Assembly (NCBI GenBank): GCA_949751835.1
Contig: CATKHK010000008.1
Location: forward strand, 1-64,000
Source of the DNA: Blepharisma japonicum
Taxonomy: Eukaryota; Ciliophora; Heterotrichea; Heterotrichida; Blepharismidae
Reading direction: 5' to 3'
Length of the DNA stretch: 64,000 nt
Position numbers and translations under genes: made by a program. Under the pieces are notes generated by a model, which worked only from the letters and a program-made list of their open reading frames with translations, was not told the origin of the DNA and made no database searches. Within the stretch, counting starts at the first letter, position 1, and every line of letters starts with the position of its first letter. Below, one piece after another: positions 1-64,000 of the stretch.

Positions 1-202
1 CGCCAGTCACCTATGGAAACCATAATCCCACTCCCAACTGAGATCCTTGTCCAGGCGAAATGCTGAAGACGGCTTCTCAATGTACCAAATAGTGACTGGG
101 ACAAATCTTTTGCAGACCACTTACATGGAACGAGGGATTGTACGTACGAGAGTAAGCTTGTCTTACGATCTACTGAGATCCAGCCTCCTTCCTTCGATTT
201 GT
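1..202 (+). rRNA. 3' end of large-subunit (28S) rRNA gene, partial
   Basis: This is the 3' terminal part of the large-subunit ribosomal RNA, cut by the left edge of the window. From about position 97 it lines up with the well-known 3' end of eukaryotic 25S/28S rRNA: an ACAAATC block, a CTTACATGGAACGAGGGATTG block, TTACGATCTACTGAGAT at about 163-179, and the terminal GATTTGT at 196-202. The stretch is clearly richer in G+C than everything after it, and base composition drops sharply to AT-rich DNA soon after the inferred end. The exact 3' end is placed by analogy with yeast 25S rRNA, which also ends GATTTGT. Transcription runs left to right, towards the first protein gene. Confidence 0.93.
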
Positions 203-950
203 CACCCCCTGTATATTTAGTTCTGCTGGGGTATGAAGGCTGTCTTTATTGCCAAAATATTTTAGAGTTGATGTTTTAGTTGTTTATATAGATACTCGAT
301 TGCAAATTTTTAATATTAGTGATTCGTATTCTCATATTTATTAGCTGATTTGAACTAAGTGTGCAAAAATAATTATTATTAATAATAATATTTTAATTTT
401 AGCAGATTTAGTATCTAGCTGAAATCTTTAAAACTAATTGCTTTTATGAATAAAAATAAATAATTATAAGTATAACTATGTCATTTAAGCAATAATCACT
501 TTATACTTCTTAATAAATATTAGGAAAAAATATATTAATTGTTTAATTTTCAATAATTGGCAACAAAGATTTTGAATTATAATCCATAAGTCCATTTACG
601 AAAGCTCTCTCGCCTATGAATTCTAATCCAACAGGCTTAATTAGAAAATTTTATAAAAATATTATTGCGTTAAGTATGTCCACTATGATATAAGAAAAAT
701 ACTTTCTTGAATCACAAAGAAAAGAAAATAAATGTAAAAACGCAAGATAAATCAAAAATATTAAACTATGTCATAAATTAAAAATATAAAATAATTGATC
801 TAAATTTTATAAGAAATAGTTTTAAAGAGAGAAACCATAATTTAAATTTAAATCAAATAAAAATATCTTTTGAGAATTATATCTTTAATCTCCTATAGTG
901 TTATCTTATAAGCTAAAATGGCTTCTAAATTTTAATAATCCTAAGTAAAT
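203..950. other. Spacer between rDNA and first protein gene
   Basis: The first few dozen bases after the rRNA (to about 240) are still moderately GC-rich and probably belong to the 3' external transcribed spacer. The rest is very AT-rich with no convincing ORF, tRNA or repeat. It must hold the end of the rRNA transcription unit and the promoter of the BEACH-WD40 gene, but I see no recognisable motif for either. Confidence 0.6.
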
Positions 951-3623
951 ATGCACTCTTTGATTAAAAAGAAGAAGAGGTTTTCTTTGGTTTTTCTCGA
1001 AGAGGGTGAAATCTACACAAGGGATTGTATGGGCTTTCGGCAGCACCCTGGCAGATACCCGGAGAAGCGTCAAGAGAAAGGAAGAATTCATCTATGCTCC
1101 CGATCTCTCATCTTTGAACCTCAAGATCGCGAAACTCCACTAGTTCGTTATTCCTACCGTGACATGTCAGGCCCACCAGAAGAAATAATGGCTCCCAGAT
1201 CCTTATACGCCCACACAAGTAATGCAACCCGAGTCACATTTTACATCACAAAAATCACAGAGCTCCCAGATCTCCGCAGTCCTCTGCCATACAAAACAAT
1301 TCAACTCCAGCAGCCCCAGAACGTCCTTCTTGATTTCGAGTATGAATCAGTAACGTCAATGAACGAATGGATCAATAATCTTTACGAAAGAAATGCAGGG
1401 CACAATGCAGGCTTTGACCAAGACTCTGAATTGGCTGATTTGGTGACTCAAAGGGAAAGAGGGATCAGGTTTGACATGAGCAGGATTGAAAGCATCACGG
1501 AACGGCCAATTATCCAAGCTCCGATGCTGGTCAAAAGAGTGCATCCTTTTATGAGTGTACCAGGACTTTTGTATATTACTGATATAAGGCTTTATTTTCA
1601 GCCTGTTTACCAAGTTTCGGCAAACCCTGTGAAAAGTATCAGACATACTGATGTGTGTAAAATTCATAAGAGAAGATGGAAATTAAGAAATGTTGGCTTT
1701 GAGATTTTTACTCGAGATAATAAAACGTTATTTTTATCCTTTTATACAGAAAGAGAAAGAGACCAAATACTAGGACTTTTATTAGGGCTTGCTGGACCAG
1801 AGTGCGAAACTGAAAACTCAGTAGAAAATACAACGCTTAAATGGCAACTTAGACAAATTAGCAATTATGATTATTTATTGTACCTAAATTCTGCAGCATA
1901 TCGCACTTTTTCTGACTTTACTCAGTATCCTGTATTCCCATGGGTCCTATCTAATTATGATAGCCCAGAACTTGATTTAAATAACGCTGCAAATTTCAGA
2001 AACCTCAGCTTACCAATAGGTGCACTTAACCCTAACCGTTTAGCTACTTTTAAAAAGAGATATACAGATATGCCAGAGCCAAAGTTCTTATATGGAACTC
2101 ACTATTCAGCTCCTGGCTATGTAATAGGCTTTTTATTCAGAAGATTCCCTTTATTCATGCTAAGACTTCACGTAATTTTTAATTAGAGTGGGAAATTTGA
2201 TTCCCCAGATCGATTATTCAATGATATAGCCCAGGACTGGAGAAGTGTACAAGACAACCCTGCAGATGTAAAAGAATTAATCCCAGAATTTTATTCTGAT
2301 GACCCTAGTTTCTTACAGAATGATCTTGCCTTAGATTTAGGAATCAAAATGAATGGAGAAAAAGTATGGGATGTAAAACTGCCACCTTGGGCAGCAGATT
2401 CGAGGGATTTTTTGAAAAAAATGAGAGAAGCGTTGGAAAGCCCATATGTTAGCGAAAACTTGCACCATTGGATTGATTTGATTTTTGGGTATAAACAAAG
2501 AGGAGAGCATGCATTTAATGCAAATAACAGTAAAATATAAGTAGTTTTCCATCCATTGACTTATGAAGGAAGTGTTGATATAGATAGTATCAGTGATCCA
2601 ATACAAAAAAGAGCTATTGAGCTGCAAATCCATGAATTTGGCCAAACCCCTAAGCAGCTATTTAAAATCCCTCACCCACCAAGACATATGGTCCAAGAAG
2701 AAGAAAAAGAAATAGTAAAACCATTAAAAACCGCGAGAATGACATGGAATATCGAAAATGTCGCAAGAAAAAGCTCAAGTCAAGTCACCGAAATAACCCT
2801 TCACAAAAAGCGTGTGAGCTCAATCCACAAAATTGGTGACAGAGCTATTACAACAGCCCATGATGGTTGCCTCAAAGTTACAGCTCTAGAAAGGGTCCAA
2901 AAAAGGTCTTTCCCTATATGTGAATTAGCTATATCTTGCAGTGCTTTAATAAACGATAAAACAATAGCAGCAGGGTCCTACGATAACAGAATCTATATTT
3001 TTAACCTTTCTACAGGCCGAGTTATTAATAATTTTCAAGCTCACGATGATGCAATTACTTCCTGTGAGTACATTGAATCATTAAATGCAATAGCATCAGG
3101 GTCTTGGGATGGTTTTGTGAAACTATGAGATGTAAGGGAAAAACCAAAAATGGTGCATACTTATGAAGACCATGAAGAACAAGTGACCTCTATGTGTATA
3201 GACTCAACGAAGACAAATCCATATTTATTAGTATCCTGTGATTTGGATGGGAAGGTTGTAATAAGAGATCTGAGGGAAGGGGTGATTTCAAAGTTCGACA
3301 GTGGAGCACAAATTATTGCGTCCAAGCATAGTTTGCATAGTTCTCTTTTGATACTAGCGCAACATGAAAACATAGGAGTCTTTGAAACAGACGGATCACG
3401 TGTAAGTACCTTAGAAATAGAAGGCGTCAATACTTTAGCAACTGATGGCATTTTTGTGCTAAGTGGCAAAGAAGATGGAGCAATGGAGCTGTGGGAATTA
3501 ATGAAAGGAGATTGTGTATACAGATGGCAGGACATTAATAAAGTTACTGCTGTCTATGTAGATGCAACAGCAGAAAACTTTTTGGCTGGAAATATTGAAG
3601 GAAATCTTTATCTAATCAATTAG
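951..3623 (+). CDS. NSMAF: FAN/NSMAF-like BEACH-WD40 protein (2 introns)
   Basis: This encodes a BEACH-WD40 protein of about 880 aa, close to the length of human FAN (factor associated with neutral sphingomyelinase activation). In order it has an N-terminal GRAM/PH-type region (roughly residues 10-285), a BEACH domain (about 300-575) with the hallmark motifs [35 protein letters not shown] and [12 protein letters not shown], and C-terminal WD40 repeats. The second and third BEACH motifs only read correctly once two 15-nt introns (2172-2186 and 2530-2544) are removed. The TGA at 3126-3128 encodes the Trp of a WD40 'WDVR' signature. BEACH proteins act in vesicle trafficking and receptor signalling; the precise role here is inferred. 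The ATG at 951 is the first in an open frame, and the stop is TAG. Confidence 0.92.
2172..2186 (+). other. 15-nt intron 1 of the BEACH-WD40 gene
   Basis: GTAATTTTTAATTAG lies between CAC and AGT. Removing it restores the conserved BEACH motif [15 protein letters not shown]; left in, it ends the frame with TAG. It is a phase-0 intron with A at position 10. Confidence 0.93.
2530..2544 (+). other. 15-nt intron 2 of the BEACH-WD40 gene
   Basis: GTAAAATATAAGTAG. Removal joins NAN-N to IFHPLTYEG, the canonical BEACH sequence; retention gives an in-frame TAA. It is a phase-1 intron with A at position 10. Confidence 0.93.
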
Positions 3624-3653
3624 CTGAAATAATAAATAATAAGCCAAATATTG

Positions 3654-4541
3654 ATGGAAAAAAAGAATCCTGCATCTAATGCAAAATCAATGCAGCTAAT
3701 AAAATCAGACTTTACGCTTCCGCTTTTTAAAAGAAAAGTTTTCGACCAAGAAACCAAGCCTTCTCAGGTGTATAATTGGAAAAGCAGCATACCTGAGCGT
3801 TGAATAGAAATTAAAGGACTAGATCATTTTAAGCATGTTTCAGAGGCTTCTAATATAAAAAATACGTTGGATTTTTTGATAGCATCTCAAAAATACATCA
3901 ATAAAATATCACAGCCTGCTTTAGAAAAATATCATTCCCCAAAAGAGCATAAATCTAAAAAATCTTTGAAGCCAAAAACTTCAATTGATTCAGTTAAAAG
4001 AGTTTTTGAGTTTCATACACCTTTATCAAAACACCTAGACCCTGAAAGAATTCCAATTAAACCTCTTGAAAGTAAATCGTCATTTACTGCTCGACAATGG
4101 CCTAAAAAACGATTTACAAATAGTTTAAAAACAAAATACATTATAAAATCAAAATTTTTCCAATTTGAAAACTATTTAATCCAAGAAAATGAAAGTCTTC
4201 CATATATCCCACCTCTTACCGAAAAATATACAATAACAAAATTTGCTCTTCCAAATGGCCTAGTCTCAGCCCACAAAGAAAATGGCGAACCCGATATAAA
4301 AAACACTTCTACTCAGAGTAACCCAAGGATTGAAGAATTTTTCAAGAGATTTGAAAAGAAAAACATCACAATAAATACACCAAAAGAGAGAAAAGGGGTT
4401 AATGGATGGAAGCTTACAAGAGGCTCTTTAAAATCTTTTTTAAAAAAGAAAAAGCCACCAAAAAGGTCAAACTCTGAAGGACTGCTTAAAATCGCCCCGA
4501 AACAAGAAAACCCACAGCCAGCTATCATCGACGAAATATAA
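3654..4541 (+). CDS. Unknown basic protein, 295 aa
   Basis: I do not recognise this protein. It starts at ATG 3654, 30 nt after the stop of the BEACH-WD40 gene, and reads through a TGA (3801-3803, Trp in 'PERWIEIKG') to TAA at 4541. The sequence is rich in Lys, Ser, Pro and Phe, with no membrane segment and little predicted globular structure; the C-terminal third has Lys-rich clusters (KKKKPPK). It looks like a disordered, basic, possibly cytoskeleton-associated protein, but that is only a guess from composition. The short spacing to both neighbours on the same strand is typical of this compact genome. Confidence 0.75.
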
Positions 4542-4566
4542 ATAGATAATAAAATTGTAATTAATA

Positions 4567-5373
4567 ATGGCACAATTGCTTAAGGCTGAAAAGAAGATAA
4601 GAAATAAAGAAAATCGAGAAAGCACCAGACCACACACAGTAATGGAGTTTGAAAAAGCTCTTTTAACTTCTCCTAAATCTTCGTTTTTATGAATCCATTA
4701 TGCAGCAATGCTTATAAAAACCCAAGGTCCAGATCCTGGAAGAGAGCTTCTTAAAAGAGCCATTTCCAAGCTAGACCCAACTGAAGAAAGAGAGAAGCTT
4801 AATCTTCATCTTGCCTTAATAAATCTAGAGTCACATTACGGTGACTCAGACTCATTTGATGACTCTATAGAGCAAGCATTATTAACTAACAATCCAGAAT
4901 TAATTTTCAGACACAAAGCTAAAAAACAGATCGATAAAGAAAATTTCGAAGAAGCTGAAGAAACTTTGAATTATATTTGTAAAAAGTTCAATAAAAGTAT
5001 CGAAAATTGGGCACTTTTGTGCAAGTTTTTCTTAAAAGACAAAAAAGATGAAGACGGGTTCAAAGAAGCTATGAGACGAGGCTTACAATCAACAGCTGAC
5101 TCAATTGAGCTTAAAAAGAGGATTGCAGTAATGGAATATGAATATGGGTCACAAGAAAGAGGAAGGACCATTTTTGAAACACTTATTGCGGACAAGCCAA
5201 ACAGAGCTGACCTCTGAAGAGTTTATATCGGCATGGAAATAAAATACAACACACACGAACAAGTAAACGAATTATTTGAAAAAGTTCTAACAGTCAAACT
5301 GAGCAGATCCAACCTCGAAAATTTTGAAAAAATGCATCAAGATTACCAAAGTAAGATTAAAACTAAAAATTAA
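4567..5373 (+). CDS. RRP5: Rrp5/PDCD11-like HAT-repeat protein
   Basis: The 268-aa product matches the C-terminal half-a-TPR (HAT) segment of the ribosome biogenesis factor Rrp5 (human PDCD11). Typical blocks are 'SFLWIHYAAMLI' (Trp from TGA), 'REKLNLHLALINLESHYG', 'ERGRTIFETLIADKPNRADLW' and 'VYIGMEIKYN'. Rrp5 works in early processing of the 35S pre-rRNA for both subunits. The canonical protein is about 1,700-1,900 aa with a dozen S1 domains before the HATs; here only 45 residues precede the first HAT and no S1 domain is encoded upstream, where the previous gene ends 25 nt away. It is therefore a stand-alone HAT module. The S1 part may be a separate gene elsewhere, which I cannot see. Confidence 0.85.
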
Positions 5374-5375
5374 TC

Positions 5376-5846
5376 TTATATATTTAATTGTTTAACAGCA
5401 GTATAAGCTTGACTTATCATCGCAAAGCGATTATTTACCTTCAATTTTTTTTTAATTCGGTAAGAACTATTTCATTCTTGCACTGAAAATTGTTTAAGCT
5501 TGCCTTCACAAAGATAAGGTGAGAGGATTCCTGCTGATTTTTTAGATTTTTCAATGTGATTAAAAGATGTTTGTTTGGAACTTGACTGGATTAAACTGCC
5601 GAATTTTAGTCTTGATAAAATTAGTGGGAGTCTGTATTGCCGCTCTACATCATCATATTTGTGCTCAGGTTCTGTTGATTTAGATCGGATTACATTTTCT
5701 TCGACTTTGATAACTGATGGGACTTCAACAATTAGCTTAAATGTTGGCTCTTTTCTTAAGGCAACAGATTTTGGTCGAAGCTTAGGCTTCTTGAGAGAAG
5801 AATGTCTGTGGCTCATTAGATCTTCAAATCTCAATCCATCCATCAT
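5376..5846 (-). CDS. Unknown small basic protein, 156 aa
   Basis: A minus-strand frame from ATG at 5846 reads through TGA (5472-5474) as Trp and stops at TAA 5376-5378, only 2 nt from the stop of the convergent Rrp5-like gene. The N-terminal 124 residues are coherent (Lys/Ser/Arg-rich, 'RHSSLKKPKLRPKS'). The 32 residues after the TGA are more AT-driven, so the true end could also lie elsewhere if a hidden intron exists. No domain, signal peptide or TM segment is seen, and I cannot assign a function. Confidence 0.6.
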
Positions 5847-6164
5847 AAAGTTAGTAATATTTTTATGGGTAAATTGAAAATTTTTAAATAAACTCAGATA
5901 TCATTGGAAATTTATTTTTTTTAAATAAAAATTTGGAATTTATAGATGAAGCTGGATGTTATGTGATATTATAAATAAACTGGAAATATTTTAAAAATAT
6001 TATTATTGGCATAAATCATACCCTTAATTTCTTTCTTTATCTCTTTAAATATTGCAGCAATAATTAATAAAATTTTAAATTGAATTACTTTATTTTTTCA
6101 TAATGAAATGATGGTGATTAATTAATTGTTACATTTTTAAAATAATTGTACGATATTTTTTACA
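5847..6164. other. AT-rich intergenic region
   Basis: About 320 bp with no ORF, RNA or repeat that I can support. It holds the start region of the small minus-strand gene and the 3' end of the K+ channel gene. Confidence 0.55.
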
Positions 6165-8177
6165 TTACGATGATGCATTTGAAGGATCATCGCATAAGTA
6201 TGTAGATTCATCATTATGCTTTTTAGTATCAATTAATAATGCATCTTTAATCTCTTCTTCATCAGAGTCATCACAAATCACTTGTATGCTCACTTTCCTT
6301 TCACGCATGAATGGTGTTTTTGGTTCATCCTTCTTTTTATAATCATAAATCTTCTTCTGTAATTTAAGATTTTCAGGAAATTGCTCTTCAGGCTCCCTCC
6401 TTAACCCCACTCTATTGATTTTATTGAATTTGTATTTAAAATTTCTTATTTTCCTCTTTGGCCCAGTCCCCATGTGAAGATTTATCATCCTATGTCTGGC
6501 TCTGTACTGCTCAATAGTCTTCATATCCACTCTTGAGCTAACAACCATATTTGTGCATTTTTTTGCGACATGGCCTTTTTCACTACAAAAATAGCATTTT
6601 ATTCCCAAAATTTTATAATTGCTATCCTCACATGAAACTTTGAAGTAACGAAAAAGTTCAAAAATTTCCGGCTGTTTTTGAAGTTTTTCGATAACCATGA
6701 CTCATTCAAGAGTCAAGACTTCAGTAAAATTTTCACACTGAGCTGAAGCAGTTCTTCTATGACCTGCGAAAAACCCGATTTCTCCAAAAACACTGTTTTT
6801 ATTAAGGATAATATAAGTGCAGCCTGTATTTTGATGAAAAATATTTACGGACCCTGAGGTAATGAAATAAAGTTTGCGGGTTCTTTCACCTTCTTCTAAG
6901 ATTTCATCTCCAGGCGCAAAGGTTTCGAGTCTTAAAAGCTTAGTTATAGAAGTGATTGAGCTAAGTGAAAAAAATCTTGGAAAAATTTTGCATAAAAGTA
7001 AAACTTTGCCATGAGTCCTTGAAGAAATTTCATCTCTTAAGTTATCACTTAAAAGTTTTAGAACATCATCTTCGCATACAGAAGATTCTTGGGAGCATCC
7101 TACATAATCGATATATCTTTTTACTTTATTTTGTAATTCTAATGGCAGCATCAGCTTTTTCATATATCTTTTGACGCCAATTATAAGATCCCTTTTTTTT
7201 TGATCAGCCTGATGGGAAGTCATTACGATGCTGCTAATTTTTCCTAAAAGATAAGCATAATATCCACATGTTATCACCATACAAATAATAGTAATAAATT
7301 TTTCATAAGAATTCAAAGCGTGCAAATCACCGTATCCGACTGTATACATAGTGGTAAAAGCTCAATACAGAGTCGTTATATATTTTTCTTGCAAAGATAT
7401 CTGCATTTCTTCTTCTAATTCTATATCATATATAAAAGACTCATATGAAAAATGCTTTGCAAAATTGCTGAAAGTGTAAAATGTGCATGCTGATCAGTGA
7501 GCAATAAAAAATATTGCTAAGCCTGTTCAAGTAGTCATAATAAGCACTGAAAATAATTCACTCGATATGATTTCTTCAATCTTAACAAAAATTGATCTCA
7601 ATTTCAATATCCTAGCCAACTTGAAGATCCTCACAAATCTTATCAATTTTAGTATTTTAAAAGTATTTGTCGATCCAGATATAATAATTTCATAAGGAAA
7701 AGAAGATATCATGTCTAATACAAATCAACTTCTGGCATAATTAAATGCAATAGTTTTCCTACTGCTTATCATAACTCCACTCCTGAAAAAAGTTGTATTA
7801 AAATTCATCGCAATATCAATAAAAAATATCAGTGAAAGCGATATTTCTAAGTACATAAATGAACCTTCAAGTGGGTAATTAAATGCAATTGAAAAGGGAA
7901 TAATAAAGCCTTCATATAATACAGATATAATAATCAATAAATCTCATAAAACTCGTCATTGGCTTTCAGATTTAAATAAATACTTTTCATTACATGATTT
8001 TTCTTCGTGTGTATTATTGAGCTGTATTATTTCGGTATTTTTGCGTTTAAGCATTCTGGATTCTCCAGGAGTTGATGGGGTGTTACTTTCTTTTATTTTC
8101 TTAATTTCTTCTTGGATATCTAATAAATAATCTTCTGAACCTGGAATAACAGTTGGTTTTCTGCCAATTATATCCAT
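6165..8177 (-). CDS. Voltage-gated K+ channel with cNMP-binding domain and C-terminal zinc knuckle
   Basis: The 670-aa product is an EAG/CNG/HCN-type six-TM channel. S1 starts near residue 75. An S4-type helix at about 168-190 has basic residues every third position (KLIRFVRIFKLARILKLR). The pore helix and filter read LYWAFTTMYTVGYGD, with GYGD at 281-284 (K+ selective; the Trp is TGA at 7362-7364). A C-linker and a cyclic-nucleotide-binding domain follow (about 400-490: FAPGDEILEEGE, NSVFGEIGFF, RRTASA). After the CNBD comes a CCHC zinc knuckle with C528, C531, H536 and C541, then a basic and acidic tail. In ciliates such channels shape membrane potential and swimming behaviour. All segments are in one frame once UGA is read as Trp. 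The zinc knuckle is not a usual part of this family. Confidence 0.93.
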
Positions 8178-8632
8178 GATGTATTTAATTTAGATTTATT
8201 TAAAGTCCTTTTAGGCACACCGCAGTTATTATGAGAGTTTCAATATGGAAAAAAGTGGCCAGAATCCTTATTAAGTAAATTTAGATGAAATGGCTGATTC
8301 ATATATTAATATTTGCTTATTTTGTATATTTTCATTATTATTCTTAAAAAATGAGCAATAGAGTTGCAACATGTCCTCAAAATAATATATTTATTTATGC
8401 TATTTTTAAAAATATTATTTTAATCAAAAATAATCAAATATTTATTACAAATTAGCAATATTAAGAAATAATAAATTCTCAAAAATAATTGTGATTTAGT
8501 AACTTTTGGAGAATTAAATCTTTAGCGTTATTTAAGCAAATTTCCTTTGGCTTGATATTAAAATTATTTTGAATTTTATTTTCTAGGAAATTTTAAAATT
8601 TGTATTGATAATGAAAAGAGAGAATTTCTAAA
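8178..8632. other. AT-rich divergent intergenic region
   Basis: About 455 bp between two divergently transcribed genes, so it must contain both promoters. The sequence is extremely AT-rich with many AAT/ATTT runs. I see no ORF, RNA gene or recognisable regulatory element. Confidence 0.55.
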
Positions 8633-11494
8633 ATGGATGAAAATGAATACAATAGTAGCATTGAAGATTTACCTCAAGAAGAGTCAATTGACGAATACTA
8701 CGAAAGTGATTTTGAAAAAGAAGCTGACTCACTTGTCAAAAACTCTAGCATTACAACCCCAATTGGGGCTCAAAAATCTTTTATCACCCAACAAAATTGG
8801 CCAGGAGTATCCCTTAACTCCAAGATCTCTTCTACTAAAGTAAACTATCAAACTGTGTCCTCAAGTGCAACTTCTCTAGAAAATCCTCAAAAAGTGATAG
8901 CCAGACTTCAAAAAGAAAATGCGAACTTAAGAAATCAATTAAAAGAATTAAATCTAAGATTGAATGAAGTTTTAGACATCTCAAAAAAGAAAATTCTTAA
9001 AGCCCCAGACACAGCTACACGGGAAGAAGGAATCAGAAAGCAGGCGGACACAAAGGATAAGCAGGTTCGTGTTTATGAAAATGAATACAATCGATTGAAG
9101 GCTCGTTTAGAACAGTTACATGATCCCAACTATGCGGCGCAGCTTAAAAGCTCAATTAAAGAGAAAGAAGAAAAAGTCAAGGACTTTGAGAAGCAGTTTA
9201 AAATATTGTCGGCTGAACAAAAAAATAGAGCAAAACTGCTAAATAAAGTGTATGGGGATGGACTGCCTGATGATATGAAAGAGTTAAACGAAGTGATGGA
9301 AGAGTCTAATCATTTGAGAGAACAAGTAAATGAGCTAGAAGCAAAACTGGAAAGAAGTCATGAAGGATATGAACAGCAATATGAGCTAGAATTGAATTTG
9401 ACTGAAAAACTTGAAAAACTTCAAGAAATTTCTGAAAGTTATAATATTGAGTTGGGTAAGCAAAAATCTACTTCGAAGATAAATACGACTTATGAAAATC
9501 TATTAAAAAGCTATCAAAATACAATAAAAATCAATGAGAACTCTATCAATCATTTAAAATCCCAAGAAAAAGATTTAAAAAAACTTTTCGATACAAATGT
9601 AGTAGAAATCAATACAATAAAAAAAGAAATAAAAGAAAAAGAAGAAATCTCAATGAGAATCACTGAAGAGCTCAAGAGCATAATGAAATTAGCAGAAAGC
9701 AAGAACTTAGGCAATTTAGTAACTTTACTTGAGTCAAAACCTAAGGTATCGTCTCATTCAAGCTCTCCTCAACCTAGAGGCTCTCAAGATTCCAACAGAG
9801 AAATCGATACAATTGCCGAAGTAGAAGAATCCTTAGCAGAAAGTAAATCCCTTGTCATGGCAATTTCTTCAAAAGACATCAAAAAGCCAAGTCCTTTCAA
9901 ATTCAATAAAAAAGTAATTAATGACGAAATTGATGAAGAAATTCCTGGAGAAAATATGCTTGTTGATGTGCCGCTTGTTAAATCAGTGCTTGAGAAACCA
10001 AAAAGCCGTGAAAATGAAAATTTGAAATCAACTCCAAATATTAATTCTACTAAAGCGAATAAGCCAAAGCTTGATTTTCGATCAATTTTAAGTCAAAATC
10101 CGGTAACTTCTCCATCTATGGAAGAAATTAAACCTGAAAGTAAGCCATTTAATCGGGGTCAAAACTCTTTTGAATCTTTAGATGCTTTATTAGGAATTAA
10201 AAAAGCAGAAAGTGAAGTAAAAGGTTTAGAAGATTTTACTAAAGAAATTGAGCATAGAAAAATTACAGCTAAAGAAGATTCAAAAACAGTTATTCCTTCA
10301 AAACCATCAATCTTCCAAGAATTAGAGCCATCACCAAATACTAAGTCAATATTTGATGAGCTAAAACCCACAAATAAACCATTTCAGGATGACCTAAAAT
10401 CTTCAAAAAGCAAGCCAATCTTAGATGAAATTCGGCCAACAAACAATAAATCAATCTTAGATGAATTGAAGCCCACAAATCAAAAATCAATATTTGAAGA
10501 GCTCAAGCCTACAAACAATAGATCTATTTTTGACGATTTAAAGCCAGTTACAGAAAATAAACCATTTTTTGAAGAACCAAAGCCAACATTCAATAAATCG
10601 ATTTTTGAAGAACTTAAGCCAAATAATAAATCAATATTTGATGAGTTAAAGCCATCTGGAAAGTCAATTTTTGATGAGCTTAATTCAAACAATAAAGTTG
10701 AATCTAATTTGCCATCATTTTTAAAGGATGAGCCTTTTGCTGCAAAACCCCTTGATAAGGGTGTAAAATCTACTAGAGATCGATCTCATCTATTTCAAGA
10801 GAAAAAATCTGATGATCTCTTCAATAATAAAAGTCTATTTAATATAGACGAAATTAAGCATACTGTTACACAAAATTCAGAAGCAACTCTTATATCAGCT
10901 CCAACACAAGCAGGAACTGAGAGTGTAAATCAGTCTAATTATCTTTTTTCAGAGCCTAGTATTCCTAAATCAAAAAACACAAGGGAAAGACCTAATAATA
11001 TGTTCCAATCAGAGCAGTTCATGCCAGAAAGCTTTAACTCCCTACAGCAAAATAATGATAAATTTGAGCTTAATTTAAATCAAAATAAATGAAGTTCATT
11101 CAATGAGCATGAAAACAACCGTCCCAACTTAAAAGAGCAGCGTAAATCAATTCTCCAACAAGACAAAGGGGACAAGCTCAAAAGTTTGGCTGAAAAAGCT
11201 GAAAAAAATGAATTTTTCCAAGATTTATTTGGAAGCCCAGACGATAAAAAAATAGAATTCACAAACATTAAAAGTAAGCTTTTACCTACAACTCTTGAAA
11301 CAAACCCAAAAACAATTCCAAAACCTGTAGAACCTATTATTGATAACACCCCAAGCGATATTTTCAGGTTCAGTGAGCCTGCAAGTTTTGCTCAAAAAAT
11401 CCAGCCACCAAGTACTGATACCTCATCATTCATAAAATCCGAAGCTTCAAAGAAACCTACATTTGATTTAATTGAAGAAGATCTGATACTTTAG
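8633..11494 (+). CDS. Coiled-coil protein with tandem SIFDELKP repeats, 953 aa
   Basis: No named family is certain. The N-terminal 60 residues are acidic. Residues about 85-370 form a long coiled coil (KVIARLQKENANLRNQLKEL...), a layout loosely like lebercilin or other ciliary coiled-coil proteins. The C-terminal half is low complexity and carries about 12 degenerate copies of an 11-15 residue unit of type K-S-I-F-D-E-L-K-P-T-N. The frame continues through TGA at 11090-11092 as Trp ('NKWSSFNEHEN') to TAG at 11494. No membrane segment or catalytic motif is seen. A structural role at cortex or cilium is plausible but inferred from form only. The first ATG after the AT-rich spacer is used as the start. 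Confidence 0.85.
10310..10690 (+). repeat. In-frame tandem repeat, (K)SIFDELKPTN-type units
   Basis: Roughly a dozen imperfect units of 30-45 nt encode the pattern S/P-I/F-F/L-D/E-E/D-L-K-P, separated by short Asn/Thr/Lys linkers. Units differ by substitution and by linker length, so the array is old or under loose selection, but the I-F-D-E-L-K core is kept. It looks like a set of short linear motifs. Confidence 0.85.
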
Positions 11495-11540
11495 TTTCTA
11501 GCAAACTTAATTTTTAATGAAATTGTATAAAAATTGTTAA

Positions 11541-13094
11541 TTATGTATACAGTGTATATTTTGCTGGCATTTTATTCTTAGAAAGGGAAGGAGTGCCTAT
11601 AATCCCATACATGATAAGTTTTTCAAACTCAGGGAGCTGTGAAATGGCTGCACATATCTCAGTTGCACCTCGGTTTCCGATAGGGTTTCAAGATACATTA
11701 AGAAGGGATAAAGCTTGTAAGTTTTGAACTGATTGGCCAATTCGTGATGCTCCTACATCACAAATTTCGTTGTCTTGAATTTCTAAAATTTTTAAATTTG
11801 GTACAAGTTGGAGACCAAGGGAAAGCTCAATGGCCCCAGCATCTTCCATTGCATTGGAATTTAATGATAATTCTTCTAGTTTTGGGAGCTCTGGGATTAC
11901 TTTGGAGACTTCAGCGATGCCTTCCTTTAGAAGCATATTTGAAGATAACTTAAGTGACCGTAAATTTGTTAATTTTAGTAACACTTCACAAAGGATTTTT
12001 GCACCCCCAGACCCAATACAATTTCCACTTAAATCTAAATTAGAAAGTAAGCTTAAACACTCAAGCCCATAACTAATTCTAATCATTCCGCCTTCTGATA
12101 AGAGCCCTCCAATTAAAGTAAGATTTCTAAGCTGTGGGGCAAAAGATAAAGCAATGCCTACATCTTCAGCCTCTTTCTCAAGAAATGTCCCACAATTCAA
12201 ATAAAGGTCTATCATGTTGTTTAGCCTTGGAAGTACCCTAATTATAGCCACAATCCCTTCTTTCATCTTATCATTATTGATACTCAGCTTAGCCAGCTTT
12301 TTCAAATGTCCAATTCCTAGCGCTAAAAACTTAGCTCCTCTTATACCAATGCAATTAGAATTAAAACACAAGGTCGTTAAATTTGCAAAAAAAGGCAAAA
12401 TTTGAGACAAATCTCTTGCTCCATCATCTCCTAATTTCCTATTTAAAATCATCTGTTGAGTAAATTGAGATTCCTGTGACAAAATATTTTGATAATAATT
12501 TTCAATAACTTTTTGATTTATGACTTTGGATTCTAAAAGGGTTCCTAGCCCTTCAATAGTCCATAAAATGGAAATAGTATTCAAGTTAATTCAGTTGTTT
12601 TTTATAAATTGCACATCTTTATGGAACTCAATTAACGACAGCTGAGGAGGTGCTCTCATTATTTTTGAGCTCCTTCTGCTTTTAGTAGGCTCAATGTGAT
12701 TGCCTTGCATGGCTTCAATTAGTGCTTTTAATTCTAATACTTTACTGATGCATTCTTCTTTAGTGTGCTGGATCAGCTGATTTCTTTGTCAAGTCAGCTC
12801 TTTTATCATTTTTTCTGCGTTTTTTTCAATCTCGCTTATCACTTGTTTTTGGAATTTGACTATTTTTTTCATTTCTTCTTTTAGACGGATCCCAATTGGA
12901 TCCAAATCCATTCTTTCAACATTTTCAATAAGGCTTTTTATATCTGGTAGAGGGATATCTACTATCATACTCATAGTCCTAGTTGGAGATCTTATCCGGA
13001 GCTTTTCCATGCAGCTTCTACAAAGTACTGCAGTGGAGCCATCTTCATTGGTGGCTGGCTCATTGGTTTTGCAATTTTCACATAGAGAATTCAT
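11541..13094 (-). CDS. Leucine-rich-repeat protein with N-terminal double-CxxC motif, 517 aa
   Basis: The N-terminus carries a putative zinc-binding pair of CxxC motifs (C5/C8 and C25/C28), followed by a coiled-coil stretch (about residues 60-130). Next comes a ribonuclease-inhibitor-type LRR domain from about residue 170 to near the end, with units such as LSNLDLSGNCIGSGGAKILCEVL and LEELSLNSNAMEDAGAIELS. Three TGA codons are read as Trp, including 'LNVSWNPIGNRGA' in the last LRR. The stop is TAA at 11541-11543. LRR proteins of this form are protein-interaction scaffolds and are abundant in ciliates. No NACHT or kinase domain is present. The specific partner is unknown. Confidence 0.85.
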
Positions 13095-13168
13095 TATTAA
13101 ATATAAATAAGATGATTTATTACTTATTTTTTATGTGATTAAAAGTGACCATAATAGCTAACTAAATA

Positions 13169-13594
13169 ATGGAGCATCTTTCTCTTCCAGAAGCACAACT
13201 ACTTTATGCAATTTATAAGCTAGAGCATGATGGTAGGCTAAAACAAGACGACAAAAAGAAATTAAAACAAATGGTTATCTCACAGGACGAAAAAGTCTTT
13301 TCCTTACTTGACCAATACAAAGAAGATCAAAGTGAAGCCAGTTTATTACAAGACATGCTTAAGATTGTCAAACCTATAAGGCATAAGCCTGATCTCGTAG
13401 CCATTCCTCCTAGAGTTCAAACAACTGAAGACAGTAGCCCGCTTGGCAAATTTTTATGTGAACAGAAAAAGCGACAAAGTGCAGAGCATGGATTAACATT
13501 ATCACTATACAAAATGGCTGACGAAGCTCAAGAAATGCCTCCTATAGGCGAGATGCCAGAGATGCCTATGCAAGAAATGCGACTTAACTTTTAG
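13169..13594 (+). CDS. Unknown protein, 141 aa
   Basis: I do not recognise this family. The ORF begins at ATG 13169 and ends with TAG. It has a helical, charged N-terminal two thirds (LYAIYKLEHDGRLKQDDKKK...) and a Met/Pro/Glu-rich tail with repeats of 'EMP'. It has no TM segment, signal peptide or cysteine pattern. The gene is divergent from the LRR gene (75 nt between their starts) and convergent with the next gene (20 nt between stops). Codon use and the compact setting look like those of real genes nearby. Confidence 0.75.
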   Translation: MEHLSLPEAQLLYAIYKLEHDGRLKQDDKKKLKQMVISQDEKVFSLLDQYKEDQSEASLLQDMLKIVKPIRHKPDLVAIPPRVQTTEDSSPLGKFLCEQKKRQSAEHGLTLSLYKMADEAQEMPPIGEMPEMPMQEMRLNF

Positions 13595-13614
13595 GTGACA
13601 CTTATTAATATTAA

Positions 13615-14748
13615 TTACTTTCAAAACCAATTTATAGGGTTGTATCAATGTTTTGACATTTTATTTTCCTGCTTATTTTGTGGGACTTCTTTTTCGAGGT
13701 CAGTTTGGTAGCAGTTTGAACTAGAAGCTTCATTTCCATGGGTCGAGCATGTGGTGAGGTCAGAAAATTCTGAATTTTCAAATGGAGGGTCAGGGCAAGA
13801 AATTAAATTTTCCATGTCTTTCATGATTTGGTCATTTTCAGTTAAAATGGTCAAAACTTGTCTGCTTTGGCTTTCCCGGCATTCCTCTCTCAAAATGAAG
13901 AGATCTTGCATTCTTTTTTGTATTTCGTCTTCTATGTTGCTTATATCGGCTTTTAAGGCGATATTTGTGTATTCGACTGATTGATTTTTTTCTCTAATTT
14001 CACAAGTTTTTGTGTTTAGATCATGCTGCTGTGATTTTGTATTATCGATTAATTTTGTTAAGTTTTGAATTTCTAAATCCAGTGTGGGTAAATAATTTTT
14101 GATTGATTGCGACTCATCTTTTGAGGAATCTGTCTGTTTTTCGAGATCATTAACTATTGAGTCAATATTGATTATTTCATTTTTTAGCTTTTCGTGAATA
14201 TTTTGGTATTCTTCTATGTCTTTCTCATAATTTTCAATTTTCCTTTCACATCGTTTGATTTGTCGTTCTTTTTCTGGTAATTCTCTCAGCCTTTTATGTA
14301 CACAGTTACTTTTGATTAAATTCTCCTTATCCACACTTTTTGATATTCTTATGAATTTATCTTCTTCTAATTTTTTAATAATCTTCAATTTTTCAAGTTT
14401 AAAACTTTTTAATTCTTCCTCACTTTTTTTATATTCAGAAACTTCCTCTTTAAGTTTTGCTTTAGATTTCATAAATCGGCTTTTAGAAATGGCTAGCCTT
14501 GGGTCTGTCATTCTTGCAAAAGCTGTGCTTCTTTTTTTATGGATTGGGGATAAGCTTTTAGAATTTGATTTCTGATTATTTTTTTGCTGCTCTTCTAAAT
14601 CTCTCAAATTAAAAGTCGATAATCTGAATGGATTTTTTTTATTATTAATATACCTTGGGGTAAAAGCCCATGCAAAATTTTCCGTTAAATCATTTTCATC
14701 CTCCCCAGTTTGCAAATTTGTGTTAATCGATACTCTAAAATTGTGCAT
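13615..14748 (-). CDS. Coiled-coil protein, 377 aa
   Basis: The first 90 residues are basic and Asn/Ser-rich. From about residue 100 to 310 the protein is a nearly continuous coiled coil (KEEVSEYKKSEEELKSFKLEKLK..., NYEKDIEEYQNIHEKLKNE). A short Cys/Ser-containing tail follows. Two TGA codons near the end are read as Trp ('KHWYNPINWFWK'), giving TAA at 13615-13617, 20 nt from the convergent neighbour. There is no motor, kinase or other domain. A cytoskeletal or basal-body structural role is possible but unproven. Confidence 0.8.
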
Positions 14749-14862
14749 TTATGTTGTAGATTATAAAACTTTATGACTGTTTTAATAAGTTCAACAAAAT
14801 AATTAAATATTATGACCAGATTAGCCTGATATTATAATAAACTATTTTTAAACCGATATCTA

Positions 14863-15774
14863 TTAATTTATGTGTCCTTCTTGGAACTCTCCTGCATCAC
14901 GAGCTTCTGCCACTACTTCCCACTCTTCATCTTCATTTTCTCTAATTAGCCTTGTAATCAAATCAGCTGAACAAACCCCTAACAAATTGCCTTCATTCCA
15001 TGAAATTTTCAAAGCTGCTACCTTCAAGCTTAAAATAACCTGAGGAGACCAGCTTCCATCTACAACAGTTCATAGCATTACATCTCCATCATCCCCAGCA
15101 CTTACAATTCTATGCCCATAAAACGGCTTATAAGGAAGCCACGCCACATCTCTTACCCATCCTTTATGCTTTTCAAGCAAATCAAATACTAAATCTTCCT
15201 CTTCCCACCTTCATACTTTTACAAGCCCATCTGCACCTCCAGTCACAAAGCTTTTATGTATTTCAGTGATATCGAGGATACTTCTTGAGGACGAAGGCGA
15301 CCAAAATAATGAAGAAACCCCTCCTTCATGTGCCATTAATCTAGATGCCTCCCAGCTATCGTCTGAAACCCTAGTAAGGAGAGAAATGCACCCATCTGCA
15401 GATCCTGCAAGTAAAATAAGCCCAAACTCGTGAGGAGACCAGCTTAAAGCAGTAATCGGAGCGAGATGTTCTTCATATTCATATATAAGGGTCCATTTAT
15501 TTTGTGCTGTTTCTTTTCATATTGCCACTTTTCTATCCCCACCTCCTGTAGCTAATAGAGAGCCAAATTGAGGATGTGACCAGGAAAGCGAAATGACAGC
15601 AGCTTGATGATAGTTAATTTCAGAAATCTGAGCTGGCTGGTCTTCTGTGAGCATAAAAACTTTGACTTTTCCGTCAGAGCCACATGTAGCGAAGCGTTTT
15701 CCATAATAATCAAATTGCGTATCAAAAATCGTGCCTTCATGTGATGTCACTACAGATGTTTTGGGAAAAGCCAT
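14863..15774 (-). CDS. SEC13: SEC13, WD40 protein of COPII coat and nuclear pore
   Basis: The 303-aa WD40 protein has the length and features of Sec13. It opens with 'VVTSHEGTIFDTQFDYYGKRFATCGSDGKVKVF', continues with 'HPQFGSLLATGGGDRKVAIW' (Trp = TGA at 15517) and 'SWSPHEFGLILLAGSADG', and ends with 'AGDDGDVMLWTV' and 'SWNEGNLLGVCSAD'. Sec13 pairs with Sec31 in the outer COPII cage and with Nup145C/Nup96 in the Y complex of the nuclear pore; it also sits in the SEA/GATOR2 complex. Several WD Trp codons are TGA. It fits with SEC61 alpha and TRAPPC8 in the same window as secretory-pathway housekeeping, though they are not linked in an operon. Confidence 0.93.
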
Positions 15775-15892
15775 TTCTAAAATTATCTTAATTTTGCCTT
15801 ATTTCATATAAAATTTAAGCTGCCAATATTTCATCCTTTGCTTATAATTTTTTAAAATTTTTCCTTGTAGTAAATCTATCTTAATCAATCAT

Positions 15893-16690
15893 TTAAAAAT
15901 TATGTTTGTCGAAATACCTCTTAAAGTATTCATACAAGTTTATGTAAATGTTCACTCCTAGCACTAGTCTTCCGAGCCTTGGCCAAATTCCATGTGTCAA
16001 TGTCTGAAGCCCTTCACGTTTCACAATAAGTTTTATTCCGCTAAAAGGAATTTTTTCTAAATGGCTGTAGCAGCAATTTCTTGTTTGTAGTTTTGTTTTT
16101 ATTACATCAAATGGATGAGTTATTAAAGTAGCTAGAATAGCACCTGTTGTGCAGCTTAAAGTTCTTGAAATATTTGGATGCTTGTCTTTGTGGTTCTTAT
16201 GGAGATTTTCCATTGTAAGGAAAAAAGTTCCTGAGAATAATACATCGCGAACCAGGGTTACTCTGAGTCCTGAAAAGCCAATATTGCTAAAAGATAGTTG
16301 TCCTGACCCAGTCCCCATTAAAGATGTCTTGAATCTCTCGATTGGAGAAGATACAATTACAGCTGTAAGTTTGGCCACCATAGCTGAAAGTCCAGAGCCT
16401 AGTGACCCGAACCAATCATCAAGAGGTGGCCGAAGTATTTCATAAAGAGAGTAGTGAACTAAATTAACGCCTAAAATAGATACTAGTGATGGCGATAAAC
16501 CTCTTCATAAATTAGGTAGTCCTTTATGAGAGATTATTTGCTCAATTGAGTGCTTAACAGATAGCCGATTTAAGGATCCGATTTGAGTATTTTTTATAAC
16601 ATCAAGTGGGTTGAGAACAATTGCATAAACAGCAGAGGAGATACAGGTTGAAGCAAGCACAGATAGTTTGCTTTCACTCCTTTCAGTCAT
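15893..16690 (-). CDS. Mitochondrial carrier family (SLC25) protein
   Basis: The 265-aa product has the three-fold repeat of mitochondrial solute carriers. The signature PxD/ExxK appears in each third: LNPLDVIK (about residue 27), SSPIERFK (about 116) and THPFDVIKTKLQ (about 192). G-rich second-helix motifs follow each (e.g. 'GIWPRLGRLVLGVNIYI'). It is expected to sit in the mitochondrial inner membrane with six TM helices. The substrate cannot be read from the sequence; the closest impression is of the SLC25A38/39-like group, with low certainty. One internal TGA ('PNLWRGLSPS') is Trp, as expected at the start of this carrier motif. It is somewhat shorter than the usual 300 aa. Confidence 0.88.
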
Positions 16691-17167
16691 TTAAAAATTA
16701 TGTTATTTTGATTACTGGATACTATAAGATAGACTTGCGAAATTACAAGGTAAAAAACTTTAATTGATGATAAGTCAATGAGTTTTTAAGTTGCATGAAG
16801 GACTGTATTGTGTTTAGAATAAATAAAAATACATTGAATTTGTGAGCATCTGAGTCTAATTTTTATTTGAATTAACAATTGTCTACCTTTATAATGATTA
16901 AATTTTGAATTATAGATTTCGAAAATAATTTTATTGATTTTTTTATAATTAAATACAAGATTTAACTTTTTAACATTTCCAAAATTAATAAGATAACATA
17001 TATTATACAATTCACATAAACTTTTATTTTAATATGGCTTTGCAATTATAAATTTAAAAAGTTAAGGCAATTTCCGATCCATCTCATTACTCTACTCTTT
17101 ATTTATTCAATTTCTGAGGATTCCATTTCGATCTCTTTTTTATACTCAATTTCATAATAAACCATAA
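16691..17167. other. AT-rich divergent intergenic region
   Basis: About 475 bp between divergent genes. It is AT-rich with a few short ORFs that look random; I see no tRNA, repeat or conserved element. It must carry the promoters of the carrier and SF-assemblin genes. Confidence 0.55.
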
Positions 17168-17920
17168 ATGGACCCATCACCAAGTAAACTCCGTATCAAG
17201 CAGCTCTCAGAGCGGCTTCTAAACCTCCAAAGCGGCTTAGAAGAAGAAAAACAAAGCAGAGTAGAATCTTTCCAATCGAAGCTCAAGGGCCTTGAATCAA
17301 AAGTCGAAAACAGCCAGCTTAACTTTGAAAGCAAATTTAAACTCCTCAAAGACCAAGTCAACAAGCTTGGAGAAAGCATCGCAGAAGAGCGCATGGCCAG
17401 GGAACTCCTTGATGAGCGAAAATCGAAAGAACTAAAACTCGTTGAAAACAATTTAAACATCGATTTAAACTTGCTTAAACAAAGCCGCAGAGATAATGAA
17501 GCCAAAGTTAACAAACTTCTAGACGAAAAACTTTTTAGCTTAAGACTTGACCTTGCCAAAGAAAAAAAAGTAAGGGAAGAGGTTAGTGAACAGCAGCATC
17601 AACAATTGGAAGAAAATATAAATAGACTTAATAGCATTGTAGAAGGAGAAGCAGCTGCAAGAGAAGAAGGCATAGAAAAACTAAATCAACACATCCATGA
17701 TGAGTTTCATAATTTTGAAGAAGAGCTGGGCACTGAGAAAAAAGACAGAGAAGAAGCGAATTCGACGATGCTTAAAATGCTTGAAGAAATGCAAGAAAGA
17801 TTGCTGCAAGAACTTTTAGCAGAGAGAAAAGAAAGACAAGGCACAGAAGAAACCTTGTTAAAGCTATTGGAGGAGACTTGCTTAAGAGTAGAAACTTCGC
17901 TGAGAACGTCTGCTATTTAA
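17168..17920 (+). CDS. SF-assemblin / beta-giardin family protein
   Basis: The 250-aa product is almost all coiled coil after a short Pro/Ser head (MDPSPSKLRIKQLSERL), the plan of SF-assemblins and beta-giardin. These proteins build the striated rootlet fibres attached to basal bodies. Heptads with regular skip positions and the repeated 'EE+..RE' phrase (e.g. AEERMARELLDERKSKEL, KEKKVREEVSEQQ, EKKDREEANSTM) match the family. Ciliates carry many paralogues (kinetodesmal/striated fibre proteins). The start ATG lies just after a short AT-rich leader and the stop is TAA. No introns or internal TGA are needed. Confidence 0.9.
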   Translation: MDPSPSKLRIKQLSERLLNLQSGLEEEKQSRVESFQSKLKGLESKVENSQLNFESKFKLLKDQVNKLGESIAEERMARELLDERKSKELKLVENNLNIDLNLLKQSRRDNEAKVNKLLDEKLFSLRLDLAKEKKVREEVSEQQHQQLEENINRLNSIVEGEAAAREEGIEKLNQHIHDEFHNFEEELGTEKKDREEANSTMLKMLEEMQERLLQELLAERKERQGTEETLLKLLEETCLRVETSLRTSAI

Positions 17921-18122
17921 GTCTTAGTTTAAGGATATATTTAATAAAAAATATCTAAAACGCTTAGGGGTTATTGGACTATCTTTATTAATTTCGTTTT
18001 AAAATAAGTACTGCTGAAATCTCTTAATGCTAGCTAATAAGAAGTAAATTAGAGCTTCAGTAATTTTTTTGTCACATAGAGCTCTATTTACCTATTAATT
18101 ATCCTAATAAAATCTAAATTAA

Positions 18123-18380
18123 ATGTTCGAAGACACTCCACTCTGGGTTTTAATTCTAGCTGGTGTTGGAATTTTGGTAGTCCTCGCGATAATTATACTA
18201 TTGATTATATGGTGCTATCGAAGAAAAAAGAACCAGTTATTATCTCATGAATTGATACATGGACATGAAAAAGGACGGGTAGAAGAAAAGACGGTTCAAG
18301 TCTCCTCTTATATCCCTCCTGAATATAAACCATACACTGGTGATCTTTATAAGAAATATTCTCCTACTTTAGGTCCTTAA
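18123..18380 (+). CDS. Small single-pass membrane protein, 85 aa
   Basis: A short ORF with one strong TM helix at about residues 8-31 (VLILAGVGILVVLAIIILLIIW) followed by a basic stop-transfer CYRRKK and a 50-residue polar tail with Tyr/Pro motifs (YIPPEYKPYTG). Topology is probably N-outside, C-cytosolic by the positive-inside rule. The stop is TAA. I do not recognise a family. The strong membrane/charge design in an otherwise gene-free interval argues that it is real. Confidence 0.7.
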   Translation: MFEDTPLWVLILAGVGILVVLAIIILLIIWCYRRKKNQLLSHELIHGHEKGRVEEKTVQVSSYIPPEYKPYTGDLYKKYSPTLGP

Positions 18381-18481
18381 TTGCACTTAAAAATAATCGT
18401 TAGACTCTTTCTTTTTCTTAATTGTTAAATATTCTAAACTATCAAGCAATATGCGCTATTAATTTAAAATTAACGTTAATA

Positions 18482-19150
18482 ATGCAGTTCGAAACTATCA
18501 ATATCAGTATACAGAAATCTCCTTTACGATCTCAAAGTCCAGCTAAAACTTTTCAATTTGCTCCATCTTTTACTCCAAAAGGAAGCTCAGGCTCCTCCAA
18601 TAAGCAAAGACGAGCTCAAACTCCAAATAACCGAAAAGCGCAGTCTGTGCAGCTTCAATCTTTTAATATAAATATCCCAGGAGCCACTCCTAAGTCTCAT
18701 AAGCTTAGATTTGTAGACTATGTTTCCAGTTATCTTGATAGAAAAGCTAACGAAACTTCAGAAAATAAACTGCCTACAATCTTTACTTCCCTAGATATGA
18801 ATAATTCTATCCACCCGAAATCTTTACCAAGAAGCAACTCGTCACTGCATTCTTCAAAAATCTTGAAAATTGAAATAAATGGCTATGAAAAATTTCTTCA
18901 AAATACAGGATTTTCTGATAAACCGACTCCATATGCAAGATCATATACGCCTAAAGAGATAATTAATGTGACTCCACAGTCAAGAACTATGACAGGGAAT
19001 ATCAAAAAAGTCACAAGTTCAAGGAAATCTATTAAAAGGAGGATGAAAGAAAATTTGCCTGTAAATGAATCCCCAAGAAAGAAATATAAAAGACTAATCC
19101 AAGACACTTCATTTGCATTAGAAAAAGAGAGCCTAATGGGTTGGCAATAA
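18482..19150 (+). CDS. Unknown basic, Ser/Pro-rich protein, 222 aa
   Basis: The first ATG in the frame is at 18482; the open frame extends about 60 nt further upstream without another ATG. The protein is rich in Ser, Pro, Lys and Arg, with several S/T-P sites (SPLRSQSPAKT, RRAQTPNNRK) that could be proline-directed kinase targets, and a basic C-terminal segment (RKSIKRRMKE, PRKKYKR). No TM segment or folded domain is evident. The function is unknown. Confidence 0.72.
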   Translation: MQFETINISIQKSPLRSQSPAKTFQFAPSFTPKGSSGSSNKQRRAQTPNNRKAQSVQLQSFNINIPGATPKSHKLRFVDYVSSYLDRKANETSENKLPTIFTSLDMNNSIHPKSLPRSNSSLHSSKILKIEINGYEKFLQNTGFSDKPTPYARSYTPKEIINVTPQSRTMTGNIKKVTSSRKSIKRRMKENLPVNESPRKKYKRLIQDTSFALEKESLMGWQ

Positions 19151-19181
19151 TTTCGTGTAATTAAATATTTATAAACTAAAA

Positions 19182-19841
19182 ATGCTGCTTAGGGCATCAG
19201 CCAAAGTTTCATGCCTGATGACTTTCCCAGTGAGGTGGGCTACAAAGTTATCAGGAGGTGTTACCAAAAACACAAAAGACTCTCCTGGTAATTATTTAGG
19301 CATAAAGAAGTTTGGAGGTGAAGCTGTGGGCTATAATAAAATCATTGTTCGTCAAAGAGGGTTTAAATGGAGACCTGGTGCCAATGTGATTGTTGGAAAA
19401 GACCATACTATACATAGTGGCGTTGAAGGATATGTGCATCATGAATATAGCCAAGAGCGAAAAAGAACCATTGTAAGTGTAGTTCCTTGGAAACTACCTG
19501 AAAAGAAAAAGCTAGCTCCTGTGTTTTGCTACCATCCAGAACTTTATCCTGAACTTGCTGCAAATAATCCAGCACCTACGAACTATGTGATAAAGACAAA
19601 GCCAAAGGTCGAAAAAGTTAAAAAAGATATTGGAATACCGCTGAATGAGCCTAAATACTTAGATAAAATAGAGATTGACTGAACTAAAGTTAAAGAAAAA
19701 ACTGAAGTGAAAATTGAAGTTAAGGAGAAGTCTAAGAAAAAGAAGAAAAAAGAAGAACAAGAACTAAAACAGCAACAAGAAAAAGAAAAAGAAAAAGGAA
19801 AAGGAAAAGAAAAAGATAAAAAGGAGAAAGTAGAGCCTTAA
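19182..19841 (+). CDS. MRPL27: Mitochondrial ribosomal protein bL27m
   Basis: The 219-aa protein contains the bacterial-type L27 core: a basic N-terminal targeting-like region (MLLRASAKVSCLMTFPVRWATKLSGG), then 'TKNTKDSPGNYLGIKKFGGE', 'IIVRQRGFKWRPGANVIVGKDHTIHSGVEGYV'. bL27 lies near the peptidyl-transferase centre of the mitoribosome. After the core there is a mitochondrial extension, then the TGA at 19680-19682 is read as Trp. The last 50 or so residues are almost only Lys and Glu (with Gln), ending at TAA 19839-19841. This charged tail is unusual for the family. If the TGA were a stop, the protein would end at 166 aa with the core intact. Confidence 0.92.
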
Positions 19842-19921
19842 ACTAATAGAATTATATTTTAAGGGATTTACATAAATAAGCAATATTATGATTATATACA
19901 ATTTCTTGATATTTGTAATTT

Positions 19922-20269
19922 ATGGATTCAGAACTACTTGAATGGCTTTCTTACGAAGAATTACAACAATTAGCGAGTGAAAATTTAGTTGAATCTTTGG
20001 AAAATAAACTTCAAAAAACAGAAAAACAAAATATTGACCAAATTCTTCAAAACCAGACCCAGACTCAAGATTTAATTAACCAAATTGACCTAGCTGACAC
20101 TTATCTGCAAGAGCTGCAAGAAAAGATGGAAGGATTCCTAAAGAAAATTCAAGAGACAAGAAGCAAAACTATTCCATTAGAGCAGCAGAATATGCAGTTT
20201 GCAATCCAGCAAAACAATACAGCAGCACTTATCCAAACTTTGTCAAATGCATTAAATAAGCATGGATAA
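19922..20269 (+). CDS. Small coiled-coil protein, possibly Sec3/EXOC1-like coil, 115 aa
   Basis: This short protein has a helical coiled coil across most of its length (LVESLENKLQKTEKQNIDQILQ..., EKMEGFLKKIQETRSKT) and ends 'NNTAALIQTLSNALNKHG'. The pattern of the second half, including the NN-x-x-L-I-x-x-L-x-x-x-L ending, resembles the coiled-coil segment of exocyst subunit Sec3/EXOC1 before its helical rods. The rest of Sec3 is not encoded next to it, so it is either an independent small protein or only an analogy. The start ATG and TAA stop are clean, with gene-free DNA on both sides. Confidence 0.65.
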   Translation: MDSELLEWLSYEELQQLASENLVESLENKLQKTEKQNIDQILQNQTQTQDLINQIDLADTYLQELQEKMEGFLKKIQETRSKTIPLEQQNMQFAIQQNNTAALIQTLSNALNKHG

Positions 20270-20445
20270 CTAATGCTTTATTATGAATGATTTTAACTAA
20301 AACACTTCCAATTTAAAATAATCATATTTATATTAAGTGCTTTTTATTATTTTTAATAATTGATTGCTAGCTATTTTATTTCATAGCAATTGAAAACCTT
20401 ATCTAAAACTATTTCACCATTTTTCTGTCCACGTGGTTATATAAA

Positions 20446-21870
20446 ATGAGTGAAAAAGTTCGATTCCTAACTCTAATCCGTCCTCTTATGTGTGTGCTTC
20501 CTGAAGTCAGCAACCCAATGAGAAGAGTTCAATTTAGAGACAAACTTGTATGGACTGCTATTACATTATTTATATATCTAGTTTGCTGCCAAATCCCTCT
20601 GTTCGGTATCTCAACTTCAAGCAACGCTGACCCTCTCTACTGGGTCAGAGTCATCATGGCAAGTAATAGAGGCACCTTAATGGAGCTCGGCATTTCCCCC
20701 ATCGTCACCTCCAGCATGATCATGCAACTTCTCGCAGGCTCCAAAATCATTGACGTCGACCAAAGCTTAAAAGAAGACCGAGCGCTCTTCCAAGGCGCCC
20801 AAAAACTCTTTGGGATGCTCATCACAATTGGAGAAGCAGTCGCTTACGTTGTCAGCGGAATGTATGGAAATATCTCAGACATTGGAGCTGTTACCGCAAT
20901 TTTGATTATTGTTCAGCTGTTTTTGGCTGGAGTCATCGTGATTATTCTTGATGAATTTCTGCAAAAAGGCTATGGATTGGGTTCAGGGATTTCTTTATTT
21001 ATCGCTACAAACATTTGTGAAAATATTGTGTGGAGAGCGTTCAGCCCAACTACAATAACCACTTCTAGAGGAATGGAATTTGAAGGAGCAATAATTGCTT
21101 TATTCCATCTACTTATCACTAGAACTAACAAAATCCAAGCTTTGAAAGAAGCTTTTTATAGGTCCAATGCTCCAAATATCATGAGTTTGTTAGCAACGGT
21201 CTTTATTTTCTTGATCGTTATTTATTTCCAGGGCTTTAAAGTAGATTTAAGCATCCGCTCCTCAAAAGTTAGAGGACATCAAGGAACTTATCCAATCAAA
21301 CTTTTCTACACCTCAAATATCCCTATAATTCTGCAGACTGCGCTTGTGTCAAACCTTTATTTCTTTTCACAAATTCTATATCGTAGGTATAGAACTTACA
21401 CACTAGTGTGGCTACTTGGGCAGTGGCAAGACCTAGATCAAGGATATTCTATACCTGTAGGCGGACTTGCTTATTATATTTCTCCACCAAGGGAGTTTGC
21501 AGATATTGCGGCAGACCCAATACATGCATTAGTTTATGTCGTCTTTGTACTGTCTTCGTGCGCATTGTTTTCAAAGACGTGGATTGAGGTAAGTGGAAGC
21601 TCTGCAAGAGATGTGGCCAAACAGCTGAGAGACCAACAGATGTTTTTGGAAGGACACAGATATGAAAGCATGGTAAAAACACTTAACAGATATATTCCGA
21701 ATGCTGCTGCCTTTGGAGGGATGTGTATTGGAGCCCTTACCATTGTAGCTGACTTATTAGGAGCAATTGGATCTGGGACAGGAATTTTACTTGCAGTCAC
21801 CATTATTTACCAATATTTCGAAGCTTTCTATAAGGAAAAACAAGAGTCAGGTGGAGTTTTCCTATTTTAA
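20446..21870 (+). CDS. SEC61A: SEC61 alpha, core of the ER protein translocon
   Basis: The 474-aa product is full-length Sec61 alpha, with ten TM helices. Clear blocks are '[44 protein letters not shown]' at the start, the plug region, '[23 protein letters not shown]', '[22 protein letters not shown]', '[22 protein letters not shown]' and '[21 protein letters not shown]'. It forms the channel for co-translational translocation and membrane insertion at the ER, with Sec61 beta and gamma. The G+C and codon use are a little higher in the first half than in neighbours, as expected for a highly expressed gene. No intron or internal TGA is present. Confidence 0.97.
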
Positions 21871-21994
21871 ATAAAAGTGTTAGTCAGCTAATATTAAATC
21901 CCTAAATTATCATAAGCATGCTAGCTCAGATACCCCCTCGGCAATCTTGGCATCATAAATAATTCGTTCTTGCACTATAAGTTGACACATATAA
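21871..21994 (+). promoter_or_regulatory. Short promoter-bearing gap before TRAPPC8 with a GC-richer patch
   Basis: The 124-nt gap between SEC61 alpha and TRAPPC8 must contain the 3' UTR of one and the promoter of the other. It is mostly AT-rich, but about 21915-21955 is a compact GC-richer patch (…GCATGCTAGC… then CCCCCTCGGCAATC). It has no ORF and is too short for a tRNA. Its role is unknown. Confidence 0.35.
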
Positions 21995-24900
21995 ATGGAA
22001 GAACTCAAGAAATGGATTCGTTCTCGATACGCTCCCAAAGTGCTTATCATTTCTAGTTTCGAAGCTAGAGCTATCATTCAGAAATCAAACTTACTTCCAG
22101 CCGAGCTTCTTCAGCCTTTCACCTATATTTCTCACTCATTCACAGTAAAAACCCTTACAAGCACTATAAATTGTCCAAGCGTGAAGATTGATGTGGTGGA
22201 TACATTGGAATGCCGTATGAATGACCGTATATTGACTGATAATCCGCCTCAAATCTCATGAGATGGGTGCTATGTGCATGGTCCTAAAGATATTAAACAA
22301 TTTTTAAGCAAAGATTGCACCCCATGGTTTACTGCGTGGCAGCAGGCGTTCTTGAAATCCCTGAATCATTCTCCTCATGAGTTAATTGATATGCCCTTGG
22401 CGATTGTTTATATGGCTTCTACAACTGATTTAGATCCTTTGGCTACTTTTCAGACTTTATCAAGATCACAAGCACTGCCGCAGCTCTATCATCAAAAAGT
22501 CTATGATGGAACTTGTCCAAAGGTTTTTCTTTTATTTCACGACATGGGGACAAGTTCGCTGAAAAATGCTGAAGTTATACAAATTTTCGAAAAAATGCAA
22601 AAATCACTGGCACCAAGCCTGTGCCACTGGCAGTGCATAAATTCAGCTACAGAGCCAAGCTTAAACCACTGGGGACCTGATAAAGGACAATTAATTTCTT
22701 CATCTGAGTGTTTTCAGTTACAGATGTTTATTGATGAACTCCTAATGCGTGAAATTGTGCCATATATAGAAAGAGCATTGAAAACCCTTGATAATATTCT
22801 AGAACAAAAGCGAAGAGGCTTAAAAAATTCAATAAGAGGAATTTTTGGGAAGAAAAACGTCGAATTATCTTTTCAATATGGAGGGGTTGAGCATGTAACT
22901 CGTCTAATTGCAGATTTGGCGTTTTTGTGTGGGGATTATGATCTTGCTGTGAATAATTATAGGTCAGCTTGCAATGATTTTAAAAATTTAAAGGCATGGC
23001 CACATGCAGCTTCTGCAAGTGAAATGCAAGCCTTGTGCGTAGTTATGCTAGGAGGGGATAATAGAGAAGTAGAATATGCACTGGATACTGCTTATACATT
23101 ATACCAAAGAGCAGGGGAGCAGGCTTTATTATTGAGATGTACGATTATTACAAAATATGTATTCCAAGGAATGGAAAACTATAGAAAACTAGCCCAAAAA
23201 TTAATGAACGCTGGGAATGATGCAAGAGAAATTCAGGTAGCTTATCCTTTATTTATGGAACAAACTGCTTTAGCTTATTTAAAAATCCGTCCTGCTTATT
23301 TCAGAAAATATGCATTTTATCAAGTATTAGCAGGAGATGAATACCGTAAAATTCAGCTTGTAAAGCACGCTCTTAACTGCTATTATTCTGCTTCTCACAT
23401 ATATAAAGACAAAAAATATGATTTTGTTATGATGCATTTAGAACATATGCTTGGACGATTTTGCTATTATTTAGAGATGTATGCAGAAGCTGTCCATTTC
23501 TTTTTAAGCTTATCCAGCTCTCCTAAATTGCTTATCCATAACGACCAGCATCAGAAAAAGGTTATTAATGAGCTAATTTCTACAGTCGCTAAATGAACTT
23601 CTTTGCCAATTCCTCAGGACTATGACCCAATCGATAAGAATTTAATTCCATTCCACCCTGATGGAAAACCTCTATTGAATTTTTTGCTACCCAAAATCAA
23701 GCAATACTCAGTGAGATTGCCACAAGATAAAGTAGTCACTTCTGGAAAAGATAACTCCTCAGGGATTTCAGTATCTTGGGGATCTTTATTAAGCCAAGTT
23801 GCAGGGTCAAGCCATCTTACAGAGGAGTTTGACGTATTTGATAGCAATAAAGAAATGAAAGGAATAAGAAGCTTTCATATAGGAGAAACTGTAGAAGTAA
23901 GCATACTGACTTATAATCCACTAGATTTGATGCTTATTATAGAAGATGTCCAAGTCATTGTGGAGTACGAAGATGAGTCTGGGATCGTAAATATGACCAG
24001 CTTAGATAAACTTGAATTACCACCTAAAACTGATAAAACTGTGACACTCGAATTCAGTCCTCAGAAGCCTGGAAAATTAAAAATCAGAGGCGTTAAATGG
24101 AATTATAGTGGCGTGTTTTATGGGGTTTATAACTTTTCTGAGCTAATTTATGAAATAATCCCAGAGTCATCATCAGTTTCTGCTTCATTTTTGCAGTTCC
24201 CTGACTCTTTGTTGCATGGCCAAATACAGGAAGTCCAGATAAAAGTTACAAATCAAGTGATAAATCCTATTAATGACCTTTGTATTACTTTTTCTCATCC
24301 TTTTATGTTTGGAAAATCTCAAATTAAACTAGGAGATTTAAATCAAGGGGAAGAAAAAGTGGTGGATATATGAATGAGAGGCGAATATATAGGATTTCAT
24401 ACAATTAAATTCCTTATTACTTATCTTTCTCAAGGAATCCTTAGATATACTCGTGTACAGAGCGTTTTTGAAGTAAAGCAATCTGTCAAAATCCAAACCC
24501 GATATGAATCAAGCTGAAAAAATCCGAATGAAAATATCTTACAGCTGTTTGTTCAGCCTGCTTTTAATGCAGAGCTTTCTTTAAAGCAGTTGTCTTCTCT
24601 TACAAATCATTCTTTGAGAATAATAAAAACTCTTGGAAATGAAATCTTTTATTTAGCAGTGAAACCTGGAGATGAAGCACAAAATATCATTTTTGAGCAA
24701 GATTGGCTAGAGCCTGTCGACGTAAAGTCAGGATTCTGCTGGGAAGTTAAAGAAGCTTTAAAAAAATTCACAAATAGCGATCCAGGCCTCGATTTGCTTA
24801 TCTCATGAGAACTCATAATAAATCAGACCAGAATCCAAGGCCATCATTATTTGCTCAGTCTCTCCTTATACCAAGACAAACAAGCTATGCCCCTTCGTAT

Positions 24901-25261
24901 GGTTATAGACGCTCCATCAGAAATTTCTCACGATTTTTCAGTAACGCCAGTCTTGCTAATTCCAGTTAAACTATCCCTCAAAAGTTTAAATGAGAAATCC
25001 CAGAGCTTTAACCTCGAAGCCTATGATAGTAATGTACAGATCAATGACAAAGACTTACAAAAACCTCCTCACTTATGATGGAGTGGGAATACCTGCACGA
25101 GATTTGAAAAAATGGACTCTGGAGAAATAAAAATAATAGAATTCACGGCATTAGTGACCGAGCCAGGCTGCTACAATTTAAATAGGTTTTGTTTTACTTT
25201 TGATTCAGAAATCACAAAGAAATGTGTATTTCCATACCAGCATCAAATATTGATTAACTAA
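21995..25261 (+). CDS. TRAPPC8: TRAPPC8 / Trs85, TRAPP III subunit
   Basis: The 1,088-aa protein matches TRAPPC8 (yeast Trs85), the TRAPP III-specific subunit that directs the Rab1/Ypt1 exchange factor to autophagic and early secretory membranes. The N-terminal domain contains 'SPHELIDMPLAIVYMASTTDLDPLATFQTLSR' and 'YDGTCPKVFLLFHDMG'. A helical repeat region follows (about 230-520, 'DLAFLCGDYDLAVNNYRSACNDFK'), then a beta-rich C-terminal half with Ig-like folds. Six TGA codons are read as Trp, e.g. 'QISWDGCYVHGPKD' and the TGA-TGG pair near 25076. All parts lie in one frame with no intron. Length is somewhat below human TRAPPC8 (about 1,435 aa). Confidence 0.92.
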
Positions 25262-25290
25262 ATTCTTTATAAGTATTATATTAAGCAATT

Positions 25291-25824
25291 TTAAATTAAA
25301 TTTTGATAAAACCATTTCATAGAGTCTCTGAATTCTTCACTATATCCTTTAAGATTCAGCTCTACACAGCGGATTTTAATTGATCGATGGATTTCTTCAA
25401 GTGAGCAAATTTTGAATAAGTCTCCAGCCCCTCTCTTTTCTTTATTGGTTTTTGTGTTAAAAATAACTAAAAAAATTGCATCCCTGAGCTCTTCTTCATT
25501 TGTCAAATGGTGAAGTTTTCCCAAGGCTTGTTCAAGATTTTGCTCGGTAGAGTCTGAATCTATTACAAAAATAACCCCTGAAAATAAAATATTCTTGTAA
25601 AAGGCTGACCATAAAGGTAAAAGAGCTTCTTTTCCAGATACATCTCAGATCCCTATATCTCTGCCATCTCCATCTTCAAGGAAATTTCTGACTTCATAGT
25701 TATACCCTTGGGTAGATTCTAATGTATCTGCATTCTCAGCAAAAAGAAGAGTAGATTTGCCTGCACCTTGAAGGCCTACTAAAAGTATTTGAGGAATAGT
25801 ACTTCTTCTGTTTAAATTTCCCAT
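25291..25824 (-). CDS. Atypical Arf-like small GTPase, 177 aa
   Basis: The product has the size and fold signature of Arf/Arl GTPases. It shows Gly2 (potential N-myristoylation), a P-loop GLQGAGKST at residues 17-25, the switch I 'TQGYN' at 38-42, and 'WDVSGKE' at 60-66 (Trp = TGA). Arf proteins have WDVGGQE there, so the catalytic Gln is replaced by Lys65. The guanine-specificity motif NKxD is replaced by NTKT ('VIFNTKTNKEKRG'). It may therefore hydrolyse GTP poorly or bind nucleotide weakly. The gene is convergent with TRAPPC8 (29 nt between stops), also a trafficking gene, but that may be chance. Which Arl class it belongs to is not clear. Confidence 0.85.
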
Positions 25825-25905
25825 AAAAATTATTATTTTTTAAATGGGAATAATTTTAAAAGAAAAAATTAATGTAAAATCTATTTATAGATAATGAATT
25901 ATCTT

Positions 25906-28758
25906 TTAGTTTGGCTGAACTGCTGAACCAATAGGTGCATAGGAAGAAAATTGCCCTGAACCCATTGGCAAGGCATTGTAAGGCTGAATTTGGGGAGATA
26001 AACCTTCGAATTTCTTGGCATTCTTGTAAAGCTTTTTCGCACATACAAAGCAAAATGCAGAAATTGCGAAAACGCAGAGAGTTGTCATGGCAAGACCTGG
26101 GATCATGTTGGATTTGAATTCTCTTTTATCTCTTTCGCCATTTTCACCTTCTTCACCTCTTCCTTCATGTCTATCTCTTCTTTCTTTTTCATGATCTCCA
26201 TTTTTGTTATGTTCAGCATTTTCAGATCTTTCTGAAGAATCGTGGCGACCGTTATCCTTTCCATTTTTCTTGCCTTGCAAGTTTCCATTGCTGTCATTAT
26301 GACTATATCTATCTCCTTCCTCTCCTTCTTCTCTATCATGATGATTTCTTTCTTCATTATGGCTGCGTCTTCTGTCGTTTTGGTCTCTATTTCTATGAGA
26401 TTCTTCTTCATCTTCAGGGTACTGGTGATTTCTTTCTCTATTTCCTTCTCTTTCATTTCGTTCTTCATTGAAATCATGGTCTCTTTCATTTTCATCCTCA
26501 GGACGATCTCTATGATCTCTTTCATTTCTTTCTCCTTCAAATCCGTTATCTCTTTCATCCTCAGGACGATCTCTGTGGCCTCTTTGACCGTTTCCATGTC
26601 TTTCTTCTTCAGGACGATCTCTATGGTCTCTTTGACCTCTTCTATTTTCTTCTCCTTCAAATTCGTGGTCTCTTTCACCTTCTTCTTCAGGGCGATCTCT
26701 GTGACCTCTTTGGTCTCTTCCATGTTCTTTTCCTTCAAACTCGCGATCTCTTTCTTCCTCTTCCTCAGGATGATCTCTGTGGTGTTTGTGGCCTCTTTGA
26801 CCTTCGCCATTTCTTTCTCCTTCGAATTCATTTTCTCTTTCTTCTTCAGGATGATCTCTGTGGCCTCTTTCATTTTCTTCTCCTTCAAATTCGCCATCTC
26901 TTTCTCTTTCTTGATCTGGATGATCTCTATGGCCTCTTTGATGTCTTTCATTTCTCTCTTCTTCAGCATCGCCCTCTCTTTCTCTTTCTTCAGGATGATC
27001 TCTGTGACTTCTTTGATGTCTTCTATTTCTTTCTTCATCAAAATCTCCATCTCTTTCTCCTTCTTCTTCAGGCATATGATCCATTTCTTCTGAATCATCA
27101 TCTCTTTCACCTTTTCTATGAGGTGGTTTCTGATTATGTCTCCTTGAGCTTTCTTCATGGCCTTCCGCTGGTGGCTTATGGGAATTTTTTCCTTTGCATC
27201 CTGATCTTTTCCCTTTGTGGTGTGGTGGTTGGGAAATCTCTCCATTTTCTTGTGATTCTATTTCATCTCCTTGTGGTCTGTTAGACTCTGCAGATGGATT
27301 ATTAAGATTTTCTTCCTCCTCTTCTTCATTTTCAGGGGGTGGAGGTGGGAAATCTTCTTCTTCTCCTTCCTCGTCTTCATCTTCATCTTCATCTTCTGGG
27401 GGTGGAGGTGGGAAATCTTCTTCTTCTCCTTCATCTTCATTATGTGGAGGTGGATGAGGGAAATCTTCTTCATCTTCTGGGGGTGGAGGAGGATGCCTAG
27501 AACCTTTTCCTCTATGACCATTTCCATGATGAGGTGGAGGTGGGAAATCTTCTTCATCTTCATCTTCATGTTCATCATGCATTGGAGGACGATGGGATTT
27601 TCCTCCTCTATGTCCAGACCTCTTTCCTCTATGATGTACCTGTGGATCAAACTCTCCCTCAGGCCTTTCTCTATCTTCAGTTGGGTCGAATTCTTTTTCT
27701 TCTCCTTCTTCATGCTCTTCTCGAGGATCAAATTCTTCTTCATCTTCATTATCTTCAGGAGGTGGAGGAGGATGTCTGGAGCCTTTGCCTTTATGTCCAT
27801 GTTTATTGCCATGATGTGGTGGAGGAGGGTTAAAGTCTTCTTCTTGTTCATCATGTGGATGATGAGTGTCATTTTCTTCACCGTCCTCTGGTGGACGTGG
27901 GAAATCTTCTCCTTCTTCACCTTCTTCTGCATTAGGAGGTAGATCATTATTGTTTGGTGCATTATCATTTCTCTCACTTGGCCCGTGGCCTTCTTCTCTT
28001 TTAGGAGGAGCTGGCCTGTTATCTTTATTGTCTTGTGGGTATAATGTTTGACTCTCTTGTAGCTTATTTTCAAAGTCCTCATTAGAGTTTTTACCTTGAT
28101 AGCCTTTGTGGTTTTCTTTATCTCTTGGCTCTTGGTTTTCAGATTCTCTTGAGGAGTCACCGTTATCATGTGGTTTCTTACCTTCTGGTCCTTCATAGTC
28201 TTCATCTGCATAATCTTCTCCATTTCTTCTACTTAAATTTCCTGAGAAACAAAAGCTGAATAATAATGTAGCAACAATTAAAAAAATGGCAAGAACAGTA
28301 ACAGCTTTTAAGTACTTTTTAGCAGATAAAGAGTCCCTTTTTTTGCTAGCTCTCAAGCCAAATATTGAAGTCCCCATGAGCGAGAAGTCAACAATAGCTT
28401 TGAAAATGAGAATTGAAGTAGTAGGCTGAGACTGGTAATGAGCTTCATCCTGATCGTCGCTAGGAGTTACAAATCTGAATAAAGTCAAACAGATATCAAA
28501 GACAGCTATGCCTAGCATTAGGAATGAGGTTATTTTTACCCATTTTGCCCATTTGTCCCTTAGCTTCTTGACTTTGTGGAATTTTGGGTTAGGAATTGGA
28601 GCAAGTATTTGAGGAGCCTGAATAAGTTGAGATTGCATGGGAGGAGGAGCACTTGGAAGAGGCCCTAAGGATGCGTATTGTAATCGCCCATCAGAGCCTT
28701 GCTGGATGTAGTTTTGGGGTTGAGGTCTTGCAAGATATTGTCTTTCTTGATTTTCCAT
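25906..28758 (-). CDS. Four-TM protein with a 700-residue charged low-complexity loop (paralogue A)
   Basis: The N-terminal 170 residues contain three TM helices (about residues 80-101, 118-140 and 152-173) with the conserved phrases 'LRDKWAKWVKITSFLML' and 'ASKKRDSLSAKKYLKA'. A 700-residue, highly charged, low-complexity loop follows (Glu, Asp, Arg, His, Gly, Pro), then a fourth TM ('LAMTTLCVFAISAFCFVC') and a short Pro/Gln-rich end. The N-terminal Pro/Gln-rich head resembles that of its neighbour. The start is set at MENQERQ because paralogue B starts MDNQQRQ; an ATG two codons upstream (28764) is also possible. No known family is recognised. The loop would lie on the side of the membrane opposite to, or the same as, the ends depending on TM3; not decidable here. 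Confidence 0.88.
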   Translation of the reverse strand: MENQERQYLARPQPQNYIQQGSDGRLQYASLGPLPSAPPPMQSQLIQAPQILAPIPNPKFHKVKKLRDKWAKWVKITSFLMLGIAVFDICLTLFRFVTPSDDQDEAHYQSQPTTSILIFKAIVDFSLMGTSIFGLRASKKRDSLSAKKYLKAVTVLAIFLIVATLLFSFCFSGNLSRRNGEDYADEDYEGPEGKKPHDNGDSSRESENQEPRDKENHKGYQGKNSNEDFENKLQESQTLYPQDNKDNRPAPPKREEGHGPSERNDNAPNNNDLPPNAEEGEEGEDFPRPPEDGEENDTHHPHDEQEEDFNPPPPHHGNKHGHKGKGSRHPPPPPEDNEDEEEFDPREEHEEGEEKEFDPTEDRERPEGEFDPQVHHRGKRSGHRGGKSHRPPMHDEHEDEDEEDFPPPPHHGNGHRGKGSRHPPPPPEDEEDFPHPPPHNEDEGEEEDFPPPPPEDEDEDEDEEGEEEDFPPPPPENEEEEEENLNNPSAESNRPQGDEIESQENGEISQPPHHKGKRSGCKGKNSHKPPAEGHEESSRRHNQKPPHRKGERDDDSEEMDHMPEEEGERDGDFDEERNRRHQRSHRDHPEEREREGDAEEERNERHQRGHRDHPDQERERDGEFEGEENERGHRDHPEEERENEFEGERNGEGQRGHKHHRDHPEEEEERDREFEGKEHGRDQRGHRDRPEEEGERDHEFEGEENRRGQRDHRDRPEEERHGNGQRGHRDRPEDERDNGFEGERNERDHRDRPEDENERDHDFNEERNEREGNRERNHQYPEDEEESHRNRDQNDRRRSHNEERNHHDREEGEEGDRYSHNDSNGNLQGKKNGKDNGRHDSSERSENAEHNKNGDHEKERRDRHEGRGEEGENGERDKREFKSNMIPGLAMTTLCVFAISAFCFVCAKKLYKNAKKFEGLSPQIQPYNALPMGSGQFSSYAPIGSAVQPN
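26130..28235 (-). repeat. Coding low-complexity and tandem repeats in paralogue A
   Basis: This part of the gene encodes the charged loop. In its C-terminal half (about 26450-27050) imperfect units of roughly 20-25 residues recur with the pattern RGHRDHPEEERERD-EFEGERN. In its N-terminal half (about 27300-27850) units of type EEDFPPPPPEDEDE and HHGNGHRGKGSRHPPPP recur. The DNA is purine-rich on the coding strand, which makes other frames of this segment open as well. Such repeats favour slippage and unequal crossing-over. Confidence 0.85.
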
Positions 28759-28764
28759 ATACAA

Positions 28765-29833
28765 AATATTATTATTAAGTAAATTTTTTTATGGTTTCAT
28801 ATCAATGTTGGAAGCAAATTTAAATTGAAAAACGAAAAATTGTATTGATAATTGCCTTTAGAGGATGTTTTTCAATTTTTTTTTCAAGTTTTCAAAAGCA
28901 AAAAAATTTGTAACGTCTTCGGTGATTGATAAAATGGTTATGTCAATTCAGTAAGTAACATAATGGGATACATGTCACACATATTTTGTGAAAGAAATAG
29001 CTTAGAAAAGTCTATGATTAGATTGGTGGAGCCGAAAAATTAGTGACTAAAAGAATAAAATGATTTTGAAATAAAGTGTATATAAGATCACTAAAAAAAA
29101 ACTCAGAGTTAAACAATCTTAATTAAAGATATTCGAAATTATTTGTGATTAGACTAATTAATTTTAAAAATATTTTATTAAGAAAGAACAAAGAGTAAAT
29201 AAATCAATGTTTTAGAATAGATTTTAAAATATAGACTAATTTCACAACTAAAAGTTGAAAATTAGATAAGATTAACATGAGTGCTTAAATAACAGCTTTA
29301 GAGTTGCGTCCGCTTTACAGTAATCAAAATGGCTAAACACAAGATTTTTAGAGGCAAGGCTGAAAATCAGACTTTTCGGCAGTGATGCCCTTTTGATTTG
29401 GGACAGATATTTGCTGGGCAACACTACATAAGTCCACTCGTCATGGGTAGGATGGGTTGTTCCATCTCCCAACCAATTTATGTGTACAACTAAAAATCAA
29501 ATTTTTAATATATAATCTGCTTATATACTCTATTTTGCATATTTATTCAATTTGATAATCTATTTGATTAAATTAAAAGTTATCTAAAGTTTTACACTTA
29601 TATCATTGAATATTTGGATAATTGAAGTAAACATATTATTGATCAGTTTTTATAAAGATTTTTATTTGCAAGCCATCGCGATTTTAAAGTATTTCAAAAA
29701 CATTTCAGAACTTTTTTAATATCAAAAATATAGAAGAAATAGAAATTCATACTTAAATGGAAAATTAAAAGAATAATTAATAAATATGCACAATTTTATT
29801 CAAACCTTTATTTATAGTTAATAATGAAGATTA
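28765..29833. other. 1-kb intergenic region with a GC-richer island
   Basis: Most of this 1.07-kb stretch is very AT-rich and shows nothing. The exception is about 29285-29480, where base composition rises and a minus-strand frame stays open (see the separate entry). The left end must hold the promoter of paralogue A and the right end the 3' flank of paralogue B. Confidence 0.55.
29272..29472 (-). pseudogene. Possible small gene or gene remnant
   Basis: A minus-strand frame of about 66 residues, extendable upstream by some 25 residues through a TGA, has a protein-like sequence (GDGTTHPTHDEWTYVVLPSKYL, LASKNLVFSHFDYCKADA). It sits in a GC-richer island inside an otherwise AT-rich gap. The upstream extension soon meets TAA, and no good ATG context or partner exon is seen. 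I cannot name a family. It may be the 3' part of a decayed gene, a small gene with an intron I failed to see, or chance. Confidence 0.3.
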
Positions 29834-31393
29834 TTAGTGTTGGCCCATTACTGATCCAAATGGAGAAAATACAGGATACTGCCCTTGAGGACTTTCAGGT
29901 ACTGAATTGAATGCTTGCATTAAATATGGTTGACCTATCATAGGCTGAATAAAGTTCTGAGGAGCAGGTACTTGCTGTTGTGTTAAAACTTCATATTTCT
30001 TAGAAGATTTGTAAAGATTTCTTGCACATACAATGTAGCATGCACAAAGACCTGATGTGCATAAAACATTTATCAACATGCATATAATGATGACTGATTT
30101 AAAGCTGACATCGTGATGGTTCCTATTATGGCCATACATAACATCGGTTTCTTCGCTGTCATAGTATGTATTTCCATCATAAATTTTCCCACCTATTCCT
30201 TCACGAATTTCTTTATTATGCTTCCTTCTATGATTTTTTCTTTTTCTAGCTTCATCTCTGTCATCTTTATCATCTCTATCTTCTCTATCATCTTTGTCAT
30301 CTTTATCATCTTTGTCTCTATGATGTCTTTCTCTCTTTTCATGCTTGCTGTTCTTTTTTTCTTCTCTTGAATGCAGAAATCTGTTTCCATTCTTATTTTC
30401 ATTGCTTTCTTCTGGATTGCTTTCATAGCCTTCCGCATGTCCTCCCCCTATAAAAGATAGCTGCCTATTTTTATTTTCTTTACTCTCTTCTTCAGAATCT
30501 GCTACTTCTCCTCCTTCTCTGAAGGAAAGGAGCCGGTTTCCATTTTTCTTTTCTTTTTCATCAATTGGGTTGCTTTCGCTATAATCTTCACTTTTCACAG
30601 AAGCTGAAAATTGATCTTGTTTAATTTCTAAGGGTTTATTCTCATCTATCGAATGAGCATCAGTATCTGTTGAAGTTGGGCTATTACTTTGATAGACTTT
30701 ATTATAATTAATTGGAGAGTTTTGAGTACCATTCTCTGCTGGTTTTTTCTTTTGTTCTGGTTTATTATCTTCATATACATCTGAGGAGCCATCAATTTCA
30801 GGTTCTTCAAATTCCCAATCTTCAAAAGGTGCAGGCTCGAAATGATCTCTTTCTTCTTTTTCTACCTTGTTGGCCATCACAAAGCTGCATATGATTGTAG
30901 AAGCGATTAAAAAAATAGCCAGTAATGTCAAAGCTCTTAAGTATTTCTTTGCTGATAATGAGTCTTTTTTCTTACTTGCTTTAAAACCGAGCATAGAAGT
31001 GCCAATCAGAGCTAAATCAGCGACTGCCTTAATTATAATATCACAAGCTGAAAGTTTTAATTGATTCTGATTTGGATCATGAAATTGATTTGTGTTAGCA
31101 TATGTAAGTAGAGCCATCGAAAAATCAAGAATTGCTAAGAAAAGCATTAAATATGAGGCCACTTCAACCCACTTAGCCCACCTGTCTCTGCGCTTTTTGA
31201 CTTCATAAAGCTCTGGATGCATCACTGGTGCGGAAAGTTGAAAGTGCTGTCCAGGGTATACCATCTGCTGAGTTGGGTGTGCTCCATTTGAATAAGATCC
31301 TAACGGAGCATACCGTGATCTCTCATCAGAACCTGATCGAATGAAATGCTGAGGTTGTGGCTGAGCAAAAAGTTGTCTTTGTTGATTATCCAT
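29834..31393 (-). CDS. Four-TM protein with charged low-complexity loop (paralogue B)
   Basis: The 519-aa protein is a paralogue of the upstream-transcribed gene at 25906-28758. It shares the Gln/Pro-rich head (MDNQQRQLFAQPQPQHFIRSGSDE...), the 'KRRDRWAKWVEVASYLML' TM1 junction, 'ASKKKDSLSAKKYLRALTLLAIFLIA' at TM3, a final TM ('CMLINVLCTSGLCACYIVCARNLYK') and a Pro/Gln/Phe-rich tail. The loop between TM3 and TM4 is only about 235 residues and has a different sequence: Asn/Ser/Glu-rich, with short repeats of 'KENKNRQLSF/NRLLSF' type and a 'DDKDDREDRDDKDD' block. The pair arose by tandem duplication; the membrane parts are conserved and the loops are not. The function is unknown. Confidence 0.88.
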   Translation of the reverse strand: MDNQQRQLFAQPQPQHFIRSGSDERSRYAPLGSYSNGAHPTQQMVYPGQHFQLSAPVMHPELYEVKKRRDRWAKWVEVASYLMLFLAILDFSMALLTYANTNQFHDPNQNQLKLSACDIIIKAVADLALIGTSMLGFKASKKKDSLSAKKYLRALTLLAIFLIASTIICSFVMANKVEKEERDHFEPAPFEDWEFEEPEIDGSSDVYEDNKPEQKKKPAENGTQNSPINYNKVYQSNSPTSTDTDAHSIDENKPLEIKQDQFSASVKSEDYSESNPIDEKEKKNGNRLLSFREGGEVADSEEESKENKNRQLSFIGGGHAEGYESNPEESNENKNGNRFLHSREEKKNSKHEKRERHHRDKDDKDDKDDREDRDDKDDRDEARKRKNHRRKHNKEIREGIGGKIYDGNTYYDSEETDVMYGHNRNHHDVSFKSVIIICMLINVLCTSGLCACYIVCARNLYKSSKKYEVLTQQQVPAPQNFIQPMIGQPYLMQAFNSVPESPQGQYPVFSPFGSVMGQH

Positions 31394-31827
31394 AATAGAA
31401 TTTTTTTATTATAGCAGATCACTTTTAGTGAGTAATATGAATTTTTTTTTTAAAAGTGTAGCAAAACACGTAAAAGATAATACATCTTTATTAAGCTATG
31501 AAGCTTTTAGAGCACCTCTCCTATCCATTTTGAATGTTTCGCCAATTTTAAAAAATGAAACCCACCTTTTGAAAATATGACGATATATTTCCAGTATCAC
31601 TCACTCTTAACTATGGAAAAAGATAATCTCATAATTCAAGAAGAATTAGTTTAGAATATTCAATAATTTTCCATTGATGCAATTTTTCATATTTTTACTG
31701 GTAAATTGCAACTTTTAAAAGCATTTATGTTTATCTGAAGCATAATTCTTATTTAATGCTAATATTTTGGGTTATATGCTCTTTGATAATACATCTCTAG
31801 CACACCAAGATTCTATACAAACAGAAA
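31394..31827. other. AT-rich divergent intergenic region
   Basis: About 430 bp between divergent genes. I see no ORF, RNA gene or repeat; it must contain both promoters. Confidence 0.5.
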
Positions 31828-32655
31828 ATGGCAAACAATGAATTTTCTCGGGGTCTTACAGAAAAAAGACACCTCTACACCCCAATTCATAGAAGGACGC
31901 ACTCCACTAATATAGAAAGCGTTAAAGGAATAATATCACTACAAAATCATCGTCGCACCCTTTCAAATACCCCTCAAGAATTCAGTCCCATTCAAAACCC
32001 TCAACAAATCCAAAATTCATTAAGAAAACCTTTAAATGTTGAACCTTATAGAGAACCTCTCACTCCTGACTCCTTAAATTCTCCTGCATCCTCTTCTTCA
32101 TCTCAGCCTAAAAAGGTTAACAAAAAAGGATTTATCGGCTTATTAGATGCAGCAATCACTTATTTCAACCAAGAGCCTCAAATCCAAATCCCACCACCAA
32201 ACAATGAAATTATAGAAATGAAAAAAGAAATAAGAAGACTTACAGAAAAACAGCTAGAAATAGAAAAAGCTAATGAACAATTGCTAAGAGATTACTCAAC
32301 GATGAAGGCTGCCTTAGAAGAACAGAAAGCTAAAAAAGAAAATTACGAAAAGCATATCCAGTCTTTGCAGAATTATACACAAGAACTAGAAAACGGTGTT
32401 AAAAAAATCCAAATTGAGCTGAAAAATGAACAGAAAAAAAACGAGCAGATGAGAATGGCAATAAATGTAAGTGAAAGCCAAGCCAATGAAAGGAGGCTGC
32501 TGGGGAGAGCACCTGTATTTGAAGATGAAGGGAAAAAGAGGGGAAAAGAAGAAAGCTTGAGAGTTGATAAACCTTCACCAACACCTATTATGTACAAGCC
32601 CATTTCTCAAAGAGGAATGAAGGAAGAAAAGAGAAGATCAATGGGGTTTACTTAA
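31828..32655 (+). CDS. Coiled-coil protein, 275 aa
   Basis: The N-terminal 90 residues are basic and Ser/Pro/Arg-rich, with RRTHSTN and HRRTLSNTPQ that look like phosphorylation sites. Then comes a short conserved-looking segment (KKGFIGLLDAAITYFNQEPQ) and a coiled coil at about residues 130-225. The tail is Lys/Arg/Pro-rich. The stop is TAA. There is no named domain. The design (basic head plus coiled coil) is common for microtubule- or basal-body-associated proteins, but this is inference. Confidence 0.8.
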   Translation: MANNEFSRGLTEKRHLYTPIHRRTHSTNIESVKGIISLQNHRRTLSNTPQEFSPIQNPQQIQNSLRKPLNVEPYREPLTPDSLNSPASSSSSQPKKVNKKGFIGLLDAAITYFNQEPQIQIPPPNNEIIEMKKEIRRLTEKQLEIEKANEQLLRDYSTMKAALEEQKAKKENYEKHIQSLQNYTQELENGVKKIQIELKNEQKKNEQMRMAINVSESQANERRLLGRAPVFEDEGKKRGKEESLRVDKPSPTPIMYKPISQRGMKEEKRRSMGFT

Positions 32656-32720
32656 TACTTTAGTTTAACATGTATTCTTTATGAAAGAAATAGAATAATT
32701 GTCAAAAATGCTACAGTTAA

Positions 32721-33362
32721 TTAACAACAGCTAGAATAATTTGAAATCCTTCGGCTATAGTCTGCAAGCATAAGCTTTATTTCTCGGTTGCATGTTAATT
32801 TCCTTGCTTTCGATATATCATGCTTTTTTCACTTTCCAAAATCCAATAAAACTTCGACAGCTTTTATATTTCCCCACCTACATGCAACCTCCAAACAAGA
32901 TTCCATTTCATTATCACCTACTTCACTTTTTATCTGCGGATTTGCTCCAAATTCGATTAAGCACTTAATTACACTTGGATACCCATTTAAAGCTGCTTCA
33001 TACAGCGGCGTTCTGCCTGCCACATTTCTTTTATTTAAAAAAGATAATTCACTTGTCGGGTTTACAAGAAACTTTTTAGGGTCATTATAAACAAGTTTTT
33101 CAATAGCATCAAGGTCAGATTTACTGCCACGTCTGATGTGCTCGAATAAACTTTCTCTTCGCTTGTGTTCCAAAATTGCTTCATATGAAGGGTTTCCAGA
33201 GATAAAAGTAGATGAAGCATTGCTCTCAGGACAATGCACTATTTCGTCGATTAATTCATCAATATTAGAGACCACGTTTGCTATCCCTGATTCTTTAAAT
33301 AAATGCACTGCTTCAATTGCATTTCCTATGGATTTCCATCTCCGCTTGGCACTGTGTTCCAT
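32721..33362 (-). CDS. Ankyrin-repeat protein, 213 aa
   Basis: Residues about 85-190 contain ankyrin repeats: 'NVAGRTPLYEAALNGYPSVIKCLIEFGANPQIKSE' is a clear unit, followed by a less regular one ending 'CRWGNIKAVEVLLDFGK'. The N-terminal part is helical and unassigned. The frame reads through TGA 32829-32831 as Trp, adding 35 residues to TAA at 32721-32723, which lies 65 nt from the convergent coiled-coil gene. If the TGA were a stop, the protein would end right at the last repeat at 177 aa. Its role as a protein-interaction module is the only safe statement. Confidence 0.8.
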
Positions 33363-33758
33363 TTCTTATGATTTAATTAATTCTTAAAAAAATATTCTCT
33401 ATTCTTATTGCAAAATACTTATTATGTTACTGTTTAAATTATCAATATTTAAACTTCTCACTCAAAATATTATTCTTTTTAAAAATTTTGTCTATTAAAA
33501 TCTATTTATTTTTTTATATATAACAAATCGAGCCTTTCAAATTATAAAGTTTTGGAATATAATTTTAATAATTTAATTTCATTTTTATTTATTTTCAATA
33601 ATTAAATAAGATTAAACTGGTATCGGTTATGTTTCTTGCTTGTGAAGTCTTTGTAAATTTTTAAATGTCATTATTTTTTCTATTACGTTTAAATTAGCAT
33701 TTTATAAATAGCAATATTGGCATTATTAAAGTTGGCAGTTGATAAAATAATTGAGATA
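33363..33758. other. AT-rich divergent intergenic region
   Basis: About 395 bp of very AT-rich DNA between divergent genes. Nothing recognisable; promoters presumed. The open frame of the next gene extends 42 nt into it without an ATG. Confidence 0.5.
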
Positions 33759-35765
33759 ATGCAAAAATCAAAAGACAAATCCTTTTCTCGATCATCTATA
33801 AATTCAGCAGCTCATCAAGTTTTAATTACATCTCCTATACTAAGAGATTTCACTCCAGATAAAATCTCAAGAGCTAATGGCAACAGTTTGCAACAGCAAA
33901 TAGAAAAATTAATAAAAGAAAATCAAGAAAAAGATCAGATCATTTTATCTCTTCAAAGGAACTATGAAGGAGTCAACAAGATTTTTAAAGAAGAAAAAGG
34001 AAAAACTTATGAAAGCAATGATAAAATCATTATTTTGGAAGGTGAAAATTCAATGCTGCAGGCCAAAGTTCAGATTTTAGAAACACAGAAATTTAATATT
34101 ACGAGAGATCTTGATAAAGCCTTAGAAGAACTTGATAAGCTAAACAAATGCTATGAAGAAATAAGAATAATAAAAATTGAAAACCAAACTCTAAAAGGTT
34201 TGATTGAGAATAGAGTAATATTTATATAGAAAAATGACATTGAAGAAGTTCAAAGAAAATACGATATAGCGAAAGGGGAGGCTGATGCTTTGAAAAAGGT
34301 TAAAATTGATTTAGAATCTTCTTTAAAAAAAGCCAAAGCAGATTTTGATGACCTTTTACTGGAAAAAAGCAAAATATTGGAAGAGTTAAACAGCTTAAAA
34401 CAAATCAATGAAGATTTAACACACAGCAGCAAAACAAAATATGAAACTATTGAAAGGCTAAAGACAGAAAACGCAACATATAAAGCTAAAGAGCATCAGC
34501 TATTAATTCAAATTTCAAATCTCAAACAAAAGATTAATGAAGAAAAAGAGTCACATATAACATCAAGGGGAAAAATTTCAGAATTAAGCTCAGCATATCG
34601 CGAGCTTCAGGAGCAATTACTTATTAAAGAAACTTTATTTAAAGCTCAAAAAGATACAATAGAAAAAATTTCTGAGTTGGAAGAAATTATAGTCAAAAAA
34701 GATGCTGAAATAGAAAACTTATTGAAAGAAAATGAAAACCTACAATATTTGCACCAAAAAGGCACAAACGATTCAAGTAGGATTAGCAGAGAATCTGTAG
34801 ATATTAAAATAGAATATGAAAATTATAAAGCAAATGCTGAAAGTCAAAATCAACTAAACAGTGAAAAAGTTAACAGTATTATCAAAATATTAATGAAAAC
34901 TGAAATCCAATGCAGGGATCTAGAAATGGAAATCGATATACTGCCAAAAGATGAGGAAAGAAGGTACATGGATATCGGAATTTTGAATGGAGAGCTAGGA
35001 AATAGGCTAAATTATTTGCATGATCAAACAGATGAGCTATGCAAAGACAAAATTTTACTTCTGAATGAATTAAAAAATTCACCAAAAGGAAATTTTATAT
35101 CCCAGGATTTATATGATTTAACAAATAAGCATAAAAATGAAATAGAAACAAAGCTTAAAGATGCTGAAGAAAAAATTGAAAGCTTAAATCATGAACTTTT
35201 ATTTGCAAAAAGAAAAGCAAAACAAGCTGAGCATTTTATTGAAAAGAAAGACAGCATAATTACATCTTTAAAAGAATCAAATGAAAAGTTTGAAGAAAAT
35301 CTCAATGAGTATCGCAACAAAATTGAAGATTTAAATAAGGAATTAAATCTTAAAAATAAAGACTTCGAGCCACTTGTTAAAAAACTCAAGAAAAAGGTCG
35401 AAAAAATGGCAAATTTAAAAGCTGAACTAAGTATATTAAACCCAAGACTTACTAGTCTTAATGAAGAGCTTGCTAAAATAAAGGCAGTTTTAAGCAGTCG
35501 TAATGCTGACATATTAAGCTTAAATTCAAAAATAAAATCCCTCAATGAACAAATTTTTGAAGAACAAAAAGCTCAAGCTCAGCTACAGAGAGACCTAGCA
35601 GCTAAGTCTGCAGAAATTGCATTATTTTACCGTAAAAGCAGAAAAAAGCCAAGTGGCGTAGTTGAAAGCACAACAGAAATCTTAGATAGAATAGAGTACT
35701 TAAAAGATGAATTAGATAAATATAAACCTTCCAAAACAGAAGAAAATAAAATTAGAAGTCCTTAA
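33759..35765 (+). CDS. Long coiled-coil protein, 663 aa (1 intron)
   Basis: The ATG at 33759 is the first in the frame. A 15-nt intron (34215-34229) must be removed to join 'KGLIENR' to 'KNDIEEVQRKYD'. After a 45-residue Ser-rich head the protein is a nearly unbroken coiled coil to its end (e.g. LEELNSLKQINEDLTHSS, KDAEIENLLKENENLQ), with only a few breaks. No head domain, motor or membrane segment is present. Such proteins in ciliates are usually cytoskeletal, centriolar or Golgi tethers; nothing in the sequence decides between these. No internal TGA is needed. Confidence 0.85.
34215..34229 (+). other. 15-nt intron of the long coiled-coil gene
   Basis: GTAATATTTATATAG; phase 0, A at position 10, ending TAG. 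Removal restores an uninterrupted coiled coil; retention gives an in-frame stop. Confidence 0.9.
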
Positions 35766-35992
35766 AGTTTGATGTAAATTATAAAAATTTATAATATCGA
35801 TTGAATTTAACCTTGCTAATAACTATTATTTTATTATAAAATAAATCCCTAACCAAAACTCTTTACTTCTTTATCAAAATAATTATTTCTGTAATCATTT
35901 CAGGCTTTTAAGTTCAAATATTCTCTTATTAAAAATATTAAATTAAGTTATATTTTGCTCTTATTCATTCTGATTTTAAGCTAATTATAAAT

Positions 35993-36748
35993 ATGAGCGG
36001 AGCTGGAACTGGATACGATTTATCATCAACAACATATAATCCCGAAGGAAAAGTCTATCAAGTAGAATACGCAATAAAAGCTGCAGAAAACGGAGGATCA
36101 ATTATAGGACTAAAATGCAAAGATGGAATTGTCATCGGTGGCGAGCGGAACGTCGTGTCAAAAATGCTAGTCCAAAACAGTAATAAATGCATATTTGGGA
36201 TTACTAAAAATATTGGTGCAGTTGTGACAGGAGTTATCCCAGATGGAAAAGCTGTGATTTCAAGGGCAAGACAAGAAGCAACCCAATACGCTGAATTTTA
36301 TGGAAAAGATATTGGCTCTACAGTTCTTGCAGACAGAGTTGCTCAATATATGTATCTTTTCACCCTATATGGAGGACTGAGACCTTTTGGATGCTCAATT
36401 ATTATGGCAGGAATTGATGATGGAATCCCAAAATTGTTTTTGATTGAGCCTTCAGGAGCTTTCTTTGAATATTATGCTTGCGCTTCAGGAAAAGGTAATC
36501 AGGTATGCAAAACAGAAATTGACAAACTTAATCTTGCAGATTTAACGTGTAGAGATGCGGTTTATCATATTCATAAAATGCTTGTTAAAAGTAGAGAAGA
36601 AGGACAAGAAAAAAGATATGAAGTTGATATTTCGTGGATGAGTCAGGAGACTAATAATTTCTTAGTCCCAGTCCCTCTGGACTTCAAAGATGAAATGGAA
36701 AGAAAAGCAAAAGATGATATTGAAAGAGAGGAAAGAGGAGATGAGTAG
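35993..36748 (+). CDS. PSMA3: 20S proteasome subunit alpha-7 (PSMA3 type)
   Basis: The 251-aa product is a proteasome alpha subunit. It begins with the alpha signature 'GTGYDLSSTTYNPEGKVYQVEYA', then 'GIVIGGERNVVSKML', 'ADRVAQYMYLFTLYGGLRPFGCSIIMAGID', 'LFLIEPSGAFFEYYACASGKGNQVCKTEIDKL' and 'LTCRDAVYHIHKML'. The GTGYDLS start and the acidic C-terminus (EREERGDE) point to the PSMA3/Pre10 class rather than other alpha subunits. It forms part of the outer heptameric ring, which gates substrate entry and docks regulators; it has no catalytic Thr. The upstream 227 nt are AT-rich and gene-free. Confidence 0.95.
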   Translation: MSGAGTGYDLSSTTYNPEGKVYQVEYAIKAAENGGSIIGLKCKDGIVIGGERNVVSKMLVQNSNKCIFGITKNIGAVVTGVIPDGKAVISRARQEATQYAEFYGKDIGSTVLADRVAQYMYLFTLYGGLRPFGCSIIMAGIDDGIPKLFLIEPSGAFFEYYACASGKGNQVCKTEIDKLNLADLTCRDAVYHIHKMLVKSREEGQEKRYEVDISWMSQETNNFLVPVPLDFKDEMERKAKDDIEREERGDE

Positions 36749-36830
36749 TAAGAATTAGGAATAATTATTTCTCTTAAAAACATTATAATTGTTTAAAGTA
36801 AAAAAATCTAAAATAAAGAAGTTACATGAA

Positions 36831-37589
36831 CTATAGCACTCCTCCTGATGGAAATTGCTGATATCTTGGGACATGAGCAGGCATTTGTGGGGTTACCTCG
36901 CTTTGTCTTACGCTATTTTGGGATATAGGTGGATTTTCTTGTTGTCCAGCTTGATTAGGTTGTTCTTGAGGTTGTAGTTGAGGAGGTTGATAAGGCTCTA
37001 TCGGTACCCCTTCAGCAGCTTGAAATCCTGCCTGCGCATCAAACCCCCTATAATTAATTGAATAAAAATTCAATCAATGACAATAATCCCCTGCAGCAAC
37101 CCTCACACCAGTATCCCTCAAACATTGGTCTGCCGCTACCTGCAATTCCCTATTCATAATCAATTCATTCTTTTTCATTCTTATCATAAACTGTCTCCCA
37201 ACCTCTCTCATCGCGAAAGCAGATATAATAATAATGCAAATATCTACAAGTGCAAGAATGTCAAAAAAAATCAGGCTTAGTAGCAAGTCAAGAGAAAATA
37301 AAAACAATACGATCAAAATAATAATTTTGAAAAACATGTATTTGATTCAAGAACTTTTTACGCAACGGTTTGCTGTCTGTATGATTATAAGGTAAGTTTG
37401 AGGGTCAATTCTACCAAAAAGGAGAGGATTATGATTTATTATTTGATCAAAATAAAATCTTGCACAATTTGACCTTGAGTGAACAATTGTGTGGCCCTCA
37501 GAAGGCTCTGGAGGAGTTGGGATAATTTTTGGCTCCCAAAAAATGTACCATGGATTTCTTCTTGTATTGGGATTTAATTGATCTACCAT
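36831..37589 (-). CDS. Two-TM protein with Pro/Gln-rich tail, 252 aa
   Basis: The frame joins through three TGA (Trp) codons. Residues 1-80 are polar, with 'NPWYIFWEPKIIPTPPEPSEGHT'. Two hydrophobic helices follow at about 86-118 (FFKIIILIVLFLFSLDLLLSL and ILALVDICIIIISAF), then an amphipathic segment with two Cys and a C-terminal tail rich in Gln, Pro and Glu (QPPQLQPQEQPNQAGQQ). The tail composition recalls the ends of the four-TM pair at 25906-31393, but the membrane segments do not obviously match them. No named family is recognised. Confidence 0.78.
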
Positions 37590-37696
37590 TTATTATATAT
37601 GAACTATTAATATTTCTCTAAGCTAATAAAATAATATTTCTCTAAGCTACTAAAAGTCTAATAATTGGTTTATAATAAAGAAAATAATAAATTAAA

Positions 37697-40600
37697 TTAT
37701 TTAATTTGTAACAATTTTATGGTTTCGACCACAATCACTTCTAAAACCATATCTGCAAGGTCAAGCTTAACTTGGACTTCTTCTTCCTCATAGTCAAGCC
37801 AACTATTTTCTTCTTCACACACATCTTGGCATAACAATCCGCTCATTTTTTCTTCTCTAAAAACTTGAAGCCTATTTTCGTCTATTCCTCCATTAGGCAT
37901 GACCATCTCTATAGTAGGATATATTCCTCCTCGTAAGCAAGCCCATTTATACATGGTTTCTTTGACTTTATCGAATACATTCATAAGATGAGACTCCCCA
38001 AATAAAATCCTCTGATGATTGCTCCATGGATCTGGAACTCCTTTGGTGTCATATGGCCGAATGTAATTAAGAGCTTCGTTTACACAGTCAAAAAGCATTT
38101 GAAGATAAATCTGCCTTGATGGGGCATCTAAAGAGTTAAATCCAGATTTTAGCTCTGTGCATAGCTCTGGAGGCAAAATTAAGTCTAAAGTGGGATATTT
38201 CACTAATGAACCTATTTCTGCATTTTGAAGAAGGGAGAGTCTGCTTAATGGGTCATGATATGCAGGAGTGTTTATAGAATCTAATATTTCGTTTTCTATA
38301 GGTAGTAGCTGACTTAGCATAACATCAAGATATTCGTCAATAAAGACTAAGCTAGGGTCAATCTGAGGGCTGAAGTCTTGAAATGGGACTTTTTCTAAAT
38401 ACAGCCCAACTTCTTTGTGAATCACTTGGTTTATTAATTCCTCAGAAAAATCATCAGATTCTGTCGTATTTATTGATGTCAAAATTATATCTTTTGGACT
38501 TTCTAATGAATTAGTGTCATGCTCATAGTCAATTAAAGAATTTTCAGACTCTCCATGAGGTGATTCAAGAGGAAAAATGTCTTTTTTAGAAAATGGAGAA
38601 AATTTGCGGTCTGACTCTGAAGAATCTTCTTCTATGTGGCTTCGAATTCTTTTCATAATATCAAGATCTGAGTCGTCAGAGCTTTCTTCTTTATCAAAAG
38701 TGTCAGTTTCTAAATTCAATGGCGAAGCATTTCCTTCATGCAAATTTTCTAAGGTTGGAACTGATTGGTATTCTCTGTCTGAGCTTGACACAGAGTACTT
38801 GTCTGACTCGTATAGTCCAGGAATTTTCTTTTGTAAAATAAAGTCTTTAGTTAGCCTTTCTTTTGATGGGTCAGGCTTATCACAGAAAAGTTCTTTGTGG
38901 TCAGTTAATAATATGCCTTTTGAGGTGTTTTCTTGAGGAGACTTTTTATTTTCAGCTTCTTGAGGTATCTTGCTTGGAATTTCTTCTTGAGGATGATGAG
39001 ATGGACTTAAAAGTAGCTTGTTTCCATTCAAAATATTTGGGACTACTTTTTGATTTTCTATTTTTGGAGATTTTATAGGTGCTGGACCTTGTCTTATATT
39101 TTCTATTGGAAGTTTTGGAATATCAGGGATTTTTTGAAGATTTTCATGGAAAATTGTAGATGGGATATTTAAAGGAGTTTTGATAACACTTGTTAGGGAA
39201 TTTTGAATTTGTGCTGGATTTTCTGCAAGAGACCTTACTTTATTTAAAAAATTATTTGAGTCTTGTAGAAGGCCAATAGAATTTAATTGCTTAGGGCTTT
39301 CTTGTGGAGGTATTGCAATATTTGGTTTTATATTTTGTTGTGGAATTTTAACATTACTCACAAATGGTCTTGGTGATTTTGAAGAGCTCGAAATTGATGA
39401 AGGGCTTTCTTGAGGGATTTTATAAGAAGATGATCCAGCTACCCACAAATCTTCTTCAGATTCATCTGAATGAGTGTCTATATGCTTATGATTTGGAGAA
39501 GGCTCAGTATCTTTAACTTTTACGAAATTATCGTATCTGTTTGCTGAATTCTTTTTAGGCTCAACATCCCCTTTCTGTTTTTCTTGAAATGTTCTTATAA
39601 TTCTGTCTTCATATATATTTTGCACGTATTCAGGCTTATAAGGTTTAATTTTATCGTCTGCTTGAAGTAGAAGTTTAGGAACTGTCACTTTTTCGCTGAC
39701 AAATTTTCTTATTTCGGAGTCTATTTTGCCTTTTTGAATTTCTCTTTCAGAGTCGCTCAAGATTAAATCAACTGCACTTTCTTTTTCATTATTTTTCAAT
39801 ATTGGTTGCTCATTTATTTCTTTCGAAGATTTCTCTACATTAGAATTATTCTCATGCTTGTCAAGCATAGCTCTTAAGTCTAAGCTTTTAGGCTTATAAG
39901 TGCAAACTTCTTCTGGATTTTTGTTAACTTTATACTCAAAACTATTTTCTAATGAATCTACTTGAGACTGCTCAGATTTATCAGGCTCTGGAACTTCATC
40001 AGCAATAAACTCTTTTAATCTATGGCTAGAAGGCTTTTCTACTGATGTCCACTCAATCCGTGGAGAAAACACTTCTCTATCACTAGAACCTGCATGATCT
40101 CTTTCTTCTAGTCCGCTTTTTTCGTCTGAAATATCATTTTCTATCATTGACGTATCTCTTCTTGATGAGCTACCTTCTTCATATATAGGCTCCTCATAGT
40201 CTTCGTGCACATTGATATAAGGCTCATTTGGAACTTCTGACTCCTCATATTTTTTTATTTTAAATAAAATTTTGCCTATTGGTAAAGGAGGAATTTTCAC
40301 AGGCTGCTTTTCACGATCAGAAACCTCAGGTGTAGACTGAGCTTCACAAGGAGTTCGAAGGCTGCTTGATGACTCTGTGCCTCCTGTCCTTATTATAGAA
40401 TTTTCTCCAACACTTCCAAGCTCGTCAAGTTGAGCTTGAACCATTATTTCATTATCTAAAAATTTTTGTTCAATTTCATTAAATCTATTTTGCAAAGTTA
40501 GCCTAAATTGATCTACAAGCTCGCTTTTACTATTTCTTAGGCTTTCTGGTGGAGGGTCTTTAATATCAATCCATTCTTCATCTCTTTCTGTTTCCTGCCT

Positions 40601-42196
40601 TTCTATAGAAAAATTCGAGGAATTTGAGCTTTGGTTTTGCAACGTTAATTCTTCATGATGAGGAAAAGACTCAATTTCAATCGGCTCAATATTCTTTTTA
40701 GTAAATAGAGAATTCAAAAGAGAGCTGCTAAACCCTAAATCTCCAGAAGAATGCGATTGATATGATTCTTCAATTTCTTCAATGCTCTTACTTTTTAAAC
40801 TTCTAAACCATCTTTGAATAATAATTGCTGCTTCATCAGGGCTATATTTATCCCGACACATTAATTGTTTAGCTTCTTGAACTCTTTCTTTAAGACTTTT
40901 TAATTTTTCTTTTAATACCCCTTGACTATCTCGAATTGTATCTGAGATTTTAAGCTCTTCTAATGATTCTTGGCCATATTGATGCACAGCTATATCTGAA
41001 AGGTCAGAATCGGTTTGAATTTTTCAGGCGCTCAGATTACTTATTTTATGGCTTGGGGATTGTTTCGGGTCACTTTCATGTCTGTAAAGACTCATTGGAT
41101 TTATGTAATCACTTTGTGATAAAGGCTCGGATAGTAAACGTTTTTTCGTATATTCTTGTATATTGTTGTAGAAGATCTTTTTTTTCTTTTTCTTTTTAGT
41201 TTTTTTCACTGCTGTTTTTCGCTGCTTGTCTATCATTTCTAATGCTCTTTCCCTTTCTTTTTCTTTTACTAGCTCTTCAAGCCTACTTTGAAGCTCTGCG
41301 ATTTTGACTTCTTTTCTTTTAAGTTTCATATATTTTTGGATGTTTGGGTTAGGGCTTCAAGGAGTTTCTTTTGGCTTTTCAATTTTGGGGCTTTTTCGTC
41401 TTGGTCTAATGTTTGGGTATAAATCTAATCCAATATGAGCTCTTCTTTCATTAAGTGACCGTTCTCTCTCAGCTCTTTTCTTTTCTTTGAGTTCTATTTC
41501 TTCAGCATTTTTTTCAAATTCTTTATATTCAAATTTACTTTGATCTACACCTCAAGCCAATTTATGAAGTTTTTTATCTTTTGTAATTTTTTTCGCATTT
41601 TGTTTTCTTATGGCTTCATTTGTTTTTTTCAATTTATTTTTCTTTTCTTCTTCTTTTTTCTTTATTTCTTCTTCTTTTTTGATGTTTAAGCTCTTTTCTA
41701 TGTGAGTTTTTGTGAGAGTTTCGTTGATAATCTTTTTTATTTTTCCGCTGGCTGGTTTTTCTTTTATAGCTTCAATTTCTATTTGTTTTGGCTGAGACAG
41801 TTGGATTTTTCGGTCTCGTTTAGATGATTTAGATCGTCAAGGCTTAGGACTTAATTCGTGTTCAATTTTTGGCTCAGGAGGGCTCTTAAATCTTTTTGGA
41901 ATTGATTTTACAGCTGGTGCAATTTTTACAGGTGAAGTTTCTTTGCTTAATGATTTTTTATCTTTTAGGATTATATTTGTTTCTGATTTCTTTAATTGAG
42001 GTTTTGTTTTTAAAAGATTTTCTGGCTTTTTAGATAAAGATTTTTTAGTTGGGAGGGTTTGGCATGATTTTATTTTCTTTCCTGTTACTAGAGAAGAATT
42101 ATTTTGGCTGCCATTTGTGTTTAAGTTCAGGATGAATTTTGGTGATGATGGTTTTTGGCTTTCAATTGCAAATAATACGTCTTCCTGATTTTTCAT
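37697..42196 (-). CDS. Large IQ/coiled-coil protein with DUF4378-like C-terminus, 1,499 aa
   Basis: Three in-frame blocks join through TGA (Trp) codons into one protein. Residues 1-130 are basic and Lys/Ser/Pro-rich. Residues about 150-400 are a highly charged helical or coiled-coil region (IEKSLNIKKEEEIKKKEEEKK). Near residue 460 there is an IQ-like motif (AAIIIQRWFRSLKSK). A long disordered acidic/Ser-rich centre follows. The last 170 residues form a folded helical domain ('LFDCVNEALNYIRPY', 'VKLDLADMVLEVIVVETIKLL') that resembles DUF4378, known from TRM-type and centrosome-linked proteins. That match is from memory of the family pattern and is tentative. A role at microtubule arrays or basal bodies would fit. 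The start M (42196) is preferred over 42232 because the extra 12 residues look like leader. Confidence 0.82.
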
Positions 42197-42405
42197 ATAT
42201 AAATTAATGCTATTAAAATAAATAAAACTCATGCTTGATAATTTTAAATATTAATAATCAAATATTTTATATTATAAAACAATAAATTTATTAATTGCCT
42301 CTTTAATTCTCATCTATTAAATCAATATCGACTATTCTTCTTTAATCATGCAAAAAAATATTAATTTCTGTTTTTATCTAGAACAAAATTACAATTAATA
42401 AAAAT

Positions 42406-43623
42406 ATGATTCAAATGAACATATCGCATTTAACTTTCCCACTCCAACCTTCTCTGCAAGATACCAAAGTTCCATTGCTTGATTCAAATGACCAAAGTTA
42501 TTCTGACTCTCAGAGCATAAGTATTATTTCTCGTGAATTTAGTAAAGAAGGCCAAATCTGTCCTGTATGTAACGATTATTCATCTGAAATCATCATTTTT
42601 GGCATATGTAAGCATTCTTTCTGCAGCAGATGCATCAAGCTATATCTTTCAACTCAAGTTAGGCAGTCATCTGTGCTATGAATAAAATGCCTTCAATATG
42701 GGTGTCCAGAGCCTGTTCCTACAGAGGTTGTTTATAGCCATCTAACCCCAAACCTGAGAACCCTATATGAAAAACTTAAAACTCGTTCAGAAATTTATAA
42801 AAATGAACATTTCAGATGATGTCCAGCACCTAACTGCGAAGGCTATGATAATGGAACAATAAAAAAGCATAAATTAACATGCAACCAATGCGGATTTATG
42901 TTTTGCTATTATTGCAACCAAGCCTGGCATGGATCAAAAAAATGTGATAATGGCGATGATTATCAGTTCGAAAAATGAACAAATGGCAAAAAAATTAAAT
43001 ATTGCCCCAACTGCAGGGTGAAAATAGAAAAAGATGGTGGGTGTCCAGAGATGATGTGTCCAAATTGCAATTATGTTTGATGCTGGATATGTGGAAAAGA
43101 AAGAAATGCAAATAACCACGATGAAATGTTTTGCCTAATTGGATTGAGCAAGTGAGAGTTTTATTGATATATCATTTTTGGTATGATTTTTGCACCTATT
43201 TTATTACCTTTTGGTGTATTGGCATTTTTTGTGATCATGATTGAAATTTTTGGAGAGAGATTTGAAGATGCAGATGAAATGGTAAAATATTTGGCTAAGA
43301 AAAAATGGCTACTTTATTCTATAGCTTTTGTGTTTTCTCCTATTATTGTTGTATTGATGATGGTAACATTTGCTTTTATAATTGGTTTACGTATCTCAAA
43401 GCTTGGACATAGAAATGGATATTATGCATGATGGCTGTCCATATTTTTTGGATTTCTTATAGGAATTGTACTATTTATAGCATTCGTTCTCATATGAATT
43501 GTTCTTAGTGTTGCTGCACCGATATGCGGATTTTTCTTTTTATTGTTGAAGTTATATTTTATTTTCAAAAGATTAACTAATACTGAAATTAAAGTTGAAG
43601 AATATCCTAGGAGTCTAGTTTAA
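42406..43623 (+). CDS. Membrane-anchored RBR (RING-IBR-RING) E3 ubiquitin ligase, 405 aa
   Basis: RING1 starts at about residue 52 (CPVCNDYSSEIIIFGICKHSFCSRC). The IBR starts at about 138 (WCPAPNCEGYDNG... CNQCGFMFCYYCNQAWHG). RING2 starts at about 197 ([32 protein letters not shown]). The Cys after 'DGG' (about residue 213) is the expected catalytic residue that forms the thioester with ubiquitin. The Trp in 'YVWCW' is the TGA at 43078-43080, and several other Trp codons are TGA. From about residue 250 there are three to four TM segments, as in RNF19-type RBR ligases, so it should work at an internal membrane. The stop is TAA at 43621-43623. Confidence 0.93.
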
Positions 43624-43713
43624 AATCAAAGATCAAAATTATCTTATACTCATATTAAGGCTAATTCAATTACAAAAATAATATTAAAAAATTTAAAAAT
43701 ATATTAGCAATAT

Positions 43714-45645
43714 TTACGCGCTAAAATTGTCATCTCTAAGCATGCTGAACCCCAAAGAATACTCATTTTTAAAATTAATCCCTTCAACCCATTGTTTATA
43801 TTTTTTATTTTCAGTTGGGGGCGGAAACAATGGGTCAATTGCAATCCTAAAAGCATTCTCTAGCATTGCAGGAATTAATTTAGCTAAATATGAGCATCCT
43901 AATTCCAAGCATGGGTTTGTGTTTACCTCTATCAGTCAAACTTTAAAATCCCTATCAATCATAAAATCATACCCAAAAACCTCAAAAGCATGCATTTTTT
44001 TCTGATCATTTAAAATTCCTTTAACTGCTTTTACACTATCAAACACAAATTTTTTTATTTGTGGCAAAATATTATCGTAAAAATTTATTTCTGGATAATT
44101 ATTTGTAAGGTATTTTTGGAAATCTGAATACGAAAGCTTATTACCTGACTCAAATTTCCCATATTCTTCGCATTTATTTTGGACTGCATCATTGGTTAAA
44201 TGAATAAATTTATCGTTTGATTTTAATGAAAATTCTTTTGAGGCTGTCCTCAGATATCCTTCTTCGTAAAAATAGGCTTGGAGATATCCATTTATGCTGG
44301 TAACTAATGCATAACATCTGATATCAAATTTTCTTTTATTTATAAGAAGTGGCTTGTCGATGTATTTTTGAATAATATAGGTACGCTCTTTTGATCCTGC
44401 AAGAGAAACTATTTCGTTTATTTCTTGAAGAGAATTGCTGACTCGGATACCGTTTCCTCGATTTGTATTTTCTCCTGGTTTGATAATTCAGGTTGAATTA
44501 AGAGTATAAGCTGAGTTAAAATCATTTCAGCTTTGAGAATTTAAGCTGTCAATATGAAAAGTAGTGGGAACAGCTTGGAATATATCTTGATTAATAGAGT
44601 CGTAGTAGGCTTTTAAGTTGATGAATAATTTCTTTTTGCTACAAAGACTGCTATTATTAGGTAATCTATTATGAATCTTGACAATTTCCGATATATTTTG
44701 TATTGGCCTTAGCCTTGTATAGCATGGCGAGCTTTTAATTAGCAAAGTTCCTTCAACCTCGCTCTGTACAAATTTAGATGGAGTTTCTTGGACTAATTGC
44801 TCTTCAATCACTCCAGTAAAATCAGGCAAGCTCTCAATAGTAGATCTATGCTTTAGCTGAGTCCATATCAAATTGGCTTGAGATGGATTATCAATTCTGC
44901 TCCACCATCACCTTGATTTCATAATATGATTCACTAAAGGTGAATTATTTCCTTTCCCAATATAATACTTAAAAGTTGTGACTTTATTTTGAAAATCGAC
45001 TGCATTGCTTGACTGTATCAGTTTAATTCATTTATTTCAAACGATTTCTTTCGGGCATATCTTCAATTTTTCGATTTTTGGGATCTTTTTTGGGGTTTTA
45101 TGGGTTCTTTTAGGCTGCTCTATCTTTGGAAGTTCTGCGAGCTGGGGTTTTAAAGATGGTTTCTTTTGAGCTCGGAAATGTGGATGTGAGGAAATTCCTT
45201 CAATTGAAATATCAAGTGCTGGACAAATAACTGTTTTATTGAGCTTTTTTGACTCTCTTGACTGCTCTCTTCCAACCCTGTTGAAAACACCTAAGATGCT
45301 TCGATTTACTGAATCATCAATAGGCTGCATAATAGCATCAAGGCTTGTCTCTGCAGTTTCAGTTTCAATTGGTGGTAGATCTAATACATTTTGAGGAAGA
45401 GGCTCTAGAACGACACAGTCAGAGTTATTACGTCTTGATTTTTGTCTTTGGCAATCATTTGTGCTTTTAGGCTTTTCTTCATTCAATATAAGACTCTCTT
45501 TTGACATGCTTTTGTAATCTTTTCAATGTTTTCCTAGTCTAGAAATTGATGGGACTTTAAAATGTTCCTGCTCTTTTAAATCTTGTGCTCTTGATTTAAC
45601 CTTTTCTACCACAAGCTGTGAAAGAAATTCAAAGTCTCTTTCCAT
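43714..45645 (-). CDS. Tubulin tyrosine ligase-like (TTLL) enzyme, 643 aa
   Basis: The C-terminal 400 residues carry the TTL domain with its ATP-grasp motifs: 'WIIKPGENTNRGNGIRV', 'QKYIDKPLLINKRKFDIRCYALV', 'KFIHLTNDAVQ', 'GYDFMIDRDFKVWLIEVNTNPCLE' (metal-binding E and N; the Trp is TGA at 43936-43938). These enzymes add Glu or Gly chains, or Tyr, to tubulin tails; polyglutamylation or glycylation is usual in ciliates. The subtype is not decided by the motifs I can read. The N-terminal 250 residues are unstructured and rich in Lys, Pro and Ser. Several TGA codons (e.g. KHWKDYK, WNKWIKL, SRWWWSRI) are Trp. The start ATG at 45645 is the first in frame. Confidence 0.92.
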
Positions 45646-46043
45646 AATTTTAACTGAATATTAGAAATAGGCAAGACTTATTTAAATTTTGTTTCGTTTC
45701 GAATGAAATGTAATTGAAAAATTAAGATTCATTGTAATGGTATAACTTTTGAATTAGATAAGATTGATACCATTATATAGTTAATTATATAAATGTGAAA
45801 TTTAAAAGCGTTGAAATAATGCTATAATGAAAAGACGTCATAGAAAGTGAATTTAGAATTTATAAATATATATAAAACCCAAAAAATAATGAAATAATAC
45901 TTATGAACTTAAGATCTATAATATTCTAGATTCCTACTTTGTTCTATTTTATAATATATAAAACTTAAAATAATATTTTAGGCTATATAAAATTAATTCT
46001 AATCTTTCATTTTTATATTAAATTGCTTTATCCTAATTTTATA
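45646..46043. other. AT-rich intergenic region
   Basis: About 400 bp of very AT-rich DNA between the start of the TTLL gene and the 3' end of the giant gene. No ORF, RNA gene or repeat is evident. Confidence 0.5.
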
Positions 46044-49000
46044 TTATTGTTTAAAAATATTAAGAGGTACAGACTCTGTCATAATTTCCCAAGGATACTT
46101 CATAAAAGGTGACCAATTTCCTTCAGGCTTTTTCAAAATCTGCTTTACATCTCCTTTCTTCCTCAGCTTTAAAAATTGTGTAGGCTTTCTTATCTTAGGT
46201 AAAGGCAAATCATTAATAGAAGATGAATTATCCAAAGTCCTCTTTCCTAATCTCATCGCATCATTGAGCTTCTTCAAAAATTTAATTATTTCGGCTTTTT
46301 TCCTTTTTTCGTTGCTTTCACTAATATACTTATCGTAAATCGCTCTTCCAACCGCTTTTATTAATAAATCATCTCTGCTTGATGATGAAGAATCTTCAAT
46401 CTCTCTTTGTACATAATATCTTATTGCATCATAAAAATCTCCTTCTTTCTCATAATTATTTTCATTCTCTTCTACTTTTCATACTTTCAGAAGGTTTCCA
46501 AGCCATAAAATAAATCTTTCAAGTATTCAGAGAAGTAGAACAATTAATGGAACTGAAAATAGGGCTACTACATCTTTAAAAGGATTATAACTCCATAAGA
46601 CTCAGAAATCTACAGCGTATATTTGAAACACCATTCCAATTGTGGAAAGTGTCATAACGAAATAATATTGAGGACTAAAGCCAAACCGCAAAAGATTTTC
46701 GGTGGATTTTAATAAAGTGCGACCTGAATGGGGAGTGCGATCTGATAAAACCCATCTGCAGCGCCTTCCTTCATATATTCCTTTGAGGTCCATTAACTTC
46801 TCAGAAAGAAGTCTGCCTGTTCTACATTCAATAGCATTATTTAAAAACACATCATAGCCGATTTCTGCAAATGCCTGCATAAATGTAAAAACTATAAAAT
46901 ATTTCAAAAAATCCTTAGGAATTGATATTTTTAATTCCTGATAAAAAATATAGTTAAATACAATGGAGCATGGGAAAATTCAAGCTGCAATAAAACCCAT
47001 AGAGTTAATTGCCAAATCGTTAATTTGTTCAATATAAACCCTATCTTTGAACCCTAGCCCAAAAGAGGGGTCATCCCCTCCTCCAAGCTTAAATCTCTGC
47101 TTGATTTTCATAACTTTATTTTTGATTTCAATTCGATATGGTTCCAGAAAAGCTCTTGTTCCAATTTTTATAAAAATTTGCGTTAAATACCCAGTCAAGA
47201 AACTTGTGAAAGCGCCAACTTTGACTGTAATAAGCATAATCGTTAGACTAGTAGCTCCAAAAAATGGAAGAGCATATACATCGTCATCAAATTTAATTCT
47301 TGCTTTCTCAACTATCTTCCCGCTCATAAACCGAAAAACAGCAATGAAAAGTGTACTGAGAGATCCATATACTGAAGATTGTGAGAACTGATAGATAGCT
47401 AAACAAAGAATAAGAACAGGAATGCTTTGCCAGAAAAAAAGACCTTTTAGCCTTTTATTTTCTTCATTAAGACTGTGAAGCTCATCAGGATTTTCACATT
47501 TTTCAACTTTTGGAAATAAAAGAATGGATGATCGATAAATCATATACCAGCCTAAAATACACATAGAAGCTCCTAGCCTTCCGTTTTGGTATGTCTGTAT
47601 TCTTTGTGAGTCTGAAGCTAGCCCAGGTGTTATTGGCTCTGTATCGTCCCAATCTCCAGGAATTGTTTGAAGGTATTCTATATTACTATAAATTTCCATT
47701 AAACCTAAGCAAAGCCCAAAACAAGGAAGAGCTCCCATTGAAATCCCTTTTAGCGAACTTAATGAATATTTCAAATAAAGAGTGATTTTCAGCTTTGGTC
47801 TTGGAAGAATTGATGAAAAAGTATAGTTCAAGGCCCAGAATACAATAATACAAGTAAAAATAAACAGACATAAAAGCATCACAAATAAATAATAGAGGTA
47901 TTCTTGAAATGCAAATAAATCTAAGCACTCTTTCCAATGCAACGGATAAAGATAGAAAGTGAACTCGTATTCCCTATTTGTAGTATCTTTATCAAACTCT
48001 GAAAAATAGATAATGGCTTGTAAAATCTCTTTATCAATCAGTGACTTTTGGTAATATCCTACTTCCAGCCTGACTTTTCTAGGAATCATTCCTGTTGAAT
48101 AATCTGCATTTCCTCTTTTGGCTTGTACAGCAATTAAATTTCCTGATCCATAATATGAGGAGCTGAATTCATTTCCACTTGTAGTAGAGTTTGGAATATT
48201 TTTTTCATAGTAGCTTTGCTCCAGCTGAGGCCTTGTTAAGTAAAAAATGTAAGACTTACTAAGTTCATAAGCAGCTATTCAGTTATCTTTTGTGCTTGAA
48301 GCTAATACATTTTCCGCAATTCTACATGTAAGACTTATATCACACACATCGCCATTGGGTACTTTAAAAGGACTTAAAATGTCTACCCATGTAGTATCTT
48401 TAGTGGCTACAAGATCACATTTGGGATGGGTGACTATTTCATAGATTGGAATATTAGCTCCATATTCATCACAATCCGTAATAAAAGGAATATAGTCAAT
48501 AGGATACAAGTTTTGGCTGAGCATAAGCCAATCCCAAAGTTTTAGTGTATCTTGATTATATACTGACTCGCTTTTATCATTATCACCTAAACTTGATATC
48601 ATTGTAGCTGAAATATCATTTATTATTTCAGGATTATAATTATCATACGAGTCCACTTGTGAGCTATTCGGTAGAATACTGAAAATTCCCAAATTGTTGG
48701 GCTGGTTAAAATCATCATTGCTGAGTCTATTTAAAACAGCTAGAAAGCTTGTACCTGAATTTCTAGTAGGATATGTCAGATTAGAAAGAGTAACGCAATT
48801 CTCAAACAAACTATAAAGAGATGGGTCTGCAAAAAGCCCATAAAGAAGCTCAATCTTAAACTCAAGTTTCATTGAAGTATGAGTCAAAACTGCGAAATCC
48901 CAAACTTTACCTTGCTCAGAGATTGCTGATGAATAAACATAAGCAAGCGGAATCCTATATCTAGGAGAAAAGCTTTCGTATTCTACAAATGGAACCTTTT

Positions 49001-52000
49001 TAACAGTTCCATAAGAATCTGTATATTGGATTGATAAAATGTATTGGTCTGGCATTGTGCTTGGAGGAAACTTTGTAGTATTAAATACAAAAGTTGCGTA
49101 GCCCATAGCATCCATATTCAAATATGATTGGTCATCATTAATAGAAGCATTGAAATAGCTAAATGGCGATATTGTTCCAAAAATAGCTGCATCCTTCGAA
49201 GGATCTTTAACACAACCATATATTGACTTAGCTCCTTCTTCACTTATTGTTCCAGAAGGGCACGCAGTTCCTTCGCCACTTCCTTGCGGACAATATGAAT
49301 TTCTAGGGCATTTATACCCAACAACACAGTTATCTGGGGTGTTTTGACAAGTCGCAAGCATGTCATTGGTTACTCCAGTTCCTTCAGGGCAATAATACCC
49401 AGCAGGGCATGTATTATTTACTAATTGAGAGTTGTCACTGATTCCTTCAGGACAATAATATTTCGCAGCTGAGAGTATATAAGCTGAGCTTGTGCCTTCA
49501 GGACATATAAAACCTGAAGGGCACAGTGACATTTCTGACATATAAGCAATTCCTGTACTGCCACATACATATTTGGCTGGGCACAACTTACAATTTAAAT
49601 ATGATTTTAGACCGATGTTTCCTCCACTTCATCTACCTTGAGGACAATCCTGGCAATTAGGTGTTACCCCAGACCTATATTTTCCAAGGGGACATGGCAA
49701 AGGTTTTACTGTGCCTGCATTTGGGCAGTAGTAGCCATCTGGGCAATTTGAGCAGCGAGAGGCCATACACCGATCATTATAAGTACCAACAGCACATATT
49801 TGTGGGCCATTAGAGTCATTTGGGTTATCAGAGCCTGTCCCTGATGGACAAGCATAGCCAGGCTGACATGGAACAGGGGTTAGATCATAAGGAGGATTTA
49901 CTGTGCAGCTTGTTACATAACTAGACTGAAGCAATCTTCCTGAAGAAGACTTAAAAGAAGAAACTTTAGTATTAGTGCCCTTTAGACAAAAATAACCAGG
50001 TGGACAAGGGCCAGTTGTATCAAATAGCCCTTCAAGATCACAATAATAGCCAGCTGGGCATATAGTGGGCTCTGTTGAATTTGTCTTTGGACAAATATAC
50101 CCTACTGGGCACGAGTAGCAAATTGCTTTTCCTGTTTCATTTTGAAAACTCCCTACTTCGCAAAGCGTATTGTTGCTCGATCCTTCAGGACACATAGAGC
50201 CTGCAGGGCAAAGAGTTGGACATTTATATAAGGTTTCATCGCAATACCCAGCATCTGATACTGTTGAATTTACCCCAGATTCACAATAATAGCCTACTGG
50301 GCATGCTATTCCGTCTGATAACCCGACTTGATTGCAAATATACCCTGACTTGCAAGGTCAATGCTGAGTCATGGCTTGATTAGGGCAATAATACCCAATT
50401 TCGCATTGTGTGCAAGCCCCTTTTCCTCAGTCAGGGTTATAAGTTGATGGCGCACAAGCAACAGGTAAGGTTGAGGCTGTATCACAGTAATAGCCAGGCT
50501 GGCACATTTTTGAAAAAATAGTTCTATTTTCAGTTTTTGGTGAATCACAATAATAGCCTGCTTCGCAGGGTATGCAGTAAGATTCTCCGCATTGTGACTG
50601 ATAATAACCAGGGGAGCATTCCATAGGAGCTGATAATCCTTCGACTGGACAATAATATCCGTATGGGCATGAGCAAGTCATACATTGTGTTCCAGGGCTA
50701 CATATATCATCTGTTTGTTTACCAGGACAGTATTTGCCAACTTCACATGTGCTATCGTTATCTCACATTTCTCCACTACCTGGCTCACAGACAAAACCAA
50801 GCATGCAGGATCGGGGTGCCCATCAGTCGGTTTTTGTAGTAGAAAGAGTGCTTGTATTCACAGCCATAGTACAGTATGCATTTTCAGGGCACAGGCTAGG
50901 GGCAACAGCAGTTTGACCATTAAGTGACTCAGCTCCAGCTCTTAATGAATCTATGCATGTAGGAATAAAATGAGGAACTGTATAATAATCAGCAGAATCA
51001 CCCATTGCACTTCCTCTCTTCCATCAATGATCTGTATTATTGATTAGATTGCTAGATTTGAGAGTCCAATAGTCATGATTATTTGATATTATTTGAGTAT
51101 TTGTTCCCTCAATGCAATAATATCCTGGAGGGCAAGTTACTAAAGGAAGCTGAATTCCACTCCTATCACAAATAAATCCGGCTTGGCAAATTTCTTGAGC
51201 TGGCATACCATCGTCTGGACACATGTAGCCTACTTGGCAAGTTTTGCAGGATGATTGAGCATTTTGATCTTGATAAGTTCCAGCTTTACACGGAGTTGGC
51301 TGATACACAACACTATACCCAGGAGCACACATAGATCCAGCGGGACAATCCTTTATTTGGCCCGTGCTATCTAAATACTGGCCTGAATTAAACACATTTG
51401 AGTTATACGCAAATGTTGTAGTCTTTGAGCTTCATTGATAAGGATTACTTGTAGGAGACAAATAAACAATTACAGTTGCAGTGTCAAGTTCAGGAGGAAC
51501 TATAACTGTGACAGAATTTGATGTACAAGAAGAAGCTGCTACTATTTTGTAACCTCCAAAATTAAGATAGCTGGTTGGGCAAGGAGACCAGTACTTTCAA
51601 TCTACACTGAAGGTAAAGTTATATCCACCTAAACTATGTCCTGAACCAGTGGATAAAAGAGAAGGTTCTCCATAAACAGCTAAATATGCGAACACACAGT
51701 CATCACTATATGTATCTCTTGGGCAAACGTAAATTTTGCATGCTTCAGAATCACTATTGGAGTTTCATGATGAATCAGGCTGAGAAATGGCACAATATCC
51801 TATGCTATTATCATTATCGTCAACATAAAACACTCCTTCAACTTGAGTACCACTATTATATGATGTAAAACAAGTAAAGTCAGAAAGAAAATTTCCACTT
51901 TGAGATTTCAATGTTATAATATTGCCAGTTGCTCCAGTAATCTTGCTTGGGCTTGTAATTCAGCAGGCTGTCGGATTAAATACTTTACAATATCACCAAT

Positions 52001-55000
52001 CTGCTACTCAATTTTTTGGAACTGTGGTAGTAGTATGATCAAAAGTTTGTGGATATATAGTTGAAATTCCCATATAATTTTCTAGAAATATTGGAAAATT
52101 CATTATATTGTAATTGCTAGGGATCTGGCAAGTGGTATTATCTAAATTTTGGCTTATAAAATTGCATTGCCTTGTGCCAACATAAATAGTAATACTGCCC
52201 TCATAGCCATATATATAAATATAAGGATTATTAAAAGAAATTCAATTCCCATTGTTTAGCAATGTCCCATAAATAAGAGACGTACAATTGAAACTTTGGC
52301 AAAAACCAATATAAGCTGAAGTATAGGACGTCAGAGAATTGCATGCTACGCTTTGGTCCTGGTCAGTTATTCTGACTTCAAAAATGTCACTCCAAAACAT
52401 AGTAACTGATATAGAGCTTCATACTAATTGGTTACCTCCATTAATACTAATCACTCCATTTGTAGCTTCATTTGTTCTTGGCATCACACAAAATCTAAAG
52501 CTATTGAGCTCATAATCAGCTCCTTGTAGAGCCCAGCCAGCTATCTGGGTGCTTCTATATATTTCAAATCCAGTATTTTGCCAATATGTAAAATAAGGAG
52601 GGTGATTTACAATGTTTACATTGATATGAAAAGTTGTATTACTACAAATGCTATCATTATCACAAACTATCACCATAACATTTTTACTAATGCTTTGGCT
52701 CATTATATATGGTGACTTTAAAATGGTTCCTTTTCCTTTCAGAGTTAAGCCTGGAACAGTATCTCCTCCTAATGTGACTGTAAGCTGGTCTAGTGATTTA
52801 TAAGGGTTGAAATAGATAAGGTCAATTGATAAAGAAGCATCTTCAGACACAGTTTGGTCTGGAATTGTGGTAAAAGTAGTTGGGAATTGGTATCATTCGA
52901 CATTTAATATGATGATTTCAGCAATATCGTAGTTTGAGGTATTTGCTGTTTCAAATACCCTAATTGTTATAATGCCCGAAGAAGTGTGGTAATACATAGG
53001 CGTTCATGATACTGAGTAAGTATCTGAACCTGTTGAGATGGGTGCTATAGTGATTCCGCGAGGATTTGTTCCATCGATAACTAAAGAAAGGTCTGAGATG
53101 GGATTATCTGAATCATAAATTTTAAAATACCTAGTATCAGTTCTTCCTTGTTTAAAACCTGTAAACAAAAATTGTTTTATCGGGTAAGTGCTATAAAAAG
53201 GATTCGAGCTATCATAGATTAGTATCTGAGGAGGATCATTAATTGGAGTAATAACCATATCAAAGTCTTGGCAGGTTTGCTTTTGATATGTTTTGTGATC
53301 GTTTACACATAAATTGAATTTCGCATATTCTATAGAGTCAGTATTTATACTTCCTACAGATATCTGCACAAGTCCATAATCACCAGGAGTAAATGTAGGC
53401 TGAAAGGTTGTATTATAAGTAAGTGTAGCAGTAAGGTCTTCAATATATGTGTATTTCTCTGAATAAACAATTCTATAATAAACAAAATCATTCTCATTAA
53501 GATTCCAAGCTCCAGTCATCGGAGTAATTACTGGATAATAATATGGATACAGGATGAATGAACAATAGCCTGTCACTTTTGTCAACGAATCTTGTGCATA
53601 AACTGTAAGAGTAGGTGTAGGCGTTGAGTTTGGTGGAGTTCACGTTAAAATTCCAGTATTTTCATAAGATATTGTTGAATAAGAGGGGCTTAAGGTATAA
53701 GTAATTGTGCCATTTGTTACATAAGTTGCAGGGACTGATGTGTCTAATGTAAAAAGTGTTTCTGCTGGAATTGAAAGCTGGTCCCCACTAGGACAAGTTG
53801 GATTTGGTATCTCATTAGCTCCAACAATATTTAATGCTACAGTGATGCAGCCTTTCAAAGGATTATATTGATGATTATCCTGAGCACAAACAGTCAGACT
53901 TAGCTGATAAGGATATGTTTTCCCATCTGGAATTGAGTCTGGTGTTGTTCATTGCACTAATCCAGTTGCAGTATTTATTGTGGGGCCTGAGAAATCTACA
54001 GTAATACTACTATACGAAACAGTTTGGTTATCAGTAGCAATGAATAGTTGCGACCAAGGCGTGCGTCCTAATTTTAAATCATATGTTGTATTTATTCCAG
54101 GGAAGGTTGGTCTTTCATTAGGATGCAATGAAAATGTTTTTACTATACTTCGATTAAGCACATCGCTTACATTCATAGTCAAAAAATATCCGTTGTAGTT
54201 AGAATTTAATGTATTGTACCCATTCACAGCATTTCAAGTCACAGTGCAATATTTTGAAGATCCGCTTTGAACAGGCGTCTGATAAACATCACAAGCTCCT
54301 ATATTAGCATCAATAAATGTGCATTGAGTAACATCTGAGCCAACTGGCACATTGCAAGTCCAGACTGTTCCTTCCCCAATAACAGGTGAAGGAGTACAGA
54401 TATCACCAATCCAAGGATCTGAAATATCTTTTATAGTGAGCGTTGCCTGCATGGTTGTTATTTGAGGAAGTATTTTTGTATCTGTAAAAGTTGCCCGACA
54501 AAGAATATTAAAAGTGTAAGTCCCAGCTGTCTGAGGAAGCCATGTCAAATTATAAGAACTAATCCCACTATTAGTTGTTTTTGAAATTGGAACAGCACCC
54601 ATATTAATAGGTGAATTTTCTAATAAAATTGAAAGGTCTTCTACATCAGCATTAATGCTTTCAGCATCTACTGTCTTCTGCCAAAAAAAATTGGTGTATC
54701 ACGTCTCTCTAACTGTAGAAACTGTACAATTATTTCTAAAGGTAAGTGAAATAGTATTGGACCGTGACATTGAATTATTAGCAGTTAAATAACAAGTAAA
54801 AGTTATACTTACAGTTGATGAGTTCGTTGTTACTCCGCCTTGCGTTACAGTATTATTGACTCCATTTCAAGTTAAAGTGTTGCTAGCTCATGTAGGAGGA
54901 CTATTAAAATTTGTGGAAACTGATTTTGTGCAAGTAACTTGTTCTCCATACAAATAACTTAAATATTCTAGTTTATATGACCAATATCCACCTATAAACA

Positions 55001-57296
55001 GCTGATAGGCTTGAATTGGAGGAGATTTTATTAAAGGAGCCCTATGCACAATTAAAATAAAAGTGCTTGAAACTGTCACACCTTTAAAGGTGCCTGTATA
55101 TGTTATATATCCTGAATTTCCAAATGAAGATGTAGGGGTTCAAGCTAAACTAGTAGCTGTGCCAGCTGCGTTTGAAGGTAAAGTTGTAAAAGAATAGCTA
55201 TCAGGAGTAATAGATTTCATATCAGTGCTAAACTGCTGTGTAAGATCTACAGTACATAGCGAATCAACATAACAGTCATATGTCCAATTCGAAATCATAG
55301 AAAATGTTTGAGAATCCGCTAAAACTTGGATTTTGAAGGTTTGGCTAAAACTTGTAGTAGTCACAGAGTCGGCTATTGCGATTGTGATTTGTTGAGATTC
55401 TTGATAATTTGAGCCTGCCAGGAGTGAGCTCATATCTGATTGAGACAATGTTAAGCTGCCTTCATTTGTAAGACTATAAGCTAAAGGACTTTTAGAATCA
55501 GTAGCAGTGAAGGTAAGTAAAGTTGAAATTGAATAAGTTACATAATATTTCACGTCAAGTGTAAAAGATTGAGATGCATAGGCCACCAAGCTTGAGCTTG
55601 GAATTGTGGCAATTTGGGGATTACTGTAGCTCCTCAGATTAATTTTAAATTCCATAGAAGTTGCTATTTGTGATCCTAAATAGTTTGGCGTATTAACAAA
55701 CACTACATAATAGTCAGTCCCTGTCGGGATATCTACTTCTTCTCCGTAAGAGCCTTTACTAACAGTTGTCCATACCAAAGAGATAGAGGAAGAAGTGCGT
55801 GAGACTGTCGGAGAAAAGTTGCTACTAAATTCTAGAGTTAGCTCGTCAAGGTTGTAATAAGTTATTGTTAAAGGAACCGTAATTTGTGACTCAAAAAAAT
55901 AATAAATAGGACTAGGAGGCAAAATGATAGGAATATCTTGGATTTGCAATGTCAAAGAAGATTCTGTTGTTGGGGTACAGCAATCGCAATTATCAAAAGT
56001 TATCTTATAATAGATCACTATTTGGGTATTAACAGTAAATCCATTAATTGAATTTTCTATTATTCTGATTAGACCATTTTGATTATCTATAAGTTCAACT
56101 TGTGCAGTATTGGTAGATAATGTTGCATCGATAGATAATGAATAAATATAAGAGGAAAGTGAATAGCTAGGATTATAAAATCATTCTCCACTGTATCTAT
56201 AAATAGTTTTTGTTGTAGCAGTTCCGATAACTGCACCATAAGCAAGCTTTGAAAGATACTTATATGTGATTGCCACTGATGTGCTCAGCTTATTATTCCC
56301 ACTTGAAGTAATTCCAGAATCTGTAGCAGTGATACTTAAATAATAAGTACCATAAGATAATGAACTTTTAGGCGTTATAGTGATTAATTTAGTAGATCCA
56401 CTAATTGCCGAAGACTGAGAAAATGAGCTTGTGTTGTTTATAGAAACAGTTACGTCACTTACATTATGATTTTGATCTGTAACACTAAAAGTTAATGGGG
56501 AAACGCAATAAAAAGAATATGTGAGTCCACTTGAAGGCGTTATCACTGGAGCAATATTTGGATAATAAGGCCCTAGCGTTAAAGTTTGATAGCAAGTTGT
56601 AACTTTATCATAAACCTATATAAATTTCACATTTATAGTCCAGCTTACAGAGTCAGTAGTGCACACAATCGGGTCATAATAAAAAATTCCATTTTTGAGC
56701 ACAGTGATGCTAACAACATTTTTTGAACCCAAAGAAAACTCAAACCGATTAGTATCTCGGTTATCTATTGAAAATTGTCCTGCATATGGAACGTTGCATG
56801 CAGGAGTTATACAGCTAGAGCAATAATTATTTGTTGAGGTGCAGTCTGATGTGCAAGAGGCACTTGAAGTCAGCTTGATAGGTGAAAAATTAGGATCTCG
56901 AACATCAAAAGTAAGGGCTAAAGCATTAGATAAGGAAGCGCCATCCAAGGTCCCAGTAACAGATGATATCATAGAGCTATCATCTCAAACGAGAGCATAA
57001 AATGTTTTAGATCCTGATGATGTTGGTGTATATGTTATTGATCCAGATGTAGTTATAGCGATACCTTCAGTTCCAAGAGATAATATATCAAAATAGCAGG
57101 CAGTCGGTGAAGTTACTGGGCTACAAGCTCCTGGGCTGGGAGAGTTTAAAGAATCTACAGCATTCAATTGCAATGTCAGTTGAGAATTTGTGCATACAAT
57201 TAATTTTTCAGGAGAAGGACTGCACAGTGCCGGATAATCGATTGCCGTAATGATGTATATTGTAAAAGTGATTAAAATCAGCAATTCTTTAATCAT
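46044..57296 (-). CDS. Giant receptor-like membrane protein, about 3,745 aa (1 intron)
   Basis: A single frame runs for 11.25 kb once TGA is read as Trp and one 15-nt intron (56616-56630) is removed. It starts with a signal peptide (MIKELLILITFTIYIITAI). Residues about 20-1950 form a long beta-rich, Ser/Thr/Tyr-rich ectodomain with recurring Ig/cadherin-like phrases ('ITPINDPPQI', 'VNIVNHPPYF', 'TATDSGITSS'). Residues about 1960-2700 are a cysteine-rich array of GCC2/GCC3-type units ('CPAGSMCAPGY', 'CPPGYYCIEGTNT', 'CPVGYICPKTNS'). Another beta-rich part follows. From about 3130 to 3610 there are 9-10 TM helices, then a cytosolic basic tail. The family is not known to me. The extracellular design suggests surface recognition or adhesion. 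Confidence 0.88.
56616..56630 (-). other. 15-nt intron in the giant gene
   Basis: On the coding strand it reads GTGAAATTTATATAG: GT...AG, 15 nt, A at position 10. Without removal the frame stops at the TAG. Removal joins 'SVSWTIN' to 'VYDKVTTCYQTL' and keeps the frame for the next 3,500 codons. Confidence 0.88.
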
Positions 57297-57387
57297 TTTT
57301 ATATATTTTGGTATTTTAATAATGGGAGGAGCTCTTTTAAAAGTTCGGTTTTTTATTACACTAAATTGGAAATATTAACAATTTTCA

Positions 57388-57870
57388 TGCATGATAATAA
57401 AATTAAAGGTTTAGAATCAAATATTGCTGTAAGAAATTTATTTAAGGAATTTATAGATGGAAAACTAAATATCTAGCATCTAATATAAGAGATAAAGCAT
57501 GAGATAAGCAAGATGGCTAGCAGACAATATCATAGAGTTATTATCTCAGACGAGAGCATAAAATTTTTTTCGATTCTAATGATATTGGCGAATAAGTCAA
57601 TAATCCAGATAGAGCTGCAGAAATACTTTCAGTCCAAGAGGTAAGATATCAAAATAACAAGCAATTGATGAAGCCTTTGGATTGCCGGATAGAATGAAAA
57701 AAGAACCATTTAATGAAAAATACTTTTTGTTAATTTATTTATGTTCAATATAACAGAGAGCGGTGCTTTCTGAAAATTATAAATGAACGAGTTTAGCTCA
57801 TTAAAAATTTATAAATTTCTAAAAATGTTGAGTTTGATCTAAGTCTGCTGCTGAAGTCTCATTCTTTTTA
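57388..57870 (-). pseudogene. Decayed partial copy 1 of the giant gene's 5' end
   Basis: About 480 bp that aligns by eye with the 5' coding part of the giant gene (about 56870-57170), in the same orientation. The best block is TCTCAGACGAGAGCATAAAA here against TCTCAAACGAGAGCATAAAA at 56983-57002. Further matching blocks follow at 'TCAGTCCAAGAGGTAAGATATCAAAATA' (gene: 'TCAGTTCCAAGAGATAATATATCAAAATA'). It is a non-coding relic, with many substitutions and small gaps. It shares extra changes with copy 2, so the two copies are closer to each other than to the gene. Confidence 0.82.
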
Positions 57871-58180
57871 CAAAATTATATCCACTAAATTATTTTTTGA
57901 AATTAATTGAAAATAAAATTAATTTAAATTATGAAAATTATTATTTAGAATGAAAAATATTTAAAAGCTTATAGAATTTTATATCAAAAATAATTTTTAA
58001 TAAAAATTTTAGAGCATTTTTTCTGTGTAGAAAAAGGCAAATTCCAAAAACTGGCAAAAACGACAAATTTTATAAAAATAGTAAAGATTATCAAAATTTG
58101 TATAAAAAAGGCAAATGTTGCAAAACAGCAACAAAAAAGCTTAATTAATCCAACCCGTGAGCGAACAATCTATTACTTTA

Positions 58181-58631
58181 TGCATGATAATAAAATTAAA
58201 GGTTTAAAATCAAATATTGCTAATAACTAACTTAATCGATGGAAAACTAGATCGAATGCCTATATAAGAGATAAAGCATGAGTCAATCAAGATGGCCAGC
58301 AGACGATATCTAGAGCTATTATCTCAGGCGAGAGCATAAAATGCTTTAGATTCTAATGATGCTTGTGCATAAATCAATAAACTAGATAGAGTTGCATCAA
58401 TATTCTCAGTCCCAAGAGCTAAATATCAAAATAGAAAACCACTGGTGAAGTCTTTGAATTTTCGAATGGAATGAAGCATGAACCATTTAATTGAAAATAC
58501 TTTGTCTTAATTTATATATTCGATATAATAGTTAGTGATTTTCTGAAACCTAAAAATTAACTATAGTTAAAATTTTCTAAGTTTCTAAAATATGATTAGT
58601 TTGACCTGAGAAGTCTGTACTGAAGTCTATT
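58181..58631 (-). pseudogene. Decayed partial copy 2 of the giant gene's 5' end
   Basis: About 450 bp, similar throughout to copy 1, starting with the same TGCATGATAATAAAATTAAA and ending with related text around 'GAAGTCT'. The gene-derived block is TCTCAGGCGAGAGCATAAAA. It also keeps 'TCTCAGTCCCAAGAGCTAAATATCAAAATAG', matching the gene at about 57076-57106. The copies are spaced 793 bp start to start, in tandem and in the same orientation as the gene. Confidence 0.82.
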
Positions 58632-58911
58632 GAAAACAGTTCTTGCTGCTTAATAGCATTTTGCTTATTCTCAGAGAGGGATTTCTCCCTAAAAGTCAGT
58701 TTGCTCACTTATAGAGTAAATTGATATTATTTAAGATTATAATTAATAATTAAAATTTCAAATCTGAGTTTAATACTCAATTGAATTCTTTTTTGCTTTT
58801 AGAACATATACTAGCCCTTTTGATCCTAAATAAAGTTACTTAATTACTCTTTGTAACGAAATCGTATTAATAAATTATTGTACAAAATTTGATTAATTAT
58901 ATATGCTCCAC

Positions 58912-59169
58912 TTAAAATAGCTCGCAATGACAAGAGGGCTGCTGAGTATTTTCGATAAATTGAGCTGTTGTGTTTCTTGTAGAATACAGAGAAATATCAA
59001 TAGTTGTTTCATCTGATTTATCAGATTGTGTTTCTATATAATCATCATCTAGCCCTTGAGCACAAGAGTACATTGTTTGTGTATAGCTGATTATACTTGG
59101 TAGGGAGCAGATTGTTTCTTTGTTTTCTCTGGGCTGCATTGGCAATTTAATTAAATTTATTAATGGCAT
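58912..59169 (-). CDS. Unknown small protein, 85 aa
   Basis: A clean ATG-to-TAA frame in a gene-poor area. The protein has an N-terminal hydrophobic-basic start (MPLINLIKLPMQPRENKE), then an acidic Ser/Thr/Asp-rich middle and a C-terminal 'SCHCELF' with two Cys. No TM segment or family is recognised. Its sequence is less AT-driven than random frames nearby, which argues for a real gene, but it is short and unsupported by homology. Confidence 0.5.
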   Translation of the reverse strand: MPLINLIKLPMQPRENKETICSLPSIISYTQTMYSCAQGLDDDYIETQSDKSDETTIDISLYSTRNTTAQFIENTQQPSCHCELF

Positions 59170-59617
59170 ATAAAATTATTTGATATTTTCAAATTCGTGA
59201 GAAATAAGTTAAGTTTTAGAATTCTCATAAATGTGATATAAACATCTCATAGAGTAAAAAAATTATAATGTGAATATGTATGAGGTATTGAAATTATTAT
59301 CCATATTATTGAGCAGTTTTTCAACAATATTTCAGAATTTACTTTAAATGCTCAAGAATTCAATGATAAAATTAGAAAATTTAAAAAGATATAGCTTTGA
59401 TGCATTCAAAATCTATTAAACTAAACATTTTCTTTAATACAATAAAAAATAACTTCCTAAAGTTTATGTGCCTGAAGAAAATACTTTTTAATAATTATTA
59501 AATTATTATAGTTATGAATTTTTCAAGATTATTTTATTTGCATATAAAATTTCACAAAAATATTCCTCAAACTAATATCATTTATCATAACTAACTCTAT
59601 TAGTTTAACTACTTAGC
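59170..59617. other. AT-rich intergenic region
   Basis: About 450 bp, very AT-rich, with no ORF, RNA gene or repeat that I can support. Confidence 0.5.
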
Positions 59618-61282
59618 TTATAACCTTGGTCCTGCAGCCTTAGTTTCTTTAGAAGCTCCAGACTCGTATTTCTTGAAGTTCTCAATGAATTCATGAGCAA
59701 GCTTAGTCAAAGTCTGGTCATATTGTGCCTTGTCTGCCCAAGTATTCTTTGGCATTAGAATCTTAGGGTCAACTCCTGGGCATGTTGTAGGGACATGAAG
59801 TCCGAAGATTGGAAGTTGTTGAGTAGGGACGTTGTCGAGTTCTCCAGCATGGATGGCATCAAGAATCTTTCTTGTAACCTTAAGGTCCATTCTTTTACCA
59901 ACGCCGAATTTCCCACCAGACCATCCAGTGTTAAGAAGCCAAGTGGTGGCTCCGTGCTTTCTGAGCTTAGCTGCAAGCATTTCTGCGTATACAGAAGGAT
60001 GTAGAGGTAAAAAGGCTTCACCAAAGCAAGCGGAGAAGGTTGATTCAGGGTCTTTAATTCCTACTTCAGTTCCTGCAACTTTTGCTGTGTATCCACTGAT
60101 AAAGTGATACATGGATTGTTCAGGAGTGAGTTTAGAAACAGGTGGAAGTACTCCAGAGGCATCACAAGTTAAGAAAATAACATTCTTAGGATGTCCTCCT
60201 ACAGCTGGGATTTTGACATTTGGAATATACTCAAGTGGGTATGAGAGCCTTGTATTTTCGGTAAGTGAAATGTTGCTGAAGTCAACTTCTCTTGTGCCTG
60301 GCTTGAAGCATACATTTTCAAGTACTGACCCAAACCTTACAGCGTCGTAAATTTCTGGCTCTTTTTCTCTGCTTAAGTTGATGCATTTTGCGTAGCAGCC
60401 ACCTTCGATGTTGAAGATTCCTTCATCGGTCCAGCAGTGCTCGTCATCTCCTATTAATTTTCTCTGAGGATCAGCACTTAAGGTAGTTTTTCCAGTGCCT
60501 GAAAGTCCGAAAAGCAAAGTTGTATCACCTTTTGGTCCTTCGTTAGCTGAAGCATGAAGAGAGACAACTCCGTGCTTCGTTGGCATGACGTAGTGCATAA
60601 CTCCGAAGATGCCTTTTTTCATTTCTCCTGCGTATTGGCTTCCTAAGATCACAAGTTTTTGATCTTTGAAATTGACGTTTACAGATGTCTGTGAGGTGAC
60701 GCCTTCTACGTGAGTGTCTGCTGGGAATTCTCCTGCGTTAAGAACGTGGAAATCAATGTGATCGAAGTCAGTTGCGAGCTGTTCTTCTGTTGGGCGAATT
60801 AACATATTGTGCATAAAAAGAGCATGATAAGCTCTTGTGCAAATTATTCGGACTTTAAGTCTGTATTTTGGATCCCAACCTACGTAGCCGTCTACAACGT
60901 AGAGATATGGCCTGTTGTTTAAGTAGTCAATTGCTCTTTGCTTATTGATTTCGTAGGATGCCTCAGAAAGAGGGATATTGACCTTTCCCCACCAAATGTT
61001 TTTTTCTGTGGTTTCTTCTTTGACAACTCTCTTTTCCTTTGGCGAGCGGCCAGTAGCAGAGGCTGAGTAAGCACACAAAGCACCTGTGCTAGAGACTGTA
61101 GTTGTCTTAGTGTATGGATTAGCTGGCTCTTTATCTAAGCATCTCTCATAGTATTCAGGAACCATGAGATTGCGGAAGATGTGTCTGTTAACTATTCCAA
61201 GTTTCTTTAAGTCTGGATGACCTGTCAAGTCATGGGTTTTTGAAACAAAAGACCTGCTTAAGATATTTAAGCGACCCAGCAT
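59618..61282 (-). CDS. PCK: Phosphoenolpyruvate carboxykinase (ATP-type)
   Basis: The 554-aa product is ATP-dependent PEP carboxykinase (EC 4.1.1.49), which converts oxaloacetate + ATP to PEP + ADP + CO2 at the start of gluconeogenesis. Family motifs are present: 'GALCAYSASATGRSPKEKRVV', the kinase-1 P-loop 'GLSGTGKTTLSADPQRKLIGDDEHCW' near residue 260, 'GIFNIEGGCYAKCINLSREKEPEIYDAVRFG' and 'NTGWSGGKFGVGKRMDL'. The N-terminus (MLGRLNILSRSFVSKTHDL) is basic and Ser-rich, compatible with a mitochondrial targeting sequence, though not proof of it. G+C content is higher than in neighbours and codon use looks like that of a highly expressed gene. It is full length with no intron. Confidence 0.96.
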   Translation of the reverse strand: MLGRLNILSRSFVSKTHDLTGHPDLKKLGIVNRHIFRNLMVPEYYERCLDKEPANPYTKTTTVSSTGALCAYSASATGRSPKEKRVVKEETTEKNIWWGKVNIPLSEASYEINKQRAIDYLNNRPYLYVVDGYVGWDPKYRLKVRIICTRAYHALFMHNMLIRPTEEQLATDFDHIDFHVLNAGEFPADTHVEGVTSQTSVNVNFKDQKLVILGSQYAGEMKKGIFGVMHYVMPTKHGVVSLHASANEGPKGDTTLLFGLSGTGKTTLSADPQRKLIGDDEHCWTDEGIFNIEGGCYAKCINLSREKEPEIYDAVRFGSVLENVCFKPGTREVDFSNISLTENTRLSYPLEYIPNVKIPAVGGHPKNVIFLTCDASGVLPPVSKLTPEQSMYHFISGYTAKVAGTEVGIKDPESTFSACFGEAFLPLHPSVYAEMLAAKLRKHGATTWLLNTGWSGGKFGVGKRMDLKVTRKILDAIHAGELDNVPTQQLPIFGLHVPTTCPGVDPKILMPKNTWADKAQYDQTLTKLAHEFIENFKKYESGASKETKAAGPRL

Positions 61283-61720
61283 AATTTATTATTGGCTAAG
61301 AGCGCAGATAATATGGGTGGCTGATATTAAAGATGATATTATTTAGACCTAGATTCTAAGACAGCTATAGTTTTCAAGCATAAATAAAATTATAATCCTC
61401 TCAAGGCTGCAAAAAATGGATTATAGAACAAGTAGAAGAAGTCTTTTTTTAAAAAGGTCTTTCGTCAAAAAATTAGATTTAATAGCAATTATGTATTTTA
61501 TAGTTATTTATTTTATTATAATTATTATATTTTGATATCAATAATTTTTGGGATTATCTAAGAATAAGATTTGCATTTCACCATCATAGTGTAAAATAAG
61601 ACCATTATTTAACATTATGTATAAAATAATTTGAGAAAACGAGAATTAGACACTTTTATATTGTTTAATATAATTTAGCTTACTATTCTATGTATTGTGA
61701 TACCACAACGAGTACTTAAA
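61283..61720. other. AT-rich intergenic region
   Basis: About 440 bp containing the promoter of the PEPCK gene and the 3' flank of the kinase gene. AT-rich; nothing else recognisable. Confidence 0.5.
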
Positions 61721-63079
61721 TTATCTCCTTGCTGGCGATGCTGCTTTATGTTCAAGCCTCTTTTTAATATTAGAAGGAGTTAGCATTCTATAGTGTTTTA
61801 CGCTAAAAATTGGAGAATTTCCATTACCTTGAGACATCCTAAGTGAAGAATCTGCAGTTAAGGGAGATTTGGAGGTTCCTTTAGAAAAAGGTGTCCAATC
61901 CCTCCCTTGTAAAGGTGTTTGATTTCTAGCTGTTTTATAAATTTTAGGATGATTTAACGGCGGAAGCACTGGAAATTTTCTCTTGCTTTCTTTTGGCTTT
62001 TCCTTATTATTTGCTATAAGTCTTTTAAGCTCGTATTCTTCTTTAAGTAAATTTAATCGATTTTTTAAAACTTCAGGAGTTCTTACTTCAATTTTTTTGT
62101 CTTCCGCATGATGTGTAATTGTTGCTTCATGGTTTTTGTTGTTTACTATACACGAGAATAGAATAGAGTATATAATTCCTTTTAATTTCAATTCTTCTCC
62201 ATATCGTTTGAAGATTTCGAAGGAAGTCAAAGGAATTTCTTTCCCAGAACGAAGGATTCAAGGATGATTTAAAGCCTGAGAAGCTGTGTAGCGTTCTAGT
62301 GGGACCATTTCTGTCAGTTTTAAGAATAATGATTTAGCTTCTTTTGAAAAGTTTTGGTGGAAATGCCATTTTGGCCTTTTTAATTTTTCTAAATATGTTG
62401 AGACTTTTTCATTTGGCTTTGCTAAAGGATGAGAATTATTACTCAAAATCATATAGAGTAAAATTCCACAGCTCCAAATATCAACTGTTTTACTATATGA
62501 CTGTGAAGAAGCCTGCTCTGGAGCCATGAACAGTAAAGTCCCGCACTTTTCGTTTTCCATAAAATGTTTATAGCGAGAGTCATATAGAGTGCTGAGCCCA
62601 AAATCAATAATTTTAACACAACTTAAGTCTTGGTTATCTGGAACTAAAATATTTTCTGGCTTTATATCCCTGTGGATTAAATTTTTGTCATGTATATACA
62701 CTACAGCTTGTAAAATCCCTTTCATAATTTGAGATGCCTGAAGATCACTAATTTGATTTTTGTGTATGTATTGCTTTAGATTTCCCCCGTATATCATTTC
62801 CATTACTATAAATAGTCGTAAATCAGTCTCTTTTAGATGCTTGAAATTTATGATATTTGGGTGACTTAAGGAGGACAAAATTTCGGCCTCCTGTTTTAAT
62901 TCAGAGACCCTTCCTTGTTTAACGTTATGCTTTTCAATTATTTTTATAGCTACTTCTTCTCCTGTACTTTTATCAATTGCGTGGATCACTTTTCCGAAAC
63001 TTCCACTACCTATTGTGTCAATATAAACATAAAAATCAGAGAATTTGTCGTGGTATTCTCCTTTGTCGAATTCTTCCAT
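61721..63079 (-). CDS. CAMK-like serine/threonine protein kinase, 452 aa
   Basis: The kinase domain spans about residues 17-276: glycine loop GSGSFGKV, VAIK lysine (AIKII), 'HRDIKPENIL' catalytic loop, 'DFGL' Mg motif, 'GTLLFMAPEQ' for the APE position, 'DIWSCGILLYMIL' and the end 'ALNHPW' with Trp from TGA 62258-62260. All catalytic residues are present, so it should be active. The HRDIKPEN and the SLSHPNII/HPW phrases are of the CAMK/CDPK type, but no EF-hands follow. The C-terminal 170 residues are basic, Pro/Ser-rich and likely regulatory. The start MEEFDKGEYHDKF is the first ATG. Confidence 0.93.
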
Positions 63080-63636
63080 TTTGTCAATTTAGTGAAAATT
63101 ATGTCGAAAGGACAACAATTTCGAGGATTATTTATTATTTTTGTAGGCTTGATTTATTTTTTTTAAGTTTTGTTGAATATTTGTTTGGGAGAAAAATTAA
63201 TTTTTATTTATTTACAATTGCTATGGCGCTTTAGAAATCGTAAGATCTGTTAAATTATGCATCTAGATAGCTAAAACCTAAAAAAAAAGAGATCAATAAG
63301 AATATTAAAAAATAAAATAATCTTCTACTGCATGGACACTATTTCCCAGCATTATTATCTTAAAGGTTTAATCCAATTCTAATTCCTTCTATTCAATCAC
63401 TCTAAATTCTCTATATCATCTATGATAATCAAAGAAGTGGATAATTAAATTTTCTTATAACAATTATAACACAAATTTCATGCTTCACAATATAAATCAA
63501 TTTAAACCTGCAATTTTCCAGAGGAATAGAAAAATAGCATAATATCTTTCCTTTAAATTTGTATAACTTCAAAAGGCTAATATCTTTATCTTCACTAAAT
63601 ATCAATTAGTATCTTCATTTATATTGCATCACATAA
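63080..63636. other. AT-rich divergent intergenic region
   Basis: About 555 bp between divergent genes with presumed promoters of both. Short open frames here are AT-driven and unconvincing; no RNA gene or repeat is seen. Confidence 0.5.
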
Positions 63637-64000
63637 ATGATCCATTCATATTGAAAGTGGGTAGGAGCTCTTGCTGCTGGATCAGGATTAAGATTTTTAA
63701 TTTATGGCAAAGAACCAAAAACAACCCGAGAATATATGCTCCCAACATTAAGCACAAGACAAGAAAATATCAAAGCTTTGAAATACAAAGAATATGATAT
63801 ATTAGTTATAGGAGGAGGTGCCACAGGTGCAGGAATTGCTTTAGAGGCTGCCTCAAGAGGTCTATCTTGTGGTCTGATTGAAAGAGGCGATTTTGCCTCC
63901 CAGACATCCAGCAAGTCTACCAAACTTTTGCACGGAGGAGTCAGATATCTTGAAAAAGCTGTAAAAGGAGAAAATATCTACGAAAACCTTTTATTAGTAT
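63637..64000 (+). CDS. GPD2: Mitochondrial FAD-dependent glycerol-3-phosphate dehydrogenase, 5' part
   Basis: The gene is cut by the right edge after about 121 codons. The frame begins at ATG 63637 and includes a TGA (Trp, '[15 protein letters not shown]'). A hydrophobic N-terminal segment (about residues 7-23) is compatible with inner-membrane anchoring or import. The FAD-binding dinucleotide fold follows ('[23 protein letters not shown]', GxGxxG as GGGATGAG), then '[21 protein letters not shown]', the family signature. The enzyme oxidises glycerol-3-phosphate to dihydroxyacetone phosphate and feeds electrons to ubiquinone. The later domains lie outside the window. Confidence 0.92.

Follow-up and report, generated by a model that had tools for sequence, protein, structure and literature searches.

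What kind of protein is encoded by the giant reading frame on the minus strand of positions 46044..57296 in this window, the 64,000-nucleotide stretch of Blepharisma japonicum DNA analysed here? A preliminary description knew of no named family with this order of parts and put the gene forward as an undescribed system. Our analysis leads elsewhere: instead of a new system, the giant protein most likely represents a type of trigger protein already known, being built like the contact sensors by which other ciliates fire secretory capsules and malaria-type parasites enter cells. It would then be a fresh family member with unusual ectodomains, ordinary in kind.

The genome shows the genetic code (TGA read as Trp), tiny introns and telomere repeat of Blepharisma. 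Three units of the repeat CCCTAACA have 168 matches in the genome, whereas the reversed pattern, used as a control, has 0, and the giant gene itself carries 30 in-frame TGA codons alongside 32 TGG. Read in this code, the gene runs from an ATG at 57296 to a TAA at 46044-46046, with an in-frame stop upstream of the ATG and 26 codons separating the two. The minus strand of 46044-57296 then holds one internal stop, a TAG that forms the final three bases of a proposed 15-nt intron, GTGAAATTTATATAG (56616..56630, minus strand, read from 56630 to 56616). By translation, exon 1 (56631..57296, minus) encodes residues 1-222 and exon 2 (46044..56615, minus) residues 223-3745 and the stop, and splicing yields a protein of 3,745 aa. 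Intron sizes of 15 and 16 bp predominate in B. stoltei, as stated in the text drawn on here (PMC9942806), and the C38 paralogue of the gene carries two 15-nt introns. The coordinates, intron and length given earlier were correct when checked by TGA=Trp translation; the strand, left unstated then, is minus.

That the giant gene is real and a single reading frame is confirmed. Its longest open frame spans 3,523 codons, against a maximum of 237 by chance in 100 first-order Markov samples (drawn from the dinucleotide frequencies of the neighbourhood, and not exact shuffles). Because this frame is uninterrupted and the C65 paralogue, intron-less and encoding 3,680 aa on a different contig, has a like layout with the same order of parts, we take the locus to be a single gene. 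Both observations, together with a window-C65 alignment that is colinear through the Cys array, juxtamembrane and TM parts, argue against the locus being several separate genes or an artificial join in the assembly instead of one protein, an explanation that we regard as exceedingly improbable.

The protein opens with a signal-peptide-like start (residues 1 to ~20; 57237..57296, minus), where hydropathy peaks at residues 1-20. The variable ectodomain that follows (residues ~21-1885; 51627..57236, minus) cannot be aligned with those of the three paralogues. Judged from its sequence, the ectodomain of ~1,900 aa is probably beta-sandwich-like: one sub-threshold Big_13 match (20.5 versus 27 bits, Pfam search) and four linker-like motifs lend weak support to the Ig/cadherin character first suggested, and neither cadherin nor He_PIG has a Pfam match in the window protein. 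Directly N-terminal of the Cys array, residues 1886-1943 (51453..51626, minus) form a marginal TIG-like domain, with a domain E of 0.004 among four sequences against an iterated TIG profile that was built from the same four proteins and may already include this very domain. At the corresponding pre-array site TIG is clear in C38 (1222-1297), partial in the C1 paralogue (671-700) and not significant in C65 (0.067), and IPT/TIG arrays occur in the ectodomains of two paralogues.

The GCC2/GCC3-like array reported previously was borne out by 74 Cys and 22 CxxGx(1-2)C motifs in residues 1979-2690 (49212..51347, minus). PF07699 (Ephrin_rec_like, which we take to be the family also known as GCC2_GCC3) remained below its cut-off in residues 1906-2700 (16.1 versus 23.1 bits, E 0.0096, three stretches). 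Cys modules of the ephrin-receptor/GCC2-GCC3 type immediately ahead of the TM region are hence recognised by motif and not by the curated profile. Across the genome, the PF07699 profile gave 87 matches among the 150 scored of 289 candidates, and the four arrays of the present family are absent among these 87. Some of the matches sit in open frames of 1,800-3,200 codons, the long-frame ones including C35, C36, C53 and C44. The last of these, read in part as a control, carries a Cys array, one TM segment and a coiled-coil tail without a multi-TM core; its array strongly matches the family arrays, its post-array part does not, and it was rejected as a family member.

Beyond the array lies a conserved juxtamembrane region (residues 2691-3118; 47928..49211, minus), delimited by paralogue alignments, in which Cys 2937, 2955, 2980 and 2986 are invariant across four paralogues. 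Hydropathy, paralogue mapping and models place 9-10 segments in the multi-TM core that follows (residues 3127-3597; 46491..47903, minus). A strict hydrophobicity scale (Hessa type) assigns 8 TM segments to every one of the four paralogues, and mapping these proteins onto each other gives ten TM clusters, or nine with the adjacent 3423-3448 and 3454-3476 taken together. AlphaFold2 was run twice, once for residues 2690-3745 and once for 3095-3612, in both cases with the three paralogues aligned; mean pLDDT was poor (42.5 and 50.5, respectively) and the models were used for helices alone. From the first TM segment on, the second low-confidence model contains 13 helices of at least 12 residues, ten of them at hydrophobic clusters. 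The 9-10 segments described at the outset can therefore be kept as an estimate, with at least eight by the strict scale and nine or ten by mapping, and the models would favour ten over nine. The tail (residues 3598-3745; 46047..46490, minus, from the translation), previously termed basic, proves just mildly so, with 30 K/R versus 23 D/E in the last 145 residues. An extracellular N-terminus and a cytosolic C-terminus would follow from the signal-peptide-like start and an odd TM number (9-10 counted). Of the matches that Foldseek returned for the second model (3095-3612) with E<=10, 490 in PDB and 217 in BFVD, none reached E<=0.001, and neither GAIN nor GPS matched in residues 2701-3745 (HMMER, whose filters drop most matches above ~0.1).

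At least three paralogues (3,680, 3,233 and 2,565 aa) accompany the window gene in its own genome. The Cys array, juxtamembrane region and multi-TM core are common to all four proteins, and the ectodomains differ. The window protein and C65 align over residues 1967-3655 (27% identity, E 4e-150; post-array part alone, E 1e-46) with no match between their ectodomains at E<=1. Window residues 21-1840 likewise have no match at E<=1 in any of the other three ectodomains, and those of C38 and C1 match each other. All four genes are recovered with the last 744 residues of the window protein as query, as they are with the C1 or C38 core; the TM part of C65 recovers three of the four, missing C1. A tree of these four sequences only splits into window plus C65 versus C38 plus C1 (UFBoot 86, SH-like 0.96). 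Since the paralogues share the array, juxtamembrane region and multi-TM core, and C44 with its one TM segment lacks that core, the genes, at least four in number, make up a defined receptor family with a kept core and diverging ectodomains. Relatives of the core were found neither in PDB sequences, where nothing credible appeared for the window protein or its family, nor in Pfam, nor in viral or prokaryote contigs: none of the pattern matches to family alignment A2 in viral contigs (264) or prokaryote genome contigs (25) was confirmed by tblastn. Five pieces (three of the window protein, two of paralogues) gave no NCBIfam match over the cut-off.

This pattern of conservation bears on whether the protein is a structural or adhesive one of the cell surface (glycocalyx, feeding, substrate adhesion), its multi-TM block an anchor without signalling. 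The ectodomain is rich in sequons (39 N-x-S/T sites in residues 21-3110), and adhesins often carry TIG and Ig-like domains. However, 9-10 TM segments exceed what anchoring needs, C44 managing with one, and a passive anchor predicts the reverse of what we observe, namely juxtamembrane and TM parts conserved in four paralogues and window and C65 ectodomains that are not. We consider such a protein quite unlikely. Adhesion GPCRs and polycystins also resemble the window protein in placing a large modular ectodomain ahead of a multi-TM block. Both were rejected, as residues 223-3745, searched whole and as three pieces, contain no 7TM, GPS/GAIN, REJ, PLAT or ion-channel Pfam match; the initial view of a large receptor of the cell surface, encoded by a single reading frame and neither GPCR nor polycystin by any Pfam match, is upheld.

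The claims of an unnamed architecture and an undescribed system find no support in a comparison with cysteine repeat modular proteins (CRMPs), whose order of parts, in the published descriptions drawn on here, is that of the window protein: a signal peptide and variable ectodomain, then ephrin-receptor-like Cys modules, followed by a multi-TM block and a cytosolic tail (PMC9815656, PMC9670195). CRMPs trigger the exocytosis of rhoptries in Toxoplasma and of mucocysts in Tetrahymena (PMC9670195). Three CRMP genes are described in Tetrahymena, with complete knock-outs for two and mucocyst discharge, for which dibucaine served as the stimulus, impaired in both (PMC9670195), and Paramecium has an expanded set (PMC9815656). 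Comparing CRMPs by description, we propose, at a probability of about 0.52, that the product of the window gene is a heterotrich receptor of the CRMP type, which would sense a stimulus and license the discharge of extrusomes, the pigment granules. Blepharisma pigment granules are termed pigmented extrusomes in a reference title (PMC9942806).

Like TgCRMPA/B, Plasmodium CRMP1-4 and Tetrahymena CRMP1/2, the window protein has a long variable N-terminal ectodomain and Cys modules of ephrin-receptor type adjoining a multi-TM block. Several copies per genome and a conserved core with low conservation elsewhere are also shared, and the CRMP trait of conserved Cys modules and TM segments beneath a divergent ectodomain recurs among the window paralogues, the matching C38/C1 pair aside. 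The C-terminus of CRMPs sits in the cytosol (PMC9670195), as that of the window protein would if its TM number is odd. Conversely, the window protein has no Kringle or EGF match (Pfam) and no GAIN was found, whereas HHpred is reported to detect GAIN in two Tetrahymena members, CRMP1/2 (PMC9670195). As it is described for these two members, we do not treat GAIN as a defining trait of CRMPs. Its marginal TIG and Ig-like ectodomain, and the TIG arrays of two paralogues, also set the family apart, TIG being absent from the domain legend of selected CRMPs (PMC9815656). Nine TM segments are given for Toxoplasma and Plasmodium CRMPs and five are predicted for those of Tetrahymena (PMC9670195, PMC9815656), the closest by organism, versus 9-10 here. 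The models point to ten helices at hydrophobic clusters and not to exactly nine, which slightly weakens the CRMP reading.

By analogy with Tetrahymena, Toxoplasma and Plasmodium CRMPs, the receptor would span the plasma membrane, exposing its ectodomain and Cys array to the outside and keeping its tail inside. The ectodomain would sense an external stimulus (contact, predator, ligand), and the signal would travel by way of the juxtamembrane region and TM block to the cortex, where it would license fusion of docked extrusomes, here cortical pigment granules; the receptor itself would not belong to the fusion machine. A member of one subgroup (window and C65) may pair with a member of the other (C38 and C1) via their TM blocks, as modelled for CRMPA and CRMPB.

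We rank regulated exocytosis above cell-cell recognition as the role of the protein. An ectodomain that cannot be aligned with those of its paralogues is nevertheless what one expects of recognition parts, and the extracellular N-termini of Tetrahymena MTA/MTB, variable as in the window protein, are mating-type-specific (PMC10901506). MTA/MTB and MRC1 resemble it further in joining a Cys-rich domain (there GFR) to several TM helices. The window protein could be a receptor for mating or cell recognition, either functionally equivalent to MTA/MTB/MRC1 or itself the gamone 1 receptor, called putative, on type II cells (PMC10892320), with a variable ectodomain that recognises a partner or pheromone. 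Because five TM segments are predicted in Tetrahymena CRMPs too (PMC9670195), layout alone cannot separate CRMPs from MTA/MTB. Yet MTA/MTB/MRC1 have five TM helices, against at least eight in each of four paralogues and 9-10 combined, and the proteins of their complex are smaller (92-212 kDa versus 3,745 aa); MTA/MTB, with TM helices and GFR domain in the terminal exon, form a head-to-head gene pair (PMC10901506). No such partner is seen among the flanking ORFs of at least 150 aa, one tubulin-tyrosine ligase-like and one PEPCK, both on the strand of the giant gene, and no plus-strand ORF of that size starts between 57375 and 59603, a threshold that shorter or intron-split genes would escape. 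MTA/MTB membership was rejected on TM number and flanking strand, and we judge a mating receptor unlikely, though a contender to be taken seriously.

It is tempting to speculate, as a rather improbable extension, that CRMPs and MTA/MTB/MRC1 belong, as separate branches, to a single receptor superfamily. A Blepharisma-like four-gene set, with a 9-10-TM core nearer the apicomplexan than the Tetrahymena proteins in TM number and swapped Ig-like/TIG ectodomains in two subgroups, would keep an early paired form of it, which may act in the discharge of pigment granules on contact as well as in recognising gamones or partners.

Should the CRMP-type reading hold, the family, and possibly its two-subgroup organisation, would reach a deep ciliate branch, the heterotrichs, which would help to date the arm of alveolate regulated secretion that senses signals and would provide candidate genes for the trigger of Blepharisma pigment-granule discharge. 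We found no report of heterotrich CRMPs (Blepharisma, Stentor) among the openly licensed PMC papers searched. The genome also contains Ferlin_C, a domain of the protein class to which the rhoptry exocytosis factor Fer2 belongs; four of five matches lie over the cut-off, one of these only together with its neighbours.

The gene runs from 57296 to 46044 on the minus strand, which is open under a code in which TGA is read as Trp; its frame contains 30 TGA and 32 TGG codons and ends in TAA. The preliminary description had placed one gene at 46044-57296 without stating a strand, and the interval holds as a single gene on the minus strand, an ORF scan having found no plus-strand frame of at least 150 codons inside it. 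The sole internal stop, a TAG, lies within a 15-nt GT...AG stretch at 56630-56616, and splicing this out in silico yields 3,745 residues, in agreement with the ~3,745 aa and the intron at 56616-56630 proposed earlier. Its longest stop-free stretch spans 3,523 codons, whereas none of 100 first-order Markov samples exceeds 237. The gene is real and well bounded.

The genome searched, an assembly of 45.2 Mb in 224 contigs, possesses the Blepharisma traits of code, tiny introns and telomere repeat. For B. stoltei, passages of the genome paper give UGA as Trp, introns mostly of 15 and 16 bp, the telomere repeat CCCTAACA and an assembly of 41 Mbp with 64 telomere-to-telomere sequences (PMC9942806). 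Three units of CCCTAACA matched our assembly 77 times forward and 91 times in reverse, with none for the reversed control pattern; many of the matches listed sit within a few hundred bases of a contig start, and those on contig C38 extend to its final base. Four Ferlin_C matches above cut-off show only that ferlin-type proteins are present.

The protein opens with a hydrophobic start (residues 1-20, hydropathy) and a Cys-poor ectodomain (residues 21 to ~1885). The earlier Ig/cadherin-like reading of this ectodomain is weakly supported: Pfam returns Big_13 below threshold and nothing else, and there are four linker-like motifs. Against its own genome, residues 223-1905 retrieve the self-match alone at E<=0.01. 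A marginal TIG-like domain (residues 1886-1943, domain E 0.004) was detected with a TIG profile iterated on the same four family proteins that it scored. The Cys array follows (residues 1979-2690), then a conserved region (residues 2691-3118) with four Cys invariant in the alignment of the four paralogues, a multi-TM core (residues 3127-3597) and the tail. For the core, a strict scale gives eight TM segments in every paralogue, mapping the four onto one another gives ten TM clusters (nine if two adjacent ones are merged), and 10 of the 13 helices in a low-confidence structure model coincide with these clusters. We estimate 9-10 TM segments, not firmly nine; structure models and fold searches were uninformative.

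Searching the genome with the last 744 residues revealed four places beyond self, on three contigs, from which come the paralogues C65 (3,680 aa, intronless), C38 (3,233 aa, two 15-nt introns) and C1 (2,565 aa). The C1 and C38 cores each retrieve the same four genes and no fifth at E<=1 among the best candidates scored, and the TM part of C65 retrieves three of the four at E<=10; because only best candidates are scored, four is a lower bound. The protein aligns with C65 from the array through the juxtamembrane region into the TM part (27%, E 4e-150), and its post-array part alone matches C65 (E 1e-46), C38 (8e-26) and C1 (1e-13). At E<=1, neither the window protein's ectodomain nor that of C65 has a match among the four members; those of C38 and C1 match each other and both carry TIG arrays. 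A four-sequence tree separates the window protein and C65 from C38 and C1 (UFBoot 86, SH-like 0.96).

The control gene C44 (C44:306000-311500, read in part) encodes a giant Cys-array protein whose array strongly matches those of the family, so array similarity alone is not specific. C44 was rejected as a member, its post-array part, as far as read, being without a match and comprising one TM and a long coiled-coil tail; since it shares the array but not the post-array part, the family is defined by the post-array core. The genome contains a large set of PF07699 (Ephrin_rec_like) domains, with at least 87 matches from 150 of 289 candidates scored, often clustered on few contigs (C33, C53 and C117, for example); the family arrays are absent among these 87.

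The preliminary description knew of no named family with this order of parts; the view that the architecture is unnamed fails, as the layout agrees with published descriptions of cysteine repeat modular proteins (CRMPs), the basis of the comparison. In PMC9815656 the two Toxoplasma CRMPs are given nine TM in addition to several cysteine-rich domains, apicomplexan CRMPs have a conserved core of EGF-like domains and TM within a poorly conserved remainder, the domain sets of selected members include ERC and He_PIG, and a CRMPA/CRMPB heterodimer formed via TM blocks is modelled; Plasmodium members are described in PMC3083381. In Tetrahymena, according to passages of PMC9670195, co-expression pointed to three genes whose products combine an EGF-receptor-type domain with multiple TM at the C-terminus; two of the three could be knocked out completely, both knock-outs were impaired in mucocyst discharge, and HHpred found a GAIN domain in two Tetrahymena members. 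The same passages assign TgCRMPa a cytosolic C-terminus, suggest a role as a sensor, and report five predicted TM in Tetrahymena CRMPs versus nine in Toxoplasma and Plasmodium. The window protein is most likely a heterotrich CRMP, judged by this layout. Against this reading, its PF07699 match stays below cut-off, its 9-10 TM contrast with the five those passages give for the nearest characterised ciliate CRMPs, and Pfam profile searches found no GAIN, Kringle or EGF match. An exocytosis sensor and a mating receptor (MTA/MTB/MRC1-like) cannot be distinguished by layout alone. The CRMP reading is favoured here by the TM number, by the size of the protein and by the fact that no head-to-head partner is visible beside the gene; a mating receptor is a less likely alternative. 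Unless it can be tied to mating receptors or to the discharge of pigment granules, the gene is of modest interest.

Upstream of the ATG lie two decayed copies of the 5' part of the gene (57450-57673 and 58300-58434, ~780 bp apart), with broken frames and matches of 73% across 239 alignment columns and of 78% across 137; 57561-57742 also pairs with 58338-58519. We read these copies as relics of a 5'-end duplication. The neighbouring minus-strand ORFs are tubulin-tyrosine ligase-like (43714-45660), ATP-type PEPCK (59618-61285) and protein kinase (61721-63088). At 25899-28788, long open frames overlap on both strands in several frames with strong AT skew, perhaps reflecting repetitive or biased coding sequence; G+C among 2-kb steps of the window peaks at 0.416 at 26001-28000.
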